A stretch of 60,809 nucleotides of DNA, taken from the IMG/VR virus record IMGVR_UViG_3300030118_007016, positions 1 to 60,809 of that record; one strand, given 5' to 3'. The DNA is from a virus. Under the pieces are notes generated by a model. The model ran no database searches. It was not told the origin of the DNA and saw nothing but the letters and a program-made list of their open reading frames with translations. The position numbers and the translations under genes were made by a program. This document shows positions 1 to 60,809 of the stretch, piece by piece (within the stretch, counting starts at the first letter, position 1; each line of letters opens with the position of its first letter).

Positions 1-3000
1 TGTCCAGTTTCGGCAGGGGTATTACCAATATCTCCAGCTGAACTCTTTGTTCCTTGAATGCCTTCTGGATCAATTCCCATGTCCCTTAACATTTGGGCTT
101 TTTGTATTTCCCCGAGAGAGCCTAGCTGCTTTGCTATATTTACTGGCTGCATTCTATCAACTTGTATGCCGGCCTCTGCTAGTGTCCTATCTGAACCAAC
201 AATTGATGACCTGATGTATTCATTTTTAATCATCCCTCTTGTGCCCTGTCTTGGAGAACCACCTATTGGTTTCGGCTCAAAGTTAAGTACTCTTTGCTCT
301 ACGTACTTATCTCTTCGTAGCTTAAAATCAGACACAGAATCTGTCGTAGTTGTCCCAAACGATTGTATCGTACCAATGAATGAGACTGGAGTTGATGACC
401 CTCCGACTGTATTAATGTTGATACCGCCTCCCGTTACTGGTATGCCAATACCCGCATTTGCTTCCGCTAGTCCTGCAAAATCAGGGGTTGGAAGACTAGT
501 TGGCAGTTGGTTGTTTGGGTATACTAAAAAATACTCATCATAAACTGGAACTTCAAGCTGCTCTAGTCTGTTGTACCCATACAACTTTTTTTCGTACCTT
601 TTTAGTCTACACAGAAGTGGAGAATCACTGAGATTTTCAATATCTTCTGATGTTAACGGAGAGAAAATTGGGTCTCCAACAAATATTTCATCTCCCACCA
701 TTGAATAGCCCCTTAACGCTTCTATTCCCATTATATACTTATAGTTAAAATAACTAAAGCCAAAATTTTGAGGGTTTCTTAAAAAATTTCCACCCTTTAG
801 ACCCGGAACATCAGAAACACCTTGCCCCTTGTCGTTAACAACCTCATCTTTGCCCAATATGCTTAACATTAAAGCTTTAAGTTGATTGGGAGCTAAGGAG
901 AGAGGAGGTGGTGCTTCACTTCCAAACGCCACCGTCAGAGCATATCCAAAAAGCTCATTTTTAAACGCAGTGCCGCCGGAGGATTTTTCAACATTGTAAA
1001 ATATATCATTGTTTTCCTCCGATTGCAAGTTTAAGTCATCGAGTTGAAATATGGTATTTAATAAATCATTTGGGTTTATTGATGATGCTAAAATATCTTT
1101 ATTGGGCAAGAAAAGGTTCGGTTTCTGCCCCAATGGGTCTAGCAAAGGAATGCCCAAGCCAAACAAAGCCCCGCTGCTTCCTTTGTTTTCTTGTTCTGTA
1201 TCTTTTGGAGGATTTATTGTTTCCTGAACGGTGATAGTGCACCCCTTTGTAGCAAGAAGATTTACTAAATCAAATCTTCGTTTCTGATCTAAAGAGCTTA
1301 TCTTTGACTTGTGTTCCAGTACAACATTATCGTTTGAAAGCGTCCCAATGCTACTATTCGATTGATTAAATCTAAATATGTCTAACACAAGATCGTTTAA
1401 TTCTTTTCTGCTTTGATTCAGCGATCCATTATTTAGGATTGAAGGAGTGGCTCTTCTAGGAACTCTAATATAAGAAGGAGATAGGTAAGCGTACCTCCTA
1501 TTATCGATAGAATCTCCTTTATTAAATATTGTTTCAGCGACCGTATTTGCAGATGATCCTTTTGTTAAATCTTTTATGCTTATATCTGCACTTAGTGCTT
1601 TAAAATATTTTTGAGTCTCTTTGAAAGTTCTTTGCTTCATCGAAGAGCCTTCGATTGATTTAAGACCGTCTAGATTACCTACAGGGTCACTTTTTGTAAG
1701 AGATATAAAGTCAGCACCAAATGCTTGAGGGATTGATGCGTCGTACAAATTTTTAAAATGATGCACTAACTTAAAACTTTTCTTGGCTTTTGTAGGAGCT
1801 ACACCAGTTGAATCTTTCAAAGCATTGCTTGCATTTGATTGAGTACCTTTTTTCGTTTTATAAATTAATGTGCTTGATAAAACAGATTTAAGTTTGAACA
1901 TGAAATCTTCAATGATCTTAACAACTAGCTGAATTCCATTAGGATTGCCCTGATTTGGACTTGAAATTTGCACCATGTAAGCAAGAACACGTATCGCATC
2001 AAATGTAGACTCTGTGTCCTCAGAAGCAAGTAAAACTAATGTCTCTATGTAAGATGAGATTGCCCCTGTCAAAAAAGAACCAAACTGTTCTGGTGCGCCA
2101 TATTTTGACAAATAAAAATCATGAAACGTAGATGTAAATCTATCAGTGTGAACATCATAATAAGATGGACTCGATATAGCGTCGTTATAATAGTTTTCTA
2201 TCTCTTTTCGAGCTTTTGCAATTTCAGTTAGTTTTTTTCTAAGAAAAGTTGGCAATGGATCTGCAATAGTCATCTCAACAGAGTATTGATACATACCACC
2301 AAGACGATCTCTTATATCGTAGTCAGTGCCACAAAAACTTTTTAATCCCATGTTATTATCAACTAAAAAACTAATCGGACGTATTGATCCAACAGGCACT
2401 GGTGTTGGTAATGACTTTGTATTTTTCTTTGTAAATATTTTATTAGCTAAAAGCTCTTTTCCACTTTGGACACTATTAACCACTAAAAACGGATTGTCAG
2501 TTTTAGAGAAGGATGTTCTTTGACTTTGTGAATCTAAAACTTCATTACTTTTAACCTTTTGTCTTAATATTTTAAAATCTAATATTTTAGCTGAAGAGAT
2601 TATGTCTAGATACTCTGTCTTGTCTTTTGATTTTATTATGTCAAGAAGTGCCGGAAACATGGTGTTGTTTCTTAAAGCTTCATGCATATTGAAAGTAAAA
2701 AGAAATCTAGCGTTATTCTTTTTGTCTCTAGATAAAAACAGTTCTGAAAACATCTTTGGTTTCTTTTCTAAAATATTCGATGTTTTAAGCTGTCTTGTTA
2801 ATCTTAACAATGCTTCGTCGTTTGTGAAGAAATTTGAAAATGCTACGTAATCTAAATTTATTTTTTCAAGATCAAGCTTCTGTCTATTGTCGATTACTTT
2901 AGAGTTTGGAACATCAATTTTTGTCAAAAAATCAGTAGGCTTTGGAGAGCTTGGGTGAGATATTCCCTTCATCCAAGAATCTCCTTCGCTCATCTTATGG

Positions 3001-3845
3001 ACATCGCCTAGATAATAGTTGCCCATAGAATCAATAAAGGCATATGAGTTTTGGTATGGCTTTCCGTCTTGTAGAACTATCTCAGAGCTTACAGGACCCA
3101 GCCCTAAAACAGAATTTATAGCCGAGTAAAGAGAAACTTTACCAAAAACATCATTATCAATACTAAATCCAGAAACATCAAAGTACGCATATGCAATGTA
3201 AGCTAAAAATTTGATATTAGCGCCTCCCTTAGCGGCGGTAATTTTAAAATCACTAAACAAGCCAATATCATATGTTATTGTACCATCAGCATTTTGACTT
3301 TGTTGAAAAGAGAAGTTTTTTAACATCGACGATTGATTTGTTACTAAATCTCCATCGCCGGAAGTACTAAGCGATTCTCCATATATTGAAGAATCTAAAA
3401 TGTTTAAAGTACTTTCATTAATATTTATCGTCTTTATTGTTAATGATGACTGACTAGAAGGTGTTGACAACATTATGTTATTGGCTGATTCTGACAAAGA
3501 AGCAACTGGAGTTGATAACAAAGTATTATACAACGCCTCGTCTCTGCATTCTAGAATTTTTATTTTAATGTATTTGGTAATATCAACATCAGTCAAATAT
3601 TTTAGTTTAGAGTTTTCATCGAGTGTTTCTTTTAGTATCAGATTTATTTTAACGTGTAAAGTTTTGTTTTTATTAGAATCTGTAATCTGACTTAAAGTTG
3701 GAACACTTTTTTCATTTGGATGATCAATATGAGGATCTTGGATTGATCTTTCTAATCCATTATCATATGACAAAGTAAATGTATTAAAATACACTTTTGG
3801 GATACCTGCTCCAAAAAAGTCTTGTGATGTAACTGGTTGTATCAT
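1..3845 (-). CDS. Giant virion/baseplate-associated protein, 3' end beyond window (partial)
   Basis: An uninterrupted minus-strand frame runs from an ATG at 3845 off the left edge, giving at least 1281 residues. The start overlaps the stop of the upstream gene as ATGA, typical of translational coupling. The product begins MIQPVTSQDFFGAGIPK. It is rich in Ser, Asn, Leu and Lys, with no signal peptide or membrane segment seen. I do not recognise a domain. It is the last visible gene of the run that starts at the hub gene and includes gp25 and gp6, and its size matches the other giant proteins here, so a baseplate or tail-periphery role is inferred from position only. Confidence 0.8.
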   Translation of the reverse strand, partial: MIQPVTSQDFFGAGIPKVYFNTFTLSYDNGLERSIQDPHIDHPNEKSVPTLSQITDSNKNKTLHVKINLILKETLDENSKLKYLTDVDITKYIKIKILECRDEALYNTLLSTPVASLSESANNIMLSTPSSQSSLTIKTININESTLNILDSSIYGESLSTSGDGDLVTNQSSMLKNFSFQQSQNADGTITYDIGLFSDFKITAAKGGANIKFLAYIAYAYFDVSGFSIDNDVFGKVSLYSAINSVLGLGPVSSEIVLQDGKPYQNSYAFIDSMGNYYLGDVHKMSEGDSWMKGISHPSSPKPTDFLTKIDVPNSKVIDNRQKLDLEKINLDYVAFSNFFTNDEALLRLTRQLKTSNILEKKPKMFSELFLSRDKKNNARFLFTFNMHEALRNNTMFPALLDIIKSKDKTEYLDIISSAKILDFKILRQKVKSNEVLDSQSQRTSFSKTDNPFLVVNSVQSGKELLANKIFTKKNTKSLPTPVPVGSIRPISFLVDNNMGLKSFCGTDYDIRDRLGGMYQYSVEMTIADPLPTFLRKKLTEIAKARKEIENYYNDAISSPSYYDVHTDRFTSTFHDFYLSKYGAPEQFGSFLTGAISSYIETLVLLASEDTESTFDAIRVLAYMVQISSPNQGNPNGIQLVVKIIEDFMFKLKSVLSSTLIYKTKKGTQSNASNALKDSTGVAPTKAKKSFKLVHHFKNLYDASIPQAFGADFISLTKSDPVGNLDGLKSIEGSSMKQRTFKETQKYFKALSADISIKDLTKGSSANTVAETIFNKGDSIDNRRYAYLSPSYIRVPRRATPSILNNGSLNQSRKELNDLVLDIFRFNQSNSSIGTLSNDNVVLEHKSKISSLDQKRRFDLVNLLATKGCTITVQETINPPKDTEQENKGSSGALFGLGIPLLDPLGQKPNLFLPNKDILASSINPNDLLNTIFQLDDLNLQSEENNDIFYNVEKSSGGTAFKNELFGYALTVAFGSEAPPPLSLAPNQLKALMLSILGKDEVVNDKGQGVSDVPGLKGGNFLRNPQNFGFSYFNYKYIMGIEALRGYSMVGDEIFVGDPIFSPLTSEDIENLSDSPLLCRLKRYEKKLYGYNRLEQLEVPVYDEYFLVYPNNQLPTSLPTPDFAGLAEANAGIGIPVTGGGININTVGGSSTPVSFIGTIQSFGTTTTDSVSDFKLRRDKYVEQRVLNFEPKPIGGSPRQGTRGMIKNEYIRSSIVGSDRTLAEAGIQVDRMQPVNIAKQLGSLGEIQKAQMLRDMGIDPEGIQGTKSSAGDIGNTPAETG

Positions 3846-4810
3846 ATTGGTTTATCCGCACAAGGTTCCAGATCAGACATTGGGAAAGAAATTTGTTGCT
3901 TTCTAGTTTCCCCTATTACTGGTGTATCGATTTCATCATCAACCCTAAAATCAAAATAATATTCAACATAATTTTCATTTATTTGAACGTCTTCTTGTAA
4001 GTTTGGGTCATATATAATGTCATCGTGCGAAACCTCGATTTCATCCTTTAAAAATTTTAATCGACTTAAATGCTCTTCGCCATTAGCTTTAGTTTTTATT
4101 TGAAATACTTCTATATCATAATTCGTTCTTTCATTGATTCCGTTAATCTCTTGAATATCAACTAGGATATACTCTTTTTTAAGCTCTACAAAAGTATTAT
4201 CCTCAAAAATTTTAGACACTGATACTTTCTCTATACCGTCTACTGTCGTTCCGGGGACATTATAGAGAGGATCATCCTGAGTGGGGCTTAGTTCTGCTAT
4301 TGAAGTGTCGTAAAAAGCTTGCACCTCCAGTTGAGGGATCTTAATCAAGCCATGTGATCCTGTTAGAATATCCGATGATCCAGTTGGCTTTGACAAAAGA
4401 AAATTTAAGTCCCACGCAGGTGCTCTTTGTGTGCCTATCTCTGCACTTCCTAAAGGAGTTGGGAGCGAATAAATATTCTCTCTTGAGGTTGCATTTTTTA
4501 GTTTTTTGAGTTTTTTAATTACATCACTTTTAGTATCTCCAAACGTTTTATTTATTCTACGGAATGTAGAATCCACACCCTCAAAAATGGTTACATTCTT
4601 TATTCTTGGAGTTGTTTTAATCCTGTCCTCTGATTCTTTTTGGACCTCTGCTGGTCCTTTTCCGGGAGAACTATACTGGGTGTCATAAACAATATCATCG
4701 TCATAAAAGGCATAAAACGATGGAGAAAATTCTCCAGCAGACAATAATCTTCTACCATAAGGGGTGAGTTTCAACTCTATAACTTCTTCTTTTTGATTAA
4801 AAAATTCCAT
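3842..4810 (-). CDS. Tail/baseplate module protein of unknown function, 322 aa
   Basis: Starts at an ATG at 4810, 9 nt after the stop of the 3514-residue giant, and ends overlapping the next start. The N-terminus (MEFFNQKEEVIELKLTPYGR, then a Phe/Tyr-rich YAFYDDDIVYD stretch) resembles a conserved type I have seen in marine phage tail modules, but I cannot give it a family name. It is mixed alpha/beta, acidic toward the C-terminus, soluble, and has no signal peptide. Its place between two giant virion proteins suggests a baseplate or tail-fibre connector. Function is not established from the sequence. Confidence 0.75.
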   Translation of the reverse strand: MEFFNQKEEVIELKLTPYGRRLLSAGEFSPSFYAFYDDDIVYDTQYSSPGKGPAEVQKESEDRIKTTPRIKNVTIFEGVDSTFRRINKTFGDTKSDVIKKLKKLKNATSRENIYSLPTPLGSAEIGTQRAPAWDLNFLLSKPTGSSDILTGSHGLIKIPQLEVQAFYDTSIAELSPTQDDPLYNVPGTTVDGIEKVSVSKIFEDNTFVELKKEYILVDIQEINGINERTNYDIEVFQIKTKANGEEHLSRLKFLKDEIEVSHDDIIYDPNLQEDVQINENYVEYYFDFRVDDEIDTPVIGETRKQQISFPMSDLEPCADKPI

Positions 4811-4819
4811 ATTACTTAA

Positions 4820-7800
4820 TTACTCCGGTGATCCATTTCCACCCGGAAAAAATGTTTCATATTTTGGATCATCATCTGTTCTTGTAAAAGTTACTTCAGA
4901 ATTCATCTTCGCTAACTCAACCAATGAAAAGAAATCATATGGCCAGTTATAGCTAAATGGTAGTTCAGCTTGTGGGTCAGACCCAAAACCTTCAAGCTCT
5001 GAATTGCTGGAAAAACTAAATCCTTTCCCAGTCTCTGATGTTTTTGTTATGTTGAAATAGTTATTTCTCGCTCGTTGCTTCACTTTAAACACTTTCCATC
5101 TTATATTAGTCGGAAAATCTTCAACACCAAGATCCCCAAAGAACTCAAACTCTGGACCGATTAAATGCTCAAAAACTGATTTTTGCTTTTCAGCTTTAAC
5201 TGATATCTCGGGCATTATGTTTTGCCATATGTTGGACAGATCGTCTTTTGTTAAGTCATGAGTAAATTCAAAAATATACATAACAAAGGGTTTCTTTTCC
5301 AAAGCTAATATGTTTGTTTGCGATGAGAAGTCCATATCTGGTGGAATATAATATTTTCTCATTAAATTAAACATTTTAGAAATAGAAGTTGTCTTTCTTT
5401 CTATTTCAGAACCTTGTTGCCCCGGAAAAATAGGAGATTTTCCTTGCTGGACTTGTAGTATTTGCTGCTTATATGTATTTTCATTAATAAAAAATGGAAA
5501 ACCTTTGGAATCAATAGGTATCGCTACAATAGCCTCGCCTATTTGTTTTGTAGGCGCTATTTCTCCAACCCTTTGTTGTGTTGCTTTAAATCCGCAAACA
5601 TTTATTAGAGATCCAGTTAAAGCTGTTTTGACACTTGGGTTTAAAAGTGCGTTCTTACTAACAGCAAAAGTTTTCTGAGGGTAACTTTCTCTTACTTGCA
5701 TAAATATGCCAGAGGCTCCTGTAGGTGGGTGCCCATAGCCTTTCCATATTCCCTTTGTAAACAACTTTTCTTTTCCAAGTCCACTACCAGCACCTAATGA
5801 TGCTACATCCATATCATGAAGATTTACTGATGGACACTCAAACTTTGATTCAATTACCCATGCATCTTGAGAATCCTGAATGACTGGAGTGGTTGCAGTT
5901 AAAGGAATGTAGTTTCCGTTTGCGTCTTGCTCTGTTGAATACCCAATCTCTTTCAAGGTAACAGACCCAAACAGGTTCACCGAAGAAGAGATTTGCATTT
6001 GAGATATCCCGGCAGGATGTGCGTTTAACACATCGGGGTTTTGTAAGCTTTTTGCTCTTTTGTTATTGTTTTTATATGCAGTATTCACTGCTGCATTCGA
6101 TAATATCTCTTGTAGTGTAAACTTTGCGCTTTCTCCCGCTTGCAGGTCTCTCGCCTCATGCGGCTTAAACTCTATTCTAGCAACTGCATCTCCATAAAAA
6201 TATGGAGGAGTATGAATAGCATAAGATGGATCCTCTCCCCATGCTTCTTGGAGTGGAAAATCAGCAGATCCAGTTCCAGACACGCCGTACCTAAGTGTTC
6301 CCGGTTTATAAGGAGGACCATAGTGGATACCTCTTACAGACACAGGAGGGGTGTTACGACCACCTTTAAAGGCTCCAACAGCAGTTGATCCGCCCACGGT
6401 TGAAGCATTTTTACGATTTCCAGCAGGTCCCGGTTCATCAGAATAAACGGTTACAATGTTTGAGTTTACACCCGAATCAAACCCTGTGCCACCGCTAGCA
6501 GATGAGCCGGTTACCGCTATTGCAATAGCCTCCGCAAAATCATTTGCTGAAGTTATTGATCTTATTCCTATTTTCCCTGCACCGCTTGTTGCAGGGTTCC
6601 CTCCAGCTCCGGGGTGGACAGACGTGTCAAGAGTAAAAACATGGGAGTTTCCTCCTGAATCGAAAAATGTTATTGTTTCGCCGTTTCCAAAACCTGTAGC
6701 TGCTGTTATAGTAGCTTTAGCTGTTCCAATAATTTTACGGTCACCGATTTTTATCAGTCTCGATTCGTTAAGAGCGTCGGGCACAGCTCTTACAGCATCT
6801 CCTCCGGGCTTGAAGAAGAAGCTGCCAGAAGGTCCCTCATAAGACACAAAGTCGTCTGTTTTGTAAAGAACAACGTCCATATAATAAGAAGATCCAGAAG
6901 TCATTGTTCTAAACTGACTTTCTGGCTTAGACAGAAAAGATGTGGGACCTTTCTTTTCCAGAAAAAAGTTTTGAACTTCTGCAAAAAAGTTATTAGCTGC
7001 TAAAGAATATTTAATGTCGCTCTGTCCGAGCCATTCAAAAAATATTTGCGGCGCAGAGCCTGTGCCAGTTGCATGTTCATCAGGGGTTCTTTTTTCATCA
7101 GCATAAAAACAGTCGACTTTGTTTTGTCCCGGTCGAACTGACCCAGTGAAGTGTGGGTATGTAAAGAATACACTGGCTGATGGCACTGTTACATCAGGAC
7201 CAATGTCGGAGGATGATACCGGCAAATAGCTATCCGGGTTTAATATCGCCTCGAACGGAAATACATAATTTGGACTCTCCGCCACAACATTCATTGGGAA
7301 TGTGGCACCAGACAATGGACTTAGAACATCAATGAATCCAGAATCGGAGCCAAACTGAGGGACTGAGCCTGTATGCACAGCGTAATCTACCGCAATTCCT
7401 GACTTAATGGTATTGAAAAAGATACCCGGAGCAAAGAATGGTTGGTATAAGGCGGCTAATCTTTCTTGATCACCGTCACGAGTATTTGAGCCAGTTATGA
7501 AGGACCCATACGAGGCTGAAAATAAGTTTCCGAGTTGCACTGCTCGTAGCACAGGGTAAAATCCTTGGTAAGGTAACAGTTTTTTAATACCTTCACACTC
7601 TAAACGTATTTTAGAAAACTTAGCAGCCTGTCTAACATTTGTAATAATCGTCTCTTCGGTTGTTCCGGATTCTTGTTGTTCAAAAGTTTGCCCAATTGCA
7701 CCTTTTTTATTGCCTATTTCAATTTCGTGATCTTCTTTAATCAGCTTGAAATGTTTCATGAAATCTGTAAAATGATAGGTTTTCATAAACTCGCTGTTAA

Positions 7801-10800
7801 AACCACCCAAGGGATTAGTCGCACTACTTGTTGAATCTGTAGAAGCTCCAACTAGAGTTGCATAGTCGTTGTTAACTGCATTAGTTTTGGATCCGGGTGC
7901 ACTTTTATCTAAGTAATAATCAATGTGTTCTGTAATTCTAAACTCAGGCAAAACTGTGTAATCTTTTCCAAAAGATCTTATATCTTGTGCATAATCCTCA
8001 TATGAATCAAACCATGGAGTTCTTCCGCTAAGAACATCTGTTCTATATGGAGGTATTAAGTGAAGAGATGCAGACATTCTTACTAGACTGTTTTGAGTAA
8101 AATAGGGAGAGCCTGCACCAGTTCCAGTATTATGACCATATGCAAATGATCCTGACCAAATGATGTTAGGAAATTCATATTGTATTGATGCACTTGGTCT
8201 AACTCTTAAAAATCCGTCTGTATTTTTTATTTCGATTGGTCCAGATCCAGTTGGTGCAGACGCTGCATCGCTTGATCCTCCCACTCTTACTTTTCCCTGT
8301 ATTTGTATCTGCAACAAACTATACAACCATCCCGCATATGAAAGTTCGCCATTTTTTGCAACATCATTCCAGCGGGGCTCTACAGATGGGTTTAATTGTG
8401 CTCCAGATGGTCCAAGAGGTGACCAATAAACAGGATCAAAACGCCTAGATCCGTTCGAGCTATTGGCTGCGGATGCTGAATGGCATTCCAAATCAAAGAA
8501 AGGCTCTTCAGCATCCAACGGCCATATACTTAAATCTAACATACCAAAATATGAAGACCCGCTTGCAATCGCTAAGTCTGATGAGTTTCTTGCTGTAATA
8601 TTTGCTCTGATTCTATCATTAATATCATGCTTCCAAAAAGCTCTGGATAAACCTAATCTTTGATTAAAATCGCTCGACCCACTAGAAACTGTATAATTTC
8701 CACGACCTCTGATCTTCGCTAAACCTGTTAGCTCTTCTTTTGGATACACAACTTCGGAGTACTTTAAATATTCCATTTTGTTAGCATCTAGATTATCTAA
8801 AGCAAAAGGACTCTCTTCAGGTGGGATGTACTCATATAGGTATATGTTTTTTAAATCATCATACACCTCGTCCCCTAGATTTCTGCCACTAAATCTTGGT
8901 GTTGCCGCATCAACATCTTTATTTGCAAAAGTGGACAGGTTATTCCCGAAAGTGCTTTTTAAGTTTATTTTGTCTCCAGTTTTTAAGGTAAACTGCTGAT
9001 TTAGTGGCTTATACTTGAAAGTAACTGGTGGTTCAATGTGTGTTTCCAAAACGTCTACATCAGCAAAAACTTCAAACGTTGAATCTGCAATATTTTCCAG
9101 CTTTGTCGAGGTAACTTTTGCTAGACTTATTATGTTGTTCTTTTTGAAATATCTAACAAGAGGATTATACATCTGCCTTACTTGTTTCCAACTTGAATTT
9201 CCATATGGTCCATTGGCTTTTAAAAGGGCAACGTTTAAGAAAGTTGAAGAACTTACCGCCCCACTGACAAAATTTGTAAATGGTAAAAATGTTGTGTTAG
9301 TCTTGAAGTGAATAGTATTCTCTGTAAGATCACTTTCACGGGCTACTAATATGTTGTTAAGACCAACAAAGTCTTGAGGTATGAAACTAGCATACGAAGG
9401 TAGTACCTGATCTGATGTGATAGAGAAAAAGTTTGAAGACGTGACCCTTAACAAACCTAGTTCACTTGCACTTAAGAAAGTTATGTCTGTAGATGCTTCA
9501 CTTGCATTTGAAAAATCTCTTTCAGAATATCCAAAAGGAAATTGTATCGCAGAAGATGTTATCCAAGAATACTGAAGCTCACTTTGCGGTATTGCATGTT
9601 GCACAAAATAGTTATCAAAAAGTGATGCAGTGCCAAAAGTATCAAGACCAGTTCTTTTTATAATTTTGCGTGTATTTCTTTGTGTTTTATGAAACGACCC
9701 TGTTGGAGAGCCCAGTGGTCCTCTACCATCAGAAAAGCCCTCAACAATGGTATTTGAAAGACCAGAAACAATATTTGTATTTCCATCAACGCCTTGGTCA
9801 AGCTGAGTCAAGACTACAACATTGTTGCCACTGGCTAAGTCATCAGATTTTAATGTAACAATAATCTTTCCGCCATGACCTTGAGTTGCCTCAATACACT
9901 GCTTTAATCCTAAAGCAGCATCGTCAGCGTCATTACTAATATCAAACTGTCCTAAAGCTGTATTGGTTCCACTACTAGAAGCAGTATATGTTACAGATGT
10001 TCCATCAGTAGATACGATTACTATTGTTTGACCGTTTGTTGGTTTTGATGTTCCAATAGATACTGTTGCTTTTGCAGGAGCAGATAAGCCTCCAAAAGGC
10101 GAATGTCTAGTCAAAAATCCCCTTAATGGCTGTCTAACCGTTAAATTTCTAAAAGGCAAAGCATTATACGGTGCAAATGTTTCAGAGGCTGCATCCATAA
10201 ATGCTGGACAGGAGACTTCCGGACCTCCGGGGGCAGAAAATCTGCTGACCATTATACTGGTGGTTTTTCCTCTGTCAGGCACTTTATAATCTAGTAATCC
10301 AAGCACAGATGGAGAGTTTGCAAACGTTGTATCAATATTTCCACTTTGCGCCAAAAATCGATTGTTTATATCTCTACCCGGAATCTGCACTATTTCATAG
10401 TTGTGCGAATAATTGCCAAGCGGTATTGTAGCTGCATTATCATCAACCACCCCAGCATTAGGAAGCGCTGAGCTTGTGATATTTTTAATATTTTTTATAT
10501 TTACAGGACTCTTGGCTATAAAGTCTCTTGTGTAATCTTTTCTAGGCGCATCAGCACTAACAAAAGATGGATTAACAACGTTATAAAATATATTTCCACC
10601 AGCGATTGTTGGATTTGTATAAAATGCCTCTGGTCTTATAGTAGCAAGACCAGTATTTATTCCAACATGCCTGTGAGAATTTCCACCTACATGAGCTTCT
10701 GTAAAAGGACCTTGGATTGGAACATCCTTTGTTAGTGTATAATAGTCACGCAAATGTTGATTGTCTACAGTGTAACCATCTGGTATACCAGCAGACTCTG

Positions 10801-13800
10801 CTGGCTGAGAAGATGAAACAAACTGATAGTTTCCGACGAGCTTTCCAGCATATATTCTGGTTGCATCATTGCGGGTCATGACTTGATAATCTGTTTTATA
10901 CTGTCTATTAGGATTTATTTTGTCTAAATCTTTGCAATCACTAGCGCTAGCAAAAGTCGTTGTGTTAAACTTCAAGCCTCTGGAATTATCGAATGGAGGT
11001 GTTTCAGTGAGAGAAAAAGCTTTTACATTTGTTTCTCTTCTAATGATTCCTCCGCCTTCATTTCCACCGATTTTATATGGAGAATTAAATCTTCTATTAA
11101 ATACTTGCAGTGATGCTGAGTGTATTTCCATTCTACTCGAATCAACTCCAGTATCACCAACTGGCAAAAATGCATCGTCTCTCGTAGCTTTCTTGCTCCA
11201 CCACAGGCAGTTATCCTCTTGGTATCCTCTAGTAATCCCTCCAGAAAACTCTCCGTTTGCGGCAGCGCCAGCAGCGCCAGCTACCGTATAGTTGTCAACG
11301 TTGCTAGTAACAAGCGTGTTTCCTAATACACTTTTAAAATTCTGAGTGAGCGTTAACCTATAAGATCCTCCGCCCAAGTTTTGAACAGCACTAGTCGTAA
11401 ATATTCCGGATCCATCAATGAGTGTTTTTAAATTGGACAGACCGTGATCTGCGCCTGTTCTAGCGAAGTCATTTCCGCTTGTTGTTGTGGCAGTGACAGT
11501 AAAAGTGAATGCAATGATTGAACCATCCGCTTTAAGTTGTCGTAAAACAATTTCCTTTCCAACTGTTGGAGCAGCTGTTGCTGTAATTGTTGTTGTTGCT
11601 GCAACACCTAGCGATGGAGGTGTAGGCGCATGACCAAATTCCCAATCATATAAAAGCTCGTTAATACCTCTGATAGATCCGGACGGATCATTTGACCCAA
11701 AATGCATCGTTGGGAATTTATGTTCGTATTTACCACCTCTTTCAAAAAGGTGACTTTCAACTATATTTGAGACATCAGTTATTTTAGATGAGATCGGTGC
11801 AAGTTGCTGTACCATTTCTGAAACGGCTGAATCAAGCCATTTAAAATAATCAAGATATTTGTCCAAGTTAGGAGTGTTGCCAACTTTATCGAAAAAGATT
11901 CTTCTTATCTTTTCAAGGGACTTATACCTTCCTCTGTATTTATTTATTGGATCCCCCAATAAATTTTCCATTGCAGATGCATCTGATGCAGCTGCCAAAA
12001 AGTTTATCATCTCCTCTGAGATTGTTTGATACATGCTTTTTTCAACAGAGTATGTGAATTTGATTGGCTTTGTTCTAGTGGTAAAGTTCTCATCGTCTCT
12101 CGATAAAATATTAACAGATGCAAAAGAGTTTAAGTTTTCAGGCACTTGTTGTCTTTGACCCTGCACATATTCTCTAGATAATGAAGATGTACTGTTTACC
12201 TTAAAGAAATCTCCCCTAGCTGTATGAGTTTTTAGCAATAAGTTAGAAAATTTATCTCCATATCTAGCATCAGTAGATCCAGAGGATATATCTTTTATTA
12301 TAAATCTACCATTTGAATCTGAACCCGTTACTGTGTCAAAATCCCAATGCATAGCAAGAGTATTTATTTTTTCTATACTTTGTGGAAATGTAGGTGCCGA
12401 CTGGTTTAGAAAACTATTTTGCATAGCGTTAAAAACACCATAGTTTCTTGGGTCCATAGCATGTGAAACTATTTCTTCATTTTCAAGAGGTATAGACCAG
12501 TATCTACAAGACGAAACTTTAACATCTGATTTATTTAATAATGTTCCACTAAAGTTTGTTCTATGCGCTCCGACATAAACTCTTTTCCTACTAGTAGAAA
12601 ATTTAAGTCCATTACCTTCTCCTACAGCACCAGTTAATCTAAATTGATGAACAATCTGATCATTTGATGTGCACACTCCAAAAAATTCTACATCATATGC
12701 GGATGCTCCATCATGGGATCCAGATAATATTCCTATAGTTGGATATCTTTCTGGTTTTATCTTTACAGCAAAATTCCACTTTTGATTATTGTATACATCT
12801 TTAAATACGCTAGTTGTTAGCTCAGTGAATATCCCCTCATTTGATGAGTTTGGATTTGAAGATGTTAGAATAAAAAATACGTCTTTTGATGATGGACCTG
12901 TTTCTTGAGATTTTACTGCGTATACTTGGAAGTTTGCAAAATCATTTGCACTCCACACATAATCCGTTGAAGTCTCAACAGCCGTATGCATTCCGAAAAG
13001 CGAAGAACTAACTCCGGGCATGACAGTATCTCTATAGTTTGGAAAGTCTGGAGATAATCTTTTTGGGAAGATTACCTCTGCTTCTAGAGTCATGCCTGTT
13101 TGTGAGTCAAATCCATCAAAGTTTTCTAAAGTACTTCCGGTCAAAAATGATGTTGAGTTTGAATCATCTGGATCTGGAAAGTTATAAACAGTTGCATCAA
13201 AGTTTTCTAAACTACTGAAGTCTGCATATGTCTTCCTAGTTACTTTTGGTCTTGACGAATTTGACAAACTTATCGTTGCATTATCTGCATACATATTTAA
13301 AGAATACAAATCATCATCAACACCGTAGCACCTTATAAGATTTCTTATTGCCTTCTCTGTACCCTTAGATTTATTTATATACGTCAGATTATTATAAATG
13401 TTTGTGTATATTTGATTTTTTATATTCTCTAGAGATGTTTGAAAATTTCTTTCATCATTTCTATTTGCTAGTGACTCCAAAGCTGTAGCATCAGCAAATA
13501 TCTCTGGTGCTACAAATCCGTGTGATGTCAAAAGCCTACTAGCAAAAGGCAATGGTTTGCTAGTGCTGCCGCTTACAGATCCACTAAAGTACTCTATATT
13601 TTTTAAAGTAGGCACTTTTTTAATCTGTAAACAAAGCTCATCAAAATAGCTTGCCATTATCTGGTTTAATGCCAAGATGGTCTTTCTTTCCTTTGTTTCA
13701 TCTAAATCGATTAGCCAACTCGGCAAGGTATTGTACATGAATCCAGAATTTCTTCCGTCGTATTCTCTACCTTTTATACTTGCAGATGCCTCATATTCAA

Positions 13801-15364
13801 CAACATCTGGATGTCTGCTATAAATGATTGGATCTCTAAACTCAGAAATTGATGCACTAGATTCTACAATCGCAGAAGTTGTTAGTCTCATTCCAGCTGT
13901 ATAGTTTTTTATAAAACCATTTGAAACACGACCAGAGTAATCTAGCGCTACTCTATCAAGTGATGAAGTCTGCGTAATTCCTTCATTAAACTTATAATAA
14001 ACGCCCAAATCAACTGGATTGCTTGATCCTGTGAACTTGGAATCAATGTTGCCGTAATCTGTGTTTGTACCACCTGCAACCTGTGTAAACCAGTTTCTAG
14101 ATATTTGTTTTGATGATCTGTTTGATTTCCAAAATCTAAACTCATCTATAAAAGATCCGGAGAGAGTACCAAATCCTTCTGTGTTTACTCCAGCACCAAA
14201 TGCTACTGGGGTTGGTCCTGTCCTGTAAGCTCCGATTGTGGCATTAAGTGGAAGAGTTTCTACTGAGGATATTTGAGATCCTGTATGAACTGTATCTGCC
14301 AATACTCCGTTAACATACATCTTCAACAATAAGTGATCAGATCCGGTTGGGTTATTTTGCATCACAAATGCATAGTGATTCCAATCAGATAAGTCTATTC
14401 CAAGATTTCCACTAAAACTAGTTGGACCAACCTTTGCCCTAGAGACACCATTCGAACCTGATGAATATGAAACATAAAAAACAGAATCTTGCAAGTAAGA
14501 CCCATCGGGATCTCCTGATCCATCTACATCAAATATGCTTTCAATAAGTAATCTTCCATACTTCCTGTTGCTTCCCGGTAAATAGTTGAAATTTTCATTC
14601 CACAAATCAAAGTAAGCGTGAGCTGGTGATGTTTGACTTTTTGATGGTTCGGTTGGTAATTTTAACCAAAACTCAACTGTGTTACCAGTTGTTCCATCAA
14701 TGGTAAAGTTTTGCTGTTGCCTTAGCTCTGAGTCGTAGACATTTGCCTTTTGCTCTTTAAACTTATAGTATAGCCCCTTATCATACTCAGATCCGGAAGC
14801 ATATGCAGGTATTGTTGGTCCATTTGGTCCACCCTTTACTGATATGTATTGAGGAGTAGCTGACTTTTTATAAAGTCCATCTCCAGAATTGATTGTTGTA
14901 GCTGTTGTACCCCATGTATGACCGATCTGAATGTTTCCATTTGTTCTAGGGTATTCGTTTTCAAGTATGTAATTGTCTAGATAAGATGATGAGTTGTGCC
15001 ATTCGAGCTTTTCTTTTAAAGATCCATCATATGGATAAAACTTATATATGTTTTGAACTGCTCTTTCATAATACTCTCTTGCAGAACCAAACTTTGCAAA
15101 GTTTTCTGGCTTGGAAAAATCAACATTTGGAAAGAATCTGTCCCGTTGTTTTGTAAAGTTTTTTACATATGATGGAGATTCTATTTCTCTACCAACTTCA
15201 TCAAGACTAGCCGAGGAAAGAATCTTTCTTGTTTTACCTTCTCCACGATAAAAACCAGCACCACCTGATTTATCAAAAAGGTCAGCAAACTTTTTTTTAG
15301 ATCCTGCCTTACTTTGACCTGCACTCCCTCTGGAGGTAGGGCTATTATCTTTTCCTCTTGCCAT
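4820..15364 (-). CDS. 3514-residue giant baseplate/tail protein with LamG-like domains
   Basis: One continuous frame of 3514 codons from an ATG at 15364, overlapping the stop of the upstream gene. Residues about 228-411 look like a LamG/concanavalin-type jelly roll (NTVEFWLKLP, YVNGVLADTV, IGAYRTG), and about 755-968 like a second (MTLEAEVIFPKR, AVKIKPERYP). Three copies of a small beta-sandwich lie near residues 1255-1365, 1765-1875 and 2881-2995. Their pattern is a GETITF- or GQTIVIV-like strand, a Ser/Thr/Gly-rich turn, a central helix, and an ending such as LTQ..QGVDGNTNI. The remainder is unassigned. LamG-like folds in virion proteins usually bind glycans, so a host-contact or baseplate-arm role is inferred. 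No frameshift is seen. Confidence 0.85.
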   Translation of the reverse strand: MARGKDNSPTSRGSAGQSKAGSKKKFADLFDKSGGAGFYRGEGKTRKILSSASLDEVGREIESPSYVKNFTKQRDRFFPNVDFSKPENFAKFGSAREYYERAVQNIYKFYPYDGSLKEKLEWHNSSSYLDNYILENEYPRTNGNIQIGHTWGTTATTINSGDGLYKKSATPQYISVKGGPNGPTIPAYASGSEYDKGLYYKFKEQKANVYDSELRQQQNFTIDGTTGNTVEFWLKLPTEPSKSQTSPAHAYFDLWNENFNYLPGSNRKYGRLLIESIFDVDGSGDPDGSYLQDSVFYVSYSSGSNGVSRAKVGPTSFSGNLGIDLSDWNHYAFVMQNNPTGSDHLLLKMYVNGVLADTVHTGSQISSVETLPLNATIGAYRTGPTPVAFGAGVNTEGFGTLSGSFIDEFRFWKSNRSSKQISRNWFTQVAGGTNTDYGNIDSKFTGSSNPVDLGVYYKFNEGITQTSSLDRVALDYSGRVSNGFIKNYTAGMRLTTSAIVESSASISEFRDPIIYSRHPDVVEYEASASIKGREYDGRNSGFMYNTLPSWLIDLDETKERKTILALNQIMASYFDELCLQIKKVPTLKNIEYFSGSVSGSTSKPLPFASRLLTSHGFVAPEIFADATALESLANRNDERNFQTSLENIKNQIYTNIYNNLTYINKSKGTEKAIRNLIRCYGVDDDLYSLNMYADNATISLSNSSRPKVTRKTYADFSSLENFDATVYNFPDPDDSNSTSFLTGSTLENFDGFDSQTGMTLEAEVIFPKRLSPDFPNYRDTVMPGVSSSLFGMHTAVETSTDYVWSANDFANFQVYAVKSQETGPSSKDVFFILTSSNPNSSNEGIFTELTTSVFKDVYNNQKWNFAVKIKPERYPTIGILSGSHDGASAYDVEFFGVCTSNDQIVHQFRLTGAVGEGNGLKFSTSRKRVYVGAHRTNFSGTLLNKSDVKVSSCRYWSIPLENEEIVSHAMDPRNYGVFNAMQNSFLNQSAPTFPQSIEKINTLAMHWDFDTVTGSDSNGRFIIKDISSGSTDARYGDKFSNLLLKTHTARGDFFKVNSTSSLSREYVQGQRQQVPENLNSFASVNILSRDDENFTTRTKPIKFTYSVEKSMYQTISEEMINFLAAASDASAMENLLGDPINKYRGRYKSLEKIRRIFFDKVGNTPNLDKYLDYFKWLDSAVSEMVQQLAPISSKITDVSNIVESHLFERGGKYEHKFPTMHFGSNDPSGSIRGINELLYDWEFGHAPTPPSLGVAATTTITATAAPTVGKEIVLRQLKADGSIIAFTFTVTATTTSGNDFARTGADHGLSNLKTLIDGSGIFTTSAVQNLGGGSYRLTLTQNFKSVLGNTLVTSNVDNYTVAGAAGAAANGEFSGGITRGYQEDNCLWWSKKATRDDAFLPVGDTGVDSSRMEIHSASLQVFNRRFNSPYKIGGNEGGGIIRRETNVKAFSLTETPPFDNSRGLKFNTTTFASASDCKDLDKINPNRQYKTDYQVMTRNDATRIYAGKLVGNYQFVSSSQPAESAGIPDGYTVDNQHLRDYYTLTKDVPIQGPFTEAHVGGNSHRHVGINTGLATIRPEAFYTNPTIAGGNIFYNVVNPSFVSADAPRKDYTRDFIAKSPVNIKNIKNITSSALPNAGVVDDNAATIPLGNYSHNYEIVQIPGRDINNRFLAQSGNIDTTFANSPSVLGLLDYKVPDRGKTTSIMVSRFSAPGGPEVSCPAFMDAASETFAPYNALPFRNLTVRQPLRGFLTRHSPFGGLSAPAKATVSIGTSKPTNGQTIVIVSTDGTSVTYTASSSGTNTALGQFDISNDADDAALGLKQCIEATQGHGGKIIVTLKSDDLASGNNVVVLTQLDQGVDGNTNIVSGLSNTIVEGFSDGRGPLGSPTGSFHKTQRNTRKIIKRTGLDTFGTASLFDNYFVQHAIPQSELQYSWITSSAIQFPFGYSERDFSNASEASTDITFLSASELGLLRVTSSNFFSITSDQVLPSYASFIPQDFVGLNNILVARESDLTENTIHFKTNTTFLPFTNFVSGAVSSSTFLNVALLKANGPYGNSSWKQVRQMYNPLVRYFKKNNIISLAKVTSTKLENIADSTFEVFADVDVLETHIEPPVTFKYKPLNQQFTLKTGDKINLKSTFGNNLSTFANKDVDAATPRFSGRNLGDEVYDDLKNIYLYEYIPPEESPFALDNLDANKMEYLKYSEVVYPKEELTGLAKIRGRGNYTVSSGSSDFNQRLGLSRAFWKHDINDRIRANITARNSSDLAIASGSSYFGMLDLSIWPLDAEEPFFDLECHSASAANSSNGSRRFDPVYWSPLGPSGAQLNPSVEPRWNDVAKNGELSYAGWLYSLLQIQIQGKVRVGGSSDAASAPTGSGPIEIKNTDGFLRVRPSASIQYEFPNIIWSGSFAYGHNTGTGAGSPYFTQNSLVRMSASLHLIPPYRTDVLSGRTPWFDSYEDYAQDIRSFGKDYTVLPEFRITEHIDYYLDKSAPGSKTNAVNNDYATLVGASTDSTSSATNPLGGFNSEFMKTYHFTDFMKHFKLIKEDHEIEIGNKKGAIGQTFEQQESGTTEETIITNVRQAAKFSKIRLECEGIKKLLPYQGFYPVLRAVQLGNLFSASYGSFITGSNTRDGDQERLAALYQPFFAPGIFFNTIKSGIAVDYAVHTGSVPQFGSDSGFIDVLSPLSGATFPMNVVAESPNYVFPFEAILNPDSYLPVSSSDIGPDVTVPSASVFFTYPHFTGSVRPGQNKVDCFYADEKRTPDEHATGTGSAPQIFFEWLGQSDIKYSLAANNFFAEVQNFFLEKKGPTSFLSKPESQFRTMTSGSSYYMDVVLYKTDDFVSYEGPSGSFFFKPGGDAVRAVPDALNESRLIKIGDRKIIGTAKATITAATGFGNGETITFFDSGGNSHVFTLDTSVHPGAGGNPATSGAGKIGIRSITSANDFAEAIAIAVTGSSASGGTGFDSGVNSNIVTVYSDEPGPAGNRKNASTVGGSTAVGAFKGGRNTPPVSVRGIHYGPPYKPGTLRYGVSGTGSADFPLQEAWGEDPSYAIHTPPYFYGDAVARIEFKPHEARDLQAGESAKFTLQEILSNAAVNTAYKNNNKRAKSLQNPDVLNAHPAGISQMQISSSVNLFGSVTLKEIGYSTEQDANGNYIPLTATTPVIQDSQDAWVIESKFECPSVNLHDMDVASLGAGSGLGKEKLFTKGIWKGYGHPPTGASGIFMQVRESYPQKTFAVSKNALLNPSVKTALTGSLINVCGFKATQQRVGEIAPTKQIGEAIVAIPIDSKGFPFFINENTYKQQILQVQQGKSPIFPGQQGSEIERKTTSISKMFNLMRKYYIPPDMDFSSQTNILALEKKPFVMYIFEFTHDLTKDDLSNIWQNIMPEISVKAEKQKSVFEHLIGPEFEFFGDLGVEDFPTNIRWKVFKVKQRARNNYFNITKTSETGKGFSFSSNSELEGFGSDPQAELPFSYNWPYDFFSLVELAKMNSEVTFTRTDDDPKYETFFPGGNGSPE

Positions 15365-17283
15365 TATTCCTCAACCCTAAATTTAAAAACTTCTTGTTGC
15401 TCTTTGTAAGAGTCATTTACATAGTAAGCCAGTCTTAATCCATATTGATAACCAGCTTGTAAAATCTCCATGTCTAGATCAAAATAGTTTCCAGAGACAT
15501 CATATGAGAGTCGTGTATAAGATCCGGGCTCCCCAGAAGATTGTGGAGAAACATTTGATCCAGTTCCAAAAGGTATCGCTACGTAATCATCACTAATCCT
15601 ATAAATACTGTAGTATGCATCTTCAATGATCTCAGTAGGTATAGTTGCTTGCATGACAGTAAAGTTATTTGGGCTCCAGTTCTTTTCTCTTACTGCCACT
15701 CTAAATCTGGCTGTTTCTTGTCTAGAATAAGATGGCTTTAGATTATCTACAGTTGTGACATACTCTGGATCTGGATTGTGGCTAGACGCATTTAAAGTAT
15801 TGACTTCAATCGCTGAACTTGTGTAATAAGATACTAAATCTTCATGATGCCATGCGGCATATACTTCATCAAGAGAGTGAGACATGGCGAATGATGCTGT
15901 ATAAACACCTTGTATTGCCCCTTTAGGTCCTATCGCAATGCCCCCAGTTACATTAGTGTGATTTGTTGCAGACACTCCTCCACCTTTTGGTAAAGGCAGT
16001 TTATCATATATGTTTCCAGCCGAATTAGAATATAGGCTCAATAATATAACATTGGTATTTGTATGAACACTGCTATTTGGTATATTTTTTAGCTGCCCCT
16101 TTACGTAGTTGTAGAGATAAATCTTATTAAGATTATCTTCTCCAGATGCTAAAGAACTGCTTTGGAAAAAGTTACCTGTATCGTCTTTTTCTGCTGAATC
16201 CCAACGTGCTTCCAAATTTGGTCTAAGGAAAAAATATTCACTAGTTCTAGAGAAGAACTTTTTTGTATAATACGAATGTGAGCCAGTTTCAAAACTAGAG
16301 GATAAGAAAACCCCTAAACCATAGTTAGGTATGCCTGTTCCATTTACAAAATCAACCGGATTTGAAAAAGCACTTGATACGTTTGAGCCAGTGCATGTTA
16401 GATCTCCCAAACCCCCGTTTCCATTTCCCGCTAGACCTAAATCATCTTGTGTAAAAGTAAGCGTATTGGAGTCATAAGCAGCTGTTATTCTCAGTGGTCT
16501 GGACTCATTTACTGCATTGGCTATTGCGGATCCAAGTTCGTCTCTAGTTGATAATCCACTGGCGGCTATAGTACTGCCTGCGCTAACTGTTGCCGATGTA
16601 TTGATTACAAACGTTACTGATGTTCCTTGCGAGTCTGTTAAAGAAAATCCTTTTCCATTGTAGTTTGATATAGATGAGTTATCCAGAGTTAAAGTGGCTG
16701 TAGCTTTTACTCCACCTGTCATCCAATCCTCAACCACGTCACTAATATCAACAGACAAGTTTTCTGTTCCATCTGTAAACGATGCAGTATAGGCAGGAGA
16801 TAAGGAACTTTCTGCAAAGTCGCCACCCTCCGTAAGCCAAGTTGAAAAATCATCTCCGGTTGCGCCTTTTCTTATCCAGTTTGAACCAGTGCTTTCGTAT
16901 GTCTGGTCTGAATAATTTTCCATGTCCAAACCACGACCCTCTTGCCAAGAGCCAGAAACAACTTTTACAACCATTTTATATTCTTTCGGTAAAGTAAACG
17001 CATGAGGGGCATTATAAAGATTTAAATGCCACGACACATTGCCACTCGCCGGTAGCAAACCATCGGTTCTATCTTGGTTTATTTTATCTATATCAAATTG
17101 GACAAGAACTCTAGATTTCTCGTCTGTTATGCCTGCTGAAGACGAAGTTTGTCCGTGAATGTAGAAGACCTCAAGCACATCAGCAGCGCCCATGTTTGAC
17201 CCTGTGCCCCTTGTTGTAAGATTGGCTTCAAATGCATTAGTTATTGTGTTGTCAGCATTTGCTATGTATCTTTTAATACCCAT
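15364..17283 (-). CDS. DNRLRE-like virion protein with inserted beta-sandwich, 639 aa
   Basis: Begins at an ATG at 17283, sharing bases with the gp6-like stop. The N-terminal 160 residues have the DNRLRE/CBM96-like pattern: regularly spaced beta strands, the motif SGSWQEGRGLDMENYSD, and WIRKGATGDDFSTWLTEGGDF-like spacing (quoted in part). DNRLRE domains occur in secreted and surface-associated proteins and some act as carbohydrate-binding modules. Residues about 188-305 carry a fourth copy of the small beta-sandwich found three times in the neighbouring giant. The rest is beta-rich with no signal peptide. It lies between gp6 and the 3514-residue protein, so it is probably a baseplate-attached fibre or arm. 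The exact role is inferred. Confidence 0.75.
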   Translation of the reverse strand: MGIKRYIANADNTITNAFEANLTTRGTGSNMGAADVLEVFYIHGQTSSSAGITDEKSRVLVQFDIDKINQDRTDGLLPASGNVSWHLNLYNAPHAFTLPKEYKMVVKVVSGSWQEGRGLDMENYSDQTYESTGSNWIRKGATGDDFSTWLTEGGDFAESSLSPAYTASFTDGTENLSVDISDVVEDWMTGGVKATATLTLDNSSISNYNGKGFSLTDSQGTSVTFVINTSATVSAGSTIAASGLSTRDELGSAIANAVNESRPLRITAAYDSNTLTFTQDDLGLAGNGNGGLGDLTCTGSNVSSAFSNPVDFVNGTGIPNYGLGVFLSSSFETGSHSYYTKKFFSRTSEYFFLRPNLEARWDSAEKDDTGNFFQSSSLASGEDNLNKIYLYNYVKGQLKNIPNSSVHTNTNVILLSLYSNSAGNIYDKLPLPKGGGVSATNHTNVTGGIAIGPKGAIQGVYTASFAMSHSLDEVYAAWHHEDLVSYYTSSAIEVNTLNASSHNPDPEYVTTVDNLKPSYSRQETARFRVAVREKNWSPNNFTVMQATIPTEIIEDAYYSIYRISDDYVAIPFGTGSNVSPQSSGEPGSYTRLSYDVSGNYFDLDMEILQAGYQYGLRLAYYVNDSYKEQQEVFKFRVEE

Positions 17284-19088
17284 TATTGAACTGTCCCTCT
17301 TATGTCCACATCGGGAAACTTGATTTCAAATATAACATTCTCTGGTGCTACTAACATTCTTGAGTCCATAGTGAGATACCCATTGATATCAAAATCTGCT
17401 GATGAGTACGCTGTTCCAACTCTTTGAACAATTTTTATTTCAGTAACATCCAAAAGACCGTCTACTCTTTTTAAAGCTTGGAAAATATCACCAATCCTTA
17501 CCGGTTCTCCAATATTAAATTTGGATGTGCTCATTCTTTCTTGAATCGCCTGTGTTGCATCTGATAAAACTCTATATTTATTTATATCTGTATCTGCAAC
17601 CACCGCAAATTCTATTCCTATGTTTACAACCACTGCATCTAAAATATCCATGGTATCATTAAGCATTTTATACCCTGATATCCAAGTCTTTAAATTCTTT
17701 TTTAACATATCTGAACTAGTGGTCAGGGCTCCGTTTTGATCCTCTGAAATAACATATAGATTTATATTTCTTTTGAAAGAATTTACGTCTTGTACTACAT
17801 TTGCTCTTTTGACCGCACCAAACTTTGGCGGCAAATTGTAAATCATTGTTAGATAATCATCTTTTGTTACCGCACGATTTTGAGAAGAATACATTCCATA
17901 AGCTCTGTTTTTTATTTCTTCGGAGTTGGGCGTTGATATGTTTCCAACTATTGGTTTTTCGTTTTCAAACTCTAAAGAACTTATAACATTTGATATTTCT
18001 CCAGCTTCTAGTGTTGCTGGGTTTCCAAAATCAAACTCTGTGTCTGATGTCGAAACTAATGAATTTGTTGACAAGTTTGTGTTCTCTTGAGAGTTTGTCC
18101 TATAGACAACCTGAAGCGTTGTGTTTGCTGGGGCTACTCCTAAAGAATCAGACTCTATTAGATTGCTAGGATCAAAGCTGGTGTCTGTTACATGATCTCT
18201 GCCATAAAGATTTAAAATAACTTTGCTCGGATCAGTAATTTTTTCATTTGTAAGATTTGATTCTGAGCCGTATCCAAACTGTATGAAAGTTTGTCCGGCT
18301 ATATTTTCAACCACAAACCTTCTTGGTGCTCCATAGGGTTGCAAAATAAATGGAACCACAGCTTTATCACTAGATGTATTAACTATTGGTCTATAAACAA
18401 CATCTTGGCTAAGGTTTTCTACCTCAACGAACTCTTTACCCTGAGAGTCTGTAATGGTAACAATCTCTGTTATGTTTGTTCCATTTAATCTAAATCTTGG
18501 AAATCTTTGATATTCTCCAACTTCAATAAATTCAACAGCAAGATCCCCGGAAATAACTTGTCCATAGGCTCTAATCGCATATCTAGTAGGAGCACCCGTT
18601 GTTGTATTTACTTCAGCCACTACCACTTCGTTGTTTTCATCAGAAAAATCAACGTCTTCATTTAATGAAAAAGTCGTACCTGCATCGGAGGAAAATTTCG
18701 CTCCTCTTTTTAAAATGGGAGCATAATTTAAATCTGGTCCTGTGCCCGCAGATGTGGCTGGGACAAGGACATACAATGTTACCTCTCCGGAAGAAGCTGG
18801 TATTCCTTTGTATTTGTACCCGAGCTGCCTTGCTAATCTAACAACATTTTCATATTCAATCGCAGTGTCTAAAAAAGACTCATTAACGTTATAATCTAGA
18901 TAGTATGATAAAACGTCGCCAACATAAGCAACGGTATCAAGCATCAATGATCCAAAAGATGCTTCGCTAAAATCTTTAAAGTTATCTGGGTAATATCTTC
19001 TGGCGTAAGCAACAAGATCTCTTTTTATTGTGTCGAAATCTCTGCTTGTATAATCTATAGGTACTGTTTTTTTCTTGCTAAAAGGCAT
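17283..19088 (-). CDS. 6: Baseplate wedge protein, T4 gp6-like (baseplate J family)
   Basis: The 601-residue product opens with the signature of T4-type gp6: IDYTSRDFDTIKRDLVAYAR, then FKDFSEASFGSLMLDTVAYV, then LDYNVNESFLDTAIEYENV and RQLGYKYKG. gp6 is the inner-ring baseplate wedge component that dimerises to join wedges around the hub. Length is close to T4 gp6 (about 660). The ATG at 19088 has a GAGGAG ribosome-binding site 9 nt upstream and an ACTATTTAC element 20 nt upstream, so the gene has its own candidate promoter after a terminator. The next gene overlaps its stop. Identification is from residue patterns and is strong. Confidence 0.95.
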   Translation of the reverse strand: MPFSKKKTVPIDYTSRDFDTIKRDLVAYARRYYPDNFKDFSEASFGSLMLDTVAYVGDVLSYYLDYNVNESFLDTAIEYENVVRLARQLGYKYKGIPASSGEVTLYVLVPATSAGTGPDLNYAPILKRGAKFSSDAGTTFSLNEDVDFSDENNEVVVAEVNTTTGAPTRYAIRAYGQVISGDLAVEFIEVGEYQRFPRFRLNGTNITEIVTITDSQGKEFVEVENLSQDVVYRPIVNTSSDKAVVPFILQPYGAPRRFVVENIAGQTFIQFGYGSESNLTNEKITDPSKVILNLYGRDHVTDTSFDPSNLIESDSLGVAPANTTLQVVYRTNSQENTNLSTNSLVSTSDTEFDFGNPATLEAGEISNVISSLEFENEKPIVGNISTPNSEEIKNRAYGMYSSQNRAVTKDDYLTMIYNLPPKFGAVKRANVVQDVNSFKRNINLYVISEDQNGALTTSSDMLKKNLKTWISGYKMLNDTMDILDAVVVNIGIEFAVVADTDINKYRVLSDATQAIQERMSTSKFNIGEPVRIGDIFQALKRVDGLLDVTEIKIVQRVGTAYSSADFDINGYLTMDSRMLVAPENVIFEIKFPDVDIRGTVQ

Positions 19089-19108
19089 CTAGATGATCTC
19101 CTCAACTT

Positions 19109-19117
19109 GTAAATAGT
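19109..19117 (-). promoter_or_regulatory. ACTATTTAC promoter-like motif before gp6
   Basis: Minus-strand ACTATTTAC ends 20 nt before the gp6 ATG and lies directly after a hairpin with a T run. The same oriented octamer occurs before five other genes. I infer a -10-type element used by the phage late sigma factor; this is not a known consensus. Confidence 0.5.
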
Positions 19118-19156
19118 CAAAAAAACAAATGTTTACCTACTATGTGATAAACATTT
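19118..19156 (-). terminator. Rho-independent terminator after gp25
   Basis: Read on the minus strand, AAATGTTTA and TAAACATTT form a 9-bp stem around a loop of about 11 nt, followed by GTTTTTTTG. The first bases overlap the TAA of the gp25-like gene. The stem is AT-rich, so efficiency may be modest. Confidence 0.65.
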
Positions 19157-19550
19157 AGTATCCACTCGAAACAGATACTGTTAAAACATCAGATGCATTA
19201 AGTGGAGTGATAATATACTTGACAGAAACTGAAAGTTTTCTCCTTTCATCAAAATCAGGAGAGTCTTCAAAGCTCTCAAATGAAACATCAACAATTTTAA
19301 CAAAAGGCAAATATTTGTTTGCTTGAGACAGTATTCTCGCTCGAATCTGATCATATAATAGTGGATTATTTGGCTCAAACAAAAACTCGTAAACACCAAC
19401 TCCAAAATCTGGAATCATTATCCTTTCACCGGGATTTGTTAAAACTAGCATTCTAAAATTTTGCTTTACGACATCCCTCAAGGTGTCAAGCATTTTATAC
19501 CCTGTCACTCCATCAAGTGTCAATGGTAAATACGGTGAGTAATATGCCAT
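19155..19550 (-). CDS. 25: Baseplate wedge protein, T4 gp25-like
   Basis: The 131-residue product is the usual size for the gp25/W (lysozyme-fold-like) baseplate wedge family. It has the family pattern: a GYKMLDTLRDVVKQNFRMLV helix, LTNPGERIMIPDFGVGVYEF containing the conserved turn equivalent to the EPR core, and a C-terminal beta strand ending in a Ser/Gly tail. gp25 joins gp6 and the sheath-initiating ring. The ATG at 19550 follows the giant upstream gene by 3 nt. The stop is embedded in a terminator hairpin, which separates it from gp6. Identification is strong. Confidence 0.93.
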   Translation of the reverse strand: MAYYSPYLPLTLDGVTGYKMLDTLRDVVKQNFRMLVLTNPGERIMIPDFGVGVYEFLFEPNNPLLYDQIRARILSQANKYLPFVKIVDVSFESFEDSPDFDERRKLSVSVKYIITPLNASDVLTVSVSSGY

Positions 19551-19553
19551 TTG

Positions 19554-22500
19554 TTAAGGTGCTCCTTTTACACTGTTTTTCGCTATTCCTGATGGTCCTC
19601 CACGTTTTTTGATATCATCAGATTGGTGCTTGTACGCTTCTCTACCCTTTATTCTCCCTACATCTGCCATTGCAGAAAATAAAGACTTCTTTGTTTGATC
19701 AAAAGCTGCATTTACTCTTGTCCCGGCAGCTGGACCCTTGTCTAATATTTCCCCATTTGTATCTTTTGTTGTAGAAGAAGAAACGGCTAATATGCTATAA
19801 ATAGATAATGTATACAATATTTTTGGTATTGAAAACGAATATTTAAATAATGTTTGAAAATCTTCTCCACCTATGATACCAGAAAGAAGATCAAAAAGAA
19901 CTTTCTTCACTCTAGGCTCATTAACAATGTCATCAAATTTGTCTAAAACACCTTCTCCGGGTTCTAGTCCAACTATCTCATCTAAGTTTTTGCTGAAGCT
20001 GACTATCTTTAATTTCTGAGCTTGGGTAAAACCATCATCCCAGTTTTTAATACTTTGTTCATTAGAAAATATAGGGAGTATTATAGATACTCTTGCTAGT
20101 TTTTCTTCCACTGAAACACCTTCGGGAAGGATTTCAGTCTGACCCTCCAGTAATATAGGCTTTTCAGTGCATCTAAGTGACTTTTCTCTGAAGCTTTTGT
20201 CTTGAATGATATCTCTTAAGGTCTCTATTTCTTCTTCATCAACCCCCTGAAAAAGTTCAAAACTTTTGGTTTGTTCTGTAGAAGAAAGTAGAGCAGAGAA
20301 CATATCGTTAAGATATACGCCTGTTAAGTTTTGATTTTGATAAAAAGTTTCTCCCTCCGTTGTTAGTAGCTCATCTTTTGTTTGGGCGTATCCATAACAC
20401 AATCTAACTCCTATCTTAATGTCTTTAAACATATTATTAAGAGGGATCTTGCTAGGAGCGAGAGCCACTGGTGATGGGAAAGGGCTGGATCCTCCTTTCT
20501 TTTGTTCAATCAAATCATGAAGATTTTTTAAAAAATCAGAAAAGTTTTCATCGCTCATGAGCTGGTCTGTACCGGGGTAAAGTGCATCTAAAAGCTCTTC
20601 ATTATAAAATTCATCGCCCGGAGACCATTGTTCTATTTTATAGTAATATTGATAAAAGAATCTACCATTAGTAAACTCTGTTATTCTAGATGGCGCACAG
20701 ATGGATTGCGGAGATACGCCATTTTGAGAGGATGCTCGAACGTTATAAATTTGCAATAAGTTAGGATAAACAAGAGTTAACAATGGATTTATCTGCCCTA
20801 TCTTTTTTGAGCCGTTTTGTCCTACTCCATTATCTTTAAGTTTTGTATTGTTCAATCTATGCTTAATGAAGTTAATTGGACCTTTGTAGTATTGTCTTAT
20901 ATAATATTTTGTTGCATCACTCCAGTTTTCTATTGGCACTTCTTTACTAATGGTTGGGTCATATATTTTTCCAACAGGTGTTTTTGAAGTCGAAGATGGA
21001 TTATCAGGTGTAAACTCCGATTTCCTTGCTATCAACTCATATACAACGTCTTTATAAATTTTTGCCTGATTTGGTGAACATCTAGTAGGGTCATTGAGAA
21101 AAACCTTTATCTCTTGTACGATAACATCAACTAAAGAATAGTCATCCAAAAAGAATGATGATGGAATTTTTGATAATACAAACATTGATTTTGCAAAAAA
21201 TTCTCCAGTAAAAGTTTGAACCATGGCAACCACAAGTCCTTCTAGCATTGCGTATTGGGGCATGCCCAACTCTTCACTATTTGGATCATAAAACTCTGAA
21301 AAATCATAGTTTTTCTTGATGATTTCCTTAACCATTCTAAAATCTACAATTCCAGTTGGGCTTGAAGTGCCCCCTTCATTTGGGATATCGACTGGTGTCA
21401 GGTCTACATTTTCCACCTCTCTTCTATCTATTCTTAAATCTCCGATTAAATCGACTAGTCCAATTCCAAAACTATTTTCTGTTTTCTCATTTGCAGCGTC
21501 AAGATCTAAGTTTACAAAAGGATTAGCATCAAATGTTTTTAATAACTCTCCTTCAGATATCTCTCGTGCAAACAATCTAAACATTCTATTAAAAATAGAA
21601 AGAAACAGTTTTTTTGACATAACCTCTCTTATACCTTGAGCGCCGTCACCTATTGTCATAGTTTTTTGAATTTCGGCGTCGGGGGTCGAAGACTCGGTTT
21701 CACCAAGGAGAAGGGCGGGATTGGGCATGAATGTTTGATTCATGATTCCTAAAGAATCACACACTACATTACCAAAATATTGCCCTTGTTCACAAATATT
21801 AACACTATTGAAAAGAGGATACTTTTCAAGCTTCTTTCTTTTCTCTTCAGTTATGCCTCCTGTTGACTGTGGACTAATAGTAAATGATCCAAATCTGTCA
21901 TTTTTAACAAGAATATTATAGTTATCAGTGTATGTAAGATTTCCGTTTTTATTTTCTATTGGAGGTTTTAAAAACAAAGTTACAAGATTTTCGTCATTTA
22001 CTTTTGCTTTTACAGCATTTTCTGTTGATATTAGAGATATGTATGACTCTATTGATCCTAATGTCAAATCGCCAACATCATTAGCTAATCTATTTGATAA
22101 ATCAGGCAGAAAAGGTGCGATGGCAGCTGCAACAAATGCAGGGAATGATAGAACTTGCTTTAAGTCTGGATCTTCTACAACAAGACCTTTTTTCCCACTA
22201 CCTCTTGTAAATGCTTTGCTATCTTGTGTTAGCTTTACCTCGATTGGCAACAACATTGATGTTACAGCCTGCTCCACTGCGTAGTCCATTGTAGGAGTAT
22301 TTAATGAAGACATGGCTCCAAGATTGCCCTTTCCATCTCCGAAAAGCGGGGGCATCTGAGTTGATAAATCATTTTGCTTTCTTATTAAATCTGCTAATTG
22401 CTTATACTTGTCAACGTCAGCACCAGCAGCTCTTTGAGCAAACTTGTTTATACCATCTAGAGCACCGCACTTGTCAAGAAGTTGTTTTTTTGCATCGTCT

Positions 22501-25500
22501 ACTAAGTCTTTGCATATTTCAGGGTCCTTAAATTTATTCGTTATGTCTTCCTCTATCTGATCTATAATCTCAACTGGTAACTGCTGTCCTGCACATGTGA
22601 AAAAATCCTCCAGCTGTGCTTTTGTCGTTAACTGATCTGATATTTTTGGATACTGCTTAGCAATATTGTCTATAGTCTCCATTACATCAATATTTGCACT
22701 TCCATCCATTAAATCCAAAACTTCGCCCGAACTTACACTTTTGGATACTTCCTCCAAAAACAAGAATATATCATTTGGATCAACACCGACCAATCCACAA
22801 TACTGGAAGAATTCTGCTGTTGGTACGCCTGTTTGGTCGAACAAATTATTCAAATTTTGTCCACCATAATCTTTTACTATTTGCTGACCGGGAGGGCATT
22901 GAATATCAGGACAGGCTAATAACGCTTCAATCAAAGCCGCTATAAGCTCTAATAAAAGTTGAGCAATAACAAATTCTAACAAAGCCTTTAATGCGTCTAT
23001 TAACTCTTGAAGAATATTGGTCGTAGGTAATCTTACGAACAAATCTGGAACTTCTAAACAAAACGAACAATATAAATCTGCTGCATCTACAGTGATTGGA
23101 TCTGTGCTAATATTTCCTTCTGGTCCCTTAAGATCAAATATCTCATTTTTACCTTTACCCTGAAGTGCTGGACCGATAGAAGCGCCAGCTGATCCACCGG
23201 ATGCAGATATCTCAAAGTTTGGTAATGTAACCTCATCAATTCCAGCTAAGTCTAAAAAACACCTACATATTGTATTGTAAAGGCTTGGTACATCCATCAT
23301 TGATGTAAAATACTTGTGCAAATCATCAAGGTCAATTATTTTAAATTTTATGTCCTTTAAAGCCTCTGCGGAAGTTAAAAAATCTCCAACATAGTCATTG
23401 ATCCTGTCCCTTTCTTTTGTAAGATTAAACATTAACTCTAGATCATTATAGGCATTCTGTTCTCCGTTCAGGTCAATGATAGTTTTAAAAAGCGCTGGTC
23501 CCTTTCCGGGGGGAGGCTTTGGGCAAGGAGGTAAGAATTTCCTTAAACTAAACTCAAATGCTCCTAAGTCAAATCTAGGATTTAGATCTAGCATGTGATC
23601 CAACTGTTGAGCTAAACCATCAATAATGTCTGAAAAAGGCGGCATTACAAAGTTTGGCGGGGCGCAGCGATTTGTTGGATAGTCAAACCCATCTCCAAAT
23701 CCTCTAGGCTCAATAACTGGCTTTGGGGCTGGTAATATTTGTTCAACCAACTGCTGGTATGTTAAAGTAGGATCTTTTAACTTTCTATGATAATAGAAAA
23801 GAGCCATTGTATTTTTATCAGCAAATGGGCTTTGATTTTTAAAGTAATTAAGTCCAATATTTAATAGAACTTCTTTTGATCCCTCTTCTTTATACGAAAT
23901 AAATTTTAATTTATAATCCACATCAAAGCCGATACTAATAACATGTGATCCTACTTTTGAGGGATCAAACCCATTAAGCAATATGAGTTTCTTAATAAAC
24001 GTTTCTACCGTCTCTAATCTTTCTGCTTCTTTTAATATATTAAAATGCTTTATTCTAACATTTGCAGCAAAAATATCAATATACATTTTATTCAAACCAA
24101 ATATAGCTTGTTCAATATGCTTGCTATAAAATGGTGCGTCTAGTGATATTATTTTAGTGGATTCGCCTTTTAGTTTGTTTAAAATATCTTCTGAATCTGG
24201 GAAACCATGCAAATATATACCGCCAAGGGCTATTTGCATTTTTAATTTTGATCCGGGTCTAGCATCAATATGGTAATCCACATACCTAGTAGCCAGATCA
24301 ACTTGACTCAAAGTTTTAACGTCGGCTACTGTATATTGTTTATCATAAAAATCTAATAACTCTGATATTCCTTGCTTAATAGCCTCTTTCTTTTTTGCTT
24401 CAAGATCTGCTTCATCGATCAGACATTCATGATCTAAGGTAACTGTATGATAATACACACCCTCTTCTCTATGATAGTATGGCTCTTCTTGTTTCCACCA
24501 AGTCGGGATCAAAGCTCTTGCCATATCTGACATCGGTAATATTTCTGTTTCTGCTAGCTCATATCCCTTACTTTCAAACGCTTTGTTAAAAAAGTTTGGC
24601 ACCTCAAATGTAAGAGATAAAGGAACACCTTGAGCATTTTTAATTTGTTCTTGTGGGAATTGCAAGTCTACTAGATTTTCAGGTTCGATAAATCCTATAG
24701 CCCCATCTCTTGCAGATCTTGGATCGACAATTTGTATTTTATTATAATCGCCTTTACCGTTAACCCATTGTTTTAATACTTTTACAGTAGTATAGTTGTC
24801 TACATATCCAATATTTTTTGCTCTTATACCGGGCGCTGATTTAATGGGGACAGTTGGGTGACCATCTGTTGAAAAAACCAAGCTTGTGATAGCTTTTTTA
24901 TCTCCGGTGCTTTGAACCACACTTTCGATAGTCTCATAAGTGTCAACTGGAAGGATCTGTCCTGCGGTTGATTCTCCTGTTATTAAGAATGGAAATTGAG
25001 AAAAATCTACTTCTGGTCCAGTTTGCTTAGATAAAGCAACTTCATATGCTTCTGTTAAAGACTCACTATAAACTGCTCCATACGTAGCCAATAGTAACTG
25101 GTCAACATCAAATCCAAAAGCTTCATAGATATCAGAAGTGCCTCCGACAGTGAATATTTTATTTCTCACCATATCTGTTATGAGTTTGGTCTCATCGATT
25201 TTCATCTCAACCACATATCTAAGCTCTATAAGTGGTATACCACCAGCATTATAATATCCTGTGCCTTCGTTATATTCTTGATTAAAACCCTGCATCGAAA
25301 GACCAACCCAAGGTCGACCTGCGCTAATCCAGCCACTGGCATCTTTATAACTTGAAAACTTTCCGATGGTATTTGGAGACTCTGATAGCCGGAAAAAGCG
25401 AGCATTTTGTGTTCCTCCAAGAAATGGGTTTTCTGGATAACCCAAATTGTTCTCGATTCCATTATCGGTTGTGCCATAAACCCTGTCTTCAATAATATTT

Positions 25501-27845
25501 GTTACAATATTATTCTTTGCGTGATATCCATCGTACCCCGCAAGCCTTTGGAGTCCTCCATAAGATAAGCCATTAAAGATATATTCATCAGATATAGATG
25601 GGTATATTTGTATACTGTTAACCCAATCTGGAGTGCCTGAGTTTACTTGTGTTTGAACATTTGGGTTTTTTACAATCGCCTTTGCTTGTGCAACCGTTAT
25701 CTCGCCATCATTTTCTGATGGATTAATAGTTGGTTTGTAGCCCATTTTTGAAAGGCGATCTTTATCGTAATCCCACACTGGAAAAAGTAGGTCACTTTTT
25801 GCTATTACGGGTGTGCTAGAAGAGTTTGCAACCTCACCCGCTTCATAGTCCCCTGATGTGCCAAGCAAGCTTACTCTTGTTGTAAATCTTTCAATAGCTG
25901 GAGTATGATTACCAATAATCTGATTTTCATCGCCAATCAGTGTGTTTTCAATAACAGAATAACAGCCAGTATTTTTCCCATGTGAGTTTTTTGCATCGTA
26001 TGAGCCATATGGTATTTTTTTGTACAAAGCAATCAAAAAGGCATCTGATATGAACTTTACAACTTCATAGTTTGAATATCCATATTTCATAGCTTGATCT
26101 AAAAAAGCCTCAAAACTATTTTCAAAAGAAATAACATGGTTATTTTGCCCAATAGAATCACTATTAGTTTTATATCGAGGAGACTCAGATGCGCCATTAA
26201 TCATCAGATCAATGAGTGAATTAATACCACCGGTAACAGAGGCATCGTATTGTCCAGCTCCGCTGGCTGCTTGGGTAGAGAACCCACTTAGTCCTCCATC
26301 TAAAAAACCAAAATCTTTAGTCAAACCAAGGCGAATGACAGAAAACATGAATCCCAAAGTTCTCATATCTTTTGGCAGAACTGTGATATCATTGCCAACT
26401 TTTCCAACAACACCGCCGAGGATCGATGGGTTTCCAGAAGGAGAGTAAGGAGACTTTCCTCCATAACCTCCAAGAACGTTTGTATATCCCAGATATTCAA
26501 AGTCCTCTGGCTGAGCACCTTGATTATTGATTTCACGATTATTAATCCCGGCAATATTAAATTGTTTTGGGGGAGAATCTGCATCAACCTGAAGTGGTTG
26601 CTTGTGGCTAGGACCGATACTAGTTTGGCTAGTACCCTTAATCTGTTGCCAAGACTTTTCAGGGCTAACATCAAGAATATAGTCTAAAACTTTTGGCACT
26701 ATACTATCAAGAACAATTGTAGGGTGCGGAGGAATATACGAATTTCCGTTTTGAATACTAGTTAGCTGCTCAGGTGATGGAGGTAATAATAGATTATATG
26801 CCGTAACCAGATTATCGTTTTTGAACTCTGATGGTATGCTTTTACCTTCAACATATGAATAATACCACTTGGATTTACCATATGGTCCCATTAATCGGTT
26901 AAGCCCACCATTATTAAATCCCGATGGAAAGTTCGCATTATTATATCCTTCTACATACCCATACATTGGTGATGCGACACCATCGCCAACTATAGAGTCT
27001 AAAGATCCGGGATTAAATAATCTAGCATGTGTTTTGGGTACCGGCTGGTATTCGGAACTAAAAGCTGCATTTCTCCCCACTATCTCAGCGGCTACAATCG
27101 ATTGTGCATCTGTTAAACCCCCGGCTACTTGCACAAAATTTAAAGGGTATTTTAGCTCGCCTCCGTTATCTCCATCTTTAAAATTTGGAAATAAAGCTAT
27201 TGGGTCTGCCTTTGAAGGGTATTCCCCGGTTGGATAAAGTCCATTCTCAGTTGAAGTGGTTGGGATTCCCTGTATTCTGAAGTCATAACGAGGTGACAGA
27301 TTTTTTCCGAGATCACTGGTATATGTATTCATATCAGTGTATGTTCCAATAGCATATTCATTTTTGGACGTATAAGAGTCTCCAAAGTCCTCTGTTCTTC
27401 CAAATGTTAATGGATAGTAGGTTGGCACAGCACCGTTACCACCTTGCGGCGGATATACCACTGATCTATTAGCTACTGGATATCCGAAATAATGATACGC
27501 CAAGGCTTGTTGAATAGCCTTGGGGATGATTGACATCGCAACAAACTCAGCTGTTTGATTTACATTCCAATTTCTATATAAGTTTTCAAAAGTGATTGTC
27601 TTTCTCGGGTCCTCTCCTACTCCAAAACCAGTCAATACCTGAAGCTTGGCAAAAGGAGAGTGCATCACATTCATGAGGGGCATGCGAATCGCTACAGTTG
27701 ACTTTAAAAGAAGATCTTTGTTAGCACCCTGAGAGCTTTCGTAATACGAAAATGGACCGATATTTTCAGCTCCATTTACAGGCGCTGTATCCAAACTGGT
27801 GCCGCTGTTGATAGCACCTGCGGCGTTTTCATTGTATATTTTCAT
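19554..27845 (-). CDS. 2763-residue giant baseplate-region virion protein
   Basis: A continuous frame of 2763 codons from an ATG at 27845 lying between the spike-like gene and gp25. The N-terminal half is rich in Gly, Asn, Tyr and Ser; the C-terminal half is more helical and charged. Residues about 1618-1655 form a strongly hydrophobic Leu/Ala/Ile helical stretch followed by a Cys-Pro cluster (ACPDIQCPPGQQ). That could be a buried coiled or membrane-interacting segment. No recognised catalytic motif and no signal peptide. Position implies a hub-proximal or wedge component, perhaps covering functions split over several genes in T4. That is inference; I do not recognise the family. Confidence 0.8.
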   Translation of the reverse strand: MKIYNENAAGAINSGTSLDTAPVNGAENIGPFSYYESSQGANKDLLLKSTVAIRMPLMNVMHSPFAKLQVLTGFGVGEDPRKTITFENLYRNWNVNQTAEFVAMSIIPKAIQQALAYHYFGYPVANRSVVYPPQGGNGAVPTYYPLTFGRTEDFGDSYTSKNEYAIGTYTDMNTYTSDLGKNLSPRYDFRIQGIPTTSTENGLYPTGEYPSKADPIALFPNFKDGDNGGELKYPLNFVQVAGGLTDAQSIVAAEIVGRNAAFSSEYQPVPKTHARLFNPGSLDSIVGDGVASPMYGYVEGYNNANFPSGFNNGGLNRLMGPYGKSKWYYSYVEGKSIPSEFKNDNLVTAYNLLLPPSPEQLTSIQNGNSYIPPHPTIVLDSIVPKVLDYILDVSPEKSWQQIKGTSQTSIGPSHKQPLQVDADSPPKQFNIAGINNREINNQGAQPEDFEYLGYTNVLGGYGGKSPYSPSGNPSILGGVVGKVGNDITVLPKDMRTLGFMFSVIRLGLTKDFGFLDGGLSGFSTQAASGAGQYDASVTGGINSLIDLMINGASESPRYKTNSDSIGQNNHVISFENSFEAFLDQAMKYGYSNYEVVKFISDAFLIALYKKIPYGSYDAKNSHGKNTGCYSVIENTLIGDENQIIGNHTPAIERFTTRVSLLGTSGDYEAGEVANSSSTPVIAKSDLLFPVWDYDKDRLSKMGYKPTINPSENDGEITVAQAKAIVKNPNVQTQVNSGTPDWVNSIQIYPSISDEYIFNGLSYGGLQRLAGYDGYHAKNNIVTNIIEDRVYGTTDNGIENNLGYPENPFLGGTQNARFFRLSESPNTIGKFSSYKDASGWISAGRPWVGLSMQGFNQEYNEGTGYYNAGGIPLIELRYVVEMKIDETKLITDMVRNKIFTVGGTSDIYEAFGFDVDQLLLATYGAVYSESLTEAYEVALSKQTGPEVDFSQFPFLITGESTAGQILPVDTYETIESVVQSTGDKKAITSLVFSTDGHPTVPIKSAPGIRAKNIGYVDNYTTVKVLKQWVNGKGDYNKIQIVDPRSARDGAIGFIEPENLVDLQFPQEQIKNAQGVPLSLTFEVPNFFNKAFESKGYELAETEILPMSDMARALIPTWWKQEEPYYHREEGVYYHTVTLDHECLIDEADLEAKKKEAIKQGISELLDFYDKQYTVADVKTLSQVDLATRYVDYHIDARPGSKLKMQIALGGIYLHGFPDSEDILNKLKGESTKIISLDAPFYSKHIEQAIFGLNKMYIDIFAANVRIKHFNILKEAERLETVETFIKKLILLNGFDPSKVGSHVISIGFDVDYKLKFISYKEEGSKEVLLNIGLNYFKNQSPFADKNTMALFYYHRKLKDPTLTYQQLVEQILPAPKPVIEPRGFGDGFDYPTNRCAPPNFVMPPFSDIIDGLAQQLDHMLDLNPRFDLGAFEFSLRKFLPPCPKPPPGKGPALFKTIIDLNGEQNAYNDLELMFNLTKERDRINDYVGDFLTSAEALKDIKFKIIDLDDLHKYFTSMMDVPSLYNTICRCFLDLAGIDEVTLPNFEISASGGSAGASIGPALQGKGKNEIFDLKGPEGNISTDPITVDAADLYCSFCLEVPDLFVRLPTTNILQELIDALKALLEFVIAQLLLELIAALIEALLACPDIQCPPGQQIVKDYGGQNLNNLFDQTGVPTAEFFQYCGLVGVDPNDIFLFLEEVSKSVSSGEVLDLMDGSANIDVMETIDNIAKQYPKISDQLTTKAQLEDFFTCAGQQLPVEIIDQIEEDITNKFKDPEICKDLVDDAKKQLLDKCGALDGINKFAQRAAGADVDKYKQLADLIRKQNDLSTQMPPLFGDGKGNLGAMSSLNTPTMDYAVEQAVTSMLLPIEVKLTQDSKAFTRGSGKKGLVVEDPDLKQVLSFPAFVAAAIAPFLPDLSNRLANDVGDLTLGSIESYISLISTENAVKAKVNDENLVTLFLKPPIENKNGNLTYTDNYNILVKNDRFGSFTISPQSTGGITEEKRKKLEKYPLFNSVNICEQGQYFGNVVCDSLGIMNQTFMPNPALLLGETESSTPDAEIQKTMTIGDGAQGIREVMSKKLFLSIFNRMFRLFAREISEGELLKTFDANPFVNLDLDAANEKTENSFGIGLVDLIGDLRIDRREVENVDLTPVDIPNEGGTSSPTGIVDFRMVKEIIKKNYDFSEFYDPNSEELGMPQYAMLEGLVVAMVQTFTGEFFAKSMFVLSKIPSSFFLDDYSLVDVIVQEIKVFLNDPTRCSPNQAKIYKDVVYELIARKSEFTPDNPSSTSKTPVGKIYDPTISKEVPIENWSDATKYYIRQYYKGPINFIKHRLNNTKLKDNGVGQNGSKKIGQINPLLTLVYPNLLQIYNVRASSQNGVSPQSICAPSRITEFTNGRFFYQYYYKIEQWSPGDEFYNEELLDALYPGTDQLMSDENFSDFLKNLHDLIEQKKGGSSPFPSPVALAPSKIPLNNMFKDIKIGVRLCYGYAQTKDELLTTEGETFYQNQNLTGVYLNDMFSALLSSTEQTKSFELFQGVDEEEIETLRDIIQDKSFREKSLRCTEKPILLEGQTEILPEGVSVEEKLARVSIILPIFSNEQSIKNWDDGFTQAQKLKIVSFSKNLDEIVGLEPGEGVLDKFDDIVNEPRVKKVLFDLLSGIIGGEDFQTLFKYSFSIPKILYTLSIYSILAVSSSTTKDTNGEILDKGPAAGTRVNAAFDQTKKSLFSAMADVGRIKGREAYKHQSDDIKKRGGPSGIAKNSVKGAP

Positions 27846-27863
27846 TACTATTGTGCACCCTAC

Positions 27864-28793
27864 TTAGTTTGTATAATTATGATCGCTTAAAATCGATCTG
27901 GAACCCCATTTTTTTAAATATGATATATCTGCCATAATTCCATTAATCGTTGATATTATTTGCGAAGGAGCATCAATCGAAACTGTTTTAACATTTTTTA
28001 TTCCACCAGCAATCAACACTTCAGGGGATGGAAATGCAATCCCCGTAGTTGTTGGATGTGTATGTGCCTGTAGTATAGCATCAAAAGTCACTTGACTTAA
28101 AGTCATTGAATGAACTATTTGCGCTAATCCCTGTATATCTTTTATAATCAATGACAAAACCTCTAACAAATTATCGCCCTTTACCAACGGTTGCATATCT
28201 TCATCTTTATCTCCAGCTATAAGCTGAATGCCCATAGTAGCGTTTATTTTTCCACCACGAGAGTTCTTATCATCTGTTTTTGTAACTAACTTTATTGTTT
28301 CTCTACCAACAATTCTAACATTATCAGCTTTGATTCCAATGCCAGATCGGTTAGGGGGGTTTCCGTGAACACCCGGAACAATACCAAAGTTTCTATCTAT
28401 ATCTGTCTTTTGGCTAATATATATTCTTGCAGCATCTGATACAAAATCATTATTAATATATAAAGGATTTCCCTTATCATCTGTTCTTTTTGCCTCTGAT
28501 CCACCACGACCAACGCATATATCTATGGAAGATGCATGACTCGATCCGCCACCACCATGTCCAGAAAAAACTCCTGTAGGTCTATCTCTACCCAAGACAA
28601 TCCAACTGTTGTTCTCTCCCTTTATAACAGTTTCACACTCTGCTTGAATAAACTCTGGTATTGCTTCAACTTTTTTTGTTCCACCAAAACCCTCATATTT
28701 TGAGCGCTCTTCTGGCGTCATTTTATCTAGTTGTTCTCTAACTCTACTTGGTATATGCTCAATATCACTTCTTTTCTTGCTTTGGGTTGACAT
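27864..28793 (-). CDS. Baseplate spike/tip-like protein, 309 aa
   Basis: Follows the hub gene and has a GGAG site in front of the ATG at 28793. The middle has short repeating beta strands (GIGIKADNVRIVGRETIKLV) of the sort that build the intertwined beta-prism of gp5/VgrG-type spikes. Near residue 240 is an AHTHPTTTGIAFPSPE motif, a His-x-His plus Ser-Pro pattern common at spike-tip ends. The C-terminus is a short helical tail. No enzyme motif is seen. With the gp5-like hub it would form the membrane-puncturing needle. Family-level homology is plausible but not certain. Confidence 0.65.
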   Translation of the reverse strand: MSTQSKKRSDIEHIPSRVREQLDKMTPEERSKYEGFGGTKKVEAIPEFIQAECETVIKGENNSWIVLGRDRPTGVFSGHGGGGSSHASSIDICVGRGGSEAKRTDDKGNPLYINNDFVSDAARIYISQKTDIDRNFGIVPGVHGNPPNRSGIGIKADNVRIVGRETIKLVTKTDDKNSRGGKINATMGIQLIAGDKDEDMQPLVKGDNLLEVLSLIIKDIQGLAQIVHSMTLSQVTFDAILQAHTHPTTTGIAFPSPEVLIAGGIKNVKTVSIDAPSQIISTINGIMADISYLKKWGSRSILSDHNYTN

Positions 28794-28811
28794 GATAACT
28801 CCTTTTTACGG

Positions 28812-30368
28812 TTAGAAAAGCGGTCCCAATAGAGGAATTTCTTCAGTATATGTTTGTTCAGCAACTGTTACAGTTCCATCTTGCACAGATGATATTTCTG
28901 CTGGTGTTGTCGCTTGGGGTTGGACCTCTGGATTTGCAGATGCGACCGCTGGACCAGTTGATCCGGGGTTGGGTGCTTGTTTAAATTTGCCTCTTTCACT
29001 AGGACCATATTTGTTGGTTAAGCCAATCTCTGACCAGTTGAAACCTTTTACTGGATCAGCGTGATTACCTTGGTAAATCGCTCCATGAGCAACTATATGT
29101 TCTTCATCATAAGGTATATTTCGCCTTCTTGTTATGTCTTGCAGTAAATGCTTAAGTGCTTTCATTTGTTGCTTAGAGTATGGTCTTCTGTAGTTTCTAG
29201 AATCACAATCATATGGTGTTCCACCTTTATCCTTAAACTTATGTTTAGAGCCCTTCTCACGACATCTTTGCAAATCAATACCTATCGACCTACCATTTAC
29301 TTTTGGAACAGGACCGCCGCCAGCATGCCATGCGACTTTTGCTTCTTCCTCCAACTGATACACTGTTCCATCAAGTTCTACAAAATAATGAGATGAGGCT
29401 CTTTTTTTCATCCACATATTAACAACATTTTTTGTTGTTCGACCTGCCATCATTCCACCATCATGAAGTATTATCATCTCTATTTTTAGTTTTCTCTTGC
29501 CCGTGTTTCCAACCGAGGACAATGCTCCCAAAAACTCATCATCTGCCCTTGGGTAGTCTACTCGTCCAGTGGGTTGATAATCTTTAGGTAACCCAAGGTA
29601 GTTCTGGTTAACTCCAGCGTTTGTCGCTACTGGTCCACACACAGTTATAGTTTGCTTTTTTGCTGGGGTTTTTGGTTTGGCAGTGTATGCTACTTGAAAC
29701 GCACTAGAAAGAAAACCGGAAGGTGGCTGTTTACTATCTTTAATTGGTTGTGGGGCTGGTGGGGTTACAGCGGGAACTTGCTTGCAGACCTGTTTAAAAG
29801 ATTTTCGACCTGATGTAGTGGAGTTAGAGTTAACTGTAACATCACTAGAAACTCTTCCCATATATATTGGTCCCTCTAAAGTGTTTGTATTTTGGAAATC
29901 AACCCACACAAGATCTCCGGGCTGCGGAACATCAGCCGAGATTTGAATATCTTTAGCCAAGAAAACAGGATACATATTTATTATTGCATGCTCCGGGGAT
30001 TCTTCTGTTACACTTGGTAGTTCATTGGGAACAGGTAACGATGCATGTATTTCTGGTATCCTGACACGTATTTGCGATAGCCTTGGGGCTTCCCCCTGAT
30101 CTTGACCCCTAAAAGTTGAGTTAACCACATTAGCCCAAACAGATGGATCTACTGCGCCATCACTTAAATATCCATCAAATCTTAAGCATATTCCTACAAA
30201 TGGACCTGCGCCTAATGTAGCGTTTGCCGCAAAGGACCTATTCGCAGTCTCAATCAGGGCGTCCATTGTTTTTACATTGGATGTAGAAAAGTTATTTCCT
30301 ACTAATGTGTCTCTTACAGGATTCAGAACACCATATGCAGTATTTAAAATATCTTTAACATCAGCCAT
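28812..30368 (-). CDS. 5: gp5-like baseplate hub with N-acetylmuramoyl-L-alanine amidase domain
   Basis: The N-terminal 190 residues fit a gp5/VgrG OB-fold hub: RLSQIRVRIPEIHASLP, VPQPGDLVWVDFQN and EGPIYMGRV. Residues about 285-440 are an amidase_2/PGRP-type zinc amidase: the ILHDGG strand with the first His ligand, SSHYFVELDG, AWHAGGGPVP, GRSIGIDLQR, and a later AHGAIYQGNHADPVKGFNW segment supplying the remaining ligands. The C-terminal tail is Pro/Ala-rich. T4 gp5 carries a lysozyme in this place, so the cell-wall enzyme has been exchanged for one cutting the peptide-glycan amide bond. It would act at the tail tip during injection. Start ATG at 30368 overlaps the upstream gene by 8 nt. Confidence 0.85.
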   Translation of the reverse strand: MADVKDILNTAYGVLNPVRDTLVGNNFSTSNVKTMDALIETANRSFAANATLGAGPFVGICLRFDGYLSDGAVDPSVWANVVNSTFRGQDQGEAPRLSQIRVRIPEIHASLPVPNELPSVTEESPEHAIINMYPVFLAKDIQISADVPQPGDLVWVDFQNTNTLEGPIYMGRVSSDVTVNSNSTTSGRKSFKQVCKQVPAVTPPAPQPIKDSKQPPSGFLSSAFQVAYTAKPKTPAKKQTITVCGPVATNAGVNQNYLGLPKDYQPTGRVDYPRADDEFLGALSSVGNTGKRKLKIEMIILHDGGMMAGRTTKNVVNMWMKKRASSHYFVELDGTVYQLEEEAKVAWHAGGGPVPKVNGRSIGIDLQRCREKGSKHKFKDKGGTPYDCDSRNYRRPYSKQQMKALKHLLQDITRRRNIPYDEEHIVAHGAIYQGNHADPVKGFNWSEIGLTNKYGPSERGKFKQAPNPGSTGPAVASANPEVQPQATTPAEISSVQDGTVTVAEQTYTEEIPLLGPLF

Positions 30369-30660
30369 TACCTGTTTCCTTTATTAGGTCAAACAGTTCG
30401 CTTTTGTCTTCATCACTTAATCCTTGCTCAGTAACATCTTTTTTCTGTATTAACGCACTAACCTTGACAAGTTGCTCATTTGACCTTTGTAAAGTTTCAA
30501 CATATTTTGCAGCGATAGTTCCAACAGACTCTTTCCTATCCTCATCCTTTTTCATATATTCCATGAGTTCCATCAACAGAGTTGTTGTAATTGCACGATC
30601 ACTTCTAATGTTTTTAATTGTTTCTTCAATATATGATTCTAAATTTTTCATAACAACCAT
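30361..30660 (-). CDS. Small helical protein of unknown function, 99 aa
   Basis: A short, charged, almost wholly helical protein (NLESYIEETIKNIRSDRAI, ending KSELFDLIKETGNG) between the late sigma factor gene and the hub gene. It overlaps the hub start by 8 nt, so it is probably co-translated with it. A second in-frame ATG three codons on (30651) could be the true start; neither has a clear ribosome-binding site. It could be a hub-assembly chaperone by position, but no family is recognised. Confidence 0.65.
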   Translation of the reverse strand: MVVMKNLESYIEETIKNIRSDRAITTTLLMELMEYMKKDEDRKESVGTIAAKYVETLQRSNEQLVKVSALIQKKDVTEQGLSDEDKSELFDLIKETGNG

Positions 30661-30684
30661 AAGTAGTTGAGCGTTAAAAAAGTA

Positions 30685-31371
30685 TTACAAATCGCCTTTG
30701 TCCCACTTCTTTTTAAATACCCTATACTTCACTCTCATTTTATTTAGATTGTTTACAACTTGCTTGGTGTTTAAACCAGTTATCTCTCTAATATAAAAAT
30801 ATATTGCCTTTTTATTAAAGATATCTATGCGATCTGGGTTTGAGAAAATAAGCCTTACTGCCTCATAAACCTTTTCCTCATTCGGTTTCATATTAGTTGT
30901 TTCCCAAGAATTAACCTCTTCCCAAAAACCCATCCAAAATTCTTTTTCTATTCTCTTTGATTCATACTCATTAACAACAGTAAACTGCCTGATTTCCACA
31001 TTTTTAGGGATTTGATCAAGCTGTACTTCTCTTTTATTTTCTTGAGTGGTCTTTTTTACTTTGTGTATAAACCAGTTCTTTGTAATAACACTAAAGTATG
31101 AAAATGCTTTTGATCCCTTATTGGGATCGTATTTATCTAAAATAGTAGTGAGCCATATTTTACATTCGTCTTTCAATACTTCTATATTTGGAAGATTTGT
31201 GAACTTATATGTATAAATGATTTTATCAACCATTTCACTGAAGGCAGGTTCTATCCAGTCAATATATAACTCAGTTCTTATTTTTATGTCATTGGTTTGA
31301 GCATATTTAACTATGGCTTCTTCATGATCCTTCGTAAAATACAGATTTTTCTTTTTTGCTTTTTTTGGCAT
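30685..31371 (-). CDS. 55: Late-transcription sigma factor, T4 gp55-like
   Basis: The 228-residue product is small for a sigma factor and matches T4 gp55 in size and core. EPAFSEMVDKIIYTYKFTNL is followed by a helix with CKIWLTTILDKYDPNKGSKA and FSYFSVITKNWFIHKVKK. This is the region-2 core-binding and -10 recognition segment, where gp55 has a similar SKAFSYF run. The C-terminus is a second helical domain with an HTH-like ending (GLNTKQVVNNLNKMRVKYRV). gp55 redirects host RNA polymerase to late promoters. The ATG at 31371 overlaps the preceding stop. It is presumably responsible for one of the two promoter types seen in this window. Confidence 0.85.
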   Translation of the reverse strand: MPKKAKKKNLYFTKDHEEAIVKYAQTNDIKIRTELYIDWIEPAFSEMVDKIIYTYKFTNLPNIEVLKDECKIWLTTILDKYDPNKGSKAFSYFSVITKNWFIHKVKKTTQENKREVQLDQIPKNVEIRQFTVVNEYESKRIEKEFWMGFWEEVNSWETTNMKPNEEKVYEAVRLIFSNPDRIDIFNKKAIYFYIREITGLNTKQVVNNLNKMRVKYRVFKKKWDKGDL

Positions 31372-31670
31372 TATTCTGACTCTTCGTTTTGTAAATTTTC
31401 ATTTGTCAAAGTATAAATGTCTTCAAATTCTCTTATGTCTTCAACTACTTGCTTTGAGTGTCGAATCAAGCCGCCCAGAGTTTCATCTCCGTAATATGTC
31501 TCCAAGTCATGTAAACTACTTAAATGATTAGAAAATTGTTCTGCCGACACTAACAGAGACCCGATGCTGTCAGAGACAAAGAGTAGCTTTTGCAACATTT
31601 TTCTAATATACCAAATCAATAGAGCGTTTATGCCCACAGAAAGAAATAAACAAAAAATAAGTAAACTCAA
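31371..31670 (-). CDS. Small single-pass membrane protein, 99 aa
   Basis: The start is a TTG at 31670 that overlaps the previous stop (TTGA), with AAGGA 8-9 nt upstream; this coupling is the reason for accepting TTG. The first 20 residues (SLLIFCLFLSVGINALLIWY) are one membrane span with a basic residue cluster (IRKMLQK) just after it, so the N-terminus is probably outside. The rest is a helical, probably coiled-coil cytoplasmic tail, acidic at the end. It sits between a zinc-ribbon gene and the late sigma gene. Spanin or membrane anchor roles are possible but unsupported. Confidence 0.6.
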   Translation of the reverse strand: MSLLIFCLFLSVGINALLIWYIRKMLQKLLFVSDSIGSLLVSAEQFSNHLSSLHDLETYYGDETLGGLIRHSKQVVEDIREFEDIYTLTNENLQNEESE

Positions 31671-31909
31671 TCTTGGTAATCCTTTGACATTTTTTCTTTG
31701 TCTTCACGAATTTGACGCTTTGCGTCTTCAATGTGCTCTCTAACGACCTTACCAGCGGTTTTATTCTTCAAATAAATTGGAACTTCTGGTATTTTATTAA
31801 GTGTGTTTTTTACTCCACAGATGGGGCAATCAGTTCTCTCCTCACTCATTGAGTGAAAAACTTCCATCACCTCTGAACACTCACAGCATTCATATACATA
31901 GCTGGGCAT
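31667..31909 (-). CDS. FmdB-like zinc-ribbon protein, 80 aa
   Basis: The ATG at 31909 forms an ATGA overlap with the upstream stop and is preferred over a GTG one codon upstream. The N-terminus has two Cys-x-x-Cys knuckles (YECCECSEVME and RTDCPICG) in the arrangement of the FmdB/regulatory zinc-ribbon family; the C-terminal half is a charged helix. Such proteins are common in T4-like phages and are thought to bind nucleic acid or RNA polymerase partners. Its location next to the late sigma gene fits a transcription-associated role, but that is inference. Confidence 0.75.
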   Translation of the reverse strand: MPSYVYECCECSEVMEVFHSMSEERTDCPICGVKNTLNKIPEVPIYLKNKTAGKVVREHIEDAKRQIREDKEKMSKDYQD

Positions 31910-32112
31910 CACTCACCATTTTCTGACGTAACACTGTTATCAAATTTAACAATGGGTGGGTTCTTAACATAAAGTTCAGGCTCTTCTTCCTCTCCATCTG
32001 AGGCTGGCACAAACTCCATTTTTTGCAAAGTTTCTGTAATGTCACTCTGCTCTAATAGGCTTTTTTGCAAAGCCATCATTAATGATCCCATAGCTTGTTT
32101 AGAAAGTTTCAT
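31909..32112 (-). CDS. Conserved small phage protein, 67 aa
   Basis: Two in-frame ATGs are possible, at 32133 and 32112. I chose 32112 because AGGAG lies about 11 nt before it, whereas the first overlaps the previous stop without any ribosome-binding site. The product begins MKLSKQAMGSLMMALQKSLL, continues EQSDIT, then an acidic stretch and VKNPPIVKF. The ALQKSLxEQ.DI plus NPP pattern is one I associate with small proteins of T4-like marine phages, with no known function. It lies in the sigma-factor operon. Confidence 0.65.
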   Translation of the reverse strand: MKLSKQAMGSLMMALQKSLLEQSDITETLQKMEFVPASDGEEEEPELYVKNPPIVKFDNSVTSENGE

Positions 32113-32126
32113 AATATTATTTTCTC

Positions 32127-33083
32127 CTACCATTTAAAGTTATCAATATAGAATTTTACCACTTTTTCTATCTCTTCGTTAAATATTTTTTGCGGTGCCC
32201 ATCCCAATGAGCGCAACTTATCATCGTTCAAAGCATACCTAACATCTTGTCCTTTTCTTTTATAGCCCAAATCTACATAATCTTCCCACTTTACATCTGG
32301 ACCGTGGAAAACCTCGATTACTTTTTTCACTGTTTCTCTGTTTTCTTGCTCAAAGCCTCCAGCGACGTTATAAGTTTCATTAGTTTTCCCACTATTTATA
32401 ATACTTATAACCGCACTTGCAGTATCTTCAGCGTGTAACCAGTTACGTGTAGGCAAACCCTCATCATGAAGTCTAATCTTTTTACCCCGCTGTAAAAGCT
32501 TAACTGAAAGGGGGATAAGTTTTTCTGGATATTGATAAGATCCATAGTTGTTTGTTGGGCGTAAAATAATATATTCTAACCCATATGTCCTAGACCATGC
32601 TTTGACAAGCATATCTGCTGCTGCCTTAGATGCAGAGTATGGATTGCTTGGATTTAAATGATCTGTTTCAAAGTGTTCTCCATTGACAATATCGCCGTAT
32701 ACTTCATCTGTGCTAAAATGAAAAAATATTGGTCTGTTATCAACGTTATTTGGTTTTTGCCTAATCAGCTCCAACAAATTGTAGACACCATCTATGTTTG
32801 ATTTTAGAAAATGCTCGCTGTCTATAATGCTGTTACCCACATGAGTTTCAGCAGCGATATTAATAACATAGTCACAATCTGGCAAAAACTTAAGATCTGC
32901 AATATCTGAGTTTATAAAAGTAAACCTGTCTTTGTAATGCGTTTTAAATGTCCTTATAAGTTCTGGATTTGATGCATACGTTTGACTGTCCACTCCATAC
33001 ACTCTCCATCCCATTCCTAGACACTTGTTTGTGACATGCGAGCCAATAAACCCCAAACACCCTGTGATTACAACCAGTTTCAT
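32127..33083 (-). CDS. dTDP-glucose 4,6-dehydratase-like NAD-dependent sugar dehydratase
   Basis: The 318-residue short-chain dehydrogenase-type protein starts with the Rossmann motif TGCLGFIGSH (residues 7-16). The dehydratase STDEVYG motif, with T125, D126 and E127, comes next. The catalytic Y149-x-x-x-K153 pair is in NPYSASKAAAD. A C-terminal substrate-binding part (RGKKIRLHDEGLPTRNWLHA) follows. RmlB-type enzymes convert a dTDP- or UDP-hexose into the 4-keto-6-deoxy form in deoxysugar pathways. It is slightly shorter than cellular RmlB (about 350). First gene after the sigma operon going upstream, and the last gene of the glycan run. Nucleotide specificity cannot be told. Confidence 0.85.
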   Translation of the reverse strand: MKLVVITGCLGFIGSHVTNKCLGMGWRVYGVDSQTYASNPELIRTFKTHYKDRFTFINSDIADLKFLPDCDYVINIAAETHVGNSIIDSEHFLKSNIDGVYNLLELIRQKPNNVDNRPIFFHFSTDEVYGDIVNGEHFETDHLNPSNPYSASKAAADMLVKAWSRTYGLEYIILRPTNNYGSYQYPEKLIPLSVKLLQRGKKIRLHDEGLPTRNWLHAEDTASAVISIINSGKTNETYNVAGGFEQENRETVKKVIEVFHGPDVKWEDYVDLGYKRKGQDVRYALNDDKLRSLGWAPQKIFNEEIEKVVKFYIDNFKW

Positions 33084-33520
33084 TAAATATATTCCTCCAA
33101 GACGCCAATATAATCACTGCAAATACCAGCGATATTTTTTCCTACTCTCCAGTTATCTCTTTCAGGCATAACACATATGGACTTTTCAGTAAGATGCTTA
33201 CCGGGATATGTCCATATATATCCATCACTAGTCAGCGTTGCATCATCGGTGCCATGATAAAAGCACCTAACATCATTATACAGTAAAATGTTTAGTGCGT
33301 CAATATTTTTACAATGACACCAAAATTTTTTATTTTGCAGAAAATCAATACTTATTTTATATTCAGCTATATCATGTCCCAAAAATAAATCTTTTTCATA
33401 TGACCAAATATCGATTTCGACATCATACCCCTCTTGCAAAGCTTCCTTGATGTATTCCGGACTGTTTTCATATTTTTTATTTGGACCATCAAGATTTCCC
33501 CTATGAGCTATTTTGATCAT
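33083..33520 (-). CDS. Short glycerophosphodiesterase/PLC-like protein, 145 aa
   Basis: The opening KIAHRGN (His6, Arg7), followed by ENSPEYI (Glu18, Asn19), GYDVEIDIW (Glu35, Asp37) and GHD (His49, Asp50), is the active-site pattern of the GDPD/PI-PLC TIM-barrel family. Cellular GDPD enzymes are 240 residues or longer, so this 145-residue version holds only part of a barrel, though the main catalytic residues remain. It may remove or transfer glycerophosphate-type groups in glycan assembly. The gene overlaps the methyltransferase upstream and the dehydratase downstream. Confidence 0.65.
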   Translation of the reverse strand: MIKIAHRGNLDGPNKKYENSPEYIKEALQEGYDVEIDIWSYEKDLFLGHDIAEYKISIDFLQNKKFWCHCKNIDALNILLYNDVRCFYHGTDDATLTSDGYIWTYPGKHLTEKSICVMPERDNWRVGKNIAGICSDYIGVLEEYI

Positions 33521-34206
33521 TTTTTTGGTTTCTCACAACGGATGTAAATCCACTTTGGGTGCTGATTATCTGAAAATGATTGTCTTACATTGGTTGTTAC
33601 GTTAACAAACCCTATCTGATGCAAATCTTCAATCACATCGTTTTCATCACTAATTCTTACATCCCAGCCTGAGTTTGTACATGTCGCCTCATACATATTA
33701 TCATGATATGATGCTGGTTTCGTCCCTGCTTTAGGAACAGGTCCATAAGTCATTTGAAAAGAAAAAACAGCTCCGGGTTTCATAACTCTTAATATTTCTT
33801 TTAAAATATTCTGTCTAATATCATAAACAGGTATATGTTGCAGAGTTATTGTTGACATTACAAAGTCATATTCATCTTTGTTCAGGTCTTTCAAATCAGT
33901 TCCACTATTGACGTACCAATCGCTATTTTGTTCTTTATATTCTTTGCTGCAATATTCTATGTTGCCCTCAGAAATATCAACTCCGTCGACCCGAGACCAT
34001 TCAGCTAGGGAAAGCATATTTGTTACATTTCTACCTTTACCGCAGCCAAAATCAAGTGCTACTTTACCATTCCAACCATCGTTATTTTTAATATCATTCA
34101 ATAGGATATTCCAATAATCATTGTTTGAATTATGCTCTTGGTGATTACTAGTGCCACCCCTGTATTGATCTTTTTGCATTTTTGTGTATTTGTTATTAGA
34201 ATCCAC
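33517..34206 (-). CDS. SAM-dependent methyltransferase, class I
   Basis: A class I Rossmann methyltransferase: motif I is VALDFGCGKGRN (residues about 49-60), an acidic end of strand 2 (VDGVDISEGN) binds the SAM ribose, and motif IV/post-I is DFVMSTITLQHIP. The start is GTG at 34206 with GGAG 10 nt upstream; an in-frame ATG at 34179 is the alternative. Within a glycan operon a sugar O-methyltransferase or carboxyl methyltransferase is likely. The acceptor cannot be read from the sequence. Confidence 0.8.
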   Translation of the reverse strand: MDSNNKYTKMQKDQYRGGTSNHQEHNSNNDYWNILLNDIKNNDGWNGKVALDFGCGKGRNVTNMLSLAEWSRVDGVDISEGNIEYCSKEYKEQNSDWYVNSGTDLKDLNKDEYDFVMSTITLQHIPVYDIRQNILKEILRVMKPGAVFSFQMTYGPVPKAGTKPASYHDNMYEATCTNSGWDVRISDENDVIEDLHQIGFVNVTTNVRQSFSDNQHPKWIYIRCEKPKK

Positions 34207-34921
34207 TTTTTCTATTCTCCAAGTAGTGCTTTAAATCTTCAGGTGTCCCAAGTCCCCACATTTTGTGTACGTAAAATGGGATAAGTGACTTTCCATCTTT
34301 TATAAGTTCATTGTACACTGGAGCTATGTAAAACTCATTGTTTACACGAATATCTTTTTCGATCATTTGCTTAGCATATTTTACGAAATCAGATCCTTTT
34401 CTATACCAATAAATCCCGCAGGTGGCAATATCTGATATTGGTTTTTTCTCAGCAACCTCAGTAATAAATCCACGGGCATTTGTCTTTACAAAAGACCACT
34501 TAGGGTGAACTGCGTTAAATGTAAAGACAATGGCATCAGAAGTGGTCATGTTTTTTAAAGACAAAAAGTTTTGAGGATGATATTCAATAAACTGATCTGA
34601 GTTTGCTATTAACAAATCCTCATCGTCATCGATTAAACTTTCTGCAAGCAGTGCCGTGCAAGCTGCCCCTTCTGTTAGTCCATCTACAACCACATAACTA
34701 AAATGATCATTTGTAATTCTATCAAGTGTGTGCAACAATCCTTCGTATTTTTCTATATGTTGTTTTCTCACCAAAAAAATATATTCACAATCAAAATCCA
34801 AATTTTCAACAACTGTTTGAATCATTGGTTTTCCGTTTACATCAATAAGGGGTTTTGGAAATGTATAACCTTCCTTGGCAAACCTACTTCCCTCACCCGC
34901 CATTGGTATTAAAACTTTCAT
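34196..34921 (-). CDS. Sugar-phosphate nucleotidyltransferase
   Basis: A 241-residue NTP_transferase protein. The N-terminus MKVLIPMAGEGSRFAKEGYT is the nucleotide-binding GxGxRF loop, then FPKPLIDVNGKPMIQ with the sugar-nucleotidyltransferase Lys. DLLIANSDQFIEY carries the metal-binding Asp region and later KKPISDIATCGIYWY the sugar site. Such enzymes make NDP-sugars from NTP and sugar-1-phosphate; size and motifs are near single-domain LicC/RfbF-like enzymes. It overlaps the methyltransferase gene by 11 nt and the HAD gene by 29 nt, an unusually deep overlap. Confidence 0.82.
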   Translation of the reverse strand: MKVLIPMAGEGSRFAKEGYTFPKPLIDVNGKPMIQTVVENLDFDCEYIFLVRKQHIEKYEGLLHTLDRITNDHFSYVVVDGLTEGAACTALLAESLIDDDEDLLIANSDQFIEYHPQNFLSLKNMTTSDAIVFTFNAVHPKWSFVKTNARGFITEVAEKKPISDIATCGIYWYRKGSDFVKYAKQMIEKDIRVNNEFYIAPVYNELIKDGKSLIPFYVHKMWGLGTPEDLKHYLENRKSGF

Positions 34922-35531
34922 TAATAAATCTCCTTACATTTTCTATGTTTACTTCTGTTGCATTATTGACTTGCATAACTTTACATCCAGATGCTCTCGC
35001 TGCCTGAATACCTTTTGGCGAATCCTCTACTATCATCGCATCGTCTGGATTTATTCCTAGATCTTTCAAGATTTTCAAATATCCTTCAGGATCTGGCTTT
35101 GATTTAATAACATCTTGATTGCTAACAAACATATCTAAAGATGAAAAAACACCAGCTTTTTCAAGCATTAAACACGCTGTTTTTCTAATACTATTTGTAA
35201 AACATGCTACTTTTACATTATTTTCTTTCAGCCATTTAATAAGTTCTACCTTTGTTTCATCATATTGACACTTACTATGAATAATATCTAATGTTTTCTG
35301 CTGTTTTAGTTCTCCAATATCTTTATGGTATTCCTCCAGTAAAACACCCATGTCTGTTAGTTTTTTTAATTTTACTTTTGTTGGTAGACCATTAAATGTT
35401 GAATAATGTTCTTCCTCTGTAATAACATAATCTGTATATTGACCCAGAGCTTTGTTAAATGCCTCTTTGTGCCAGTCACATGCATCAATCAGTACCCCAT
35501 CCATGTCGAACATTACAAGTTTTAAACTCAT
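34893..35531 (-). CDS. HAD-superfamily phosphatase/phosphomutase
   Basis: Haloacid dehalogenase fold, subfamily I with a helical cap. Motif I is FDMDGVLIDA (nucleophile Asp9, acid/base Asp11), motif II ACFTNSIR, motif III Lys in SKPDPEGYLKIL, and motif IV VEDSPKGIQAARASG. Closest in pattern to beta-phosphoglucomutase and sugar phosphatase types. It would supply or dephosphorylate a sugar phosphate for the neighbouring nucleotidyltransferase. The ATG at 35531 overlaps the previous stop. Confidence 0.85.
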   Translation of the reverse strand: MSLKLVMFDMDGVLIDACDWHKEAFNKALGQYTDYVITEEEHYSTFNGLPTKVKLKKLTDMGVLLEEYHKDIGELKQQKTLDIIHSKCQYDETKVELIKWLKENNVKVACFTNSIRKTACLMLEKAGVFSSLDMFVSNQDVIKSKPDPEGYLKILKDLGINPDDAMIVEDSPKGIQAARASGCKVMQVNNATEVNIENVRRFINESFNTNGG

Positions 35532-36247
35532 GCTGTACCTCTTAAGTTGATGTCTATTCCATGCTCTTCAACTACATTTCTTAGAGAGTCTCCATAGTCA
35601 CTAGTGTACCATTTACCTTTAACTATTGCTGTTGCAAAATATGGGTATATACTACTGTCCCAATGAAACATTCCTCGTTTATTGTCGCATTCTTGCCAAG
35701 TCATGCCAGTTTTTATGCCTAAGTACTCACATATCATAGATGAGTTTGATTCGAACTCCCATATATTATTGCCATATGTTTTGCTATATATGCTCATTAG
35801 TTTTTCTTTATTGCAAACACTTGGCTGAATAGCGAATCTTAGATTTTGTGGATTCTCATACACATCTGGATGGTTTGTATTGTTAATTAAAGGATGATTT
35901 TCATCATAGCTAGCTCTAGCTAGTTTTACGATATCTATCTCTCCCTCTTTTACAAGATGAACTATTTGATTTATTTTTTCTTTATTTGGAGCGTCATATA
36001 AAAACATATCCTCGTGATGAAAAAGCACAATCTCTTCTTCAACTTGTGCTAAACAATGGAGCATTCTTTTTTGATATGACAAAGAATCATCGTATTTAAT
36101 AACAATCCAATCATTATCTAAGTCTTGAGTAGATTGATCTGTAAATAAATATTTTTTATAACCTTTCATATACTTGTCTGTCTGTGCAAAAAGAGGTGCC
36201 CACACATCAGAGTAATCAGAATGAGAATAAAATACTAAAGGAATCAT
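35528..36247 (-). CDS. Putative glycosyltransferase-like protein, 239 aa
   Basis: Start taken at the ATG at 36247, which overlaps the upstream stop as TAATG; a GTG three codons upstream is less likely. The sequence runs from MIPLVFYSHSDY through KYLFTDQSTQ to a VLFHHEDMFLYD motif reminiscent of the DxD-type metal site of GT-A glycosyltransferases. Later FESNSSMICEYLG and RGMFHWDSSIYPYF are likely acceptor-site elements. No firm family match is made. Soluble, no membrane span, coupled to glycan genes on both sides. Confidence 0.65.
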   Translation of the reverse strand: MIPLVFYSHSDYSDVWAPLFAQTDKYMKGYKKYLFTDQSTQDLDNDWIVIKYDDSLSYQKRMLHCLAQVEEEIVLFHHEDMFLYDAPNKEKINQIVHLVKEGEIDIVKLARASYDENHPLINNTNHPDVYENPQNLRFAIQPSVCNKEKLMSIYSKTYGNNIWEFESNSSMICEYLGIKTGMTWQECDNKRGMFHWDSSIYPYFATAIVKGKWYTSDYGDSLRNVVEEHGIDINLRGTA

Positions 36248-37080
36248 TACACCCACCTTGTCTTTTCATAAAGTCCTACTTTTTTGCAGAACCACTTGTG
36301 ATAAAGGTGACTATCAGTGACTCGCCACCTTGGATATTTCATTAAATTTTTGCTTCTTTCATTTTGAGGCTTTTCTAATTCGTTGGTAAACTGCTCTGGT
36401 GCATTAAAGTCCCACACATTATATCTAACACTATCAAACCATCCACTTGTTAAGCACTTTTCATACTCCGAGTTAGGCTTAAAATCCTGTAAAGCATTTT
36501 CATATATTGTAGAATATTTTTTCATAACTTCCCCAGAGCCATAAAACCACATGTCTCCGTATCCAGCATTCATTTGATCCCAATATGTAGTGTACAAATA
36601 ACTTGGATCCGATTTAGGATCAAATCTAAGCTGATTCACTTCAGAACCACCTCTCTGGCTTATGTCAAATCTAGTTGTTATTACCCAATCATATACAAAA
36701 TTATTATCATTTTCATACTTTTCTCTTAATTGTAAGGCTTTTTTTCTTGAGTAATAGAAGCTTAGTATTCTGGATGCGATTGCATTGTTATACATTGTTT
36801 GTTGTCTTGGGAACCCTTCATCAATGTACTGCTGACTTATTCCATTATCTGTACATATTTTATCAAAATCTACTTGTTGCTCAAATAGAGACATTTTTGG
36901 AGAATAGAAATCTTCAACTATACTTTCATACTCTGGTTGCCAGCAGTGCACAAATACATCTACACTATCAGACTTAGAATAAACTGTCTCTTTTAAGTGT
37001 TGTAATCCCCCAACAACGGTTGAATGATCTCCAGTGCTTACAGTTCCAAAATATCCGTGAAGACATAGAGCGATTCTCAT
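36247..37080 (-). CDS. Putative glycosyltransferase, 277 aa
   Basis: The start (MRIALCLHGYFGTVSTGD) is a Rossmann-like strand-loop. VDVFVHCWQPEY and VITTRFDIS (a R-x-D motif usual for the donor site in this loosely defined group of GT-A-like enzymes) follow, then YGDMWFYGSGEVMKKYS. Its C-terminal WRVTDSHLYHKWFC element recalls phage and bacterial proteins annotated as polysaccharide glycosyltransferases. Catalysis is unproven. ATG at 37080 follows the aminotransferase gene, overlapping by 4 nt. Confidence 0.65.
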   Translation of the reverse strand: MRIALCLHGYFGTVSTGDHSTVVGGLQHLKETVYSKSDSVDVFVHCWQPEYESIVEDFYSPKMSLFEQQVDFDKICTDNGISQQYIDEGFPRQQTMYNNAIASRILSFYYSRKKALQLREKYENDNNFVYDWVITTRFDISQRGGSEVNQLRFDPKSDPSYLYTTYWDQMNAGYGDMWFYGSGEVMKKYSTIYENALQDFKPNSEYEKCLTSGWFDSVRYNVWDFNAPEQFTNELEKPQNERSKNLMKYPRWRVTDSHLYHKWFCKKVGLYEKTRWV

Positions 37081-37697
37081 CTTACCTCCACATCTTTAAA
37101 CAGATTAAATTCAGTTAAGTCTCTGTAAGGGGGGTTTTCTGGTATGTCTGGTACATTCTCAGGGTAATTTTGCATCAACATAAGCCCCCGAACTGCTTGC
37201 TCTGGAGTCATATACATATTCCAACCCTCTTCATCAATCATATCCTCGTGATATAGCATACCATCAGTTCTTCCTTCATAGCGACGGGCTTTTAACCACT
37301 TCATAGCATCTAAGTTATCAAGCAGAATCATACCTCCCTTTCCAATCTTAAGGTGTTTTTTTATGTGAAATGAAAGGCACATCATTGTTCCGGGGATGTA
37401 CATATTGGAAGTTAATCTTTTTGCTGCATCGTATATTGGAAATGGTTTTAGTTGATAAATACCTTCCCATTGAATGTCTTCAAAAACTAACTTTCCACCT
37501 GCTTGCATGACAGATTGTGGTGGAGAAAGGTATGTTCTCTTTGGCAAAATTACTTCTTTGCCTTCTACTTTGTGCCACTTACAGGCGAGAAAAAGAGCAT
37601 TGGTGCAACTATTAACTGATACTGCATAAGGTGCGCCGGTGTAGTGTGCAATTTCTTCTTCAAACATTTTTACTACTTTGTATGGACTATGTAGCAT
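37077..37697 (-). CDS. Truncated DegT/DnrJ/EryC1-type sugar aminotransferase
   Basis: The ATG at 37697 (ATGA overlap with the upstream stop) is preferred to a GTG one codon earlier. HYTGAPYAVSVNSCTNALFL, then EVILPKRTYLSPPQSVMQAG and FEDIQWEG, fit the PLP-binding large domain of sugar aminotransferases. The likely Schiff-base Lys is in CLSFHIKKHLKIGKGGMI, matching the family S-F-x-x-x-K-x-x-x-x-G-x-G-G pattern. Members are usually 360-400 residues, so at 206 residues the C-terminal small domain is missing. No frameshift remnant follows, so this is a compact version, active or not. Confidence 0.75.
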   Translation of the reverse strand: MLHSPYKVVKMFEEEIAHYTGAPYAVSVNSCTNALFLACKWHKVEGKEVILPKRTYLSPPQSVMQAGGKLVFEDIQWEGIYQLKPFPIYDAAKRLTSNMYIPGTMMCLSFHIKKHLKIGKGGMILLDNLDAMKWLKARRYEGRTDGMLYHEDMIDEEGWNMYMTPEQAVRGLMLMQNYPENVPDIPENPPYRDLTEFNLFKDVEVR

Positions 37698-38887
37698 CAC
37701 TCTGTCTCCAAAATATAATATTTCTTTTTAAATCCACAAGCCTCAAATAACTTTATGCTAGCTTCATTTTCAAGCTTTACTTTTGCAAATGCTTTAGGCT
37801 CTTGTTTGATAATATTTTTTATCATATATTTGCCTAACCCCCTTCCTTGAAAGTCTGGGTGTGTTGCAACTCTAATGTCATTGTCAATCACTCCAGCGTA
37901 TCCAGCAAAAGCATTATCAACCAAAGCAACGTAAAAACAATCAGAATATTTTTTCATAAATTGGTTGTGTTCTTCCTCGGATATGTGCTCTTGATTAATA
38001 AAACCTGTTTTTACTTGTGGATGATTTCTTAAGTCTCTTATGTTGTCCCAGTATTTTTTTTGATTTTTTACAATATGAACATCATTAGACCACACACATT
38101 TTTTTCCTATATCTGCGGATTTGTAGTTAGACCAGAAGTGCCCCTTTAAATAATCCCTCTCATATCCCAAATCAAAATATGGATGTAACGTAGTGCCAAT
38201 ATCTAAGTACGTGTTTTGATCATATTCTTTAAAAAGCTCATGTATCAATATCTCACTCAAACTGCTCGCTGAAAAAAGAAAGACGTGATCTTTTATGTTA
38301 TTTTGTTTTATCCAATCTTTAATTTCATCTGCTAAATGATGATCATTTACGATGCAGTTTTCTCCAACCCTAAAGTCCTTTACAACATCAAAGCAAAGTT
38401 CTTTTTTTGCTTTTTCTAAGTCTGCATTTTTACTACATACCATTACAACTTTTCTTTCTGCTATAATGGGAACCAGTCTCGTAAGAAATGCTTCATAATT
38501 CCCATTAACAAATAAATTTGCCCATGTTAGATATTCATTTGTTCGCCCAACTTGTCTCTTCATCCAAGCATGTGCTTGATGACCTCCGATACAACAGGGG
38601 CAAGCTATACCAGTATAATAATTGTCTTTAGAAAACAAAAAGGATTTTATAAGCTTGTCTCTTACAAAAGCATGCTTTTCTGGATCGAAATGCTTATGGT
38701 CTTCTTTACTGTATCCAAAGTTATGTGTAAAGTCCCCCTCTATAACATAATCATCAGCTATAACTAATTTCATATTTTTTAGAATATCAGCCTCACCGTC
38801 AGAAAATCTTACAAATGCAAAGTTTTCTTTTGCAGCAAGCTTTTCAGCAAACATTTCTAAATCTTTAGTAAAGTCTTTACCTAACAT
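37697..38887 (-). CDS. GT-D-like glycosyltransferase fused to GNAT acetyltransferase
   Basis: Residues 1-260 resemble the DUF1792/GT-D glycosyltransferase fold: FAFVRFSDGEAD (R27-F-S-D-G-E32), an ACPCCIGG segment, KVVMVCSKNAD, and TYLDIGTTLHPYFD near residue 235. Residues about 290-396 are a GNAT acyltransferase: YVALVDNAFAGYAGVIDND, then the acetyl-CoA loop HPDFQGRGLGKYMIKNII, and ASIKLFEACGFKKK. The pairing suggests transfer of a sugar coupled to N-acetylation of the sugar or acceptor. It overlaps the MBL gene upstream by 11 nt and the aminotransferase by 1 nt. Confidence 0.75.
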   Translation of the reverse strand: MLGKDFTKDLEMFAEKLAAKENFAFVRFSDGEADILKNMKLVIADDYVIEGDFTHNFGYSKEDHKHFDPEKHAFVRDKLIKSFLFSKDNYYTGIACPCCIGGHQAHAWMKRQVGRTNEYLTWANLFVNGNYEAFLTRLVPIIAERKVVMVCSKNADLEKAKKELCFDVVKDFRVGENCIVNDHHLADEIKDWIKQNNIKDHVFLFSASSLSEILIHELFKEYDQNTYLDIGTTLHPYFDLGYERDYLKGHFWSNYKSADIGKKCVWSNDVHIVKNQKKYWDNIRDLRNHPQVKTGFINQEHISEEEHNQFMKKYSDCFYVALVDNAFAGYAGVIDNDIRVATHPDFQGRGLGKYMIKNIIKQEPKAFAKVKLENEASIKLFEACGFKKKYYILETE

Positions 38888-40106
38888 AACACGTATCTCT
38901 AAATGAAAGCATCTGTCTCCATTGTTTCATATTATGAACACTAAAACAAGATGTAATATTCATAGTATCAGCTCCCCAAGGATTTTTAAAAAACCCATTC
39001 AAATCGTAAGATGTTACAGAAGCTATAGGAACTTTGCTCAAGTCATCTGTATGTGTAAAACTTATTTTGCTATCTGCAAAACTAAACTCACAGTATTTAT
39101 CGATATCCTGAACACATAGGGTAAATTTGGTGTCTGGGACATTTAATCCAAAATAATTTTTTAACTTTGATATTTCCCTATACATTGAAGAGAAAGACTC
39201 TTCCAAGTCATCTTTAGTAAACATTGTAGTTTTCTTTGGATTTTTGTTCTTAGCTTCATTAAATATGTTTGACCACTTTTTGCAGTTAGATAATGACTTT
39301 TTACGATCCATTTCAAATGGAATATTTTCAAGATAAAATGGTGCAAACATATTTATATTTTTATTGTTCTCTATAACCTCTTGAATGTTTACAATATGAT
39401 CGTTTAAAAAATGATTTTCAGGTCTACAAAAAGTTATAAAACTAGCAAATGGAATCGTTATTTTTGGGTTTAGTATTCTATGCGTATCTAATAAGTCAGA
39501 AATATGAGATTCCATAGCCAAATTAAGAGACTTTTTATCATCCTTATTTCCATAAAATCCTGCTAATGAGAATTGGTTAAACAACAAATCAATATCTCTT
39601 CCCATCATGTTTTCAAAAATACCTGTCTTCATTCTATGAAGTTCCTCTGTATTAAATTCACAATCATTTTTATTGAGAATTAGTTTTCCGTCAATGTCAA
39701 ACAACATTGCAGAATCATGATTATTTTTGAAAAAAGAAAATGTGAAATGGTCTATATCGTTGGTATAAAACTGATATGGTTCGAATTGATAATATTTAAA
39801 CCCTAGATTACTCATATTTTCATGAATATTGTCATTATCTCTCTTTGGCATTAAGACTTCTATTCTTTGGTTACATTTTTCTCTTATTTGCTTTAGAGTA
39901 GACCAGCTCAAATGATCTGGGTGTTCATGAGAAATAAATATATACTTTAGGTTTGATAAATCCAAATCGTCTATATTGGTTTCGTTTAACAACTCCCAAG
40001 AATCATTAAAAACTTTTCCACTAAACCATGGATCAACTAGAATAGAATAATCTTTTTTTATGATTTGAAAACATGCGTGATTTATAAACTTAACTTCAAA
40101 ACTCAT
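38877..40106 (-). CDS. Metallo-beta-lactamase-fold hydrolase, 409 aa
   Basis: A beta-lactamase-fold metal hydrolase with the HxHxDH site in YIFISHEHPDHLS (His60, His62, Asp64, His65). Early FINHACFQIIKKDYSILVDP is typical of the UlaG/CMP-Neu5Ac-hydroxylase-like branch, which acts on sugar or nucleotide-sugar substrates. The second metal-binding half is less clear. The C-terminal 150 residues are not a usual MBL tail. It is embedded in the glycan run, downstream of the UDP-GlcNAc epimerase-like gene, so a sugar substrate is probable. Confidence 0.75.
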   Translation of the reverse strand: MSFEVKFINHACFQIIKKDYSILVDPWFSGKVFNDSWELLNETNIDDLDLSNLKYIFISHEHPDHLSWSTLKQIREKCNQRIEVLMPKRDNDNIHENMSNLGFKYYQFEPYQFYTNDIDHFTFSFFKNNHDSAMLFDIDGKLILNKNDCEFNTEELHRMKTGIFENMMGRDIDLLFNQFSLAGFYGNKDDKKSLNLAMESHISDLLDTHRILNPKITIPFASFITFCRPENHFLNDHIVNIQEVIENNKNINMFAPFYLENIPFEMDRKKSLSNCKKWSNIFNEAKNKNPKKTTMFTKDDLEESFSSMYREISKLKNYFGLNVPDTKFTLCVQDIDKYCEFSFADSKISFTHTDDLSKVPIASVTSYDLNGFFKNPWGADTMNITSCFSVHNMKQWRQMLSFRDTCYVR

Positions 40107-41091
40107 CCTTCAAGACCTCATACACTTTTTGGGCAGCATATCCGTCTCCATAGGGGCAGTCTCCGATAGGAATGTGATCCTCATTGACTTGATTGAAAAG
40201 ACCTTCCAAATCCTCTGGTTCAAGACACATAAAAGCAAAAGTGTTGACACCTTCAAGTCTTTCGGTTTTCTTTCGGCATACAATACATTTCTTTTTTAGA
40301 AAAGAAGTTTCTTCTTGTAATCCGCCAGAATCAGTGATAACCAGTCTTGTTTGAGCCAACAACTTTATAAACTTATTATACTCCATTGGCTCAATAATTT
40401 TAAGGTTTTTTAGCAAGTGTTTGTGCTTTTGGACATTAGGATTTGGGTGCAGGGGTATAATAAAATCTAAGTCTTTATTGCCTTCTGCAATCTTATCGAT
40501 GGTCTTGAACCATTGATCCATGTTGTGATGATTCTCTCTTCGATGCATTGTTACAATAACTTTGTTTGTGTATTCTGTCTCAATATCTCGTAGGTTATCC
40601 AGCACAGTATTGCCTACAACCTCTACTCTACCTTGAGTATTCTCATTAGATAAAAATACTTTGCTAAGATCTGTTGGACAAAGATGAACATCAGCAATTC
40701 TAGATATTGCCTGACGGTTGAACTCCTCTGGATATGGTTGATTTTTATCGTATGTCCTTAAACCTGCTTCCAAATGGATTACTTTGATCCTTCTGTGGAA
40801 AGCAGCAAGAGCAATAGAGAAAGCAGAAGTCGTGTCTCCCTGCACCAAAACAGACGTTACACCTTCAAAAATCTCTTCTAAGTTCATAACGGAACTCACG
40901 ATAGAGTCAAGTCGGTTTGGACCGTCTTTGATTTCTAACTTTACTAAATCTATGTCGTCCCCTACTTTTGAGAGTAGGTCTGTGTGCTGACCTGTGAAAA
41001 GCAAACGATAAGGAATATTGCCGTCCATTTGATCTAGCAATGGCTTAATTTTAATCCACTCTGGTCTAGTTCCAAAACTTAATAAAATCAT
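40096..41091 (-). CDS. UDP-N-acetylglucosamine 2-epimerase-like
   Basis: All hallmark motifs of the WecB/NeuC family are present: SFGTRPEWIKIKPLL, VLVQGDTTSAF, HLEAGLRTYDKNQPYPEEFN, RIADVHLCPTD, VGNTVLD, VTMHRRENH and TDSGGLQEE. The 331-residue length is a little below cellular enzymes (about 370). The reaction is the interconversion of UDP-GlcNAc and UDP-ManNAc, or a hydrolysing relative of it. That gives the pathway an N-acetyl-mannosamine-type precursor. Overlaps both neighbours by a few bases. Confidence 0.9.
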   Translation of the reverse strand: MILLSFGTRPEWIKIKPLLDQMDGNIPYRLLFTGQHTDLLSKVGDDIDLVKLEIKDGPNRLDSIVSSVMNLEEIFEGVTSVLVQGDTTSAFSIALAAFHRRIKVIHLEAGLRTYDKNQPYPEEFNRQAISRIADVHLCPTDLSKVFLSNENTQGRVEVVGNTVLDNLRDIETEYTNKVIVTMHRRENHHNMDQWFKTIDKIAEGNKDLDFIIPLHPNPNVQKHKHLLKNLKIIEPMEYNKFIKLLAQTRLVITDSGGLQEETSFLKKKCIVCRKKTERLEGVNTFAFMCLEPEDLEGLFNQVNEDHIPIGDCPYGDGYAAQKVYEVLKDEF

Positions 41092-42695
41092 ACTTTTATG
41101 CCTCGCACAGTTTCCCAGCCGCCTTTGATCGCTGTTTGAACGCAGACATCCCTTTCACTAAAAAACTGCTGATGTGATACAGCACTGTTAGTTGATGTTG
41201 CTTTTGTATCAATGCCCAATTCATTGCCCAAGATAGATCCGTGAAGACTTGTATCCTCTGGTGGGTGTGGGGGACAGTAGGTTTGTATATTGCCGTATTT
41301 CTGTGCAAGGTAAGAAAACTGGATGTCTTCTCCATTGTCCCAAGTAGTTGGCTTTTCTCTCCACAAGTGTGATAACCACTCTCGCTTAAAGAACCAAGCG
41401 TGTCCTACTAGATCTACCCTTGTTGTTTCACTATTTTGTGTGGGCCACCCGCATCGGTCGTGTTGAACATAGAACTTGTCGTTCAATGTGACACCAGCAG
41501 ATCCAAGAATGCCTTCGCTAGTTTTCATTGTTTCCAAACAGTTCTCAAACCAACGATCTCCCGGTATAGTGTCATCGTCAAAGATGGCTACATATTCAGT
41601 GTCAGCCAGCAAAGCAGCGGCAAACCTTCCATAAAACTTCCAGTTGTGATCATTGTGAAATACTCTATCAAGGTCCAGTTCTTTAAAGTTAAATCCAATG
41701 TTATCCTCGTGTTCATTTACCCACAGCCAAACCTGCGCTGGTCTGGTTGTTTGTTTTCTAATCGCATCAATCTGCATTCTAAGATTGTATGGACGACGGT
41801 ATGCATTTAAAATAACTGTAATAGGGGCAGTTGTAAACTCTTTTCTTTTCTCGCTTTCTAATACCTCGACAACTTTGTCAATAACCTCAGTTTTTTGGGA
41901 CCTTACAAAGTCAAGAAGCTCTTGTCCTTTATACTTTGGGAACCAATCCTCGCTTGCACATCCAAGGTTGTTATTAGTTTTAAGTTTACAGTTTACAATA
42001 CGGGCTTCAACAGCTAAACGACAAAAGGTTTCGAGGACTTGGGAAAAGAAGACCAGCCCGTCGTGTTGAGAAAGTTGGTTAATGAAGTTATCATAGTCTA
42101 AAGAAACAATAAGATTGTAATCAATATTGTGTTTTTCGCAGAAACTTTTCGCTTGATAGGTCCCTTTTATTTCATTGGAGCTGCTTAAAACAGCCATCTT
42201 GCCATTTTTCTTTGTATCTACATATTTTTGCAAAACATGTAGTTCTTCATCAGACCAAAGAGAACAACCAAGATTAATTACATTTGCTTCTCTAATGTTT
42301 TTGCTGATTACTTCTGCGTGTAGTTTAGATTGAGCAAAGACTGCCTTGGCATTTCTGTAGAACTCCAAGTTGGTCAAGTTAGTTGCTGGAACCCTATAGT
42401 CTTTGTAAGGTGAAGGATCTCGACCAACAATGTATTTGTGATCATGTTCATAGATTACATAATCACAAGTTTGTAGCAGACGCAAGCATGCAGGACTGAG
42501 CATAACAAAGTTGGATACAATAAAGGTTTTTTCTGCATTGTCTTTGATTAGCTTTTCTGTTACTTGCTTAGATTTTATGCGAGTTACTTTGTATCCTCGT
42601 TCAACAAGGGAGTTGACAACAACCTGATCTACAAGTTCACCGCCACCCTTTATCTCATCAGCATAAAAATCTGCTATGTGGATTATTCTTTTCAT
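41088..42695 (-). CDS. Two-domain glycosyltransferase (GT-B-like N-half, GT-A C-half)
   Basis: Residues 1-285 look like a GT4-type GT-B fold lacking some helices: IADFYADEIKGGGELVDQV, YVIYEHDHKY, KMAVLSSSNEIKGT and FFSQVLETFCRLAVEARI. Residues about 290-535 are a GT2-like GT-A domain: APITVILNAYRRPYNLRMQI, EYVAIFDDDTIPGDRWFENC with a DDD metal motif, and WDNGEDIQFSYLAQKYG carrying the acidic ED acceptor-site pair. A bifunctional enzyme adding two sugars is likely. The second half is the better-supported catalytic unit. Confidence 0.82.
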   Translation of the reverse strand: MKRIIHIADFYADEIKGGGELVDQVVVNSLVERGYKVTRIKSKQVTEKLIKDNAEKTFIVSNFVMLSPACLRLLQTCDYVIYEHDHKYIVGRDPSPYKDYRVPATNLTNLEFYRNAKAVFAQSKLHAEVISKNIREANVINLGCSLWSDEELHVLQKYVDTKKNGKMAVLSSSNEIKGTYQAKSFCEKHNIDYNLIVSLDYDNFINQLSQHDGLVFFSQVLETFCRLAVEARIVNCKLKTNNNLGCASEDWFPKYKGQELLDFVRSQKTEVIDKVVEVLESEKRKEFTTAPITVILNAYRRPYNLRMQIDAIRKQTTRPAQVWLWVNEHEDNIGFNFKELDLDRVFHNDHNWKFYGRFAAALLADTEYVAIFDDDTIPGDRWFENCLETMKTSEGILGSAGVTLNDKFYVQHDRCGWPTQNSETTRVDLVGHAWFFKREWLSHLWREKPTTWDNGEDIQFSYLAQKYGNIQTYCPPHPPEDTSLHGSILGNELGIDTKATSTNSAVSHQQFFSERDVCVQTAIKGGWETVRGIKV

Positions 42696-43969
42696 TATTC
42701 AAAACTTATAACAGGCTCTTCTTCTTTTTGAGTTTCTACAGGAATGACAGCGTTTGCAAAAGCTTCATATTGTTTGTCTTCATCAAATTCTTTTTTAATC
42801 CAAGTTTTAAGTTTTTTAGCCATTTCTTCATATTTGCTATAGTCTTCATAAACGTTACTAACAACTTTTTTGAAACTACTTTCATCAGCATAGCACCACA
42901 TTGAGTCTGCCTGTAGCACCCCATCCCACACAGCCTCTTGTTGAATAGGACCAAGTGTATACTCCACCTCTGCAAACATCGGCTTTAAAACTGTTTGTGT
43001 TTTCTTTTTCGATCCTTTTTTTCTTTGCTTTTGGGGCATATTTAAAAAATCACATTGTCCACTCCAGTTAGTAGTAATAACTGGAAGTCCACAATAAGCC
43101 GATTCGAAAAGAGGAAGACCGTAGCCCTCACCGTGGCTCAAAGAAATAAAAGCTTTGATTTTTGGATGCGAATACAATCCAATCATCTCAGGGTCAGACA
43201 TATCCCCATGCAAAACGTATAACTTACATTGAACACCATCAGCAGCGAACTGAGAGACAAGGTTCTCAAACTGCATCTTGTCCATCGTTGAATTGTTTCT
43301 AAAAAAACCTTTTATTACAAGACCAACATTTGGGTTATCTTTGAAGTTTTCTACAAACCACTTAATTGTATTGCTAGCATTTTTTCTTGGACCCCATTGT
43401 GATACCATCAAAAAATTAAAATCTGTTTCCAAATCCAGCTTCAAAGACTTTTTCTTTGTTTTTTTTGCAGGATAATTTACAACAGTAATAGGAATATTTG
43501 ATTTCCTAACACTAGCTTCTCCAACCTTTTCATTATTAGCACGGTTATACACTGGATAGCTAGTATTTTCTAGTGTATTCTTTGAGTGCGAAGAGGTCAC
43601 GACAATCCTATCCATGGCGATACTTTTCTCAACCCATTGGGGAGATACTTTTGTTGTCTCAATTCCAGCGGTGTATCCAACATTTACAGGAGCTATTTTT
43701 TCCCACTCATTAGGTATAGTAACTTGTAAAGAAACATCAAACTTACCATCGCCCTGCATATGATGGAATGTTTTGCCTATTAAATAATCGACATAGTTTT
43801 TTTCTTCATCATATTGAGAAACCCATCCAGTTTGTCCCCAGTTGGTATTAATCAAATATAGATCGATCTTATCTTCTTGTCTTCTTAAAGAACGCAGTGC
43901 AAATCTTGCCTGTTCTCCATAACCAGATCTGCTCAACACTGGTCCTCTAATAACAACCTTTTTTTTCAT
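42695..43969 (-). CDS. Glycosyltransferase family 4-like, 424 aa
   Basis: A GT-B retaining-type glycosyltransferase. The N-terminus GPVLSRSGYGEQARFALRSL is the donor/acceptor glycine loop. The C-terminal donor domain has FNFLMVSQWGPRKNASNTIK, then KAFISLSHGEGYGLPLFESAYCG with the conserved E-x(7)-E motif, and PVITTNWSGQCDFL. No signal or membrane span. It follows the next GT gene by 14 nt, with GAGGAAA before the ATG at 43969. Substrate unknown. Confidence 0.88.
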   Translation of the reverse strand: MKKKVVIRGPVLSRSGYGEQARFALRSLRRQEDKIDLYLINTNWGQTGWVSQYDEEKNYVDYLIGKTFHHMQGDGKFDVSLQVTIPNEWEKIAPVNVGYTAGIETTKVSPQWVEKSIAMDRIVVTSSHSKNTLENTSYPVYNRANNEKVGEASVRKSNIPITVVNYPAKKTKKKSLKLDLETDFNFLMVSQWGPRKNASNTIKWFVENFKDNPNVGLVIKGFFRNNSTMDKMQFENLVSQFAADGVQCKLYVLHGDMSDPEMIGLYSHPKIKAFISLSHGEGYGLPLFESAYCGLPVITTNWSGQCDFLNMPQKQRKKGSKKKTQTVLKPMFAEVEYTLGPIQQEAVWDGVLQADSMWCYADESSFKKVVSNVYEDYSKYEEMAKKLKTWIKKEFDEDKQYEAFANAVIPVETQKEEEPVISFE

Positions 43970-43983
43970 TACGTTTCCTCTTT

Positions 43984-45240
43984 TTAATTAATCTTTTTGA
44001 ACGTCCATGGACTATACTGCTTTCTGGTTTCCCAAGAACCTCGCTCCTCATGTACTCTATCCAGCAAATCTACCCATTTTTGTTGATATTTTTCGTAAGA
44101 ATAGTTTGTGAGAACATGCTCTCTACCAGCTTTGCCAAGCGCTTCTCTTTCTTCTTTACTCATATTATACATTTCTCTCATGGCACTCATAAAATCTTCT
44201 TTACTAACCCTGTCCTCATAGATGTATGGCACCTGTTGGGATCCGATTATTGCTTTTGAGCAGGGCTGGATGCCAATACCAAACCAATTTTCTCCATCTG
44301 TGACTTGTTCTTGTAGTCCTCCGGTCATATTGACTACGATAGGAGTTCCACAAGACAGAGATTCTAGAGTAGCCAAGCCGAAGCCCTCTGCATCGGATAT
44401 ATTGATCGTGCAATCTGCAAGATTATACATCATCCCTAGTTGCTCAGGAGAAACTTTATTTGTTGATAGTCTAATTTGTCCATCCACGGCACCAAAATGT
44501 TGCATCAAGTGTTCTAGTGGCTGACCATATGGATCATTTGGATCAGTATGCATTAGCAAAACTACCTTATCTTTACCGACTTCATTAGCAAAATCATTAA
44601 ACCACTTTAATAAACTGCCACTTAGCTTTCTTCTTGCATTCCTATTATTCCAAAAGAATACAAATTTACCATCTAAATTTTGTTTTGTTTTTATTTCATC
44701 AATAGTATCTTGGTCGACCGGCTTAAAAAACTGTGGATCTACTGCATGGGGTAAATAAATATTTTCAACCTTGTCTGTAACTTCTGAAACTACCTCATGT
44801 GTAACTTTAGATATGGAAGCTATAACGTCAGTCGACTCATACCACCCTTTATTAAAAACAGGCGCTGGATGATTATCCCATACATGATAATACACCATTG
44901 GAACTTTGTCTCTAATCTCATTGTCCATTAACCAAAGCCATTCATAAAATCTAGGGTCCGTCATAAACCACAAGATATCGGGCTTTTGAGTGGACAATAT
45001 GGACCTGATTTGTTCTTGGGTGCCGTATCCATCGACTGGAAATATTGTCCAATCTCCATTTGATCCCTCAACTGTGATAGGATCATAAGTTGGATGCTTA
45101 ACTGCTCCTCCTAGAGATATAACCTGATATCTGCCTGTTTTTAGCAATGCATCAATCATGTTTTTTGTTTGATTTGCTACTCCGGATGGAGACAACGGGT
45201 GGTCGCTAAGTGTCAAAACTTTAATTTTTTTATCTGTCAT
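43984..45240 (-). CDS. Glycosyltransferase family 4-like, 418 aa
   Basis: ATG at 45240 makes an ATGA overlap with the nuclease gene; a TTG two codons earlier is not needed. The N-terminal Rossmann half has VLTLSDHPLSPSGVANQTKN and DILWFMTDPRFYEWL. The C-terminal half has FVFFWNNRNARRKLSGSLLK, then CTINISDAEGFGLATLESLS with the E-x(7)-E motif, CGTPIVVNMTGGLQEQV and a C-terminal helix. A retaining GT4 enzyme using an NDP-sugar, related in plan to the neighbouring GT gene but not a recent duplicate. Confidence 0.88.
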   Translation of the reverse strand: MTDKKIKVLTLSDHPLSPSGVANQTKNMIDALLKTGRYQVISLGGAVKHPTYDPITVEGSNGDWTIFPVDGYGTQEQIRSILSTQKPDILWFMTDPRFYEWLWLMDNEIRDKVPMVYYHVWDNHPAPVFNKGWYESTDVIASISKVTHEVVSEVTDKVENIYLPHAVDPQFFKPVDQDTIDEIKTKQNLDGKFVFFWNNRNARRKLSGSLLKWFNDFANEVGKDKVVLLMHTDPNDPYGQPLEHLMQHFGAVDGQIRLSTNKVSPEQLGMMYNLADCTINISDAEGFGLATLESLSCGTPIVVNMTGGLQEQVTDGENWFGIGIQPCSKAIIGSQQVPYIYEDRVSKEDFMSAMREMYNMSKEEREALGKAGREHVLTNYSYEKYQQKWVDLLDRVHEERGSWETRKQYSPWTFKKIN

Positions 45241-46010
45241 TTGCAATGTTCCGTTTTATGAAATTCACACTTGCGGCATGCAAGCCTGTTTTTTATGAAG
45301 TTTTTCTTCTCAATATTGTAAATCGCTTTTTCAAGAAATTTAAGTGCATTTTCAGTTTTTCTTGGACCACTTGTGACTCGAAATATTTCAACTCTTTCTT
45401 TTTTAGCTGTTCTTTTAAGCAGTGCGAAGTGAGTTTCTATCATCTTAGGGTCTACATTGTGCTTTTTAGCCCAATAATGCTTGTAAAAAGTCAACTGGTA
45501 GGTCATCATTGGGTCAGATTTCTTGCGAGCATCCCATCCCCAAGAGCATGTTTTCCAATCGATGATATGTGTCTTGCCATCAGAGGTCTCGATAACCAAA
45601 TCAATGAAGCCTTTGAACTTATTTTTCTCTTCACAAGGGAAATCTTCGATGATTTCCATCAAATCCTCTTCAGCAGCGAGGACTTTATACTCTCCAAAGT
45701 GCTCTTTCATGGCAGGAAGCACTTCTTCGAGGATCAATGGACCTTGATTTTCCATGGAAGTAACCAATTTTTCGTCTTTTTTAACATTTTTGGGCAAATT
45801 TTCAAGACTTTCTTTGAATTTTAGGTCAAAAAACGATTTTTTATCGTCCAAACCCTCAGTCATCATCTTTTCGCAGGTATCGTGGATAGCATTACCAAAA
45901 GCAGTGAAAGCATTGCCTTCAAAGCCTTTTACCTTGTCTATGTTCATTAATTTGTGATAAAAAGGACAAAAATCCCAGTTTTTTGCCTCAGAAAAGCTAA
46001 TATGACCCAT
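45237..46010 (-). CDS. PD-(D/E)XK nuclease, RecB/Cas4-like
   Basis: ISFSEAKNWDFCPFYHKLMNI and AFTAFGNAIHDTCEKMM start the fold; the catalytic residues are Asp137 in KGFIDLVIET and D151-x-K153 in HIIDWKTCSW. Three C-terminal cysteines (ACRKCEFHKTEHCK) with Cys15 near the N-terminus resemble the four-Cys iron-sulfur site of Cas4 and AddB nucleases. At 257 residues it is a stand-alone exonuclease-like protein. It is the first gene upstream of the GT run, though a DNA-end-processing role is unrelated to glycans. Confidence 0.85.
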   Translation of the reverse strand: MGHISFSEAKNWDFCPFYHKLMNIDKVKGFEGNAFTAFGNAIHDTCEKMMTEGLDDKKSFFDLKFKESLENLPKNVKKDEKLVTSMENQGPLILEEVLPAMKEHFGEYKVLAAEEDLMEIIEDFPCEEKNKFKGFIDLVIETSDGKTHIIDWKTCSWGWDARKKSDPMMTYQLTFYKHYWAKKHNVDPKMIETHFALLKRTAKKERVEIFRVTSGPRKTENALKFLEKAIYNIEKKNFIKNRLACRKCEFHKTEHCK

Positions 46011-46012
46011 TT

Positions 46013-46708
46013 TTACTCCATATCTGCTAAAGTTTCAATCCTATTATACAGTATGGGGCTAATGTTTGCAAGTATTTTTAAATCTTTGTATAGAAAATAT
46101 GCCTCAAAACCTCTGGCAAAGTATTCTCTGAGAGATGTAGCTGCATATGGTGAGTAAAACAATCCGTTAACATAAGAACTTAAACTTGGGTATCCTATAT
46201 CCATGTAAAGATATTCGTCAAAACTCTCGTCATAGTCCGGATTTCTAAAGAAATCAATGCTAACAACAGGTTCATCATATGCCATCAATATCTGGAAAAG
46301 TTTTTCTCTTTTTCCGAGAAACTCAGCTTCAACCCTTCCATCGCCGTAAATTTCATCATAATATTTTTCCTCCACTGCATGTGCAATCTCGTGAATAATA
46401 TCATCAGCCATATCCATAGCGTTGTCTTGTACATTAATAATGTAAATCGCACCATTTTCATATGCTGCGTTAGCTTGTCTTTCTTGAAAAAAAGAAAAGT
46501 CCCCAACATAGATTACATCTACATTAGAGACAAGGAAGGAAGGAAGTGAATTTTGTACTATTTTTATTACATCTTGTAGGCTGCTTTTGCCGTCTGTAAA
46601 GATTAGTTCATCTTTTATATAAACAGGTATTTTAGAACCAAATAAACTGTGGTGATTCATAGACTTAGATTTTTTTAAGCTTTCCCTTATGTAATCACTC
46701 TTGCTCAT
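46013..46708 (-). CDS. Zincin metallopeptidase resembling anthrax lethal factor catalytic domain
   Basis: I take the ATG at 46708 as the start; an upstream TTG (46744) would add 12 mostly basic residues. The active site is ADDIIHEIAHAVEEKY (HExxH; His118/His122 if numbered from the TTG). A downstream helix, SLREYFARGFEAYFLYKD, offers the glutamate third zinc ligand in the position seen in lethal-factor-like (ATLF) domains. FGSKIPVYIKDELIFTDGK and GDFSFFQERQANAAYENGAI match the region preceding HExxH in that group. No signal peptide, so it would act inside the host cell. Target unknown. Confidence 0.68.
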   Translation of the reverse strand: MSKSDYIRESLKKSKSMNHHSLFGSKIPVYIKDELIFTDGKSSLQDVIKIVQNSLPSFLVSNVDVIYVGDFSFFQERQANAAYENGAIYIINVQDNAMDMADDIIHEIAHAVEEKYYDEIYGDGRVEAEFLGKREKLFQILMAYDEPVVSIDFFRNPDYDESFDEYLYMDIGYPSLSSYVNGLFYSPYAATSLREYFARGFEAYFLYKDLKILANISPILYNRIETLADME

Positions 46709-46994
46709 TTTTTTCTTGTTCTTCTTCCCATGCTTTGCGACCAACTTCTACATCGCTAAGAGCCTGTTGATAACCTCTAATAAAGTTTTCTTCCGCAACA
46801 GCCAGAACAAACTCTGGGAATTCATCGGCTAGTTGTTCAACAATCATCTCTACTGTTACGTTGTCTCCATCTGGAGTTTGTTTTTCACCGACATAGTTGA
46901 CAAGCATTTTCTTCAACTCGTTAGTTGACTCGACAACTTCATCAAGAACTTCATTTGCATCTTCTACTTCTGTATTTTTAAACTCGATATCCAT
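46695..46994 (-). CDS. Acidic helical protein of unknown function, 99 aa
   Basis: True start is the ATG at 46994 with GGAGAAATA before it; the frame extends upstream only by reading through a tRNA gene. The product is acidic and helical (DIEFKNTEVEDANEVLDEVV, later WEEEQEKNEQE). A segment MIVEQLADEFPEFVLAVAEE is followed by FIRGYQQALSDVEVG. It overlaps the metallopeptidase start by 14 nt. No family is recognised. Transcription probably begins at the sigma70 promoter in front of the tRNA. Confidence 0.75.
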   Translation of the reverse strand: MDIEFKNTEVEDANEVLDEVVESTNELKKMLVNYVGEKQTPDGDNVTVEMIVEQLADEFPEFVLAVAEENFIRGYQQALSDVEVGRKAWEEEQEKNEQE

Positions 46995-47008
46995 TATTTC
47001 TCCATATT

Positions 47009-47084
47009 TGGTGGACCCACTCGGACTCGAACCGAGAACCTGCCGGTTATGAGCCGGATGCTCTAACCATTGAGCTATAGGTCC
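47009..47084 (-). tRNA. tRNA-Ile2 (CAU anticodon; possibly Met)
   Basis: A 76-nt cloverleaf with a 7-bp acceptor (GGACCTA/TGGGTCC), D arm GCTC/GAGC, anticodon loop CTCATAA, T arm CTCGG/CCGAG with TTCGAGT, discriminator A and encoded CCA. The CAU anticodon may be Met or the lysidine-modified Ile reading AUA. The D-arm sequence AGCTCAATGGTTAGAGCA is closer to bacterial tRNA-Ile2 than to elongator Met, and the other phage tRNAs also read AT-rich codons. A 27-43 mismatch in the anticodon stem is noted. Confidence 0.85.
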
Positions 47085-47094
47085 AATATAGATT

Positions 47095-47123
47095 AATATA
47101 GCGCAATATTTAAGTTGTGTCAA
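47095..47123 (-). promoter_or_regulatory. Sigma70-type promoter before tRNA-Ile2
   Basis: TTGACA at 47118-47123, 17-bp spacer, TATATT at 47095-47100 on the minus strand. The predicted start lies about 4 nt before the tRNA. It lies between the PhoH stop and the tRNA and may drive the tRNA and the genes after it. Confidence 0.75.
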
Positions 47124-47131
47124 TAAAAAAG

Positions 47132-48439
47132 TTATAAAATCTTTGCTGCTAGAGTTGCAACTTTTGATCTTTCACCTTTTTGGAGGGTAATATGACCTGA
47201 TATATCATGTTCTTTAAACTTTTCAACAGCATAAGTTAAGCCATTGGAAGTTTCATCAATATAAATGTTGTCGATTTGCTCGATATCACCAGTAAGAATT
47301 ATTTTTGTTCCTTCACCAACACGAGTGAGAATGGTTTTGAGTTCATGTCTTGTAAGGTTTTGGGCTTCGTCAATAATAATGAATGCATTAGTGATTGATC
47401 TACCACGAATGTAGGTGATCGCTTCAATCTCAATAACGCCGCTTTCAAAATACATTTTTACAGTATCTCGATCATTGCCCATCAAAAATTCTAGATTATC
47501 TTTAATGGGCATCAGCCAAGGGTCCATTTTTTCTTCAAGTGTTCCGGGCAAATATCCAATATCATTTCCTAATGGCTGAATGGGTCTAGAAACAATCAGT
47601 TTTTTATATTCGGATTCCTCACCTAATACCTGCTCCAGTCCCGCCGCTACTGCTAATAAAGTTTTGCCAGAGCCAGCCTGACCAATCAATGAAACAACCT
47701 CAACGTCTGGGTCCATTAATAAATCTAGAGCGAATGTTTGTTCTTTGTTTCTTGCATCGATTCCCCACACAGTATCTGTATTATACATTTTCATGAGCGG
47801 ATCATTGTAGCTGAAAAATCTAGCTAGCGCTGTCTTTTTGTCGTTTGAGTTAGATACAAGCATGACATATTGGTTTGAAAACAATTTAATCTCATCTTTA
47901 TCTGCGTAGATCTTCTCTCCAGAATAAAAAGAGTCAACAACTTGTTCATCTACAAGGTATTTTGTAAGACCTGTAAAAACTTCATCTTTATTTTCAACTG
48001 TGTCGTGGGCGATATAATCTTCACACAAAAGACCAAGCGAGTCACATTTGACACGCATATTAATATCTTGCGAGACAACAATAACTTTTTTTCTTTTATA
48101 TTTTGCTTTTTCGGTGAGAGCAGTAGCTATGATTTGATTATCTGGCACACTTAAGTCAAAATCGTGAGGGAGACCTTCCGTTTCATAGTGTTGTACAAAA
48201 AGCTTCCCTTTGCCTTCTCCTAATGAAACACCTTTGAAAAGACTACCCTTTGTCCTGTATACATCTAGAATACGAATGACATAACGAGCATTAAAACCTG
48301 CCCCGTCTTGTCTAGCTTTGTTTTTATCTATTTCATCTAAGACTTTAAGTGGGATGACAATATCGTTTTCTTCAAACTGCTTTAAACAGTTGGGATCAGA
48401 TAGAAAGACACAAGTGTCTAGAACAAATATTTTTTTCAC
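47132..48439 (-). CDS. phoH: PIN domain-PhoH ATPase fusion (PhoH2 type)
   Basis: Residues 1-140 are a PIN RNase: IFVLDTCVFLSDPNCLK with Asp8, VIPLKVLDEIDKNKA, and PDNQIIATAL. Residues about 225-435 are a PhoH ATPase: SLIGQAGSGKTLLAVAAG (Walker A), FIIIDEAQNLTRHELKTILT (Walker B and motif III) and IILTGDIEQID. The PIN-PhoH combination is an RNA-unwinding and cleaving enzyme in bacteria; PhoH proteins are very common in marine T4-like phages. The start is GTG at 48439 with GAGG 8 nt upstream. It is divergent from the trypsin-like gene across a 70-nt promoter region. Confidence 0.92.
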   Translation of the reverse strand: MKKIFVLDTCVFLSDPNCLKQFEENDIVIPLKVLDEIDKNKARQDGAGFNARYVIRILDVYRTKGSLFKGVSLGEGKGKLFVQHYETEGLPHDFDLSVPDNQIIATALTEKAKYKRKKVIVVSQDINMRVKCDSLGLLCEDYIAHDTVENKDEVFTGLTKYLVDEQVVDSFYSGEKIYADKDEIKLFSNQYVMLVSNSNDKKTALARFFSYNDPLMKMYNTDTVWGIDARNKEQTFALDLLMDPDVEVVSLIGQAGSGKTLLAVAAGLEQVLGEESEYKKLIVSRPIQPLGNDIGYLPGTLEEKMDPWLMPIKDNLEFLMGNDRDTVKMYFESGVIEIEAITYIRGRSITNAFIIIDEAQNLTRHELKTILTRVGEGTKIILTGDIEQIDNIYIDETSNGLTYAVEKFKEHDISGHITLQKGERSKVATLAAKIL

Positions 48440-48454
48440 AGGGTTACCTCGTGT

Positions 48455-48467
48455 TATAAATACTACC
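48455..48467 (+). promoter_or_regulatory. T4-type late promoter TATAAATACTA
   Basis: TATAAATA (48455-48462) continuing CTACC matches the T4 late consensus TATAAATACTATT at eleven positions and lies 47 nt before the trypsin-like ATG. Read on the other strand it is AGTATTTATA, 15 nt before phoH, so which gene it serves is uncertain. Confidence 0.6.
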
Positions 48468-48509
48468 AGAAAATATTAAAGTTTAAACTTTTTTTAAACT
48501 ACTTAAAGT

Positions 48510-49337
48510 ATGCGACAAAGACTCAAAATCATATTAACATTACTTCTACTTAGTCTTTCAGTACTTTCTTGTGCCACTTCTAATCTTGACTTTCAAAGAG
48601 GTGCGAGAGATACATTTGTTAAAATAAAACAAAACGTAGCAATTACTGTTTGTAACCCAGAGGATCCTAAAGAATGCCTAACAAAAACAAGTAGATCAAC
48701 TGGATCTGGCGCTGTTGTTATGAGAACTGATGAAGGATCTTATGTTTTAACTGCTGGTCATGTTTGTTCTTTTGAAAAAGAAATGCAGTTAGCATCAGAA
48801 TTTGCTGGTTCAAAAGTATTAGTGCAAATGAGATCAGTTAATCTTAATCTTGGGGAATATGTATCTGATATTATTAGCATGGATAATACTATAGACACTT
48901 GCTTACTGTTTGCTCGCAACCTTTATACAACCAAAGTAGCAAAAATAGCACCATACTCTAGATCTCTAGAAGAAGGTGAGAGGGTTTACAATGTAGCTGC
49001 CCCTGTTGGCATTTTCTATAAAGATGTGGTTCCTCTCTTGGAGGGATTCTTTATGGGCAATAGAGACACTAGAGCATATTATTCTGTGCCTGCAATGGGC
49101 GGTAGTTCTGGTTCTCCTATATTTAATAAACACAATGAAATCGTTGGTATGATTCACTCGGTCAATGTATATTTCCCAGTTGTGTCAGTTTCTCCACCAC
49201 TTAAAGAGCTTAGAGCTTTTATCGTCAATGGTATAAGGAAGAATGAGAGATTGAGACTTGGAGAGAAAAAAGACAGAGTTATTGAGCCCTTTTGGAAAGG
49301 CTTGGGTCTATCTGATATGAGTGATAATAGTCTTTAG
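48510..49337 (+). CDS. Trypsin-like serine protease, predicted lipoprotein
   Basis: The N-terminus is a lipoprotein signal: basic MRQRLK, hydrophobic ILTLLLLSLS, and lipobox VLSC with lipidated Cys21. The mature part is a chymotrypsin/HtrA-like protease with His84 in YVLTAGHVC, Asp129 in NTIDTCLLF, and Ser200 in AMGGSSGSPIFNKH. There is no PDZ domain after it. It would be anchored in the outer or inner membrane of the infected cell, facing the periplasm. It is the only plus-strand gene in this stretch and ends flush with the tRNA-Leu gene. Function could be host-surface remodelling or blocking of superinfection. Confidence 0.82.
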   Translation: MRQRLKIILTLLLLSLSVLSCATSNLDFQRGARDTFVKIKQNVAITVCNPEDPKECLTKTSRSTGSGAVVMRTDEGSYVLTAGHVCSFEKEMQLASEFAGSKVLVQMRSVNLNLGEYVSDIISMDNTIDTCLLFARNLYTTKVAKIAPYSRSLEEGERVYNVAAPVGIFYKDVVPLLEGFFMGNRDTRAYYSVPAMGGSSGSPIFNKHNEIVGMIHSVNVYFPVVSVSPPLKELRAFIVNGIRKNERLRLGEKKDRVIEPFWKGLGLSDMSDNSL

Positions 49338-49420
49338 TATCGGGAGGGGGACTTGAACCCCCACGCTCAAAGAGCAACAGATTTTAAGTCTGTCGTGTCT
49401 ACCTATTCCACCACCCCGAC
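49338..49420 (-). tRNA. tRNA-Leu (UAA)
   Basis: An 83-nt type II tRNA: acceptor GTCGGGG/TCCCGAT, long variable arm TTGCTCTTTGAGCGT, anticodon loop CTTAAAA, and T arm GGGGG/CCCCC with TTCAAGT. Discriminator is A and CCA is not encoded. The anticodon reads UUA, a common Leu codon in this AT-rich genome. It begins next to the TAG of the protease gene with no spacing. Confidence 0.95.
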
Positions 49421-49423
49421 ATA

Positions 49424-49882
49424 TTATATAAGCTTATCTATTTCTTTGTTTGCATGATTAATTATAGATTTTTGAGCAGCCACTAACATATCACTATCTA
49501 TATCTTTTGCAGTGTCTCCCAAATCAAAAATAGGCTTTATACCAAGATAGCCACACACCTGTAGCTCTTCCTTGGGAAGAGATAGGCTAGTTGCAGATCC
49601 GCCGTTACCAAAATATGTCGGTCTTACTTCAAACAAGGCGAAAACCGCATCTCCCTCAGAGTCATCAAAAGAAATCACTTCAGATACATGCTCACATGCT
49701 TCTAACAAATCTTTTCTAGTTTCAAAATCAAACAAAAGATGACCCTTGTTTTTCACAACCCATTCATCACTATTTAAAGCTACAATTACTTTGCCGTATT
49801 TACTGGCAGCTTTGAAAAGTAATAAATGACCAACATGGAGGGGGTTAAACGCTCCGCTTACTAGGATTGTTTTTTCGCTCAT
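49424..49882 (-). CDS. HxGH-type cytidylyl/adenylyl-transferase-like, 152 aa
   Basis: The 152-residue protein begins ILVSGAFNPLHVGHLLLFKA with the HxGH nucleotide-binding motif, followed by VIVALNSDEWVVKNKG. The late ISSTxxR-like region is not obvious. This size and motif suit a RfaE/TagD- or NMNAT-like small nucleotidyltransferase transferring CMP or AMP to a phospho-acceptor. It overlaps the ClpP-like gene by 4 nt, and the stop is 3 nt from the tRNA-Leu gene. Substrate uncertain. Confidence 0.78.
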   Translation of the reverse strand: MSEKTILVSGAFNPLHVGHLLLFKAASKYGKVIVALNSDEWVVKNKGHLLFDFETRKDLLEACEHVSEVISFDDSEGDAVFALFEVRPTYFGNGGSATSLSLPKEELQVCGYLGIKPIFDLGDTAKDIDSDMLVAAQKSIINHANKEIDKLI

Positions 49883-50505
49883 GGGATAATAATATCATCA
49901 ACAAGACCATATTTTAAGCATGTCTTGGCATCCCACCATAAATCTCTTTTAAGAATATCTTTGATTTTTGATTTAGGTATTTTAGTGTGCTCTTCGTAGA
50001 TTCCGATGATCTTTTTCATCAACAACTCATTGTTTTTCATATCATCTTTCATCTCTTCAAACTTTCCCCACATGCCTGATGAAAGCTGGTGGATTAACAT
50101 AAAAGCGTGTTCGTGCATCAATCTCTCTTCAGCTACGACACTCATAATCGTAGCAGCAGATGCGGCGCAACCATCAATAATAGATACAACAGGGACTGGG
50201 CAGTTTTTAATATAATCTACTGATCCGAAACCCGAAAAAACAGAGCCTCCATAAGAATTAATATGTATATTCAATTTTGGAGGACACTCAAGCTTGTAAA
50301 GTTGCTGTATGTTGTAGAGTTTTTGTCCTGTTGAATAAATAAGCTTATTTAAAGTGAGATTGTCCTGCCTAGTTACACCAGAATAAAAATAAATTTTATT
50401 GTACTCTACAGAGACTCTGCTATCATCTGATGATCCAGCCATCATTGTTGGTCCCTCATTTTCTTCGCTTTCATCTTCTGCTTCTAAATGCCAGTATTTT
50501 CTCAT
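49879..50505 (-). CDS. ClpP-like serine protease
   Basis: Crotonase-fold ClpP protease with HINSYGGSVFSGFGSVDYI (oxyanion-strand region), nucleophile Ser116 in DGCAASAATIM, His139 in AFMLIHQLSS, and a possible Asp192 in DLWWDAKTCLK. The 208-residue length equals cellular ClpP. In phages, related proteins can be prohead proteases, but no portal or capsid gene is nearby. It may instead cooperate with host Clp ATPases. Start ATG at 50505 with AGAGG upstream, just after tRNA-Arg. Confidence 0.88.
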   Translation of the reverse strand: MRKYWHLEAEDESEENEGPTMMAGSSDDSRVSVEYNKIYFYSGVTRQDNLTLNKLIYSTGQKLYNIQQLYKLECPPKLNIHINSYGGSVFSGFGSVDYIKNCPVPVVSIIDGCAASAATIMSVVAEERLMHEHAFMLIHQLSSGMWGKFEEMKDDMKNNELLMKKIIGIYEEHTKIPKSKIKDILKRDLWWDAKTCLKYGLVDDIIIP

Positions 50506-50536
50506 TAAAACCTCTGTAGTTATAAAAAATATTTAG

Positions 50537-50610
<74 letters not shown>

Positions 50611-50958
50611 TCATAATTCTTTTATCAAATGATCCCCAGCCGCTCTCATATCAGTTTCCAACTTGTGTAGATAGGCAGCGACTAGTATGAATCTAGACAC
50701 AAAACTTATTTCTTTTTTTGACAAAATAGTGCTAAACTCTTTACCATCTTTGTTTTTATGCAAAAAAACATAGTTAAAAACATATTGCTCTGTTTGAATA
50801 CCAACTTTTTTGGCTAGGTCTTCATAGGATGGATGACACGACTTACACTCTTTGACCCATACATTTGAATTTTTTCTAGTTTGTGAATAGTCTTGTGCTT
50901 GAACAGCAAAAGGAGTGAATACAAAAAGAATACAAATATATTTTAAAATGTTTTTCAT
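50611..50958 (-). CDS. Secreted CxxCH protein, cytochrome c-like, 115 aa
   Basis: The first 21 residues ([20 protein letters not shown], then A) are a clear Sec signal with cleavage predicted at VQA/Q. The mature protein has [17 protein letters not shown], a CxxCH haem-attachment motif (Cys38, Cys41, His42). It is followed by a helical region typical of small c-type cytochromes, with no clear axial Met. This would be exported and haem-loaded in the periplasm. A non-haem use of the motif cannot be excluded. The upstream promoter has its predicted start at the ATG itself. Confidence 0.65.
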
Positions 50959-50964
50959 GGAAAC

Positions 50965-50993
50965 ATTATAGCTTATATTTATTTAAGTTTCAA
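50965..50993 (-). promoter_or_regulatory. Sigma70-type promoter before CxxCH gene
   Basis: TTGAAA at 50988-50993, 17-bp spacer, TATAAT at 50965-50970 on the minus strand. The expected transcription start falls at or next to the ATG (50958), implying a leaderless or near-leaderless mRNA. Confidence 0.65.
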
Positions 50994-52130
50994 GAACTTT
51001 TTTAATTCTTCGATTCTTTTCTTTGGAGATTTTAGCCCACCAACGATTGTGTAGGCGACGAGTTTCTCTCTTTCTGGATCTTCGTAAATACCCCTGTGAA
51101 TGATTGCGCCCCCAGTTAATGTCGCTAATGTGTCAAATCCATATTCAATATTGTCCATTAGACCGGGGACGGTCTCATAAAGTACAGAACCTCCAACGAT
51201 AATTGAGGCGGCTCCTTTTGCAGAAGTTAAATCAAACCCGCTGGCAAGTAATGTTTTTTCAAGATTATTTCTAAGCCCCTGTGACACTGAAGTTGGACTT
51301 TCGGGGTCTTTGATTGTAGTGGCTCCGAAAATCATGCAACCTGCTGTTTTCATAATACTGTCATAATCTGCTGGATCAAACACAGTATAGTCAGAGTTTT
51401 TAGTGCACAAAAGATTAAAGATGTGAAATAGTCCGGCGACTGTATTGTTTAATGTTGGCCAAAACTGCTTTACAGTTAGTCGTGGATAAAGCTTTTTGAT
51501 TTTATCATTATCAATAATGACTAAAGGTGCAAAGTTTCCATTTTCAGCTTCTGCACAAAGCTCTGTCATTCTATTGTATGAATTTTCTGCCACTATTGGG
51601 GACGCACACTCTCCGCTAGTAGGTAATGATGCAATAACTCCTACTCTTTCACTAGGATTTTCTACTCCAATATAAGTAAAATATCTTTTTGCAGTGTCCA
51701 AAAGAGACATAACACTACCTCCTCCGGTTCCGCCCCCAACACCAACACAAATCAAGATACGGTCGATTTTGTCACCGAAAATCTCTTTGTATTTATTGAA
51801 AACTTCTTGACTTTTATCATCAAATGCTTGCTTTGAAACTGCATGATTTTTTCCAGCGCCGGATGCCCCATCATACACTAGATGATGTTTGTGGTTTTCT
51901 GGGAGACCTAAGTGATTTAAGTCCGATTTTGCTAGATTAAAAGCGATTGTCTTTCTGTATCCCAAATCAAAGAATGCTTTAGCCATGCGACCTCCGCCTT
52001 GACCAGATCCAACAATACCATATCGCAATGCTCCGCCGCTCTCATCTTCAACAAAATCTACTTTTGACTGTTCAATTTCTTCAATATCAATATCTTCAAT
52101 GTCTAAAGTAGGTAAGTTTAAATCATTCAT
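50979..52130 (-). CDS. Tubulin/FtsZ-like GTPase
   Basis: The 383-residue protein has RYGIVGSGQGGGRMAKAFFD (nucleotide-loop glycine motif), FNLAKSDLNHL, and VYDGASGAGKNH. The tubulin/FtsZ signature is GVGGGTGGGSVMSLLD (residues 130-145, compare GGGTGTG), with a T7-like DPADYDSIMK. The N-terminal 35 residues are acidic; the C-terminus ends in a basic tail (KSPKKRIEELKKFLKLK). A GTP-dependent filament-forming protein is inferred; phage tubulins such as PhuZ and TubZ position replicating DNA or partition plasmids. Sequence similarity to either group cannot be judged here. The ATG at 52130 has AGGAGATTGATAAA and an ACTATTTA element upstream. Confidence 0.82.
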   Translation of the reverse strand: MNDLNLPTLDIEDIDIEEIEQSKVDFVEDESGGALRYGIVGSGQGGGRMAKAFFDLGYRKTIAFNLAKSDLNHLGLPENHKHHLVYDGASGAGKNHAVSKQAFDDKSQEVFNKYKEIFGDKIDRILICVGVGGGTGGGSVMSLLDTAKRYFTYIGVENPSERVGVIASLPTSGECASPIVAENSYNRMTELCAEAENGNFAPLVIIDNDKIKKLYPRLTVKQFWPTLNNTVAGLFHIFNLLCTKNSDYTVFDPADYDSIMKTAGCMIFGATTIKDPESPTSVSQGLRNNLEKTLLASGFDLTSAKGAASIIVGGSVLYETVPGLMDNIEYGFDTLATLTGGAIIHRGIYEDPEREKLVAYTIVGGLKSPKKRIEELKKFLKLK

Positions 52131-52164
52131 TTTATCAATCTCCTAAATGTTTATCTAACGATAA

Positions 52165-52172
52165 TAAATAGT
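52165..52172 (-). promoter_or_regulatory. ACTATTTA promoter-like motif before tubulin-like gene
   Basis: Minus-strand ACTATTTA (followed by TT) ends 34 nt before the ATG at 52130 and points to it. It is part of the repeated motif set. It sits 1-8 nt before the stop of the transglycosylase gene, so it lies in a short intergenic gap. Confidence 0.45.
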
Positions 52173-52693
52173 TAGTGGTTAGCAAACATTTCATTTTTGT
52201 ACTTTCGCTTCTGGATTCTCATTTTTCTTTTAAAATATTTTCTATATTTTAACACAGCTTTTGCATACTTTAAGCCTTGCTTGTTTCTATTTTCGCCCTT
52301 GCATCTGAAACCAGCGTTGTATCCGCACAGTGCTGTCGTTTCGTTTCCTTTTGCATATTTTTTTAGCCAATAGTTAAGTATTTTAGACCCAACACGAATA
52401 CCGGTTTCTGGATCTTTAAGTTCGTCGCAGGTTAAGTTTCTCCCTTTGTCACCATATTTTTTTGAATATTTTGGAAGTACTTGCATAACGCCACAAGCAT
52501 TCGCATGACTTTTAGCTGTTGGAGTCCATGCGCTTTCAATTCTACCAACTGCTACAATAAGTGATGGGTCTAAGTCATATTTTTCTGAAACTTCTTGGAT
52601 AATATGTGCATTTTCACATATAACATCTGCGTTTCTCATATTAATGGAAGCCGCAGTCATGCATACTAAAAATGATATATTCCAAGTTACCAC
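52172..52693 (-). CDS. Lytic transglycosylase (SLT family), secreted
   Basis: The start is a GTG (52693) with AGGA 8 nt upstream. The N-terminus is a possible signal peptide (VTWNISFLVCMTAASIN). The enzyme part has the SLT motif DPSLIVAVGRIESAWTPTA with catalytic Glu53, then CGVMQVLPKYSKKYG and TALCGYNAGFRC. Lytic transglycosylases cleave the peptidoglycan glycan strand forming anhydro-muramic acid, used for lysis or injection. It ends a few bases before the tubulin-like promoter motif. The C-terminal tail is very basic. Confidence 0.87.
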   Translation of the reverse strand: MVTWNISFLVCMTAASINMRNADVICENAHIIQEVSEKYDLDPSLIVAVGRIESAWTPTAKSHANACGVMQVLPKYSKKYGDKGRNLTCDELKDPETGIRVGSKILNYWLKKYAKGNETTALCGYNAGFRCKGENRNKQGLKYAKAVLKYRKYFKRKMRIQKRKYKNEMFANH

Positions 52694-52704
52694 ATTTATT
52701 CCTT

Positions 52705-53181
52705 TTATTTTGAATGCTTGTCTGCTATTGAAGCAGCAGCAAAAGCATATGGCTTTATTCTACATTCATATCCAGAACCTTTTACATATCCAACCAACAT
52801 GTTAGCTAAGTGGCTAGTTCCCTCATTATTCTCTTGAGGACTTATATCTAAATGTAACTCAAGCTTAGCAGATGGTATTAATTGTACAATATTATTTGCA
52901 AGAATTATAGTATTTTCCGCTTCTTTAATCATTCTAATACTAAGTTCAGGAAACTGATTTTTATTTAGCCTTTTCTTAGTATAAAAATATCTACCACCTT
53001 GTTGATTATCTGCTCCATATAAGCAAATAGCAGTAGAAAATATACAGTTATCTTTTATAAAGAAAGAATCAGTACCAATATAAACAGTACCTTTATTATT
53101 GCAATGTTGTTTAATCTGTTCTATAATATCTTTAAACTGTATGATATCTTTAGAGCCAGTGTTCCAAGTAGTTTTAAACAT
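52705..53181 (-). CDS. RNase H-fold protein, DUF458-like, 158 aa
   Basis: The pattern GTVYIGTDSFFIKDNCIF with Asp38, then KLELHLDISPQENNEGTSHL and GYVKGSGYECRIKP, plus AFAAASIADKHSK, agrees with the DUF458 RNase_H-like family known from Bacillus. Acidic residues Asp38, Asp112 and a Glu between fit a nuclease active site, though nuclease activity has not been shown for that family, as far as I know. The ATG at 53181 has no clear ribosome-binding site. An ACTATTTAC motif ends 15 nt before it. Confidence 0.7.
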   Translation of the reverse strand: MFKTTWNTGSKDIIQFKDIIEQIKQHCNNKGTVYIGTDSFFIKDNCIFSTAICLYGADNQQGGRYFYTKKRLNKNQFPELSIRMIKEAENTIILANNIVQLIPSAKLELHLDISPQENNEGTSHLANMLVGYVKGSGYECRIKPYAFAAASIADKHSK

Positions 53182-53195
53182 GCCAGTAATAACTA

Positions 53196-53204
53196 GTAAA
53201 TAGT
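53196..53204 (-). promoter_or_regulatory. ACTATTTAC promoter-like motif before DUF458-like gene
   Basis: Minus-strand ACTATTTAC ends 15 nt before the ATG at 53181. It lies in the 66-nt divergent gap that also precedes the plus-strand gene at 53248. Orientation agrees with the other copies. Confidence 0.45.
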
Positions 53205-53247
53205 TGTTTTGAGGGTAACACGTAAAAATAGCAATGTCAAATAAAAA

Positions 53248-53592
53248 ATGAAAAAAGATGAAAAAAATAAAAAAAGGTACAGTGTTATCAGGAAGTTAAG
53301 AAGAGATGGAAAGCTTTCTGAGGAAATGGAAATATTCGTCTCTAATCTGTCGCTGGAGGATCTTATTGCATTAAAACTAGAAATATCCAGCAAACCTGTA
53401 AATGGAAAATTGTTTGGCATACCAATATGGAAATCTATTCCCTTTATTGTTAGAGATGCCGTCTTAAAAACAGCTATTTCAGTTTGTAAAACCAAAGTTG
53501 ATGCAGCAAATTTGATTGGAATGGATGTCGATAAAATGGATAACTTATTGAAAAAATACAATACAATAGGTTTTTTTGAAGAAAACAGTTGA
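53248..53592 (+). CDS. Small HTH (Fis-like) DNA-binding protein, 114 aa
   Basis: Very basic N-terminus (MKKDEKNKKRYSVIRKLRRD), then a conserved helix block GKLSEEMEIFVSNLSLEDL, then IALKLEISSKPVNGKLFGIP. The C-terminal segment DAVLKTAISVCKTKVDAANL plus IGMDVDKMDNLLKKY is a Fis-type helix-turn-helix. I have seen closely similar small proteins in marine T4-like phages, with no function known. The start is ATG 53248; the opposite strand holds only a shadow. It is the first gene of the plus-strand block. Its stop at 53592 overlaps the next promoter's -35 element. Confidence 0.72.
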   Translation: MKKDEKNKKRYSVIRKLRRDGKLSEEMEIFVSNLSLEDLIALKLEISSKPVNGKLFGIPIWKSIPFIVRDAVLKTAISVCKTKVDAANLIGMDVDKMDNLLKKYNTIGFFEENS

Positions 53593-53616
53593 CAAAATGC
53601 AACATTTAGTTATAGT
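53589..53616 (+). promoter_or_regulatory. Sigma70-type promoter before tmRNA region
   Basis: TTGACA at 53589-53594, 16-bp spacer, TATAGT at 53611-53616. It overlaps the stop of the HTH gene. The transcript would include the structured segment and the tmRNA. Confidence 0.7.
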
Positions 53617-53832
53617 TATATAACATCACTGGCTAAAACAGTGTAATAATAGTGATGTCTATAACTTAGGAGATTCCCTTCAAAGCCCTTAACGAAGGGA
53701 TCCGCTTGGGCGGTAAACTGTTGAAGAAGGGATAACAAGACGGCAATGTGAGAAAACCGTTCATTTTTTTAGCCAAATATAGTGCCCCCTCGTTGGCTTA
53801 GGATGGCGAGGGGGCGAAGTTCTTTGAAATAC
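53617..53832 (+). ncRNA. Structured leader or small RNA of unknown type
   Basis: A 216-nt stretch without a credible gene. ACATCACT (53623) can pair with AGTGATGT (53651), while CACTG (53627) can pair with CAGTG (53639) instead. Two CCCTT blocks (53676, 53686) face two GAAGGG blocks (53694, 53726). ACGG/CCGT (53739/53757) can form another stem. A GC-rich 9-bp hairpin, GCCCCCTCG/CGAGGGGGC (53784-53815), precedes the tmRNA and may be a processing or pausing site. It is not T-rich downstream, so it is not a normal terminator. I recognise no known RNA class. Confidence 0.45.
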
Positions 53833-54155
53833 GGGGGTGTACAGGTTTCGACTGGGTAATGAAACTAATGTGTGCAAGGCAGAGGGCAGCGACGGTCTCT
53901 GTAAAAACGCTGAAACTAATAAGTGCTAATACTGACACTTACTCTGAATACGCACTAGCTGCGTAATCGGGGGTAGCCATACCTTCTAAACCAAAATGGC
54001 GTATGGTTTCTCATTTCCTAAAAATGAGTGGTGCGAAAGAAGGCTAAGCGGAAAATAAATTGTCTGTGTTATTTTCCAGTATTCTACAGACTAACCTTGT
54101 GAACGACTCATTGGCAGAGTTATTTAGGACGGGGGTTCGATTCCCCCCACCTCCA
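53833..54155 (+). ncRNA. ssrA: Transfer-messenger RNA (tmRNA, ssrA), tag ANTDTYSEYALAA
   Basis: The 5' end GGGGGTGTACAGGTTTCGACTG and the 3' end CACCTCCA form the tRNA-like acceptor; the T arm is GGGGG-TTCGATT-CCCCC. The resume codon is GCT at 53925 and the tag frame reads ANTDTYSEYALAA with TAA at 53964-53966, ending in the usual ALAA degron. Discriminator A is at 54155; CCA is not encoded (CTA follows). The length of 323 nt is typical of a one-piece bacterial tmRNA. It rescues stalled ribosomes by tagging incomplete proteins for ClpXP/ClpAP. Confidence 0.97.
53925..53966 (+). other. tmRNA tag-peptide reading frame
   Basis: Fourteen codons including stop encode ANTDTYSEYALAA. The ALAA end is the proteolysis signal recognised by ClpX/ClpA; internal Glu and Tyr resemble many proteobacterial tags (compare ANDENYALAA). 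Confidence 0.95.
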
Positions 54156-54176
54156 CTAACTTTTAAATTAATGTGA

Positions 54177-54184
54177 ACTATTTA
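54177..54184 (+). promoter_or_regulatory. ACTATTTA promoter-like motif before 54190 gene
   Basis: ACTATTTA followed by CC lies only 5 nt before the ATG at 54190 and in its direction. If it is a -10 element the transcript would be leaderless. Confidence 0.4.
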
Positions 54185-54189
54185 CCACT

Positions 54190-55326
54190 ATGAACAACCC
54201 ACACAAAAACTGGCAAAAATTTCTTATAAATGAAGCAGGATTAAATAAAATCAGACAAGATATGCTTGACTATGATACTGCTTTTATTACAGCATTTCGT
54301 GGCAATATAGATGACAAATCTATGTGCGTTTATGTGCCCCCATCCGAAGAAGAGCTTTCTGAAAGAGACAAGATGGGCAAAAGAGGCGAGACTAATAAAA
54401 GAAACAATAAAGAACTCTCAGCCTTCCTTCTTAGTCAAGGTTATGGTGTTAAGAATGTTCAAGGATCTTACATTGAAAACTTTGGTTCAATAGACCCAGA
54501 AAAAGTGCCAAGAGAGGTAAAAGAGGCTAGTTTCTTTGTAACTAACCTAAATGGTGACCCAGAGTTTGCAGAGCAAATAATTAACCTTGGTAAAAGATTT
54601 TGTCAAGATTCAGTTATCATTGTACCAAAAGGTGAAGAGGGTTACATTTACGGAACAAACAATGGTAAATATCCGGGATTGGATCAAAAAGAGACAGTTG
54701 GTAAGTTTGCAGGTGGCGAAAGAGGCGAGTTCATGTCTCGTATTGGTGGACGACCCTTTGTTATGAAAGAGGATGAAGAGACTAAAACTTACGAAGATCT
54801 ACCCGGAAAACAAAGACAAGCGGCGAAACTAATAGCACAAAGAGTTGATAGAGAAATCAACGAAATGCACATGGTTTATAACTTAAATGAAGCAGACCTA
54901 CCTGCATATGACAACAATGGAAAAGTAACACTTTATCATTATGCACCAGTTGAAGCTGATGAAATAGAAGTTGATCCATCTCAATTCGGAAAACAAAGAT
55001 ACTCTAGAAGAGAGAAAGAAAGATCAACTTACCCTCGCTCATTCTTTTATGTTAACCTTGATCAAGCAGAGTCTGAAGTAAAATCAGGAAAGCACCTTTT
55101 TACACTTGACATTCCAACTAACAAGTTGTATAGTATAAAAAACGATCCTGATGGTCTTATGAAATCTATTAGGCACCCAACATATGGCTTTAGAAACGAT
55201 ATCGAATGGACTGAGCTTTTTAAAGAAATACACAAAGATTATCTTGGTGCTTATTATTCCACTCCCTCTATGGATCTTGTGGTTCTTTTTGAACCAGTTA
55301 AAGCGAATAAAATGGAGCAAGAATGA
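54190..55326 (+). CDS. DUF3293-like / putative ADP-ribosyltransferase-like two-part protein
   Basis: The first 25 residues (MNNPHKNWQKFLINEAG) carry a KFLxNE motif that I know from marine phage proteins. Residues 25-160 fit DUF3293: DTAFITAFRGN, NKELSAFLLSQGYGVKNVQG, EASFFVTN, and FCQDSVIIVPKGEEG. Residues about 240-378 have VTLYHYAPVEADEIEVDPSQ, FGKQRYSRREKERSTYPRSF and NKLYSIKNDP, then LGAYYSTPSMDLVVLFEPV. This LYHYxP and final ALF/VLFEP pattern resembles uncharacterised phage ART-type proteins. ART activity is not demonstrated. The stop overlaps the next start (ATGA). Confidence 0.6.
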   Translation: MNNPHKNWQKFLINEAGLNKIRQDMLDYDTAFITAFRGNIDDKSMCVYVPPSEEELSERDKMGKRGETNKRNNKELSAFLLSQGYGVKNVQGSYIENFGSIDPEKVPREVKEASFFVTNLNGDPEFAEQIINLGKRFCQDSVIIVPKGEEGYIYGTNNGKYPGLDQKETVGKFAGGERGEFMSRIGGRPFVMKEDEETKTYEDLPGKQRQAAKLIAQRVDREINEMHMVYNLNEADLPAYDNNGKVTLYHYAPVEADEIEVDPSQFGKQRYSRREKERSTYPRSFFYVNLDQAESEVKSGKHLFTLDIPTNKLYSIKNDPDGLMKSIRHPTYGFRNDIEWTELFKEIHKDYLGAYYSTPSMDLVVLFEPVKANKMEQE

Positions 55327-55601
55327 AAATAAATGATACGGTTTTTCAAAACTATAGTGGTTTGCATAGATATGGAAAGGTTGTTGAAGTAAAAGAAAAT
55401 TATAAAGGCGATGGCTGGCTGTGGGCTCAAGTCGACTGGATTAATGATGAAGAATATGTAACCTGTCAAAAATGGAAAGCAGAGTTAAGAAACAAAAGCG
55501 AGGATTATTTCATACCCAAATATTATCGATGTGACGATATTCAAGTAATAGATCTTAACAGAACATTACAAACTCTTGTAAAATTAAAAGACATATCTTA
55601 A
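55323..55601 (+). CDS. Hypothetical protein, 92 aa
   Basis: Starts at an ATG that shares bases with the preceding stop. Composition is mixed, with Trp, Tyr and many Lys (DGWLWAQVDWINDEEYVTCQ, then KWKAELRNKSEDYF). An SH3/Tudor-like beta barrel would fit (VVEVKENYKGDGWLWAQVDW) but that is only a guess. Ends 5 nt before tRNA-Asn. Function unknown. Confidence 0.7.
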   Translation: MKINDTVFQNYSGLHRYGKVVEVKENYKGDGWLWAQVDWINDEEYVTCQKWKAELRNKSEDYFIPKYYRCDDIQVIDLNRTLQTLVKLKDIS

Positions 55602-55606
55602 ATAAA

Positions 55607-55681
55607 TGCGGAGTAGCACAATGGTAGTGCAATCGGCTGTTAACCGATAGGTTGTAGGTTCGAGTCCTACCTCCGCAGCCA
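55607..55681 (+). tRNA. tRNA-Asn (GUU)
   Basis: A 75-nt cloverleaf: acceptor TGCGGAG/CTCCGCA, D arm GCAC/GTGC, anticodon loop CTGTTAA, T arm GTAGG/CCTAC with TTCGAGT, discriminator G, encoded CCA. GUU reads AAC and AAU. The 5' end is U rather than G, unusual but a good pair with A72. Confidence 0.95.
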
Positions 55682-55702
55682 TAAACACACCCAAATAACC
55701 AC

Positions 55703-55731
55703 TTGACATACACCTTGATTTTTGATACGCT
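55703..55731 (+). promoter_or_regulatory. Sigma70-type promoter before methylase gene
   Basis: TTGACA at 55703-55708, 17-bp spacer, TACGCT at 55726-55731 with an extended TGA just before it. The start would be about 40 nt before the ATG at 55776. Confidence 0.5.
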
Positions 55732-55775
55732 ATCAATCTATAGCACATATTTTTATCTTTAAAGGAAGGGATGAA

Positions 55776-56783
55776 ATGAAGCCATTATTTATGTGGGCAG
55801 GTGGTAAAAGTAAATTAATCAAGCACTATAAGCCACATCTGCCTAAAGAGTTCGATTCTTATCATGAACCATTTTTTGGCGGTGGGGCAATGTTTATCTG
55901 GGCTTACGAACAGAATCCAAACGCTAGCTTTTATATTAATGATGTGAATCCTCACATTGTTCAAATATACAAAGCTATCCGAGATGATGTCGAGCAATTC
56001 TGCAACATAATGGATACTTTTGAAAAGGCATACCTATCTTTAGATCCTCCCAAGAAAAAACAAATAATCGAAGGCAAAACCCAATGGGTTGATCATCCTA
56101 CAGGAGCTAAAGATGCAAAGCTTGAAAAGATGTATAAGTTGCCAAAAAATAAATATGATTGGGATAAAATATATCAACAAAAGCCAACGAGGAGATCTTT
56201 CTTTTTTAAAGTTAGGAAGTCTTACCAAGAAGAATATGAAACTTGGGAAACTACAAAAGAAGCAGCCATTTTGTATTTCTTAATGAAAACAGCGTTTAAT
56301 GGTGTATGGCAAGTTGGCAAAGGGCATGGAAGGTTTAATACTCCATGTGGACTGATGAGGCATACAGATAGCATATATGATAAGGAAAATGTATTAAAAT
56401 GGAGTAAGGCACTACAGGGTGCCACAATAACATCTTTAGACTTCAAAGATACTATTAACAATGTCGGAGAAAACTCGTATACTTTTCTAGATCCTCCGTA
56501 CAGAAGTGCATCGGATGAAGAAAAAACTTTTGCAGATTATGGAACTAATCTAGAAGATGAATTTCAAGAAACGGTTATAGACTTTTTTATGAGTGCAAAA
56601 GATAGAGGATCTTATGTTTTACTATCCAATAGAGATTGGGGAGATGGATTCTTTGAAGATAGAAGTAATGGAAATAAAGTAGAATATTTTGACGTTACTT
56701 ACACTGTGGGCAGGAAAAAACAAAATGATAATGGAGAACACTCAGCCACAAAAGCTAGAGAGATATTAATGGTAAGCGAATGA
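55776..56783 (+). CDS. dam: D12-class adenine-N6 DNA methyltransferase (Dam-like)
   Basis: The ATG at 55776 is chosen because AGGAAGGG precedes it; an earlier start in the frame lacks a site. The product (335 residues) begins MKPLFMWAGGKSKLIKHY, the SAM-binding FxGGK motif, followed by PFFGGGAMFIWAYEQNPN and FYINDVNPHIVQIYKAI. The catalytic motif IV is SYTFLDPPYRSASD near residue 238. FNGVWQVGKGHGRFNTPCG is the Dam-family FN-x-RxN loop equivalent. Such enzymes methylate adenine, protecting phage DNA from restriction or timing expression. Recognition site unknown. Confidence 0.88.
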   Translation: MKPLFMWAGGKSKLIKHYKPHLPKEFDSYHEPFFGGGAMFIWAYEQNPNASFYINDVNPHIVQIYKAIRDDVEQFCNIMDTFEKAYLSLDPPKKKQIIEGKTQWVDHPTGAKDAKLEKMYKLPKNKYDWDKIYQQKPTRRSFFFKVRKSYQEEYETWETTKEAAILYFLMKTAFNGVWQVGKGHGRFNTPCGLMRHTDSIYDKENVLKWSKALQGATITSLDFKDTINNVGENSYTFLDPPYRSASDEEKTFADYGTNLEDEFQETVIDFFMSAKDRGSYVLLSNRDWGDGFFEDRSNGNKVEYFDVTYTVGRKKQNDNGEHSATKAREILMVSE

Positions 56784-57040
56784 TTTCAAAAGGTGACGTT
56801 GAATTAGTTAAAGAATGGACCACAGAGCATGCAAAATATTGTTCTAAAATATGGAGTGTTGACTTTGATTTTGATCACTATGACACTGAAGTTAAGTGCT
56901 TTTACCTGAGAGATTATCGATTAGTTACAAGAGAACACTTGCAATATAGGCACTTGTTTGACTTAGAAGAAAAGATTCAGACTAAGTTTGGAAAAAGATA
57001 TAGAGTAGGTATAATATATGAACAAATACCACCAGCATAG
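56780..57040 (+). CDS. Hypothetical protein, 86 aa
   Basis: The ATG overlaps the methylase stop (ATGA). An acidic, Tyr-rich small protein (KYCSKIWSVDFDFDHYDTEV, later KCFYLRDYRLVTREH and EEKIQTKFGKRYRVG). No signal, membrane span or recognised domain. Co-transcription with the methylase is likely from the lack of a gap. It is followed by the 110-nt leader of the next gene. Confidence 0.7.
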   Translation: MISKGDVELVKEWTTEHAKYCSKIWSVDFDFDHYDTEVKCFYLRDYRLVTREHLQYRHLFDLEEKIQTKFGKRYRVGIIYEQIPPA

Positions 57041-57065
57041 AAAAAGGCATTTTCGTAAACTATAA

Positions 57066-57073
57066 ACTATTTA
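57066..57073 (+). promoter_or_regulatory. ACTATTTA promoter-like motif before 57151 gene
   Basis: ACTATTTA followed by TT lies 77 nt before the ATG at 57151 in the same direction. A small hairpin (GGGT-TAC-ACCC) and an ACATGCATGT palindrome follow it in the leader. Confidence 0.45.
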
Positions 57074-57150
57074 TTACGTTGGGTTACACCCTGACATGCA
57101 TGTTAAATAACAAATTAAAAACATTTTAAACCTATAGGAGAAATAATAAA

Positions 57151-57681
57151 ATGGCAGATAGAAAAGAATTTAGGGGTCAAGTCGACTTTACAGGTGGAGT
57201 TCATTTCAATGAAAGAGTCGCTGAACCTCTATTTACATCATCAACAATACACACAGCGGGAGCAACACTTGTTAAAAATACACTAAATATTATTAACCAC
57301 GCTGCGGCAGAAGATATTGTGTTTGCATTACCATCGGCGGCATCTTCAAAAAAAGGAGATATCATAAGGGTTGTCTACGTAAACACAATTGCAAATACAC
57401 AAACTCACAAATATACAACTGATGCGGCGTCATTTTCGACAGTTTCAGGACTTTTTGTGGCTACTAACGCAGCAAATGGAAGCGTTTTCGCAGCGGTAAC
57501 GGCACCCGATGGAACAGATGACGATGTATTGACATTGACTGGTGGTACTAATGCTGGAGTTGGACCGGGAACAGATTTGCTTTTTGTTTATGAAGGAACA
57601 TTTTGGCAAGTTGAAGGAAAGGTTTACAACTCAGGCACAGGCGCTGGCGGAAATGCACAAGCAGCCTTTACAGAGACCTAA
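57151..57681 (+). CDS. Candidate small structural/decoration protein, 176 aa
   Basis: The protein starts MADRKEFRGQVDFTGGVHFN and is Thr/Ala/Gly-rich with predicted beta strands (FALPSAASSKKGDIIRVVYV, LTLTGGTNAGVGPGTDLLFV, YEGTFWQVEGKVYN). Low Lys/Arg-to-Glu content and repeated GG turns fit a virion surface or fibre-like protein. It has AGGAGAAATAATAAA before the ATG, its own promoter-like motif and two terminators after it, the layout of a strongly expressed gene. No family recognised; the structural role is inferred. Confidence 0.7.
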   Translation: MADRKEFRGQVDFTGGVHFNERVAEPLFTSSTIHTAGATLVKNTLNIINHAAAEDIVFALPSAASSKKGDIIRVVYVNTIANTQTHKYTTDAASFSTVSGLFVATNAANGSVFAAVTAPDGTDDDVLTLTGGTNAGVGPGTDLLFVYEGTFWQVEGKVYNSGTGAGGNAQAAFTET

Positions 57682-57690
57682 TATAATATT

Positions 57691-57711
57691 CTGCTTTATG
57701 AGCAGTTTTTT
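57691..57711 (+). terminator. First rho-independent terminator after 57151 gene
   Basis: CTGCT-TTATG-AGCAG hairpin followed directly by six T residues. The stem is only 5 bp, so strength may be low, but a second terminator follows. Confidence 0.65.
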
Positions 57712-57719
57712 ATATGAAA

Positions 57720-57752
57720 CAAAAGCAGCCCTTTCGGGGGCTGCTTTTTTTT
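57720..57752 (+). terminator. Second rho-independent terminator
   Basis: AAAAGCAGCCC, loop TTTCGG, GGGCTGCTTTT then further T residues: an 11-bp stem of which 7 bp are GC-rich. Strong and also partly functional for the opposite strand because of the leading A run. Confidence 0.9.
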
Positions 57753-57753
57753 A

Positions 57754-57782
57754 TTTACAATCAAACACAGGATATATATAAT
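57754..57782 (+). promoter_or_regulatory. Sigma70-type promoter before 57801 gene
   Basis: TTTACA at 57754-57759, exactly 17-bp spacer, TATAAT at 57777-57782. The start would fall 10-12 nt before AAGGAGT. It lies immediately after the terminator. Confidence 0.8.
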
Positions 57783-57800
57783 GTTTCAAAAGGAGTTATT

Positions 57801-58016
57801 ATGTTAGCAAGAGATACAAGATTTTACAGAGCCCTTAAGCAACATTACTTGGCACAAAAAGAAGAAGCCTTAGCAACACTAGACTTATATTTTAGAGATT
57901 CAGTTGGAATTGGTGAGCATTCAAATATTTTAAATGAATTTAAAGAGTGGACTCACAAGTTGTGTGAGGCAGATGAGGCTTTAGAAGTTTTGGAAAAGTA
58001 TTATGAGCAAGACTAA
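57801..58016 (+). CDS. Small helical protein, 71 aa
   Basis: The ATG at 57801 with AAGGAGT 6-8 nt upstream is the likely start; the frame extends earlier only through the terminator. The protein is helical and charged (MLARDTRFYRALKQHYLAQK, EEALATLDLYFRD), with no recognised domain. Its stop TAA overlaps the TAG of the convergent gene on the other strand. Confidence 0.8.
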   Translation: MLARDTRFYRALKQHYLAQKEEALATLDLYFRDSVGIGEHSNILNEFKEWTHKLCEADEALEVLEKYYEQD

Positions 58017-58783
58017 AGGTTAGCAATATCAGAAAGGTCTAGGTCGTCTTCGTCTCCCGTATCCTCTGCGTCTGGACTAGGTGGGCTAGGTGGAGAAGGC
58101 TGATCATCTGCCCCAGTTTCAGGAGCATCAACTGATGGCTTAATTTCATCTTCAAACTTCTTGAAATACAAATCTAGGTTCATAAGCAAACCATCGTAAA
58201 ATGCCTTAATGTCTTGTTGACTATGAAGAGTTTTGTAGGCATCAACGATTTGAGTTTCGACTTTATTAAAAGTTTCGTAAGCTTTATCACGACCAGTTAG
58301 ATCTTCACCTTCAATACCAAAGTTTTCTTTATCTACTTCGTCTTCACTTTTTCTAACATCATCCATATCTTCTGGCTTATCTTCACCTACAGTGATATCA
58401 ATGTCTTCATCAAGTTGATCTGATTTATCCAAAGCTCTGAGAGGGGCTAATGTATTCTCAACTGCCTTAAGCATATGAGATGCAAAAGAATCTCTTTGTT
58501 CTTTTGAAGAAGCCAACTCTTTATATCCTGTCTCAATCGTTTTGAGAATATTATCAAAAAGACTATTAAGTGTATTGAGTCCAGTATTATCATAGGGTGA
58601 ATCTTCAGTGTCACCAACTTCAGCTTCAGCGATAACATTTCTTATTACTTTGCGTAATCTTTCTTCTTCGAAGATTTCACTTTCTTGTCTTTTTTGTCTT
58701 TTAGATTCTGCAATAACTATTGCTTTTCTAATAAGTTTGCGAAGCCTAAGCTCCTCAACGATTTCTTGCCTATCGATATACAT
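58013..58783 (-). CDS. Acidic helical protein with an internal helix repeat, 256 aa
   Basis: N-terminal 55 residues hold a duplicated basic helix motif: ELRLRKLIRKAIVIAESKRQ and ERLRKVIRNVIAEAEV. The rest is acidic and helical, ending in a low-complexity Pro/Ser/Asp tail (PSPPSPPSPDAEDTGDEDDL). Such LRKxIRxxI motifs near N-termini recur in marine myovirus proteins, possibly as prohead- or core-targeting elements; this is a memory of pattern only. The ATG at 58783 has AAGGAG upstream and an ACTATTTAC motif 22 nt upstream. Confidence 0.7.
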   Translation of the reverse strand: MYIDRQEIVEELRLRKLIRKAIVIAESKRQKRQESEIFEEERLRKVIRNVIAEAEVGDTEDSPYDNTGLNTLNSLFDNILKTIETGYKELASSKEQRDSFASHMLKAVENTLAPLRALDKSDQLDEDIDITVGEDKPEDMDDVRKSEDEVDKENFGIEGEDLTGRDKAYETFNKVETQIVDAYKTLHSQQDIKAFYDGLLMNLDLYFKKFEDEIKPSVDAPETGADDQPSPPSPPSPDAEDTGDEDDLDLSDIANL

Positions 58784-58804
58784 GTGATAATTCTCCTTAA
58801 TACC

Positions 58805-58813
58805 GTAAATAGT
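58805..58813 (-). promoter_or_regulatory. ACTATTTAC promoter-like motif before 58783 gene
   Basis: Minus-strand ACTATTTAC ends 21-22 nt before the ATG at 58783 and just ahead of AAGGAG. It also sits immediately after the stop of the next gene upstream. Confidence 0.45.
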
Positions 58814-58818
58814 ATTAA

Positions 58819-60809
58819 TTATTTGCTTTTGTTCATCCTTTGTGTTTTTCTTTTGGATGCCTCTTTTCTTTCCTTGGCATAATCATACGCTTTTTTGAGA
58901 CGTTTTTTAACCTTTGGGTCTTTTGCATTATTGTATGCAGCTCTAACTCTTTGGTGTATCAAGTTAATAATCTGTGATTGTCTTTTGTGTGACTTTGATT
59001 TAAAACTAGATTTTGAAAGAGTATCTCTAATATCAGTCACCGTGCTAAACTTTACAGAAACTGTATCAGACGGATCTTCGTCTGTATATAATCTTCGACC
59101 AGATCCTTTTGGTTTCTTGCCTGTCCCTTTCTTGGGATCTTTGCCTTCAGTTTGATATTTGTGGGCATCTTTTCTAGAGCGAGGAAACTTTATGTCATCA
59201 TGGCGATACTTCTTTTTTTTGATACTAATATGTATTCCCCCATAAGGGTAACTATTTTTATCTGTTCTTTTGGAGACACGTAAAGTTTGCTCTTCCTTGT
59301 CAGAAACTCCAACATCAAAATACAACTGTTCTATCGACCCACCAGAGCTTGTGGATATCTCCTGAAGATTCTGTCCGTCTTGGTGCATATGTGGTTCCAT
59401 ATATGGTTTGCCAGATTTTTTATTTTTCTTTTTCTTTCTTGGTTTAGCTCCGAGAGGTAAAGAATATCCAGCAACAGATCCTCCAGCCATGGAGGATATT
59501 TCTAAAATGCTTGTATTGACGACATATATTGTTTCATATCCTTCTTTAAACTGGGCAGGGTCCCACAATACATCAAAAGAGTTTGAAGCCTCTGATAAAT
59601 TAACTTCTGCGTATCCTATTGTGTCTATATCATATGAGTCTTGGCTTGATGTGTGCCATACAGAATCTTCATTAATGCTAAAGGCGTATACATACTTGCC
59701 CATACACTCAGCTATATACTTATTTAGCGTGAGATACATTGGCTCAAGACTTTCTCCCAGCTCTGTGTCTGTTCCAAAATACCATGTCTCTCCAACAATG
59801 CCTTCTTCCATTGCACCTCCAAAGCCGGGGGGTGCTGATTTAGCTCTATCCTTTGGGGGATCTATGTCATATGGCGCTCCGCCTTTCTTTTTTTCTCCCT
59901 TGGTAGACATTCTTTTTTTTGCGTGATCTTTTGCATAAAACTTCTGAATTGGTTCAATCTCGTTTAGCGCTTCATCGATTAGCCGAAAGAATAAGGGGAG
60001 GGCGACGTGCTCTTCAACTTCTTCAGTCTCGCCCTGTATACCTAACTTATCTAACACGTTTTCAGGATTAACTCCCCTTGGAATAAACTTATCTATATCA
60101 CCCTTTTCAATAGATGCTCTAAAATCCGTGGCGCTCAGCTCTTCACCTACCGGATCAAAAGCAAATTTCATTGGATCTAATACTGTAACACCCTCTTTCG
60201 CATATTGTTGGACATTTTTTGCAAATCTACTTTGATCTCCGCCTTTTGTGCTAGTACCAAGAATAACAAGTTCTCCGGGTTTTGCATCATCTTCAACATA
60301 CTGATAAGCAGATCTAACGGGAGAAGGGTGAGGTGACGGAATAACTTCAACATTATTTAAGTTCATAACATCGAAATAGTAGTTCCATATATCTATTGAA
60401 TTTTCTTGTGTAATATCTTTGCCACTTGGAGTCTGTCTTGCTTTTGGCGAAACCATAACAATAACACGATCAGCGTTATCAGAATAATGCTTTACCATGT
60501 CTAAGTGCCCTCGATGTGGAGGTTTAAATGCGCCGGGAACAATCGCCACAGTTTCAGTAGCACCCTGTGCTTCATCAACTCTTGGAATTTTAACACCAGC
60601 TCTGCCAAACCTAAACAATCCAAGGATTTGATTAATCGGAGCAAAGTTTCCAGTAAACTTATAAAGTTGACCATCATACTCAAATACAAAGCCTTCTGCA
60701 ACAGATGTAATATTATCTAAATGCTTTATTTTTTTGAGTTGTTTAGCCAAGATTTCATGTGCCATCTCTTGCCCCGGACCTTGGTATGCCTGAATAGATT
60801 TTATGGCTG
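58819..60809 (-). CDS. Multidomain protein with HxGH nucleotidyltransferase domain (partial, 5' end beyond window)
   Basis: The frame is open to the right edge: upstream of the first in-window ATG (60765) another 14 codons (AIKSIQAYQGPGQE) read on without a stop, so the gene starts outside. A segment VAEGFVFEYDGQLYKFTGNF precedes VAIVPGAFKPPHRGHLDMVK, which carries the HxGH motif. Then VIVMVSPKARQTPSGKDIT and VILGTSTKGGDQSRFAKN (motif II-like) follow, consistent with an NMNAT/PPAT-like adenylyl- or cytidylyltransferase. The 380 residues after that are unrecognised and end in a very basic helical tail (KKRLKKAYDYAKERKEASKR). Confidence 0.8.
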   Translation of the reverse strand, partial: AIKSIQAYQGPGQEMAHEILAKQLKKIKHLDNITSVAEGFVFEYDGQLYKFTGNFAPINQILGLFRFGRAGVKIPRVDEAQGATETVAIVPGAFKPPHRGHLDMVKHYSDNADRVIVMVSPKARQTPSGKDITQENSIDIWNYYFDVMNLNNVEVIPSPHPSPVRSAYQYVEDDAKPGELVILGTSTKGGDQSRFAKNVQQYAKEGVTVLDPMKFAFDPVGEELSATDFRASIEKGDIDKFIPRGVNPENVLDKLGIQGETEEVEEHVALPLFFRLIDEALNEIEPIQKFYAKDHAKKRMSTKGEKKKGGAPYDIDPPKDRAKSAPPGFGGAMEEGIVGETWYFGTDTELGESLEPMYLTLNKYIAECMGKYVYAFSINEDSVWHTSSQDSYDIDTIGYAEVNLSEASNSFDVLWDPAQFKEGYETIYVVNTSILEISSMAGGSVAGYSLPLGAKPRKKKKNKKSGKPYMEPHMHQDGQNLQEISTSSGGSIEQLYFDVGVSDKEEQTLRVSKRTDKNSYPYGGIHISIKKKKYRHDDIKFPRSRKDAHKYQTEGKDPKKGTGKKPKGSGRRLYTDEDPSDTVSVKFSTVTDIRDTLSKSSFKSKSHKRQSQIINLIHQRVRAAYNNAKDPKVKKRLKKAYDYAKERKEASKRKTQRMNKSK

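Follow-up and report, generated by a model that had tools for sequence, protein, structure and literature searches.

Glycan gene clusters of phages are usually catalogued as scattered auxiliary genes. The literature describes an LPS-type cluster of the T4-like cyanophage type in P-SSM2, and similar clusters are on record from jumbo cyanophages (PMC7824862, PMC9602691) and from pelagimyophages (PMC7029224). The authors interpret such clusters as host-surface modification (PMC7029224, PMC7824862, PMC9602691). The locus analysed here lies in a window of 60,809 nucleotides (IMG/VR record IMGVR_UViG_3300030118_007016). A sequence-only reading of the window called a pathway of this size unusual in a phage; this does not hold, since similar clusters are published and the cultured phages immuto and Mel-JY01 share the left end of the locus. 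What appears to be new is the anatomy, i.e. a constant frame enclosing gene-precise exchange.

Extent and setting of the locus

The same reading had placed thirteen overlapping genes of a glycan island at 32127-45240. A glycan-synthesis island is present there, but it consists of 14 ORFs (32127-45246), all co-directional on the minus strand, as are all genes described below. Twelve of the 13 junctions overlap (-1 to -29 bp, with the single exception of +14 bp), and the enzyme classes named were all located by family searches, the GDPD-like one by profile and invariant residues. The ORF sizes, the overlaps and the conservation of the island in ~80 independent contigs rule out chance. The island is embedded in a co-directional gene array (3842-48439, gaps ≤66 bp) containing baseplate gp6/gp25, amidase and sigma-like genes. 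Its owner is a large marine T4-like phage of an uncultured myophage lineage: clustered NDP-sugar enzymes and several glycosyltransferases occur together with gp25/gp6 in the window, and the relative G001 encodes a portal, a sheath and a capsid of the gp23 type. Cultured phages yielded no match to the island in a megablast search, and a promoter/terminator scan of the region stayed at chance level, promoter matches being no more numerous than in shuffles. The window also encodes proteins of 3514 and 2763 aa; no Pfam domain at E≤0.01 was found in either, so that the "giant LamG protein" of the earlier description was not reproduced.

Enzymes of sugar activation and tailoring

The RmlB-like NDP-hexose 4,6-dehydratase (32127..33083; PF16363, 6e-57) retains the TDE and YxxxK motifs, and its homologues occupy the identical position in most relatives. 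It matches TIGR01181 with 2e-91 and 306 bits, below the equivalog cut-off of 365 bits; the protein has the fold family and motifs of RmlB dTDP-glucose 4,6-dehydratase, whose nucleotide specificity it may or may not share. The non-hydrolysing UDP-GlcNAc 2-epimerase (40096..41091; PF02350, 8.5e-72) is of the WecB type, its 237.1 bits against TIGR00236 exceeding the curated NCBIfam equivalog cut-off of 210.15. The DegT/DnrJ/EryC1 sugar aminotransferase (37077..37700; PF01041, 1.4e-22, 80.9 bits) is compact: at 207 aa it does not reach the full-length family fold (~360-400 aa), typical solved members having ~360-440 aa. Most homologues are similarly short (201-230 aa), and among 15 phage homologues of comparable size the PLP positions Asp91 and Lys115 are invariant.

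The SAM-dependent methyltransferase (33517..34206; PF08241, 3e-16) is a swapped gene, missing in the closest relative L002 (nucleotide alignment break 33534-34207). The product of 37697..38887 is a GT-D-like domain fused to a C-terminal GNAT acetyltransferase (PF00583, 2e-11, residues 300-386); the two parts are separate ORFs in L002, L008, L011, L012, L017 and G002.

The next gene encodes a hydrolase of metallo-beta-lactamase (MBL) fold (38877..40106; PF13483, 1.8e-8) and falls inside an alignment break against L002. A search for related loci with this protein as query returned none. It weakly resembles the MBL domain found in the CmlA-type diiron monooxygenases, which are tailoring enzymes. 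This would suit a small glycoside, soluble or secreted, or rewired host sugar-nucleotide pools, instead of a polymer; a sugar-derived secondary metabolite has been proposed for the second cluster of jumbo cyanophages (PMC7824862). We regard this as very improbable, given that among the loci fetched L008 alone shares the MBL gene and that a set of five or six glycosyltransferases including the constant GT4 pair suits an oligosaccharide better.

The HAD, nucleotidylyltransferase and GDPD-like genes

Three genes form a conserved triad. The sugar-phosphate nucleotidylyltransferase (NTase; 34196..34921; PF00483, 3e-11; phrog_3980, 2.5e-70) has the highest conservation of all island genes (68-95% across phages), its nearest solved structure being 4evw. 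It is adjoined in 70 of 80 phage loci by a HAD enzyme of the beta-PGM type (34893..35531; PF13419, 3e-32; matches to beta-PGM structures) with invariant D9, D11, H21, K76, K145, E169 and D170. Of the catalytic positions of beta-PGM most are kept, but the region of Arg49 deviates; by sequence the beta-PGM assignment is thus only tentative.

The third member (33083..33520; phrog_34507) is a shrunken GDPD-like phosphodiesterase of 145 aa, found within 5 kb of the NTase gene in 75 of 80 phage loci. It has no Pfam match, and its profile match to the solved GDPD 7e0v (E 0.001) covers the first 55 residues only. It contains the GDPD catalytic core (His-Arg, Glu-Asp, His), with H6, R7, E35, D37 and H49 invariant in 30 phage and cellular homologues. 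As regards the full TIM-barrel fold of GDPD, the predicted model (pLDDT 95) gave a weak Foldseek match to the GDPD 4oec (E 0.05, probability 0.90) and none that was strong.

SAR11, Prochlorococcus and Poseidoniales likewise carry the triad as an operon, with surface-type neighbours in some, and in Legionella the HAD-NTase pair adjoins LicD; no LicD partner was found in 18 phage records. Repeated recent capture from hosts was considered and rejected: the phage NTases form one clade together with the MAG locus L110, itself phage-like, though with a support of only 0.66.

Glycosyltransferases

Of about six glycosyltransferases proposed earlier, five are supported by sequence and model, and a sixth is possible. 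Pfam supports three: a GT2 enzyme with a long N-terminal extension (41088..42695; PF00535, 2.6e-7, residues 293-413), GT4b (42695..43969; PF00534, 2.7e-14) and GT4a (43984..45246; PF00534, 8.6e-13; phrog_2170, 7e-32). GT4b holds the identical position in G001, G002, immuto and Mel-JY01, and homologues of GT4a occur in immuto, Mel-JY01 and RM378. The product of 35528..36256 has no family match and contains invariant E82 and D83; its AlphaFold model (pLDDT 92, pTM 0.91) and the Foldseek matches to B4GALNT1, SpsA, TarP and RmlT (E 1e-6 to 8e-5, probability 1.00) show a GT-A fold. The GT-D-like domain of 37697..38887 scores below the cut-off (PF22882, E 0.0024) and carries an invariant DGE motif (D30-G31-E32). 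The possible sixth enzyme (36247..37080; 277 aa) matches phrog_13607 of unknown function (8e-10) and has invariant D131, R137 and D139. This is a variable position, with 22-65% identity and an L002 alignment break at 36249-37076.

Synteny among related phages

In ~15 loci and two long genomes of T4-like relatives, a constant frame of the order PhoH-PDDEXK-GT4a-GT4b ... ZnR-sigma flanks a variable middle. The left side is formed, besides the GT4 pair, by the PD-(D/E)XK nuclease (45237..46010; PF12705, 1.4e-17), which adjoins GT4a in nearly all relatives covering that position, and by the outer PIN-PhoH protein (47132..48439; PF02562, 6e-54, and synteny). The right side consists of a 74-aa protein (31909-32133; synteny), a Zn-ribbon protein (31667-31912; PF09723, 2.6e-9, and synteny) and a late-sigma-like factor (30685..31371), which matches phrog_234 weakly (8e-4) and has 52-92% identity and an identical position in relatives.

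The middle differs in content between relatives, as in the glycan or LPS-type clusters of T4-like marine phages, and it changes at gene boundaries around the conserved triad. Against L002 the alignment breaks at the methyltransferase, at the 277-aa gene and along the GNAT-MBL stretch, the neighbours having 73-79% DNA identity. With ends constant across many uncultured relatives and middle genes swapped, the island can be likened to a viral counterpart of a bacterial serotype locus.

Acceptor of the glycan

The two long relatives measure 196 and 159 kb and, since they have genes for head, tail and replication, are not small fragments. Flippase and polymerase genes had been reported absent from the window, and this is confirmed and extends to these relatives, where O-antigen transport or polymerase genes were sought beyond the window and none was found. 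The flippase family PF01943 was detected in 0 of 13 related records (controls 13/14 positive), as was the initiating polyprenyl-phosphate sugar transferase PF02397 (0/13; controls 9/14 positive), the search for initiating transferases being confined to PF02397. The two long relatives encode a single polytopic protein (869 aa, no PHROG match). Of the components of a Wzx/Wzy-type locus the island thus has the NDP-sugar genes and glycosyltransferases, and neither PF02397 nor PF01943 or another transporter-polymerase. None of 14 related virus contigs contained a member of the hydroxymethylase/thymidylate-synthase family PF00303 (controls 9/14 positive). The absence of flippase, initiating phosphoglycosyltransferase (PF02397) and thymidylate-synthase-type hydroxymethylase from the long relatives speaks against an O-antigen system working on its own, and also against DNA glucosylation of the T4 type.

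It had been argued that the lack of a flippase favours glycosylation of virion proteins. This reading is still the best one, but that step towards it is weak and the missing export genes leave the acceptor undecided, since phage transferases could use host lipid-linked intermediates and host Wzx/Wzy could then export the product. The phage enzymes may accordingly modify O-antigen or capsule precursors of the host, the changed surface blocking superinfection or grazing. The published interpretation of cyanophage and pelagimyophage clusters agrees with this, as do the occurrence of the triad as a cellular operon and the presence of a WecB-type epimerase and a dehydratase typical of surface-glycan synthesis. 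However, since the related records all lack a flippase and a PF02397-type initiating phosphoglycosyltransferase, it would rely wholly on a compatible host pathway, and the island is surrounded by tail and lysis genes in an array without gaps, not placed in an obvious early region. We consider it somewhat unlikely. The cellular operon, the LicD neighbour in Legionella and the published host-surface readings were counted against the virion reading.

Attachment of the sugar to phage DNA bases is very improbable. A passage of PMC12619734 cites phage glycosyltransferases known to hypermodify DNA, and the GT4 pair is constantly beside the PDDEXK nuclease and near PhoH; against this stand the lack of PF00303, the difference in sugar genes between close relatives, and the types of the glycosyltransferases matched in these searches (GT4, GT2, GT-D-like and GT-A), with none of the T4 alpha/beta-GT families. 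Tet/JBP likewise gave no match, a search that is uninformative because its control was silent.

Two points make virion glycosylation the best of the three readings: the island and the baseplate, lysis and sigma-like genes belong to a single co-directional array without gaps, and the enzyme that T4-type DNA glucosylation requires is missing. We give about an even chance to a serotype-style locus whose glycan is placed on a virion protein. Activated amino- or deoxy-sugars would probably be made in the host cytoplasm: an acetylated, possibly methylated 4-amino-4,6-dideoxyhexose by the RmlB-like enzyme, the compact DegT enzyme and GNAT, UDP-ManNAc by WecB, and a further NDP-linked residue of unspecified nature by HAD and NTase. 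Late in infection, these would be built up on a virion protein by five or six glycosyltransferases, the constant GT4 pair acting first. Related phages could then exchange the middle genes within the fixed frame and so change the glycan. We infer the sugar identities, the timing and, above all, the virion-protein acceptor; late expression is suggested by gene order only.

A bolder version, which we consider somewhat unlikely, is that of an ocean-wide lineage with a virion-coat serotype locus, in which whole pathway genes are exchanged within a constant frame and the particle glycan is altered in an O-antigen-like manner to evade defences or surface recognition, with enzymes of reduced size (a transaminase of 207 aa and a GDPD-like protein of 145 aa). 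The conserved triad, which abundant marine cells also possess, offers biochemistry a compact target. Whether the acceptor is the virion, the host surface or DNA is a point that authors now settle by assumption.

Comparison with known systems

Fibril glycosylation in Megavirinae (PMC10117803) is analogous, with virus-encoded amino-sugar pathways and glycosyltransferases that are clade-specific, variable and decorate the particle; those are eukaryotic giant viruses in which this was tested by chemical means, and no homology is claimed. The cellular GDPD and HAD-NTase operon of SAR11, Prochlorococcus and Poseidoniales is homologous to the triad (~35-57% identity), but there HAD and NTase are fused (~450 aa) and sugar-gene neighbours are few in SAR11.

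In the T4-like cyanophages S-CAM9, S-PRM1, S-8S55 and B23 an NTase 55-57% identical to that of the island lies among glycosyltransferases and epimerases; HAD and GDPD-like genes occur nearby. In contrast to the island, the LPS-type clusters of T4-like cyanophages have fused HAD and NTase domains and photosynthesis and tRNA genes as flanks, and in the stretches read they lack the PDDEXK-GT4-GT4 frame. The host recognition cluster of pelagimyophages (PMC7029224) is also a hypervariable island with glycosyltransferases in the structural region, but it is defined as lying between VrlC and gp14, together with tail fibres, whereas the island is framed by PhoH/PDDEXK and ZnR/sigma.

The cultured Microcystis phage Mel-JY01 (PP395634) differs in its smaller middle, the absence of the NTase triad and a family B polymerase, which has no match in G001/G002 (these carry a PolA-like gene instead). 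It shares PDDEXK, two GT4-type genes, a methyltransferase and further glycosyltransferases in conserved order, as well as a related sigma-like factor, though elsewhere in its genome. The cultured Flavobacterium phage vB_FspM_immuto (NC_055915) has a thymidylate-synthase homologue, frame glycosyltransferases of ~30% identity and no triad in the stretch read; it has the same PDDEXK-GT4a-GT4b left end, followed by GT2, aminotransferases including a compact DegT of 214 aa, a methyltransferase and an epimerase, all co-directional. With a constant frame and gene-precise exchange, the variation can be compared from genome to genome and tested in these two cultured phages.

Gene content of the island

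The glycan island comprises 14 ORFs on the minus strand (32127–45246) of a linear 60.8-kb IMG/VR fragment, and its 13 junctions are overlaps of 1–29 bp with the single exception of a 14-bp gap. Family searches revealed an RmlB-like dehydratase, a methyltransferase, a nucleotidylyltransferase (NTase), a HAD enzyme, a DegT aminotransferase, a GNAT domain, a metallo-beta-lactamase-fold (MBL) hydrolase and a WecB epimerase, as well as one GT2 and two GT4 glycosyltransferases. The protein encoded at 35528–36256 gave no match in the family searches and is predicted by a high-confidence structure model to be a GT-A glycosyltransferase. The N-terminal part of the 37697–38887 (minus strand) protein harbors an invariant DGE motif and is GT-D-like. 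It is fused to GNAT in the window phage, and the two are separate, adjoining genes in several relatives. The GDPD-like protein (33083–33520) is shrunken, with a complete set of catalytic residues and a weak structural match. A 277-aa gene of no assigned enzyme class occupies 36247–37080 (minus strand).

The DegT aminotransferase has 207 aa versus ~360–440 aa in solved relatives. It is a consistent small form and not a broken gene; the PLP aspartate and lysine are kept in 15 phage homologues of similar length. Its relatives occur in the cultured Flavobacterium phage immuto, in one Synechococcus phage and in two huge phages represented by uncultured genomes of 595 and 642 kb.

Surroundings of the island

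All main genes from PhoH (48439) to 3842 are co-directional, and no gap between them exceeds 66 bp. This array includes PhoH, a PDDEXK nuclease, the island, a Zn-ribbon protein (ZnR) and a sigma-like factor along with an amidase, baseplate gp25, gp6 and two giant proteins. Since tail and lysis genes share this nearly gapless array with the island, its late co-expression with them is suggested, though not proven. The giant proteins (4820–15364, 3514 aa, and 19554–27845, 2763 aa, both on the minus strand) have no Pfam domain found; LamG, assigned by the sequence-only reading, was detected in neither by domain searches. In G001 and G002, two long relatives, proteins of about the same size are encoded at matching places. 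The gene at 46013–46744 (minus strand), kept beside PDDEXK in relatives, shows a weak, sub-cut-off Pfam match to the ATLF metallopeptidase fold and a HEIAH motif, and probably encodes a phage metallopeptidase.

Outside the array, a tmRNA gene (53833–54156, plus strand; tag ANTDTYSEYALAA) was identified by ARAGORN and Rfam (136.7 bits). Such genes are uncommon in phages, and none was found in G001 and G002. It directly adjoins a gene with an S-adenosylmethionine-lyase-family domain (54190–55326, plus strand), a possible counter-defence against SAM-dependent systems. A divergent TubZ/FtsZ-like tubulin (50979–52130, minus strand) has a 26% identical homologue in G001 and no tblastn match in cultured phages.

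Constant frame and exchangeable middle

Parts of the frame are common to ~30 loci, of which ~15 are comparable in detail. Their order is PhoH-(ATLF-like)-PDDEXK-GT4a-GT4b, a variable middle, HAD-NTase-GDPD and then ZnR-sigma. The island is likewise positioned in G001 (195,690 bp) and G002 (159,483 bp), with baseplate genes on one side and PhoH on the other. A PolA-like gene is present in each of the two, and G001 encodes T4-type capsid, portal and sheath, GroEL and SbcC.

The closest relative, locus L002, has NTase and sigma-like proteins 95% and 92% identical to those of the window, and DNA identity is 73–79% where aligned. The alignment breaks at 33534–34207, matching the methyltransferase, at 36249–37076, matching the 277-aa gene, and at 38393–40093, spanning the MBL gene along with the GNAT-encoding half. 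In L002 the methyltransferase and MBL genes are missing, GT-D and GNAT are separate genes, and the 277-aa position holds a 38% identical gene plus one extra gene. The frame is constant and its middle is swapped one gene at a time, as in bacterial serotype loci.

The HAD-NTase-GDPD triad

With the NTase as query, 317 relatives were found in viral contigs and 80 were retained; HAD abuts the NTase in 70 of these, and 75 have a GDPD-like gene no more than 5 kb from it, both counts being affected by recruitment biased towards NTase-bearing loci. The HAD enzyme would be a mutase or phosphatase supplying the NTase. Cells have the triad as well. In SAR11 single-cell genomes GDPD is followed by a HAD-NTase fusion, in Legionella HAD-NTase adjoins LicD, and related arrangements occur in Prochlorococcus, Poseidoniales, one gammaproteobacterial MAG and one Flavobacteriaceae MAG. 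The phage NTases group into a single clade, albeit modestly supported (0.66), and four cyanophage NTases cluster loosely with Prochlorococcus. Locus L110 is recorded under a Methylococcaceae MAG, yet its PDDEXK-GT4a-GT4b order is that of the phages and its NTase is 73% identical, so it resembles a phage contig that ended up in a bacterial bin.

Possible targets of the glycan

T4-type DNA glucosylation is unlikely, since the hydroxymethylated-base enzyme family is missing from all 14 related virus contigs (controls positive). Neither the initiating phosphoglycosyltransferase PF02397 nor the flippase PF01943 was found in 13 related records (controls positive), and no flippase-like polytopic protein was found in G001 and G002; the phage therefore has no self-sufficient O-antigen system. 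Modification of the host surface, the published reading of similar clusters (PMC7029224, PMC7824862, PMC9602691), would proceed here via host export machinery and is less likely than virion glycosylation, though still plausible. Glycosylation of virion proteins, which suits both where the island lies and the absence of membrane genes, has about an even chance of being correct. Its working analogues are the fibrils of Megavirinae (PMC10117803) and the mycobacteriophages cited in PMC12619734.

Comparison with known clusters

The cluster size had appeared surprising from sequence alone, an impression that does not hold because clusters of such kind are already known. Within this kind of cluster, what seems novel is the constant frame, whose middle is exchangeable, together with the triad shared across the lineage and the small enzymes; none of these was found described in the publications consulted. 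In moraphages, another T4-related lineage, four groups of core glycosyltransferases have been reported along with variable islands that are still unexplored (PMC12619734); this may be the same phenomenon.

Follow-up and report, generated by a model that had tools for sequence, protein, structure and literature searches.

Electron carriers of photosynthesis that phages bring to their hosts are already known, as cyanophages encode the plastocyanin PetE (reviewed in PMC10452541). Phage soxD genes bear cytochrome c motifs (Kieft et al. 2021, PMC8190135), and an early marine virome study reported a viral cbb3 oxidase subunit I (PMC3474794). A study of virus-encoded nitrogen-cycle genes recorded no cytochromes or other electron carriers in those phages (PMC8115048). 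In the literature that we searched, which lay mostly outside subscription journals, we found no paper on small c-type phage cytochromes, a dedicated respiratory one included.

Here we describe a 115-residue exported protein with a single CxxCH motif, encoded in a 60.8-kb IMG/VR virus record that was analyzed in full (the window). We place the probability that it is an exported phage c-type haem protein at roughly 0.6. It is probably an altered cytochrome c that is loaded with haem by the infected cell; a role in electron transfer, taken by itself, is doubtful. We infer the haem attachment, the iron ligand, the fold, and the redox role. As a phage gene product with a cytochrome c motif, the protein resembles phage SoxD, but SoxD is an enzyme subunit of sulfur oxidation with a clear host homologue, whereas this protein is short and stand-alone, with no host homologue detected. 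As a putative small exported electron carrier of marine phages, it would be like cyanophage PetE, whose properties are likewise altered relative to the host protein, yet PetE is a copper protein of photosynthesis and holds no haem.

The window phage is contractile-tailed and T4-like, with a baseplate wedge protein (gp6), a ClpP-like head protease, PhoH, a tmRNA, and tRNAs. The features of the locus, in window coordinates, are as follows.

50611 to 50958, minus strand: gene of the 115-residue exported CxxCH protein (open reading frame, conservation, and dN/dS)
50896 to 50958, minus strand: predicted signal sequence, residues 1 to 21 (sequence read by eye)
50857 to 50859, minus strand: Trp34, invariant in 9/9 aligned members, matching the -4 aromatic of cytochromes c
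50833 to 50847, minus strand: putative haem-attachment motif CKSCH, residues 38 to 42 (C38, C41, and H42 invariant, 9/9)
50758 to 50760, minus strand: His67, invariant (9/9), candidate distal (sixth) haem ligand
50617 to 50718, minus strand: predicted C-terminal helix, residues 81 to 114, preceded by an ILS cap (AlphaFold2 model with cytochromes; cytochrome alignment)
50979 to 52130, minus strand: TubZ/FtsZ-like gene directly upstream (PF00091 and PF22453 matches just below cut-off)
50965 to 50993, minus strand: sigma70-like promoter TTGAAA-17-TATAAT before the start codon (11/12 match)
50536 to 50610, minus strand: tRNA-Arg(TCT) directly downstream (ARAGORN; position kept in 8/8 relatives)

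The first-pass annotation had described a signal peptide, one CxxCH, and about 75 further residues, and this plan was borne out, as 73 residues follow the motif. Read by eye, the signal has a Lys near the start, a hydrophobic core, and a V-Q-A cleavage site. CxxCH occurs in no other of the window's 44 non-overlapping open reading frames; by chance, about 0.00015 such motifs would be expected in 115 residues and 0.025 in all 19,223 residues of the 44 frames.

The protein belongs to a family of nine, comprising the window protein and proteins of eight other IMG/VR phage contigs, each 44-80% identical to a member. The carriers are large marine viruses of bacteria. Seven close relatives (65-80% identity) came from an IMG/VR scan, and the eighth (L012, 3986-4288; 44% identity) was located by inspecting the sequence behind the TubZ-like gene of further phages. 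By eye, all nine appear to retain a hydrophobic N-terminus and a predicted export signal. The N-terminus of one relative (L008, 5857-6294) is longer and strongly hydrophobic, which suggests a membrane anchor instead of a cleaved signal peptide. The CxxCH motif is kept in 9/9 members, so that the conservation check proposed at first pass did not refute the haem idea, and its two x residues differ among members (KS, KF, KT, or GY). Further invariant residues include W34, E37, G53, Y59, N62, H67, N69, F75, L79, S80, and F90, and His67 is the sole invariant His besides H42. The mature part has a dN/dS of ~0.05-0.11, computed for pairs with measurable dS, and is under strong purifying selection. 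With relatives and purifying selection on record, the open reading frame at 50611-50958 is a genuine gene. One scan of genome contigs returned no cellular relatives of the family.

The gene occupies a conserved slot. Counting the window, it is present in 9 of 13 phages whose TubZ-like protein is at least 70% identical, and the TubZ-like gene itself has 90% mean column identity among relatives. Four phages (L015, L017, L018, and L019) carry unrelated open reading frames behind TubZ, and L008 has an extra, methyltransferase-like gene following TubZ. The -10 element of the promoter ends six bases ahead of the start codon of the CxxCH gene, and a -10-like hexamer at equal spacing is found in six close relatives and is absent from L008 and L012. 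Sigma70-like sites in the region are no more numerous than in shuffles. If functional, the promoter would start a leaderless mRNA or drive transcription of the tRNA that follows the CxxCH gene. No gene for a redox partner was seen among the window's open reading frames.

Other genes of the window deserve mention in their own right. A match to the S-adenosylmethionine lyase family (PF23780) exceeds the cut-off at 54190-55323 and is possibly an anti-restriction function. The phage tmRNA (53833-54156) encodes the tag ANTDTYSEYALAA, identical in several relatives, and the tag of L012 is ANTNTYVDYALAA; such tags could help host identification. Judged from its open reading frames, the region 32127-45246 contains one nucleotide-sugar, glycosyltransferase-like, or methyltransferase-like gene after another, and so forms a glycan block that is large by phage standards.

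Beyond the motif itself, the sequence signal for a cytochrome appears faint. Searches of the 115-residue protein against Pfam, NCBIfam, PHROGs, PDB sequences, and INPHARED gave no reliable match, and a PDB match to formamidopyrimidine-DNA glycosylase (E 0.16) was set aside as chance. The divergent member L012 aligns with PF13442 (Cytochrome_CBB3) over 3-68 of 68 positions (E=0.001, 19.5-19.8 bits; cut-off 27), and two further members match it more weakly (14 bits). Neither the 115-residue protein nor L012 has a profile match above the curated cut-offs of PF13442 or PF00034. Among shuffles of L012 that keep CGYCH, 0/28 match PF13442. A control set of rotations and shuffles yielded 23/57 matches; when shuffles were the sole controls, nothing but the real protein matched, and the remaining matches of the set of 57 are therefore rotations. 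An L012 match to Erv1/Alr (E 0.03-0.04) lies far below the cut-off and was likewise dismissed as chance. When the family was compared with 38 cytochrome sequences in hhalign, the real score was reached by 4/200 column shuffles and by 31/64 rotations of the family; rotations retain the C-terminal helix motif and are thus an over-strict null. With home-made cytochrome HMMs, the family scored barely or not above CxxCH-preserving shuffles and rotations.

A MAFFT alignment places W34 at the -4 aromatic (F/Y before CxxCH), F75 at the aromatic of MPxW, and F90 at the Tyr of the C-terminal helix, which aligns with the LSxxEIxxVxxYI helix of cytochrome c. The window protein shares with PF13442 and cytochrome c6/c6C its predicted export, both aromatics, the LSxxEI...YI pattern of the C-terminal helix, and, when modeled with cytochromes in the alignment, the fold. 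It differs in lacking the axial Met (Gly72) and the Gly at -8, in being ~15-20 residues shorter after CxxCH, in its extra-long C-terminal helix, and in scoring below the cut-off.

The outcome of structure prediction depended on the alignment supplied. From the family alignment alone, AlphaFold2 gave no confident fold (pLDDT 51.5). With sister-phage and bacterial cytochromes added, the window sequence was modeled as a cytochrome c fold (pLDDT 90.6, pTM 0.78), a partly circular result in that the model leans on the cytochromes in its alignment. The fold check suggested at first pass did not refute the haem idea either: the best model has a cytochrome c fold, one that is confident only with cytochromes in the alignment. 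The best 43 PDB rows that Foldseek returned for this cytochrome-aided model are nearly all c-type cytochromes or domains, mostly cytochrome c6 (prob up to 0.99, every E > 0.1). VIA-align superposed it on cytochrome c6C over 70 residues (Z 6.0, rmsd 3.1), although such a Z can reflect a common arrangement. The viral structure library BFVD held nothing similar to the model.

Several sister phages from the broader TubZ lineage (~63% identity), whose contigs include terminase and portal genes, encode a small lipoprotein-like CxxCHG/MPxW protein that exceeds the PF13442 cut-off (E 1e-11 to 8e-15). An IMG/VR scan placed this canonical phage cytochrome at ten loci, and when 25 whole records were searched with PF13442, four exceeded the cut-off. 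Examples of these canonical small cytochromes c, all on marine phage contigs, are the following.

L029, 629-964: canonical small cytochrome c
L037, 397-732: canonical small cytochrome c
L055, 3026-3361: canonical small cytochrome c
L067, 1324-1677: canonical small cytochrome c
L095, 513-845: canonical small cytochrome c
L098, 5914-6252: canonical small cytochrome c

With L029 as query, no INPHARED phage record matched, and PHROGs gave only weak matches to phrog_16981 and phrog_17830, both of function unknown. Cellular relatives of the canonical protein are distant (26-43% identity) and spread over many phyla, so no host could be named. Since these sister phages encode clear cytochromes c, phages of the TubZ lineage do, as judged from the encoded proteins, acquire c-type cytochromes. 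Like the 115-residue protein, the sister cytochromes (L029, L055, L067, L095, and L098) are small and exported with a single CxxCH, and the phages that encode them mostly possess a related TubZ-like gene together with the same terminase/portal block; L095 has that block without TubZ, and L098 has no TubZ within its available stretch. They differ in having CxxCHG and MPxW, passing the Pfam cut-off, bearing a lipoprotein-type signal, and being encoded ~1.1-3.4 kb upstream of TubZ. The L098 loci 3600-3908, 4368-4973, and 5914-6255 may form a phage redox cluster, in which the cytochrome c has as neighbors an IscA-like protein and an exported lipoprotein resembling thioredoxin (MWCGPCN).

The first-pass label of a small monohaem cytochrome c thus stands in part: the motif is conserved and sister phages carry cytochromes, but similarity beyond CxxCH stays below the Pfam cut-off. 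Because the class I tests failed on the axial Met and the Pfam cut-off, we do not file the protein as a class I cytochrome c; we describe it as a probable c-type haem protein that would work like one.

Haem attachment by Ccm asks little beyond CxxCH (PMC4158909), and what CcsBA requires, and what suffices for it, is a limited sequence that contains CXXCH (PMC8112865). A host with either system should therefore load haem onto an exported CxxCH protein. We propose that the protein is exported through Sec, adopts a shortened cytochrome c fold, and carries one c-type haem, which the Ccm or Ccs machinery of the host would link to C38 and C41, with H42 as proximal ligand. One alternative is an exported protein of the envelope without haem, in which the CxxC, together with H42 and H67, would make a disulfide or bind zinc, and which could act, for example, in lysis control or superinfection exclusion. 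The weak similarity to cytochromes outside the motif would fit such a protein, as would the company of other exported phage proteins, an SLT transglycosylase and a trypsin-like lipoprotein. That the whole CxxCH is kept, His included, while the x residues vary argues for haem instead, as do the true cytochromes c of sister phages and the readiness of Ccm and CcsBA to accept exported CxxCH proteins largely regardless of surroundings (PMC4158909, PMC8112865). On balance we consider a non-haem protein unlikely, if worth keeping in view. The exported trypsin-like lipoprotein (PF13365) and SLT transglycosylase are encoded at 48510-49337 and 52172-52693 of the window, and both are present in most relatives.

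The annotation had seen no clear axial Met, correctly: no Met stands in an MPxF/W context, Gly72 or its equivalent takes the place of the methionine, and Met104 is lost in L012. Both M104 and H110 were dropped as axial ligands, being absent from L012. With the Met gone, the candidate that readily suggests itself as sixth ligand is His67, constant in all members. The iron would have either two histidine ligands, H42 and H67, or H42 as its only one and an open sixth site. As a second alternative, the haem could be five-coordinate, with His67 structural, and the protein a sensor or scavenger that binds NO, CO, or O2 instead of carrying electrons. This reading draws on the missing methionine and on the remodeled segment leading from CxxCH to the ligand loop, shorter by ~15-20 residues, but His67 is invariant in 9/9 members and, if the cytochrome alignment holds, sits in a haem-facing stretch, and the neighborhood bears no sign of nitrogen-oxide or gas metabolism; we regard gas binding as improbable. 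The protein might also be a decoy that slows respiration by occupying either a docking site for cytochrome c or the host apparatus for haem attachment. This would accord with a motif retained without the usual electron-transfer ligand and with the in vitro inhibition of cytochrome c biogenesis by CxxCH peptide analogues (PMC8112865), but the whole mature domain is conserved, His67 included, beyond what a decoy peptide needs, which makes this very improbable.

Under the preferred reading of a c-type haem protein, periplasmic electron exchange with host respiratory partners would adjust electron flow during infection, and the auxiliary metabolic role put forward in the first-pass annotation may be of this kind. 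More broadly, the protein could represent a phage-specific c-type haem family that has abandoned the His/Met design of electron carriers, the iron having His67 or an open site instead, and whose gene keeps a conserved place after one for a tubulin-like protein; its marine lineage would repeatedly carry both canonical and rebuilt exported c-type haem proteins to control host respiration or haem-based signaling. We offer this wider view tentatively, as one that may well prove wrong. An exported haem-loaded protein would let the virus act on host respiratory electron flow, and the small size of this one makes phage intervention in electron transport testable. If haem is indeed taken up, some marine phages intervene directly in the periplasmic electron transport of their hosts.

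Follow-up and report, generated by a model that had tools for sequence, protein, structure and literature searches.

The window, which is the whole 60,809-nucleotide stretch of viral DNA analysed here, carries on its minus strand at 50979-52130 an ORF of 383 amino acids that encodes a TubZ-like phage tubulin, as assigned from the ORF and from Pfam, profile and predicted-fold matches, the plus strand across the same interval being interrupted by stop codons throughout. The upstream neighbour, at 52172-52693 on the minus strand, encodes an SLT lytic transglycosylase (PF01464, 2e-23), which is found in this place in only some members of the window's own clade, while the downstream neighbour (50611-50958, minus strand) encodes a small protein that appears to carry a signal sequence. 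The latter contains one CKSCH (haem-c-type) motif, is conserved in the window's clade, and matched no family above the cut-off. Next comes the gene for a ClpP-like/head-maturation-type protease (49879-50505, minus strand), syntenic in the same clade, and the order of the region reads RNase H-like protein, SLT transglycosylase, tubulin, CKSCH protein, ClpP-like protease, nucleotidyltransferase-like protein and PhoH. The main lineage of related phages has a different order, with a small holin-like protein, a protein with an N-terminal TM segment, the tubulin, a protein with an apparent signal sequence and a C-terminal TM segment, two small proteins, terminase and portal, which places the tubulin a few genes upstream of terminase, and the tubulin neighbours of the L013, L014, L060, L220 and L241 lineages are unrelated. 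A fixed operon partner was rejected on account of these differences between lineages, and the variable neighbours indicate no partner or cargo.

The 383-amino-acid protein matches the Pfam Tubulin GTPase domain (E 1.8e-7, 32.1 bits, or 33.8 bits with frame neighbours against a cut-off of 33) and TubZ-like_C (E 6.9e-5), both scores lying near the curated cut-offs, with Tubulin passing when the frame neighbours are included. Its top relatives of solved structure are TubZ of Bacillus cereus (4e-14) and of B. thuringiensis (5e-11), and a PDB search with a profile built on 15 relatives ranked TubZ (E 3e-21) ahead of CetZ (3e-15) and FtsZ (1e-11). With a profile of 56 relatives, hhalign gave E 1.3e-15 against a Paenibacillus plasmid TubZ and 4.3e-9 against E. 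coli FtsZ, and nothing significant against phiKZ PhuZ (probability 0.6%). Judged by its sequence, the ORF is a complete GTPase of the tubulin/FtsZ superfamily with intact nucleotide-binding and catalytic loops, and plasmid TubZ is its nearest match in the profile and predicted-fold comparisons, with FtsZ more distant. The gene is under strong purifying selection, with dN/dS of 0.016-0.08 against close relatives and dS near saturation, and such ratios argue that the ORF did not arise by chance. The call of a tubulin/FtsZ-like GTPase made in the first-pass annotation was thus borne out by the Pfam matches, the invariant loops and the dN/dS values.

Distribution of the family and type of phage

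Profile scans of viral contigs revealed about 130 contigs that encode relatives with 50-97% identity, the carriers being uncultured T4-related viruses of bacteria, apparently mostly marine. A tblastn search with two family members against 50,697 deposited phage records returned no match, and the same kind of search with P0001 recovered plasmid TubZ at 22-28% identity. Scanning GTDB genomes for cellular relatives gave a single hit, an ordinary archaeal FtsZ, the scan being motif-based and liable to miss distant relatives. An unrooted tree, in which PhuZ and CetZ were too long-branched to be placed, resolves three groups, one of phage proteins, one of plasmid TubZ and one of FtsZ, with support of 70-86 bootstrap and 91 SH-aLRT for the first and 96-100 for the other two. 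In this tree the phage proteins fall outside both known groups, as plasmid TubZ forms a group of its own (99-100 bootstrap) and cellular FtsZ another (99-100 bootstrap), neither of which includes them.

The tubulin is a constant component of the phages that carry it, with exactly one match in each of 22 tubulin-bearing records. Loci of one lineage were also fetched, with its terminase and not the tubulin as query; all 41 of them that extend 2.6 kb or more upstream contain the tubulin in that stretch, and 14 shorter ones contain it whole or in part, the 80 best terminase matches being close relatives only. On the other hand, 27 phage records that share only the ClpP-like protease (42-65% identity) have no clear tubulin by profile, nor any over the Pfam cut-off in the 13 of them so searched, which marks the tubulin as a trait of particular lineages.

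By gene content, these phages belong to a distant T4-like lineage. The T4 Gp23 capsid family was found in 10 of the 22 tubulin-bearing records, including that of L010, which is syntenic with the window, although the window itself, a 61 kb fragment, is without Gp23. T4-type portal (gp20) and terminase (gp17) are present in L031, and the nearest portal relatives are those of Microcystis phage Mel-JY01, Flavobacterium immuto phages and Rhodothermus RM378. The first-pass annotation had described a T4-type baseplate and gp55, of which the baseplate stands, as the window contains gp6 and gp25, but the gp55-like match is weak at about 20.6 bits. Its view of a T4-related rather than phiKZ-like phage agrees with the Gp23-type capsid of the relatives and with a BLAST search for chimallin, which gave no match in nine phage records with phiKZ as a positive control, such a search being able to find near relatives only and the records possibly being incomplete. 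No family-B DNA polymerase (gp43; DNA_pol_B) was found in nine records, and DNA_pol_A was found in five of these nine. The records of L031, L045, L070 and L036 (G041-G043 and G045) have a family-A DNA polymerase of about 410 amino acids, and these phages have T4-type capsid genes. The T4 late promoter TATAAATA was not enriched, with seen and expected counts of 7 and 6.3, respectively.

Predicted fold, catalytic loops and tails

AlphaFold2, supplied with 56 sequences, predicts a folded core from about residue 32 to the end of the protein (pLDDT 88, pTM 0.88), consisting of the two tubulin domains joined by H7. VIA-align scores of this model against TubZ, CetZ and FtsZ fall within Z 29-38, with the best values for TubZ (Z 38.3 over 335 residues at 2.3 A), followed by CetZ2 (36.3), c-st TubZ (32.6) and FtsZ (31.6), to which the sequence identity is about 20%. 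PhuZ was not among the PDB structural matches listed, which says nothing either way. Structure prediction and hhalign, comparisons of the kind proposed in the first-pass annotation, both place TubZ ahead of FtsZ, PhuZ is not recognisable by sequence, and the better fit to a non-polymerising GTPase that it had considered was not seen, the listed structural matches of the model being TubZ, CetZ and FtsZ.

The active site in this superfamily is built from two successive subunits, the first binding GTP with its T1-T6 loops and the second completing the site with its T7 aspartates. These residues are present in the phage protein, which has GSGQGGGR as its T1 nucleotide loop (residues 41-48, 51987-52010, minus strand), invariant or nearly so in relatives, GVGGGTGGGS as its T4 tubulin signature (residues 130-139, 51714-51743, minus strand), located from the loop alignment of relatives, and FDPADY as its catalytic T7 loop (residues 251-256, 51363-51380, minus strand), whose D252 and D255 line up with the T7 aspartates of FtsZ and TubZ. 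The GGGTGGGS signature and T7-like loop read from the raw sequence are thus both present. Key residues of T1 (GxGQxGxR), T4 (GGxGGG) and T7 (FDxxD), together with N228 in the long central helix, are invariant across 56 sequences, and F251, D252, D255 and Y256 are all invariant in a set of 68, so that the T4-loop glycines and D252/D255 hold across 56-68 aligned relatives. Nothing in these predicted loops suggests a dead or non-polymerising GTPase, and on the evidence of sequence and predicted fold the phage tubulin would be a GTP-driven, filament-forming protein of the TubZ type.

One of the structural features that sets this family apart is the conserved acidic N-terminus (net -11), as had been noted earlier. 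Residues 1-31 are predicted to be a disordered tail, with pLDDT below 50 for residues 1-26, which AlphaFold2 leaves unplaced in the monomer model. Within this tail lies the motif LPTLDIE (residues 6-12, 52095-52115, minus strand), which in the form [IL]Px[LI]x[ILV]E is present in the N-tail of 77 of 77 proteins, 23-28 residues ahead of the T1 loop, and this spacing holds even with up to about 50 extra residues before the motif. A fuller version of the motif was found only in tubulins among about 1.9 million translated residues searched (four hits counted as 'other' are tubulins judged by their flanking sequence), and none was found in non-tubulin proteins of the fetched loci. The near-fixed distance to T1 suggests docking at a set place on the filament. 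At the other end, the C-terminus is basic (+5), as the first-pass annotation had claimed, but it is not an extension, since residues 370-379 form the folded helix H11 (50994-51023, minus strand) in the AlphaFold2 model. Most family members stop at H11, and a few have C-terminal tails of about 10-20 amino acids.

Comparison with known tubulins further delimits the family. Plasmid TubZ from Bacillus-type plasmids (TubZRC, or type III partition) is the best profile and structural match and shares its fold and loops with the phage tubulin, the C-terminal domain (Pfam TubZ-like_C) included, yet identity is about 21-28% and the tree branches are separate. Unlike plasmid TubZ, the phage tubulin has an additional acidic N-terminal tail and a phage structural context, and lacks an adjacent tubR-like gene, iterons and a long C-terminal tail. 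With PhuZ of the nucleus-forming jumbo phages phiKZ and 201phi2-1, it shares the phage origin, the catalytic T7 aspartate and an acidic tail outside the fold; however, the tail of phiKZ PhuZ is C-terminal, with no significant N-terminal extension (PMC3678025), and the present phages have T4-type capsids and no chimallin detected by BLAST in nine records. Clostridium phage c-st also encodes a TubZ (structural Z about 32), but this belongs to a plasmid-like partition system and is 16-18% identical. The closest predicted viral structure is A0A6J5RW92, an 'FtsZ Cell division GTPase' of an uncultured Caudovirales phage (TM 0.84), with 25% identity.

Proposed role and competing explanations

On balance, we favour, somewhat beyond even chances, a filament-forming tubulin of the TubZ type that during lytic infection positions phage DNA or the sites of replication and packaging, or carries capsids. 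During infection by such a distant T4-like phage, the tubulin would assemble into polar, dynamic filaments, in which the T7 aspartates of each subunit complete the active site around the GTP held by loops T1-T6 of the subunit before it, the required residues being present. By analogy, these filaments would serve as those of PhuZ do in nucleus-forming phages, for which there is a precedent of capsid trafficking (PMC10299810). The acidic N-tail would probably bind to the adjoining subunit, possibly close to the basic helix H11, in the manner of the acidic C-terminal knuckle of PhuZ, which docks on the adjacent subunit (PMC3678025), or alternatively it might recruit cargo. Any cargo adaptor would not be encoded at a fixed position beside the tubulin. 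Since the main-lineage gene lies beside terminase and portal, its late expression is possible, and if so, capsid movement would be a better fit than an early centring of the genome.

The tubulin superfamily and phage tubulins as such are already known, and what is new is a conserved TubZ-like tubulin outside the known phage settings. In the literature searched, the characterised phage tubulins belong either to jumbo phages that form a nucleus or to a single plasmid-like phage, and no report of tubulins in T4-like phages was found there. The present family suggests that a cytoskeleton may be assembled in infected cells by other phages too, and not solely by the giants that form a nucleus. If a widespread lineage of T4-like phages has a conserved tubulin, active transport inside the cell would not depend on a phage nucleus, and the role of a cytoskeleton in a phage whose capsid is conventional would become open to experiment, the invariant N-tail motif offering a direct way to look for partners and to design mutants. 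Rather more tentatively, the family might stand beside PhuZ and TubZRC as a third kind of phage cytoskeleton. Its tubulin would then be a core protein of distant T4-like phages that are lytic and about 170-190 kb in size, would work with neither nucleus nor centromere, would couple subunits by the acidic N-tail where PhuZ uses its C-terminal knuckle, and would move DNA or capsids.

The C-terminal peptide of FtsZ is DIPxFL, and the conserved IPxL tail motif, DIPTL-like in form, recalls it. Together with the FtsZ-superfamily fold, this resemblance would fit an effector of host division that co-polymerises with host FtsZ or titrates its partners, thereby blocking or redirecting division. We regard this as unlikely, as the tail lies at the N-terminus and its remainder is acidic, comparably short motifs are frequent in proteins generally, identity to FtsZ is low, and a dedicated inhibitor would have no need of an intact catalytic T7 loop.

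Partition of the TubZRC type, in which the phage is kept as a plasmid or pseudolysogen and TubR bound to iterons couples DNA to TubZ filaments, has in its favour that plasmid TubZ proteins are the nearest relatives and that TubZ of phage c-st is a precedent for a phage-encoded member (PMC7824862). However, the three plasmid tubZ loci used as controls carry a tubR-like ORF of 104-116 amino acids directly upstream, whereas the flanks of the phage gene are SLT, membrane or structural genes that gave no TubR hit, and no iteron array was found within about 2 kb. The defining context of TubZRC is hence lacking, though the protein is TubZ-like. The long flexible C-terminal tail by which c-st TubZ binds TubR (PMC5322520) is missing as well. 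Because neither an adjacent TubR-like gene nor iterons were found, and no integrase was found in the records, which may be incomplete, this mode of partition is disfavoured and appears quite improbable. A filament at the level of lysis or the envelope that organises membrane-bound phage proteins is likewise quite improbable, since the apparent envelope genes around the tubulin in two lineages (the holin-like and TM-containing proteins in a row in the main lineage and the SLT neighbour in the window's clade) give way to unrelated neighbours in the five other lineages named above, and the small neighbour proteins are without family assignment.

Other genes of the window

Near the tubulin lies a complete tmRNA gene at 53833-54158 on the plus strand (Rfam 137 bits, tag ANTDTYSEYALAA), to which nothing similar was found at the blastn level in 50,697 phage records; a tmRNA near the tubulin occurs also in L004, L005, L006, L007 and L017. 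Four tRNA genes, for Met (47009-47084), Leu (49337-49420), Arg (50536-50610) and Asn (55607-55681), are scattered between protein genes without forming a single cluster, with much the same set in relatives. Two very long ORFs near the baseplate genes, at 4820-15364 and 19554-27845 on the minus strand (3514 and 2763 amino acids), probably encode tail or fibre proteins, and a long run of genes at 32127-45246, also on the minus strand, includes those for a nucleotide-sugar epimerase, an aminotransferase-like protein and two glycosyltransferases.

Follow-up and report, generated by a model that had tools for sequence, protein, structure and literature searches.

Why does a phage keep some 216 nucleotides between a promoter and its tmRNA gene, and do these nucleotides control the tmRNA? 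The question is raised by IMG/VR record IMGVR_UViG_3300030118_007016, a 60.8-kb contig from an uncultured virus, which was analyzed here over its whole length of 60,809 nt (the window). Judging by its baseplate protein, which shares 28 to 31% identity over its full length with those of the closest cultured phages, the virus is a T4-like myovirus. A first-pass annotation had described the stretch as a structured RNA that fits no known family, and had suggested that it switches between alternative folds or regulates the processing of the downstream tmRNA.

The setting given in that annotation was confirmed. A near-consensus sigma-70 promoter, from which a transcription start at about position 53623 can be placed, and a tmRNA recognized by both ARAGORN and Rfam enclose the stretch, and no conserved gene was found in it. 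The 216 nt are more stable than dinucleotide shuffles (z = -2.9, with 1 of 200 shuffles as good), and the leaders of three relatives gave z values of -3.0 to -3.5, which supports the proposal of a structured RNA. The absence of a known family was also borne out, as none of the covariance models of Rfam 15 reached its gathering threshold on the window's leader or on the leaders of distant relatives. The sole Rfam overlaps in the latter, matches to tmRNA_permuted, run into the tmRNA body and were judged to be artefacts. BLAST searches against phages returned only promoter-like chance matches in Staphylococcus phages for the window's leader, and chance matches only for the leaders of its distant relatives.

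Several other genes of the window can be described in passing. The gene after the tmRNA (54190 to 55326, plus strand) encodes an S-adenosylmethionine lyase-family domain (Pfam PF23780, E = 9e-8). On the minus strand, 50979 to 52130 shows weak TubZ/FtsZ-like similarity just under the Pfam cut-offs and has no match in the cultured-phage collection, 30685 to 31371 weakly matches the T4-type late sigma factor family phrog_234 (E = 8e-4), and, by eye, 49879 to 50505 is ClpP-type protease-like and 32127 to 45246 resembles a surface-sugar locus, with epimerase, nucleotidyltransferase, glycosyltransferase, and methyltransferase-like genes in a row.

The 216-nt stretch is a composite (Table 1). Positions 53623 to 53774 hold a structured RNA, which is followed by a boxA-like element that abuts the tmRNA; this element, lying within the last 14 nt, was missing from the first-pass annotation. 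Comparison of related sequences indicates that the former is a compact, evolutionarily conserved, and previously undescribed RNA with two predicted pseudoknots. Its architecture comprises a closing helix near the 5' end (P1), an H-type pseudoknot and a hairpin (P4) that lie inside this helix, and a 5' hairpin (H0).

Table 1. Features at the promoter-tmRNA locus, in window coordinates.
Feature	Position	Strand	Basis or remark
Fis-like (helix-turn-helix) 114-aa protein gene	53248-53592	+	Directly upstream of the RNA in every RNA-carrying contig
Sigma-70 promoter, TTGACA (53589-53594)-N16-TATAGT (53611-53616)	53589-53616	+	Consensus scan, 11/12 consensus bases; same promoter in relatives
H0, 5' hairpin, stem 53623-53630/53651-53658	53623-53658	+	Sequence; equivalent stems with altered sequence in L027, L143, L293, and L301
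P1, 5' strand GGCTAAAACAGTG	53631-53643	+	12/13 positions pair with 53762-53774; 1/1000 shuffles as stable
Pseudoknot stem 1, 5' strand CCTTC, partner 53694-53698	53677-53681	+	Pair counts on alignment A3
Pseudoknot stem 2, 5' strand CCCTT, partner 53727-53731	53686-53690	+	Pair counts, 16 sequences
Pseudoknot stem 1, 3' strand GAAGG	53694-53698	+	Pair counts
Pseudoknot stem 2, 3' strand AAGGG	53727-53731	+	Pair counts
P4 hairpin, GACGG...CCGTT, GYGA-type loop	53739-53761	+	Hairpin kept in other lineages with different stem sequence (by inspection)
P1, 3' strand CATTTTTTTAGCC, the 13 bases after P4	53762-53774	+	Pairing with the 5' strand
GC hairpin before boxA, stem 53784-53792/53807-53815 (9 bp)	53784-53815	+	Window's closest relatives only
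rrn-type boxA GTTCTTTGAAAT, 2 nt before the tmRNA	53819-53830	+	Only exact copy in the window
tmRNA, one-piece, tag ANTDTYSEYALAA	53833-54156	+	ARAGORN; Rfam RF00023, E = 2e-53

The annotation had pointed to two CCCTT blocks facing two GAAGGG blocks. The blocks are real and they do pair, but they are not alternatives to one another. The first block pairs with the third and the second with the fourth, and since the two pairings are interleaved, they make up an H-type pseudoknot. The order CCTTC-AAAG-CCCTT-AAC-GAAGG...AAGGG of the window has its counterpart in other lineages as CTTCA-ATG-GCTC-TNT-TGAAG...GAGCC. In 16 sequences, 91.3% of the cells at the pseudoknot pairs are paired and both sides are altered, with pairing kept, in 8 of the 11 pairs, a count that includes many closely related contigs and thus fewer independent events. 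Stem 2 is the clearer of the two in these sequences, with 100% paired cells in four of its five pairs and changes on both sides in all five; one of its column pairs occurs as GC, CG, AU, and UA with no exception. None of 500 shuffles was as good on four of five measures, including the paired percentage and the covariation score, and pairing collapsed when, as a control, the partner strand was slid by 1 to 3 columns. The covariation among related phages that the annotation had proposed to look for is therefore present in the pseudoknot, and P1 is likewise supported. A MAFFT alignment (A1) was left out of the pair counts, as it misaligned the 5' strand of P1, and P4 and H0 were compared across lineages by eye. 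The unpaired bases of the RNA are very conserved, and among the six distinct leaders compared at first, the core and the leader end are strongly conserved.

A P1 pairing partner near the transcript 5' end is present in every member examined, even though each subfamily has entirely different strand sequences (GGCTAAAACAGTG/CATTTTTTTAGCC in the window, GTTGAAAGGCG/CGCTTTTTAAC in L026, AGTTAGAAAATG/CATTTTCTAACT in L143, CCCGTGGAGG/CCTCCACGGG in L301, GGCAAGAT/ATCTTGCC in L303, and CAATAAGAT/ATCTTATTG in L321). From 6/8 to 13/13 positions pair in 18 hand-listed members, with compensatory changes in each subfamily. When P1 was compared with 1000 shuffles in 19 members, 16 stood at 24 per 1000 or fewer, that is, they beat at least 97% of the shuffles; P1 is weak in three AT-rich members (L332, 67; L396, 55; and L298, 90 of 1000 shuffles). 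A U-tract lies directly behind P1 in L205, L301, L314, L321, L298, and L396, so that P1 and the U-tract look like a terminator in several lineages, and the window's subfamily has no such tract. P4 with the U-run was also considered as a terminator and was rejected, the stem being too weak and the U-run being used by P1.

The mutually exclusive hairpins that had been proposed for 53623 to 53658 were sustained only in part. The outer hairpin exists and corresponds to H0, whereas the inner one (CACTG/CAGTG, within 53627 to 53643) is not conserved, and its loop pairs instead with 53762 to 53774 in P1. By eye, the P1 strand begins at the base after the H0 5' strand in the window, L027, L143, L293, L295, and L301. 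There is thus no need for H0 and P1 to compete, and the two can form a second pseudoknot, as far as can be read from the sequences. The conserved pairings would thus be pseudoknots that share no nucleotides, and this, together with the position of the P1 strand in six lineages, argues against the switching suggested by the annotation.

The RNA is present in 35 viral contigs, the window included, and no relative was found among the 50,697 phage records of the cultured-phage collection. A search with the 114-aa protein encoded upstream gave four viral contigs with the same gene-promoter-leader order, in which the tmRNA comes next where the sequence extends that far. Two DNA patterns added the relatives L027 and L137/L143, and profile searches with the 114-aa family (alignment A2) led to 80 viral loci, about half of them with a tmRNA on the same strand. 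The leaders of loci with this gene hold the same RNA in different sequence. A covariance model (R1), which was built from 16 sequences and contains stem 2 only, recovered the held-out members L205, L213, L396, and L408 with E values of 1e-7 to 2e-5; L205 and L213 had entered through the tmRNA and boxA alone, and L396 and L408 through a DNA pattern. P1 was found at the predicted place in L205 and L408, with 10 and 11 bp, respectively, and the 114-aa gene lies upstream in all four. The last DNA pattern matched 52 contigs, mostly by chance within genes, and only L396 and L408 were new carriers of the RNA. A scan with an RNA pattern that was blind to the gene returned 17 contigs, and all 17 were also in the list from the gene search.

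What follows the RNA differs among lineages. It directly precedes a tmRNA in the window's group and in L205, L213, L293, L295, L301, L312, and L408; it is followed by tRNA-Gly in L303, L318-L328, L370, and L374, and by an open reading frame in L298 and L308. The RNA of L396 comes after the end of the Fis-like gene, and the available sequence of this contig contains no tmRNA. Conversely, L216 has the gene, the promoter, boxA, and the tmRNA, and the RNA is absent. The adjacency to tmRNA thus holds for the closest relatives but not for all other lineages. The pseudoknotted RNA is not tied to tmRNA, and the regulated processing of the tmRNA proposed in the annotation is not supported as its purpose. 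The varied neighbors and the case of L216 indicate that the window brings together two independent modules, the RNA and boxA. The long pre-tmRNA leader of L330 (1803 to 2400) contains a stretch, CTGGCATGGTGATGAGCGAGGAGATTCACC, that is very similar to the P4 region of L312; this leader, which model R1 did not find, is possibly a further divergent member.

The 114-aa protein has no family in Pfam or PHROG and no match in the cultured-phage collection; its viral relatives number 82, of which 80 were kept. A structure predicted with AlphaFold2 is all-helical (pLDDT 88), and the best PDB match in Foldseek was Fis of Escherichia coli (probability 0.97, query TM 0.47 to 0.51, and target TM up to 0.70, but E = 0.5). 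E. coli Fis is an activator of rRNA and tRNA promoters, and finding a Fis-like gene next to a stable RNA led by boxA is suggestive, no more. In L182 and L187, the Fis-like gene extends at its end into the start of the tmRNA, and the boxA word TTCTTTGA doubles as its codons for ..SFFE...

We then consider the border with the tmRNA. The 9-bp GC hairpin reported by the annotation is real, and in the distant relative L143 it is kept through a compensatory change from G-C to A-U (CCCCCTCG/CGAGGGGG versus CCCCCTCA/TGAGGGGG). The last bases of the leader, AAGTTCTTTGAAATAY, lie directly before the tmRNA and resemble the boxA of rRNA operons. GTTCTTTGAAA agrees with GYTCTTTAANA (PMC5725501) at 10 of 11 positions, with G for A at position 8, this consensus being gamma-proteobacterial. 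The same G at position 8 is found in the 16S-leader boxA of Brachyspira and Ignavibacteria. The exact hairpin-plus-boxA pattern had no match in 84,980 genomes, and inspection by eye found no pairing between boxA and the 3' flank of the tmRNA.

A boxA before tmRNA is not confined to the relatives of the window. The pattern TTCTTTGAAAT-NN-GGGGGTG also matches phages with quite different tmRNA-like RNAs, after TATTTGTA-type promoters, and a wider pattern matched 87 contigs from viruses and 107 from bacteria, the latter including Brachyspira, Balneolaceae, Ignavibacteria, Opitutia, Bdellovibrionota, and Gastranaerophilales. With up to 30 nt allowed between motif and tmRNA, the gap clusters at 1 to 12 nt; in non-redundant sets, it does not exceed 12 nt in 35 of 43 bacterial (p = 3e-8) and 31 of 36 viral (p = 2e-8) cases. 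In a sample not selected for the motif, 60 bacterial tmRNAs drawn from two phyla with the Rfam model, TCTTTGA occurs within 30 nt of the tmRNA 5' end in 14 of 60, compared with 1 of 720 control windows further upstream (Fisher p = 8e-16). Most of the sampled bacterial tmRNAs are without a clear boxA, and the ssrA gene of E. coli has no consensus boxA upstream, only the degenerate TACCTTTACACATT. This indicates that tmRNA does not generally require boxA, and the situation in E. coli may be the reason why boxA before tmRNA has been overlooked. Two side observations concern promoters. The phages with TATTTGTA-type promoters (L006-L025) have GTTCTTTGAAATATGGGGGTG, exactly or nearly so, at the tmRNA start, and several of their tmRNA-like RNAs were missed by ARAGORN. 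In other contigs, viral (L145-L222) and bacterial (L029-L108) and in many cases unrelated, TCTTTGA often comes right after the -10 box, which would place the start of the transcript at boxA or close to it.

A search for 16S leaders in 20 genomes gave three usable ones. In Brachyspira and Ignavibacteria, the boxA word found before tmRNA recurs within the genome in the 16S leader, and Balneolaceae has a near match. In Brachyspira, AGTTCTTTGAAATATGG is identical over 17 bases between the two sites. Among the titles and abstracts of 5.4 million open papers, we found none that describes a boxA before tmRNA (ssrA). The 2017 survey of boxA outside rRNA screened coding genes of gamma-proteobacteria; according to its authors non-coding RNAs were not considered, and its main text does not mention tmRNA or ssrA (Baniulyte 2017, PMC5725501).

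In rRNA operons, where the order is boxB-boxA-boxC, NusB and S10 are recruited through boxA, which is both necessary and sufficient for recruiting the factors, and in a structural model boxA tethers the 5' strand close to the polymerase up to the point at which the trailer comes out (PMC10250234). The 5' and 3' ends of tmRNA must pair too, and this makes the same use of boxA plausible. The most likely explanation for the window is that a separate phage small RNA has been fused here to a boxA-led tmRNA transcript. We give somewhat better than an even chance to the overall account, in which synthesis of this transcript is also assisted by Nus factors. In this account, positions 53623 to 53774 would be a self-contained small RNA that acts alone and in trans, probably as a partner of a protein or of host machinery, and the lineage of the window would have lost the U-tract, fusing the RNA to the tmRNA transcript. 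If boxA works here as it does in rrn, NusB-S10 of the host would attach to it while the RNA is being made and enter a Nus/SuhB complex on RNA polymerase, which would protect the untranslated transcript from Rho. The complex might also act as a chaperone, keeping the 5' strand of the tmRNA close to the exit channel while about 320 nt more are transcribed, so that the 3' strand can then pair with it in the acceptor stem. RNase P would then cut at the tmRNA 5' end and set free a leader RNA of about 210 nt.

Other explanations give the RNA a role in cis. The pseudoknotted domain could be an antitermination RNA similar to put of phage HK022, which would modify RNA polymerase and is predicted to allow readthrough of the untranslated tRNA, the tmRNA, and downstream genes. 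Its location right behind the promoter at the transcript 5' end, whether a tmRNA, tRNA-Gly, or open reading frames follow, is consistent with this. However, the RNA of L396 has no obvious promoter of its own or downstream operon, the U-tract right behind P1 in several members would be odd for an antiterminator, and put sites consist of two simple hairpins in about 70 nt; we regard this explanation as unlikely. A riboswitch or attenuator, in which P1 and the U-tract would terminate transcription unless a change of fold, induced by a ligand, protein, or ribosome, allowed tmRNA to be made on need, seems less likely still. It would agree with the order of P1 and U-tract in L205, L301, L314, L321, L396, and L298, with the proximity of the 5' hairpin and P1, and with the conservation of unpaired bases, but it does not fit a subfamily, that of the window, without a U-tract after P1, helices that share no nucleotides, the lack of a constant downstream gene to be regulated, or the lack of a match to any Rfam riboswitch.

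The element before the tmRNA can also be interpreted differently. GTTCTTTGAAAT may be part of the tmRNA promoter or a cleavage signal for RNase P or another nuclease, with its likeness to the rrn boxA arising from a shared promoter or processing context. Selection near the promoter is possible where the motif directly follows the -10 box, as it does in many bacteria and phages, and the motif is close to the cut site. In the window's family, however, the motif abuts the tmRNA even though the promoter is about 200 nt away, in other phages it also follows tRNAs or U-tracts, and the same word is present in 16S leaders, far from the 16S start. We consider this interpretation improbable. It is very improbable that the GC hairpin with TTCTTTG has no other role than intrinsic termination or processing, in a leader that is otherwise neutral. 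A consensus scan did score 53783 to 53816 as terminator-like, but in the tail after the stem, GAAGTTCTTTG, the T-run is interrupted and begins 4 bases past the stem, other lineages keep the motif without the hairpin, and the upstream domain displays strong covariation.

Returning to the fusion of a small RNA with a boxA-led tmRNA transcript, a broader and rather doubtful proposal is that the double-pseudoknotted RNA class and the Fis-like gene constitute an rrn-like control unit for the stable RNAs of phages (activator, RNA, boxA, and Nus-assisted folding of tmRNA), and that the use of Nus factors and boxA for tmRNA is an overlooked general feature of many bacteria and phages. Independently of this, a double-pseudoknot RNA that is supported by covariation and lies outside Rfam and the cultured-phage collection is a ready target for work on structure and function, and its constant pairing with one small protein gene provides a direct handle. 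A boxA before tmRNA links ribosome rescue to the machinery of rRNA transcription. It is predicted that mutants in NusB, S10, or SuhB of boxA-bearing bacteria have less tmRNA or misfolded tmRNA, and this can be tested in culturable species with one boxA word in both the tmRNA gene and the 16S leader, such as the Brachyspira genome examined here.

Among known systems, the rrn leader with its boxB-boxA-boxC and Nus/SuhB complex resembles the window in having a hairpin followed by boxA, in an untranslated leader before an RNA with pairing ends, and in the boxA word, which is identical to that in the 16S leaders of some bacteria. The window differs in that its boxA stands before a tmRNA, in an element found 2 to 12 nt from the mature 5' end, that the hairpin-then-boxA order, as in boxB-boxA, is limited to one subfamily, its own, and that neither a boxC nor a leader-trailer helix was identified in the window. 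The boxA in the leaders of suhB and other genes is likewise away from rRNA, and those are coding genes (Baniulyte 2017, PMC5725501). PK1 of tmRNA and other H-type pseudoknots share the topology of two interleaved short stems and an A-rich loop; the pseudoknot of the window is outside the tmRNA and has different neighbors, and the likeness is one of topology. GOLLD, ROOL, and HEARO are large structured RNAs of phages and mobile elements, often located beside tRNA genes in phages. The RNA of the window is, like them, a structured RNA, and it is much shorter and has no Rfam match to them. With HK022 put it has in common that it is a structured phage RNA near the transcript start, and it differs in size and in architecture, with a double pseudoknot in place of the pair of hairpins by which put is usually described.

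Follow-up and report, generated by a model that had tools for sequence, protein, structure and literature searches.

The DNA analysed here (the window) is a virus record of 60,809 bases, possibly a fragment, in which a tmRNA gene lies behind a small Fis-like gene, with a promoter and a structured RNA between them. The features of the locus are:

53248..53592 (+), Fis-like gene, a small protein of 114 aa with a predicted Fis fold (HTH_8 in family members; AlphaFold model)
53589..53616 (+), sigma70-like promoter TTGACA-N16-TATAGT (conserved at the same position in relatives)
53630..53775 (+), structured RNA element, a leader or companion RNA (single-sequence fold; covariance model)
53783..53816 (+), 13-bp GC-rich hairpin, terminator- or processing-like (conserved in close relatives)
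53818..53829 (+), boxA-like motif AGTTCTTTGAAA, with 3 nt between it and the 5' end of the tmRNA
53833..54155 (+), one-piece tmRNA (ssrA), 3' CCA not encoded (ARAGORN, cmscan, alignment with relatives)
53925..53966 (+), tag reading frame ANTDTYSEYALAA plus TAA (ARAGORN; identical tag in four further contigs)
54190..55326 (+), downstream gene of 378 aa, S-adenosylmethionine lyase-like in its N-terminal part (PF23780, 8.6e-8)
55607..55681 (+), tRNA-Asn(GTT) (ARAGORN; kept in most close relatives)

A complete one-piece tmRNA had been proposed from the letters of the DNA (the sequence-only reading), with an Infernal search as a check, and both programs bear this out. ARAGORN calls a one-piece tmRNA at 53833-54156 (+) with the tag ANTDTYSEYALAA, and cmscan matches RF00023 at 53833-54158 with 136.7 bits (E 2.2e-53; gathering score 47) over the whole model (1-374). 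The acceptor stem, read directly from the sequence, is GGGGGUG/CACCUCC followed by the discriminator A, and contains the alanine identity pair G3.U70. The encoded 3' end is A-CTA (CTA at 54156-54158), whereas three aligned close relatives encode A-CCA; the window copy is alone among them without an encoded CCA, which would therefore need addition or repair by the host. The tag frame runs from GCT to TAA, the tag ending in a ClpX-type signal just before the stop. As the sequence-only reading remarked, phage tmRNAs are known yet uncommon: such genes have been reported in 402 of 18,146 phage genomes, or about 2.3% (PMC9004378). The tmRNA is of a known kind; its context is new.

The surrounding block is that of a phage, as was first supposed, phage-type genes flanking the tmRNA. 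The window encodes a gp6-like baseplate protein resembling annotated phage baseplate wedge proteins (~30% identical to proteins of Microcystis, Flavobacterium and uncultured huge phages), a PhoH-like protein, and tRNAs for Met, Leu, Arg and Asn (ARAGORN). On the same strand 3' of the tmRNA follow the lyase-like gene, a small ORF, tRNA-Asn and a D12-class adenine methyltransferase (55722-56783, +), the last with no relative in the fetched parts of four close contigs. The lyase-like gene, whose C-terminal half has no assignment, is a possible anti-restriction early gene. On the other strand are a tubulin/FtsZ-like protein (50979-52130; PF00091, 1.8e-7) with a TubZ-like C-terminal part, which found no match by tblastn among 50,697 phage records and so gave no link to known phages, and a putative zinc metallopeptidase (46013-46744) with an HEIAH motif and a sub-threshold Pfam match. 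Four kilobases from the tmRNA there is also a ClpP-like protease (49879-50505, -; PF00574, 1.1e-26); its best PHROG matches are head maturation proteases, so that its connection with tag degradation is speculative.

Four contigs of 72-113 kb carry the identical tag and the same neighbours as the window, the lyase-like gene adjoining the tmRNA in all of them. Since the arrangement recurs in these four independent contigs, the objection that it might be the product of a contig join is ruled out. The tmRNA is 95-97% identical between the window and these contigs, whereas in the same five phages the adjacent lyase-like gene reaches just 47-63% identity at its fourfold-degenerate sites, which points to strong purifying selection on the RNA. 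Among the close relatives its mRNA-like part is conserved as well as the remainder. From such comparisons we hold with high confidence that the window tmRNA is under selection and would be functional.

The comparison of the tag with those of candidate hosts, from which a host had been hoped for, gave none: the degenerate codon pattern of the tag was absent from genome_contigs (about 85,000 species). A 5'-end pattern reached many Clostridia and Betaproteobacteria, whose tmRNAs were similar at the tRNA-like ends only; in 297 genomes of one phylum the matches were confined to the T-arm; and a search for the host by phage DNA similarity gave tRNA matches only. These results bear on the idea that the gene is a functionless remnant of prophage integration into a host ssrA, or was recently captured from a host. 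The ssrA gene is a known integration site, fragments of which occur in prophages (PMC9004378). Here, however, the gene is full-length, at a conserved locus and under purifying selection, no tyrosine integrase was found in 11 related records, the tag is missing from the species genomes searched, and likeness to bacterial tmRNAs is confined to the tRNA-like ends; we consider such an origin very improbable.

No smpB was found in the five close records (0/5) or in another 18 related records, 100-203 kb long (0/18), positive controls being detected. The absence first noted in the window thus holds for all 23 related records, though all may be incomplete; host SmpB would be needed, or smpB may sit in an unsequenced part.

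The Fis-like gene has 258 relatives in viral_contigs (IMG/VR), and the best 80 of these 258 loci were analysed. A same-strand tmRNA lies 3' of the gene in 63 of the 80 (ARAGORN and Rfam; the count takes in L282, whose tmRNA sits outside the fetched locus on the same contig), or in 38 of 49 clusters at about 80% protein identity, with gaps of -33 to 1661 nt. The other 17 of the 80, some of them incomplete, have no tmRNA near the Fis-like gene, so that the link is not absolute; two carry one elsewhere in the contig. The module loci have 29 distinct tags, of which 28 begin with AN and all end in AA (most in LAA) with an in-frame stop. The ends are thus constrained while the middle changes freely. 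Every relative read has a TCCA acceptor end with G3.U70, and together with the constrained tags this argues that the tRNA and mRNA functions are both under constraint. The tmRNA and the Fis-like gene have the look of a module long retained by phages, rather than of a gene strayed from a host.

These tags weigh against a second explanation, that the RNA is a decoy for SmpB or the ribosome, its tRNA-like domain titrating SmpB and blocking host rescue, the tag frame being irrelevant. A phage RNA with only a tmRNA-like domain has been recorded in mycobacteriophage DS6A, a molecule similar to it is reported to inhibit tmRNA (PMC4131195), and some of the present relatives have tmRNAs of just 240-250 nt. 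A decoy is nevertheless improbable, for the window and its relatives have an intact tag frame, the tag ends hold throughout the set as counted above, and the mRNA-like part is conserved like the remainder in the close relatives. Overall we think it quite likely that a distinct group of large uncultured tailed phages maintains by selection a functional tmRNA, in a module consisting of Fis-like gene, promoter, in some loci a structured RNA, and tmRNA.

The Fis-like gene lies directly upstream of the tmRNA, its stop codon overlapping the -35 hexamer of the promoter. PF02954 HTH_8 (Fis family) matches 16 of 60 family members, the best at 4.8e-5, the window copy not among them; at the usual thresholds this copy falls into no Pfam or PHROG family, and two other members gave no PHROG match. 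An AlphaFold model built from a 60-row alignment has a pLDDT of 85.8, and the 19 best PDB matches in a fold search with it are all Fis, with weak E-values of about 0.4 and prob ≤0.97. We name the protein Fis-like and not Fis, its full-length membership of that family being tentative. E. coli Fis is a nucleoid protein and an activator of stable-RNA promoters. The phage protein resembles it in the C-terminal long helix and helix-turn-helix; it differs in its N-terminal part and in a conserved acidic-aromatic tail after the helix-turn-helix, often FFEE or YFEE. Its size and this tail had also suggested a late-transcription coactivator like T4 gp33, which is kept as no more than a tentative lead, since the fold search pointed to Fis.

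A site such as TTGACA-N16-TATAGT is by itself no rarer than chance (1 found against 1.4 expected), and the promoter call is supported by its conservation at the same place in relatives. The promoter read earlier for the tmRNA therefore stands as a conserved site; the strong early expression deduced from it does not, a sigma70-like site being just compatible with host polymerase. The sequence-only reading had the tmRNA, the promoter and the missing smpB right, and overlooked the Fis-like gene and the pseudoknotted RNA. In the window clade the 13-bp hairpin sits between this RNA and the tmRNA; a plain intrinsic terminator was rejected there, its T tract being weak. About half of the distinct loci have a motif like TGTTCTTTAAAA that ends 1-4 nt before the tmRNA begins. 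We take it to resemble the boxA of rRNA leaders, and the resemblance would suggest antitermination on an untranslated transcript.

The pseudoknotted RNA occurs between the Fis-like gene and the tmRNA in 36 loci, as well as in the window, where its parts are:

53630-53638/53767-53775 (+), outer helix P0 (single-sequence fold; judged by eye across relatives)
53675..53700 (+), hairpin P1, TCCCTTC / 12-nt loop / GAAGGGA (leader comparison, 30-sequence alignment)
53685..53690 (+), pseudoknot 5' strand GCCCTT, within the P1 loop, the partner of AAGGGA at 53727-53732
53727..53732 (+), pseudoknot 3' strand AAGGGA, then TAACA (TAGCA in most relatives)
53739..53761 (+), hairpin P2, GACGG / CCGTT (leader comparison)

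The window leader folds better than its shuffles (z -3.2, single-sequence fold). The common architecture is P0, P1 with its 12-nt loop, a pseudoknot formed from loop positions 4-9, TAGCA and P2, and a hairpin forms at the P2 site in nearly all relatives despite changes of letters. Aligned with MAFFT, 30 sequences have 93.6% of their P1 and pseudoknot cells paired, and 10 of 11 pairs change on both sides, including all six of the pseudoknot. The covariation score of 0.508 compares with a shuffle mean of 0.182 and was reached by none of 500 shuffles (kinship among the sequences uncorrected); slid controls gave ≤0.211. Pairing was partly a consideration in choosing the loci, but the alignment was made without fitting to it.

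A covariance model, R1, built from the same alignment (five P1 pairs plus sequence), matches the window, itself a training sequence, at 53674-53761 with 55.3 bits. Its matches at E<1e-3, in 35 of the 80 loci and in the window, L276, L277 and L217 (the contig of L339), all lie 3' of Fis-like genes. Most of these are training sequences or their kin, so that the matches speak for specificity of place and are not an independent count. A weaker copy in L313 (E 0.1) was recognised by eye. In 80 bacterial loci the model's best E was no lower than 0.3, and about 95 other viral loci gave nothing convincing, L217 excepted. Rfam 15 has no credible match for the leader of the window or of L338, the best falling far below gathering scores, and a glutamine or other known riboswitch was accordingly rejected. 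We have little doubt that the element is a real structured RNA.

Whether it regulates the tmRNA is evenly balanced. It could be an independent small RNA, or the 3' UTR of the Fis-like gene, beside a genuine tmRNA that it does not control. The element does follow Fis-like genes that have no nearby tmRNA (L276, L277, L351, L352, L358), a T run comes after its outer helix in L276, and some loci have an ORF, a tRNA or a further TATAAT-like site between the element and the tmRNA. Against this, a search of 53560-54200 in the window clade revealed no further promoter between the two, which should therefore share one transcript there, and the window outer helix has no clear T run after it; independence is a serious possibility, to be put somewhat short of even. 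Several loci that have no element carry TTGACA and TATAAT-like hexamers directly before the tmRNA.

From what is observed, namely the RNA with its features and conservation, the module and the covarying element, we infer how the tmRNA may be transcribed, processed, timed and put to work, and how the element may control its output. Host RNA polymerase would make a precursor from the promoter upstream. Its 5' leader with the pseudoknotted element would be removed, normally by RNase P, and its 3' end trimmed and given CCA by the host. Host AlaRS would then charge the tmRNA via G3.U70, and host SmpB and EF-Tu would bring it to ribosomes stalled on broken mRNAs, which would be freed, their products tagged with ANTDTYSEYALAA for ClpXP-type proteolysis. 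The benefit may be that ribosomes stay available while phage or host-defence nucleases cut mRNA. Protection against translation-targeting defence could be a further gain; phage tRNAs have been reported to be of help against it (PMC10264068, PMC11555353). Tentatively, the element may be a new class of regulatory RNA (an attenuator, an antitermination element or a ligand sensor) which, with the Fis-like protein and the boxA-like site, tunes a phage rescue RNA, the tmRNA gene having taken in a protein-coding gene in one sub-branch; taken as a whole, this reading is possible but less likely than not.

In fold, G3.U70, resume Ala codon and ALAA-ending tag the window tmRNA is like bacterial ssrA; it is unlike it in its tag pattern and in all but the tRNA-like ends in the bacterial sets searched. 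The tmRNAs of mycobacteriophage Bxz1 and its relatives, Wildcat and Bacillus phage G are one-piece. Like the window, these phages carry a complete tmRNA in the genome (PMC4131195); the window copy differs in its tag, in its module with a Fis-like gene and a structured RNA, and in belonging to uncultured phages, and its gene has no DNA match in 50,697 phage records. One analogue is known for a phage tmRNA in the neighbourhood of a riboswitch and a transcription factor, namely Melnitz, in which a two-piece tmRNA, a glutamine riboswitch and a transcription coactivator gene form one operon (PMC9004378). The Melnitz-type marine phages are alike in having a tmRNA reported near an early promoter (PMC9004378), a structured RNA in the tmRNA unit and a small transcription-factor-like gene beside it. 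In contrast to theirs, the window tmRNA is one-piece and not two-piece (permuted), its neighbour gene is Fis-like and upstream, with no match in phage records, and neither glnA nor Downstream-peptide RNA is found at E≤5 in the leader of the window or of L338.

In the literature, coverage of which was incomplete, we found no link between a tmRNA and a Fis-like gene, nor this one-piece module of uncultured phages, with its Fis-like family and unlisted pseudoknotted RNA, described; these we regard as new. The structured RNA and the Fis-like family would be new entries, being absent from Rfam and PHROGs as searched. The module bears on the question of why phages carry tmRNA: the conserved neighbourhood, the purifying selection, the changing tags with fixed ends and the covarying RNA speak for a phage function that is active and regulated, and against the RNA being a passenger. 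Differences among the tags bear on whether phage rescue products are handled unlike those of the host.

Among the relatives, five loci have tmRNA genes of 471-482 nt (L312:6028-6509, L321:2865-3339, L340:1622-2102, L341:4620-5090, L343:1500-1973). Each contains an ORF of 63-69 codons with a strong AGGAGG ribosome site, placed between the post-tag part and the 3' tRNA-like half. It reads MSEN...GYEIR.GLL...FVQKKD and varies by whole codons; two copies searched gave no PHROG match. These genes are either tmRNA genes with a protein gene nested inside or unpermuted split tmRNAs. The same branch includes very short tmRNAs of about 237-250 nt (L320, L327, L328, L329, L337, L348), with tags such as ANDNVALPMAA. 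In L325 and L330 a small ORF reading ...KDESGATTIEYG... lies between the Fis-like gene and the tmRNA; it resembles a Flp-type pilin.

Other viral loci gave tmRNA calls by ARAGORN only with unusual long tags (L163, L188, L202, L214, L266, L197, L263, L247), several without an ALAA end (GNTFAKLQAVGLLRTEEVTVA, ANNNTEIVMVHPALIAALEGAAA, ANEQFVEEEADMSEFVGMDSFQPLAMAA). Five viral contigs (L138, L139, L141, L143, L145) gave two-piece calls with tags such as ANDEVYALAA, ANDELFAIAA and ANDEVFALAA, which resemble the betaproteobacterial ANDERFALAA and ANDEQFAIAA of the bacterial loci.
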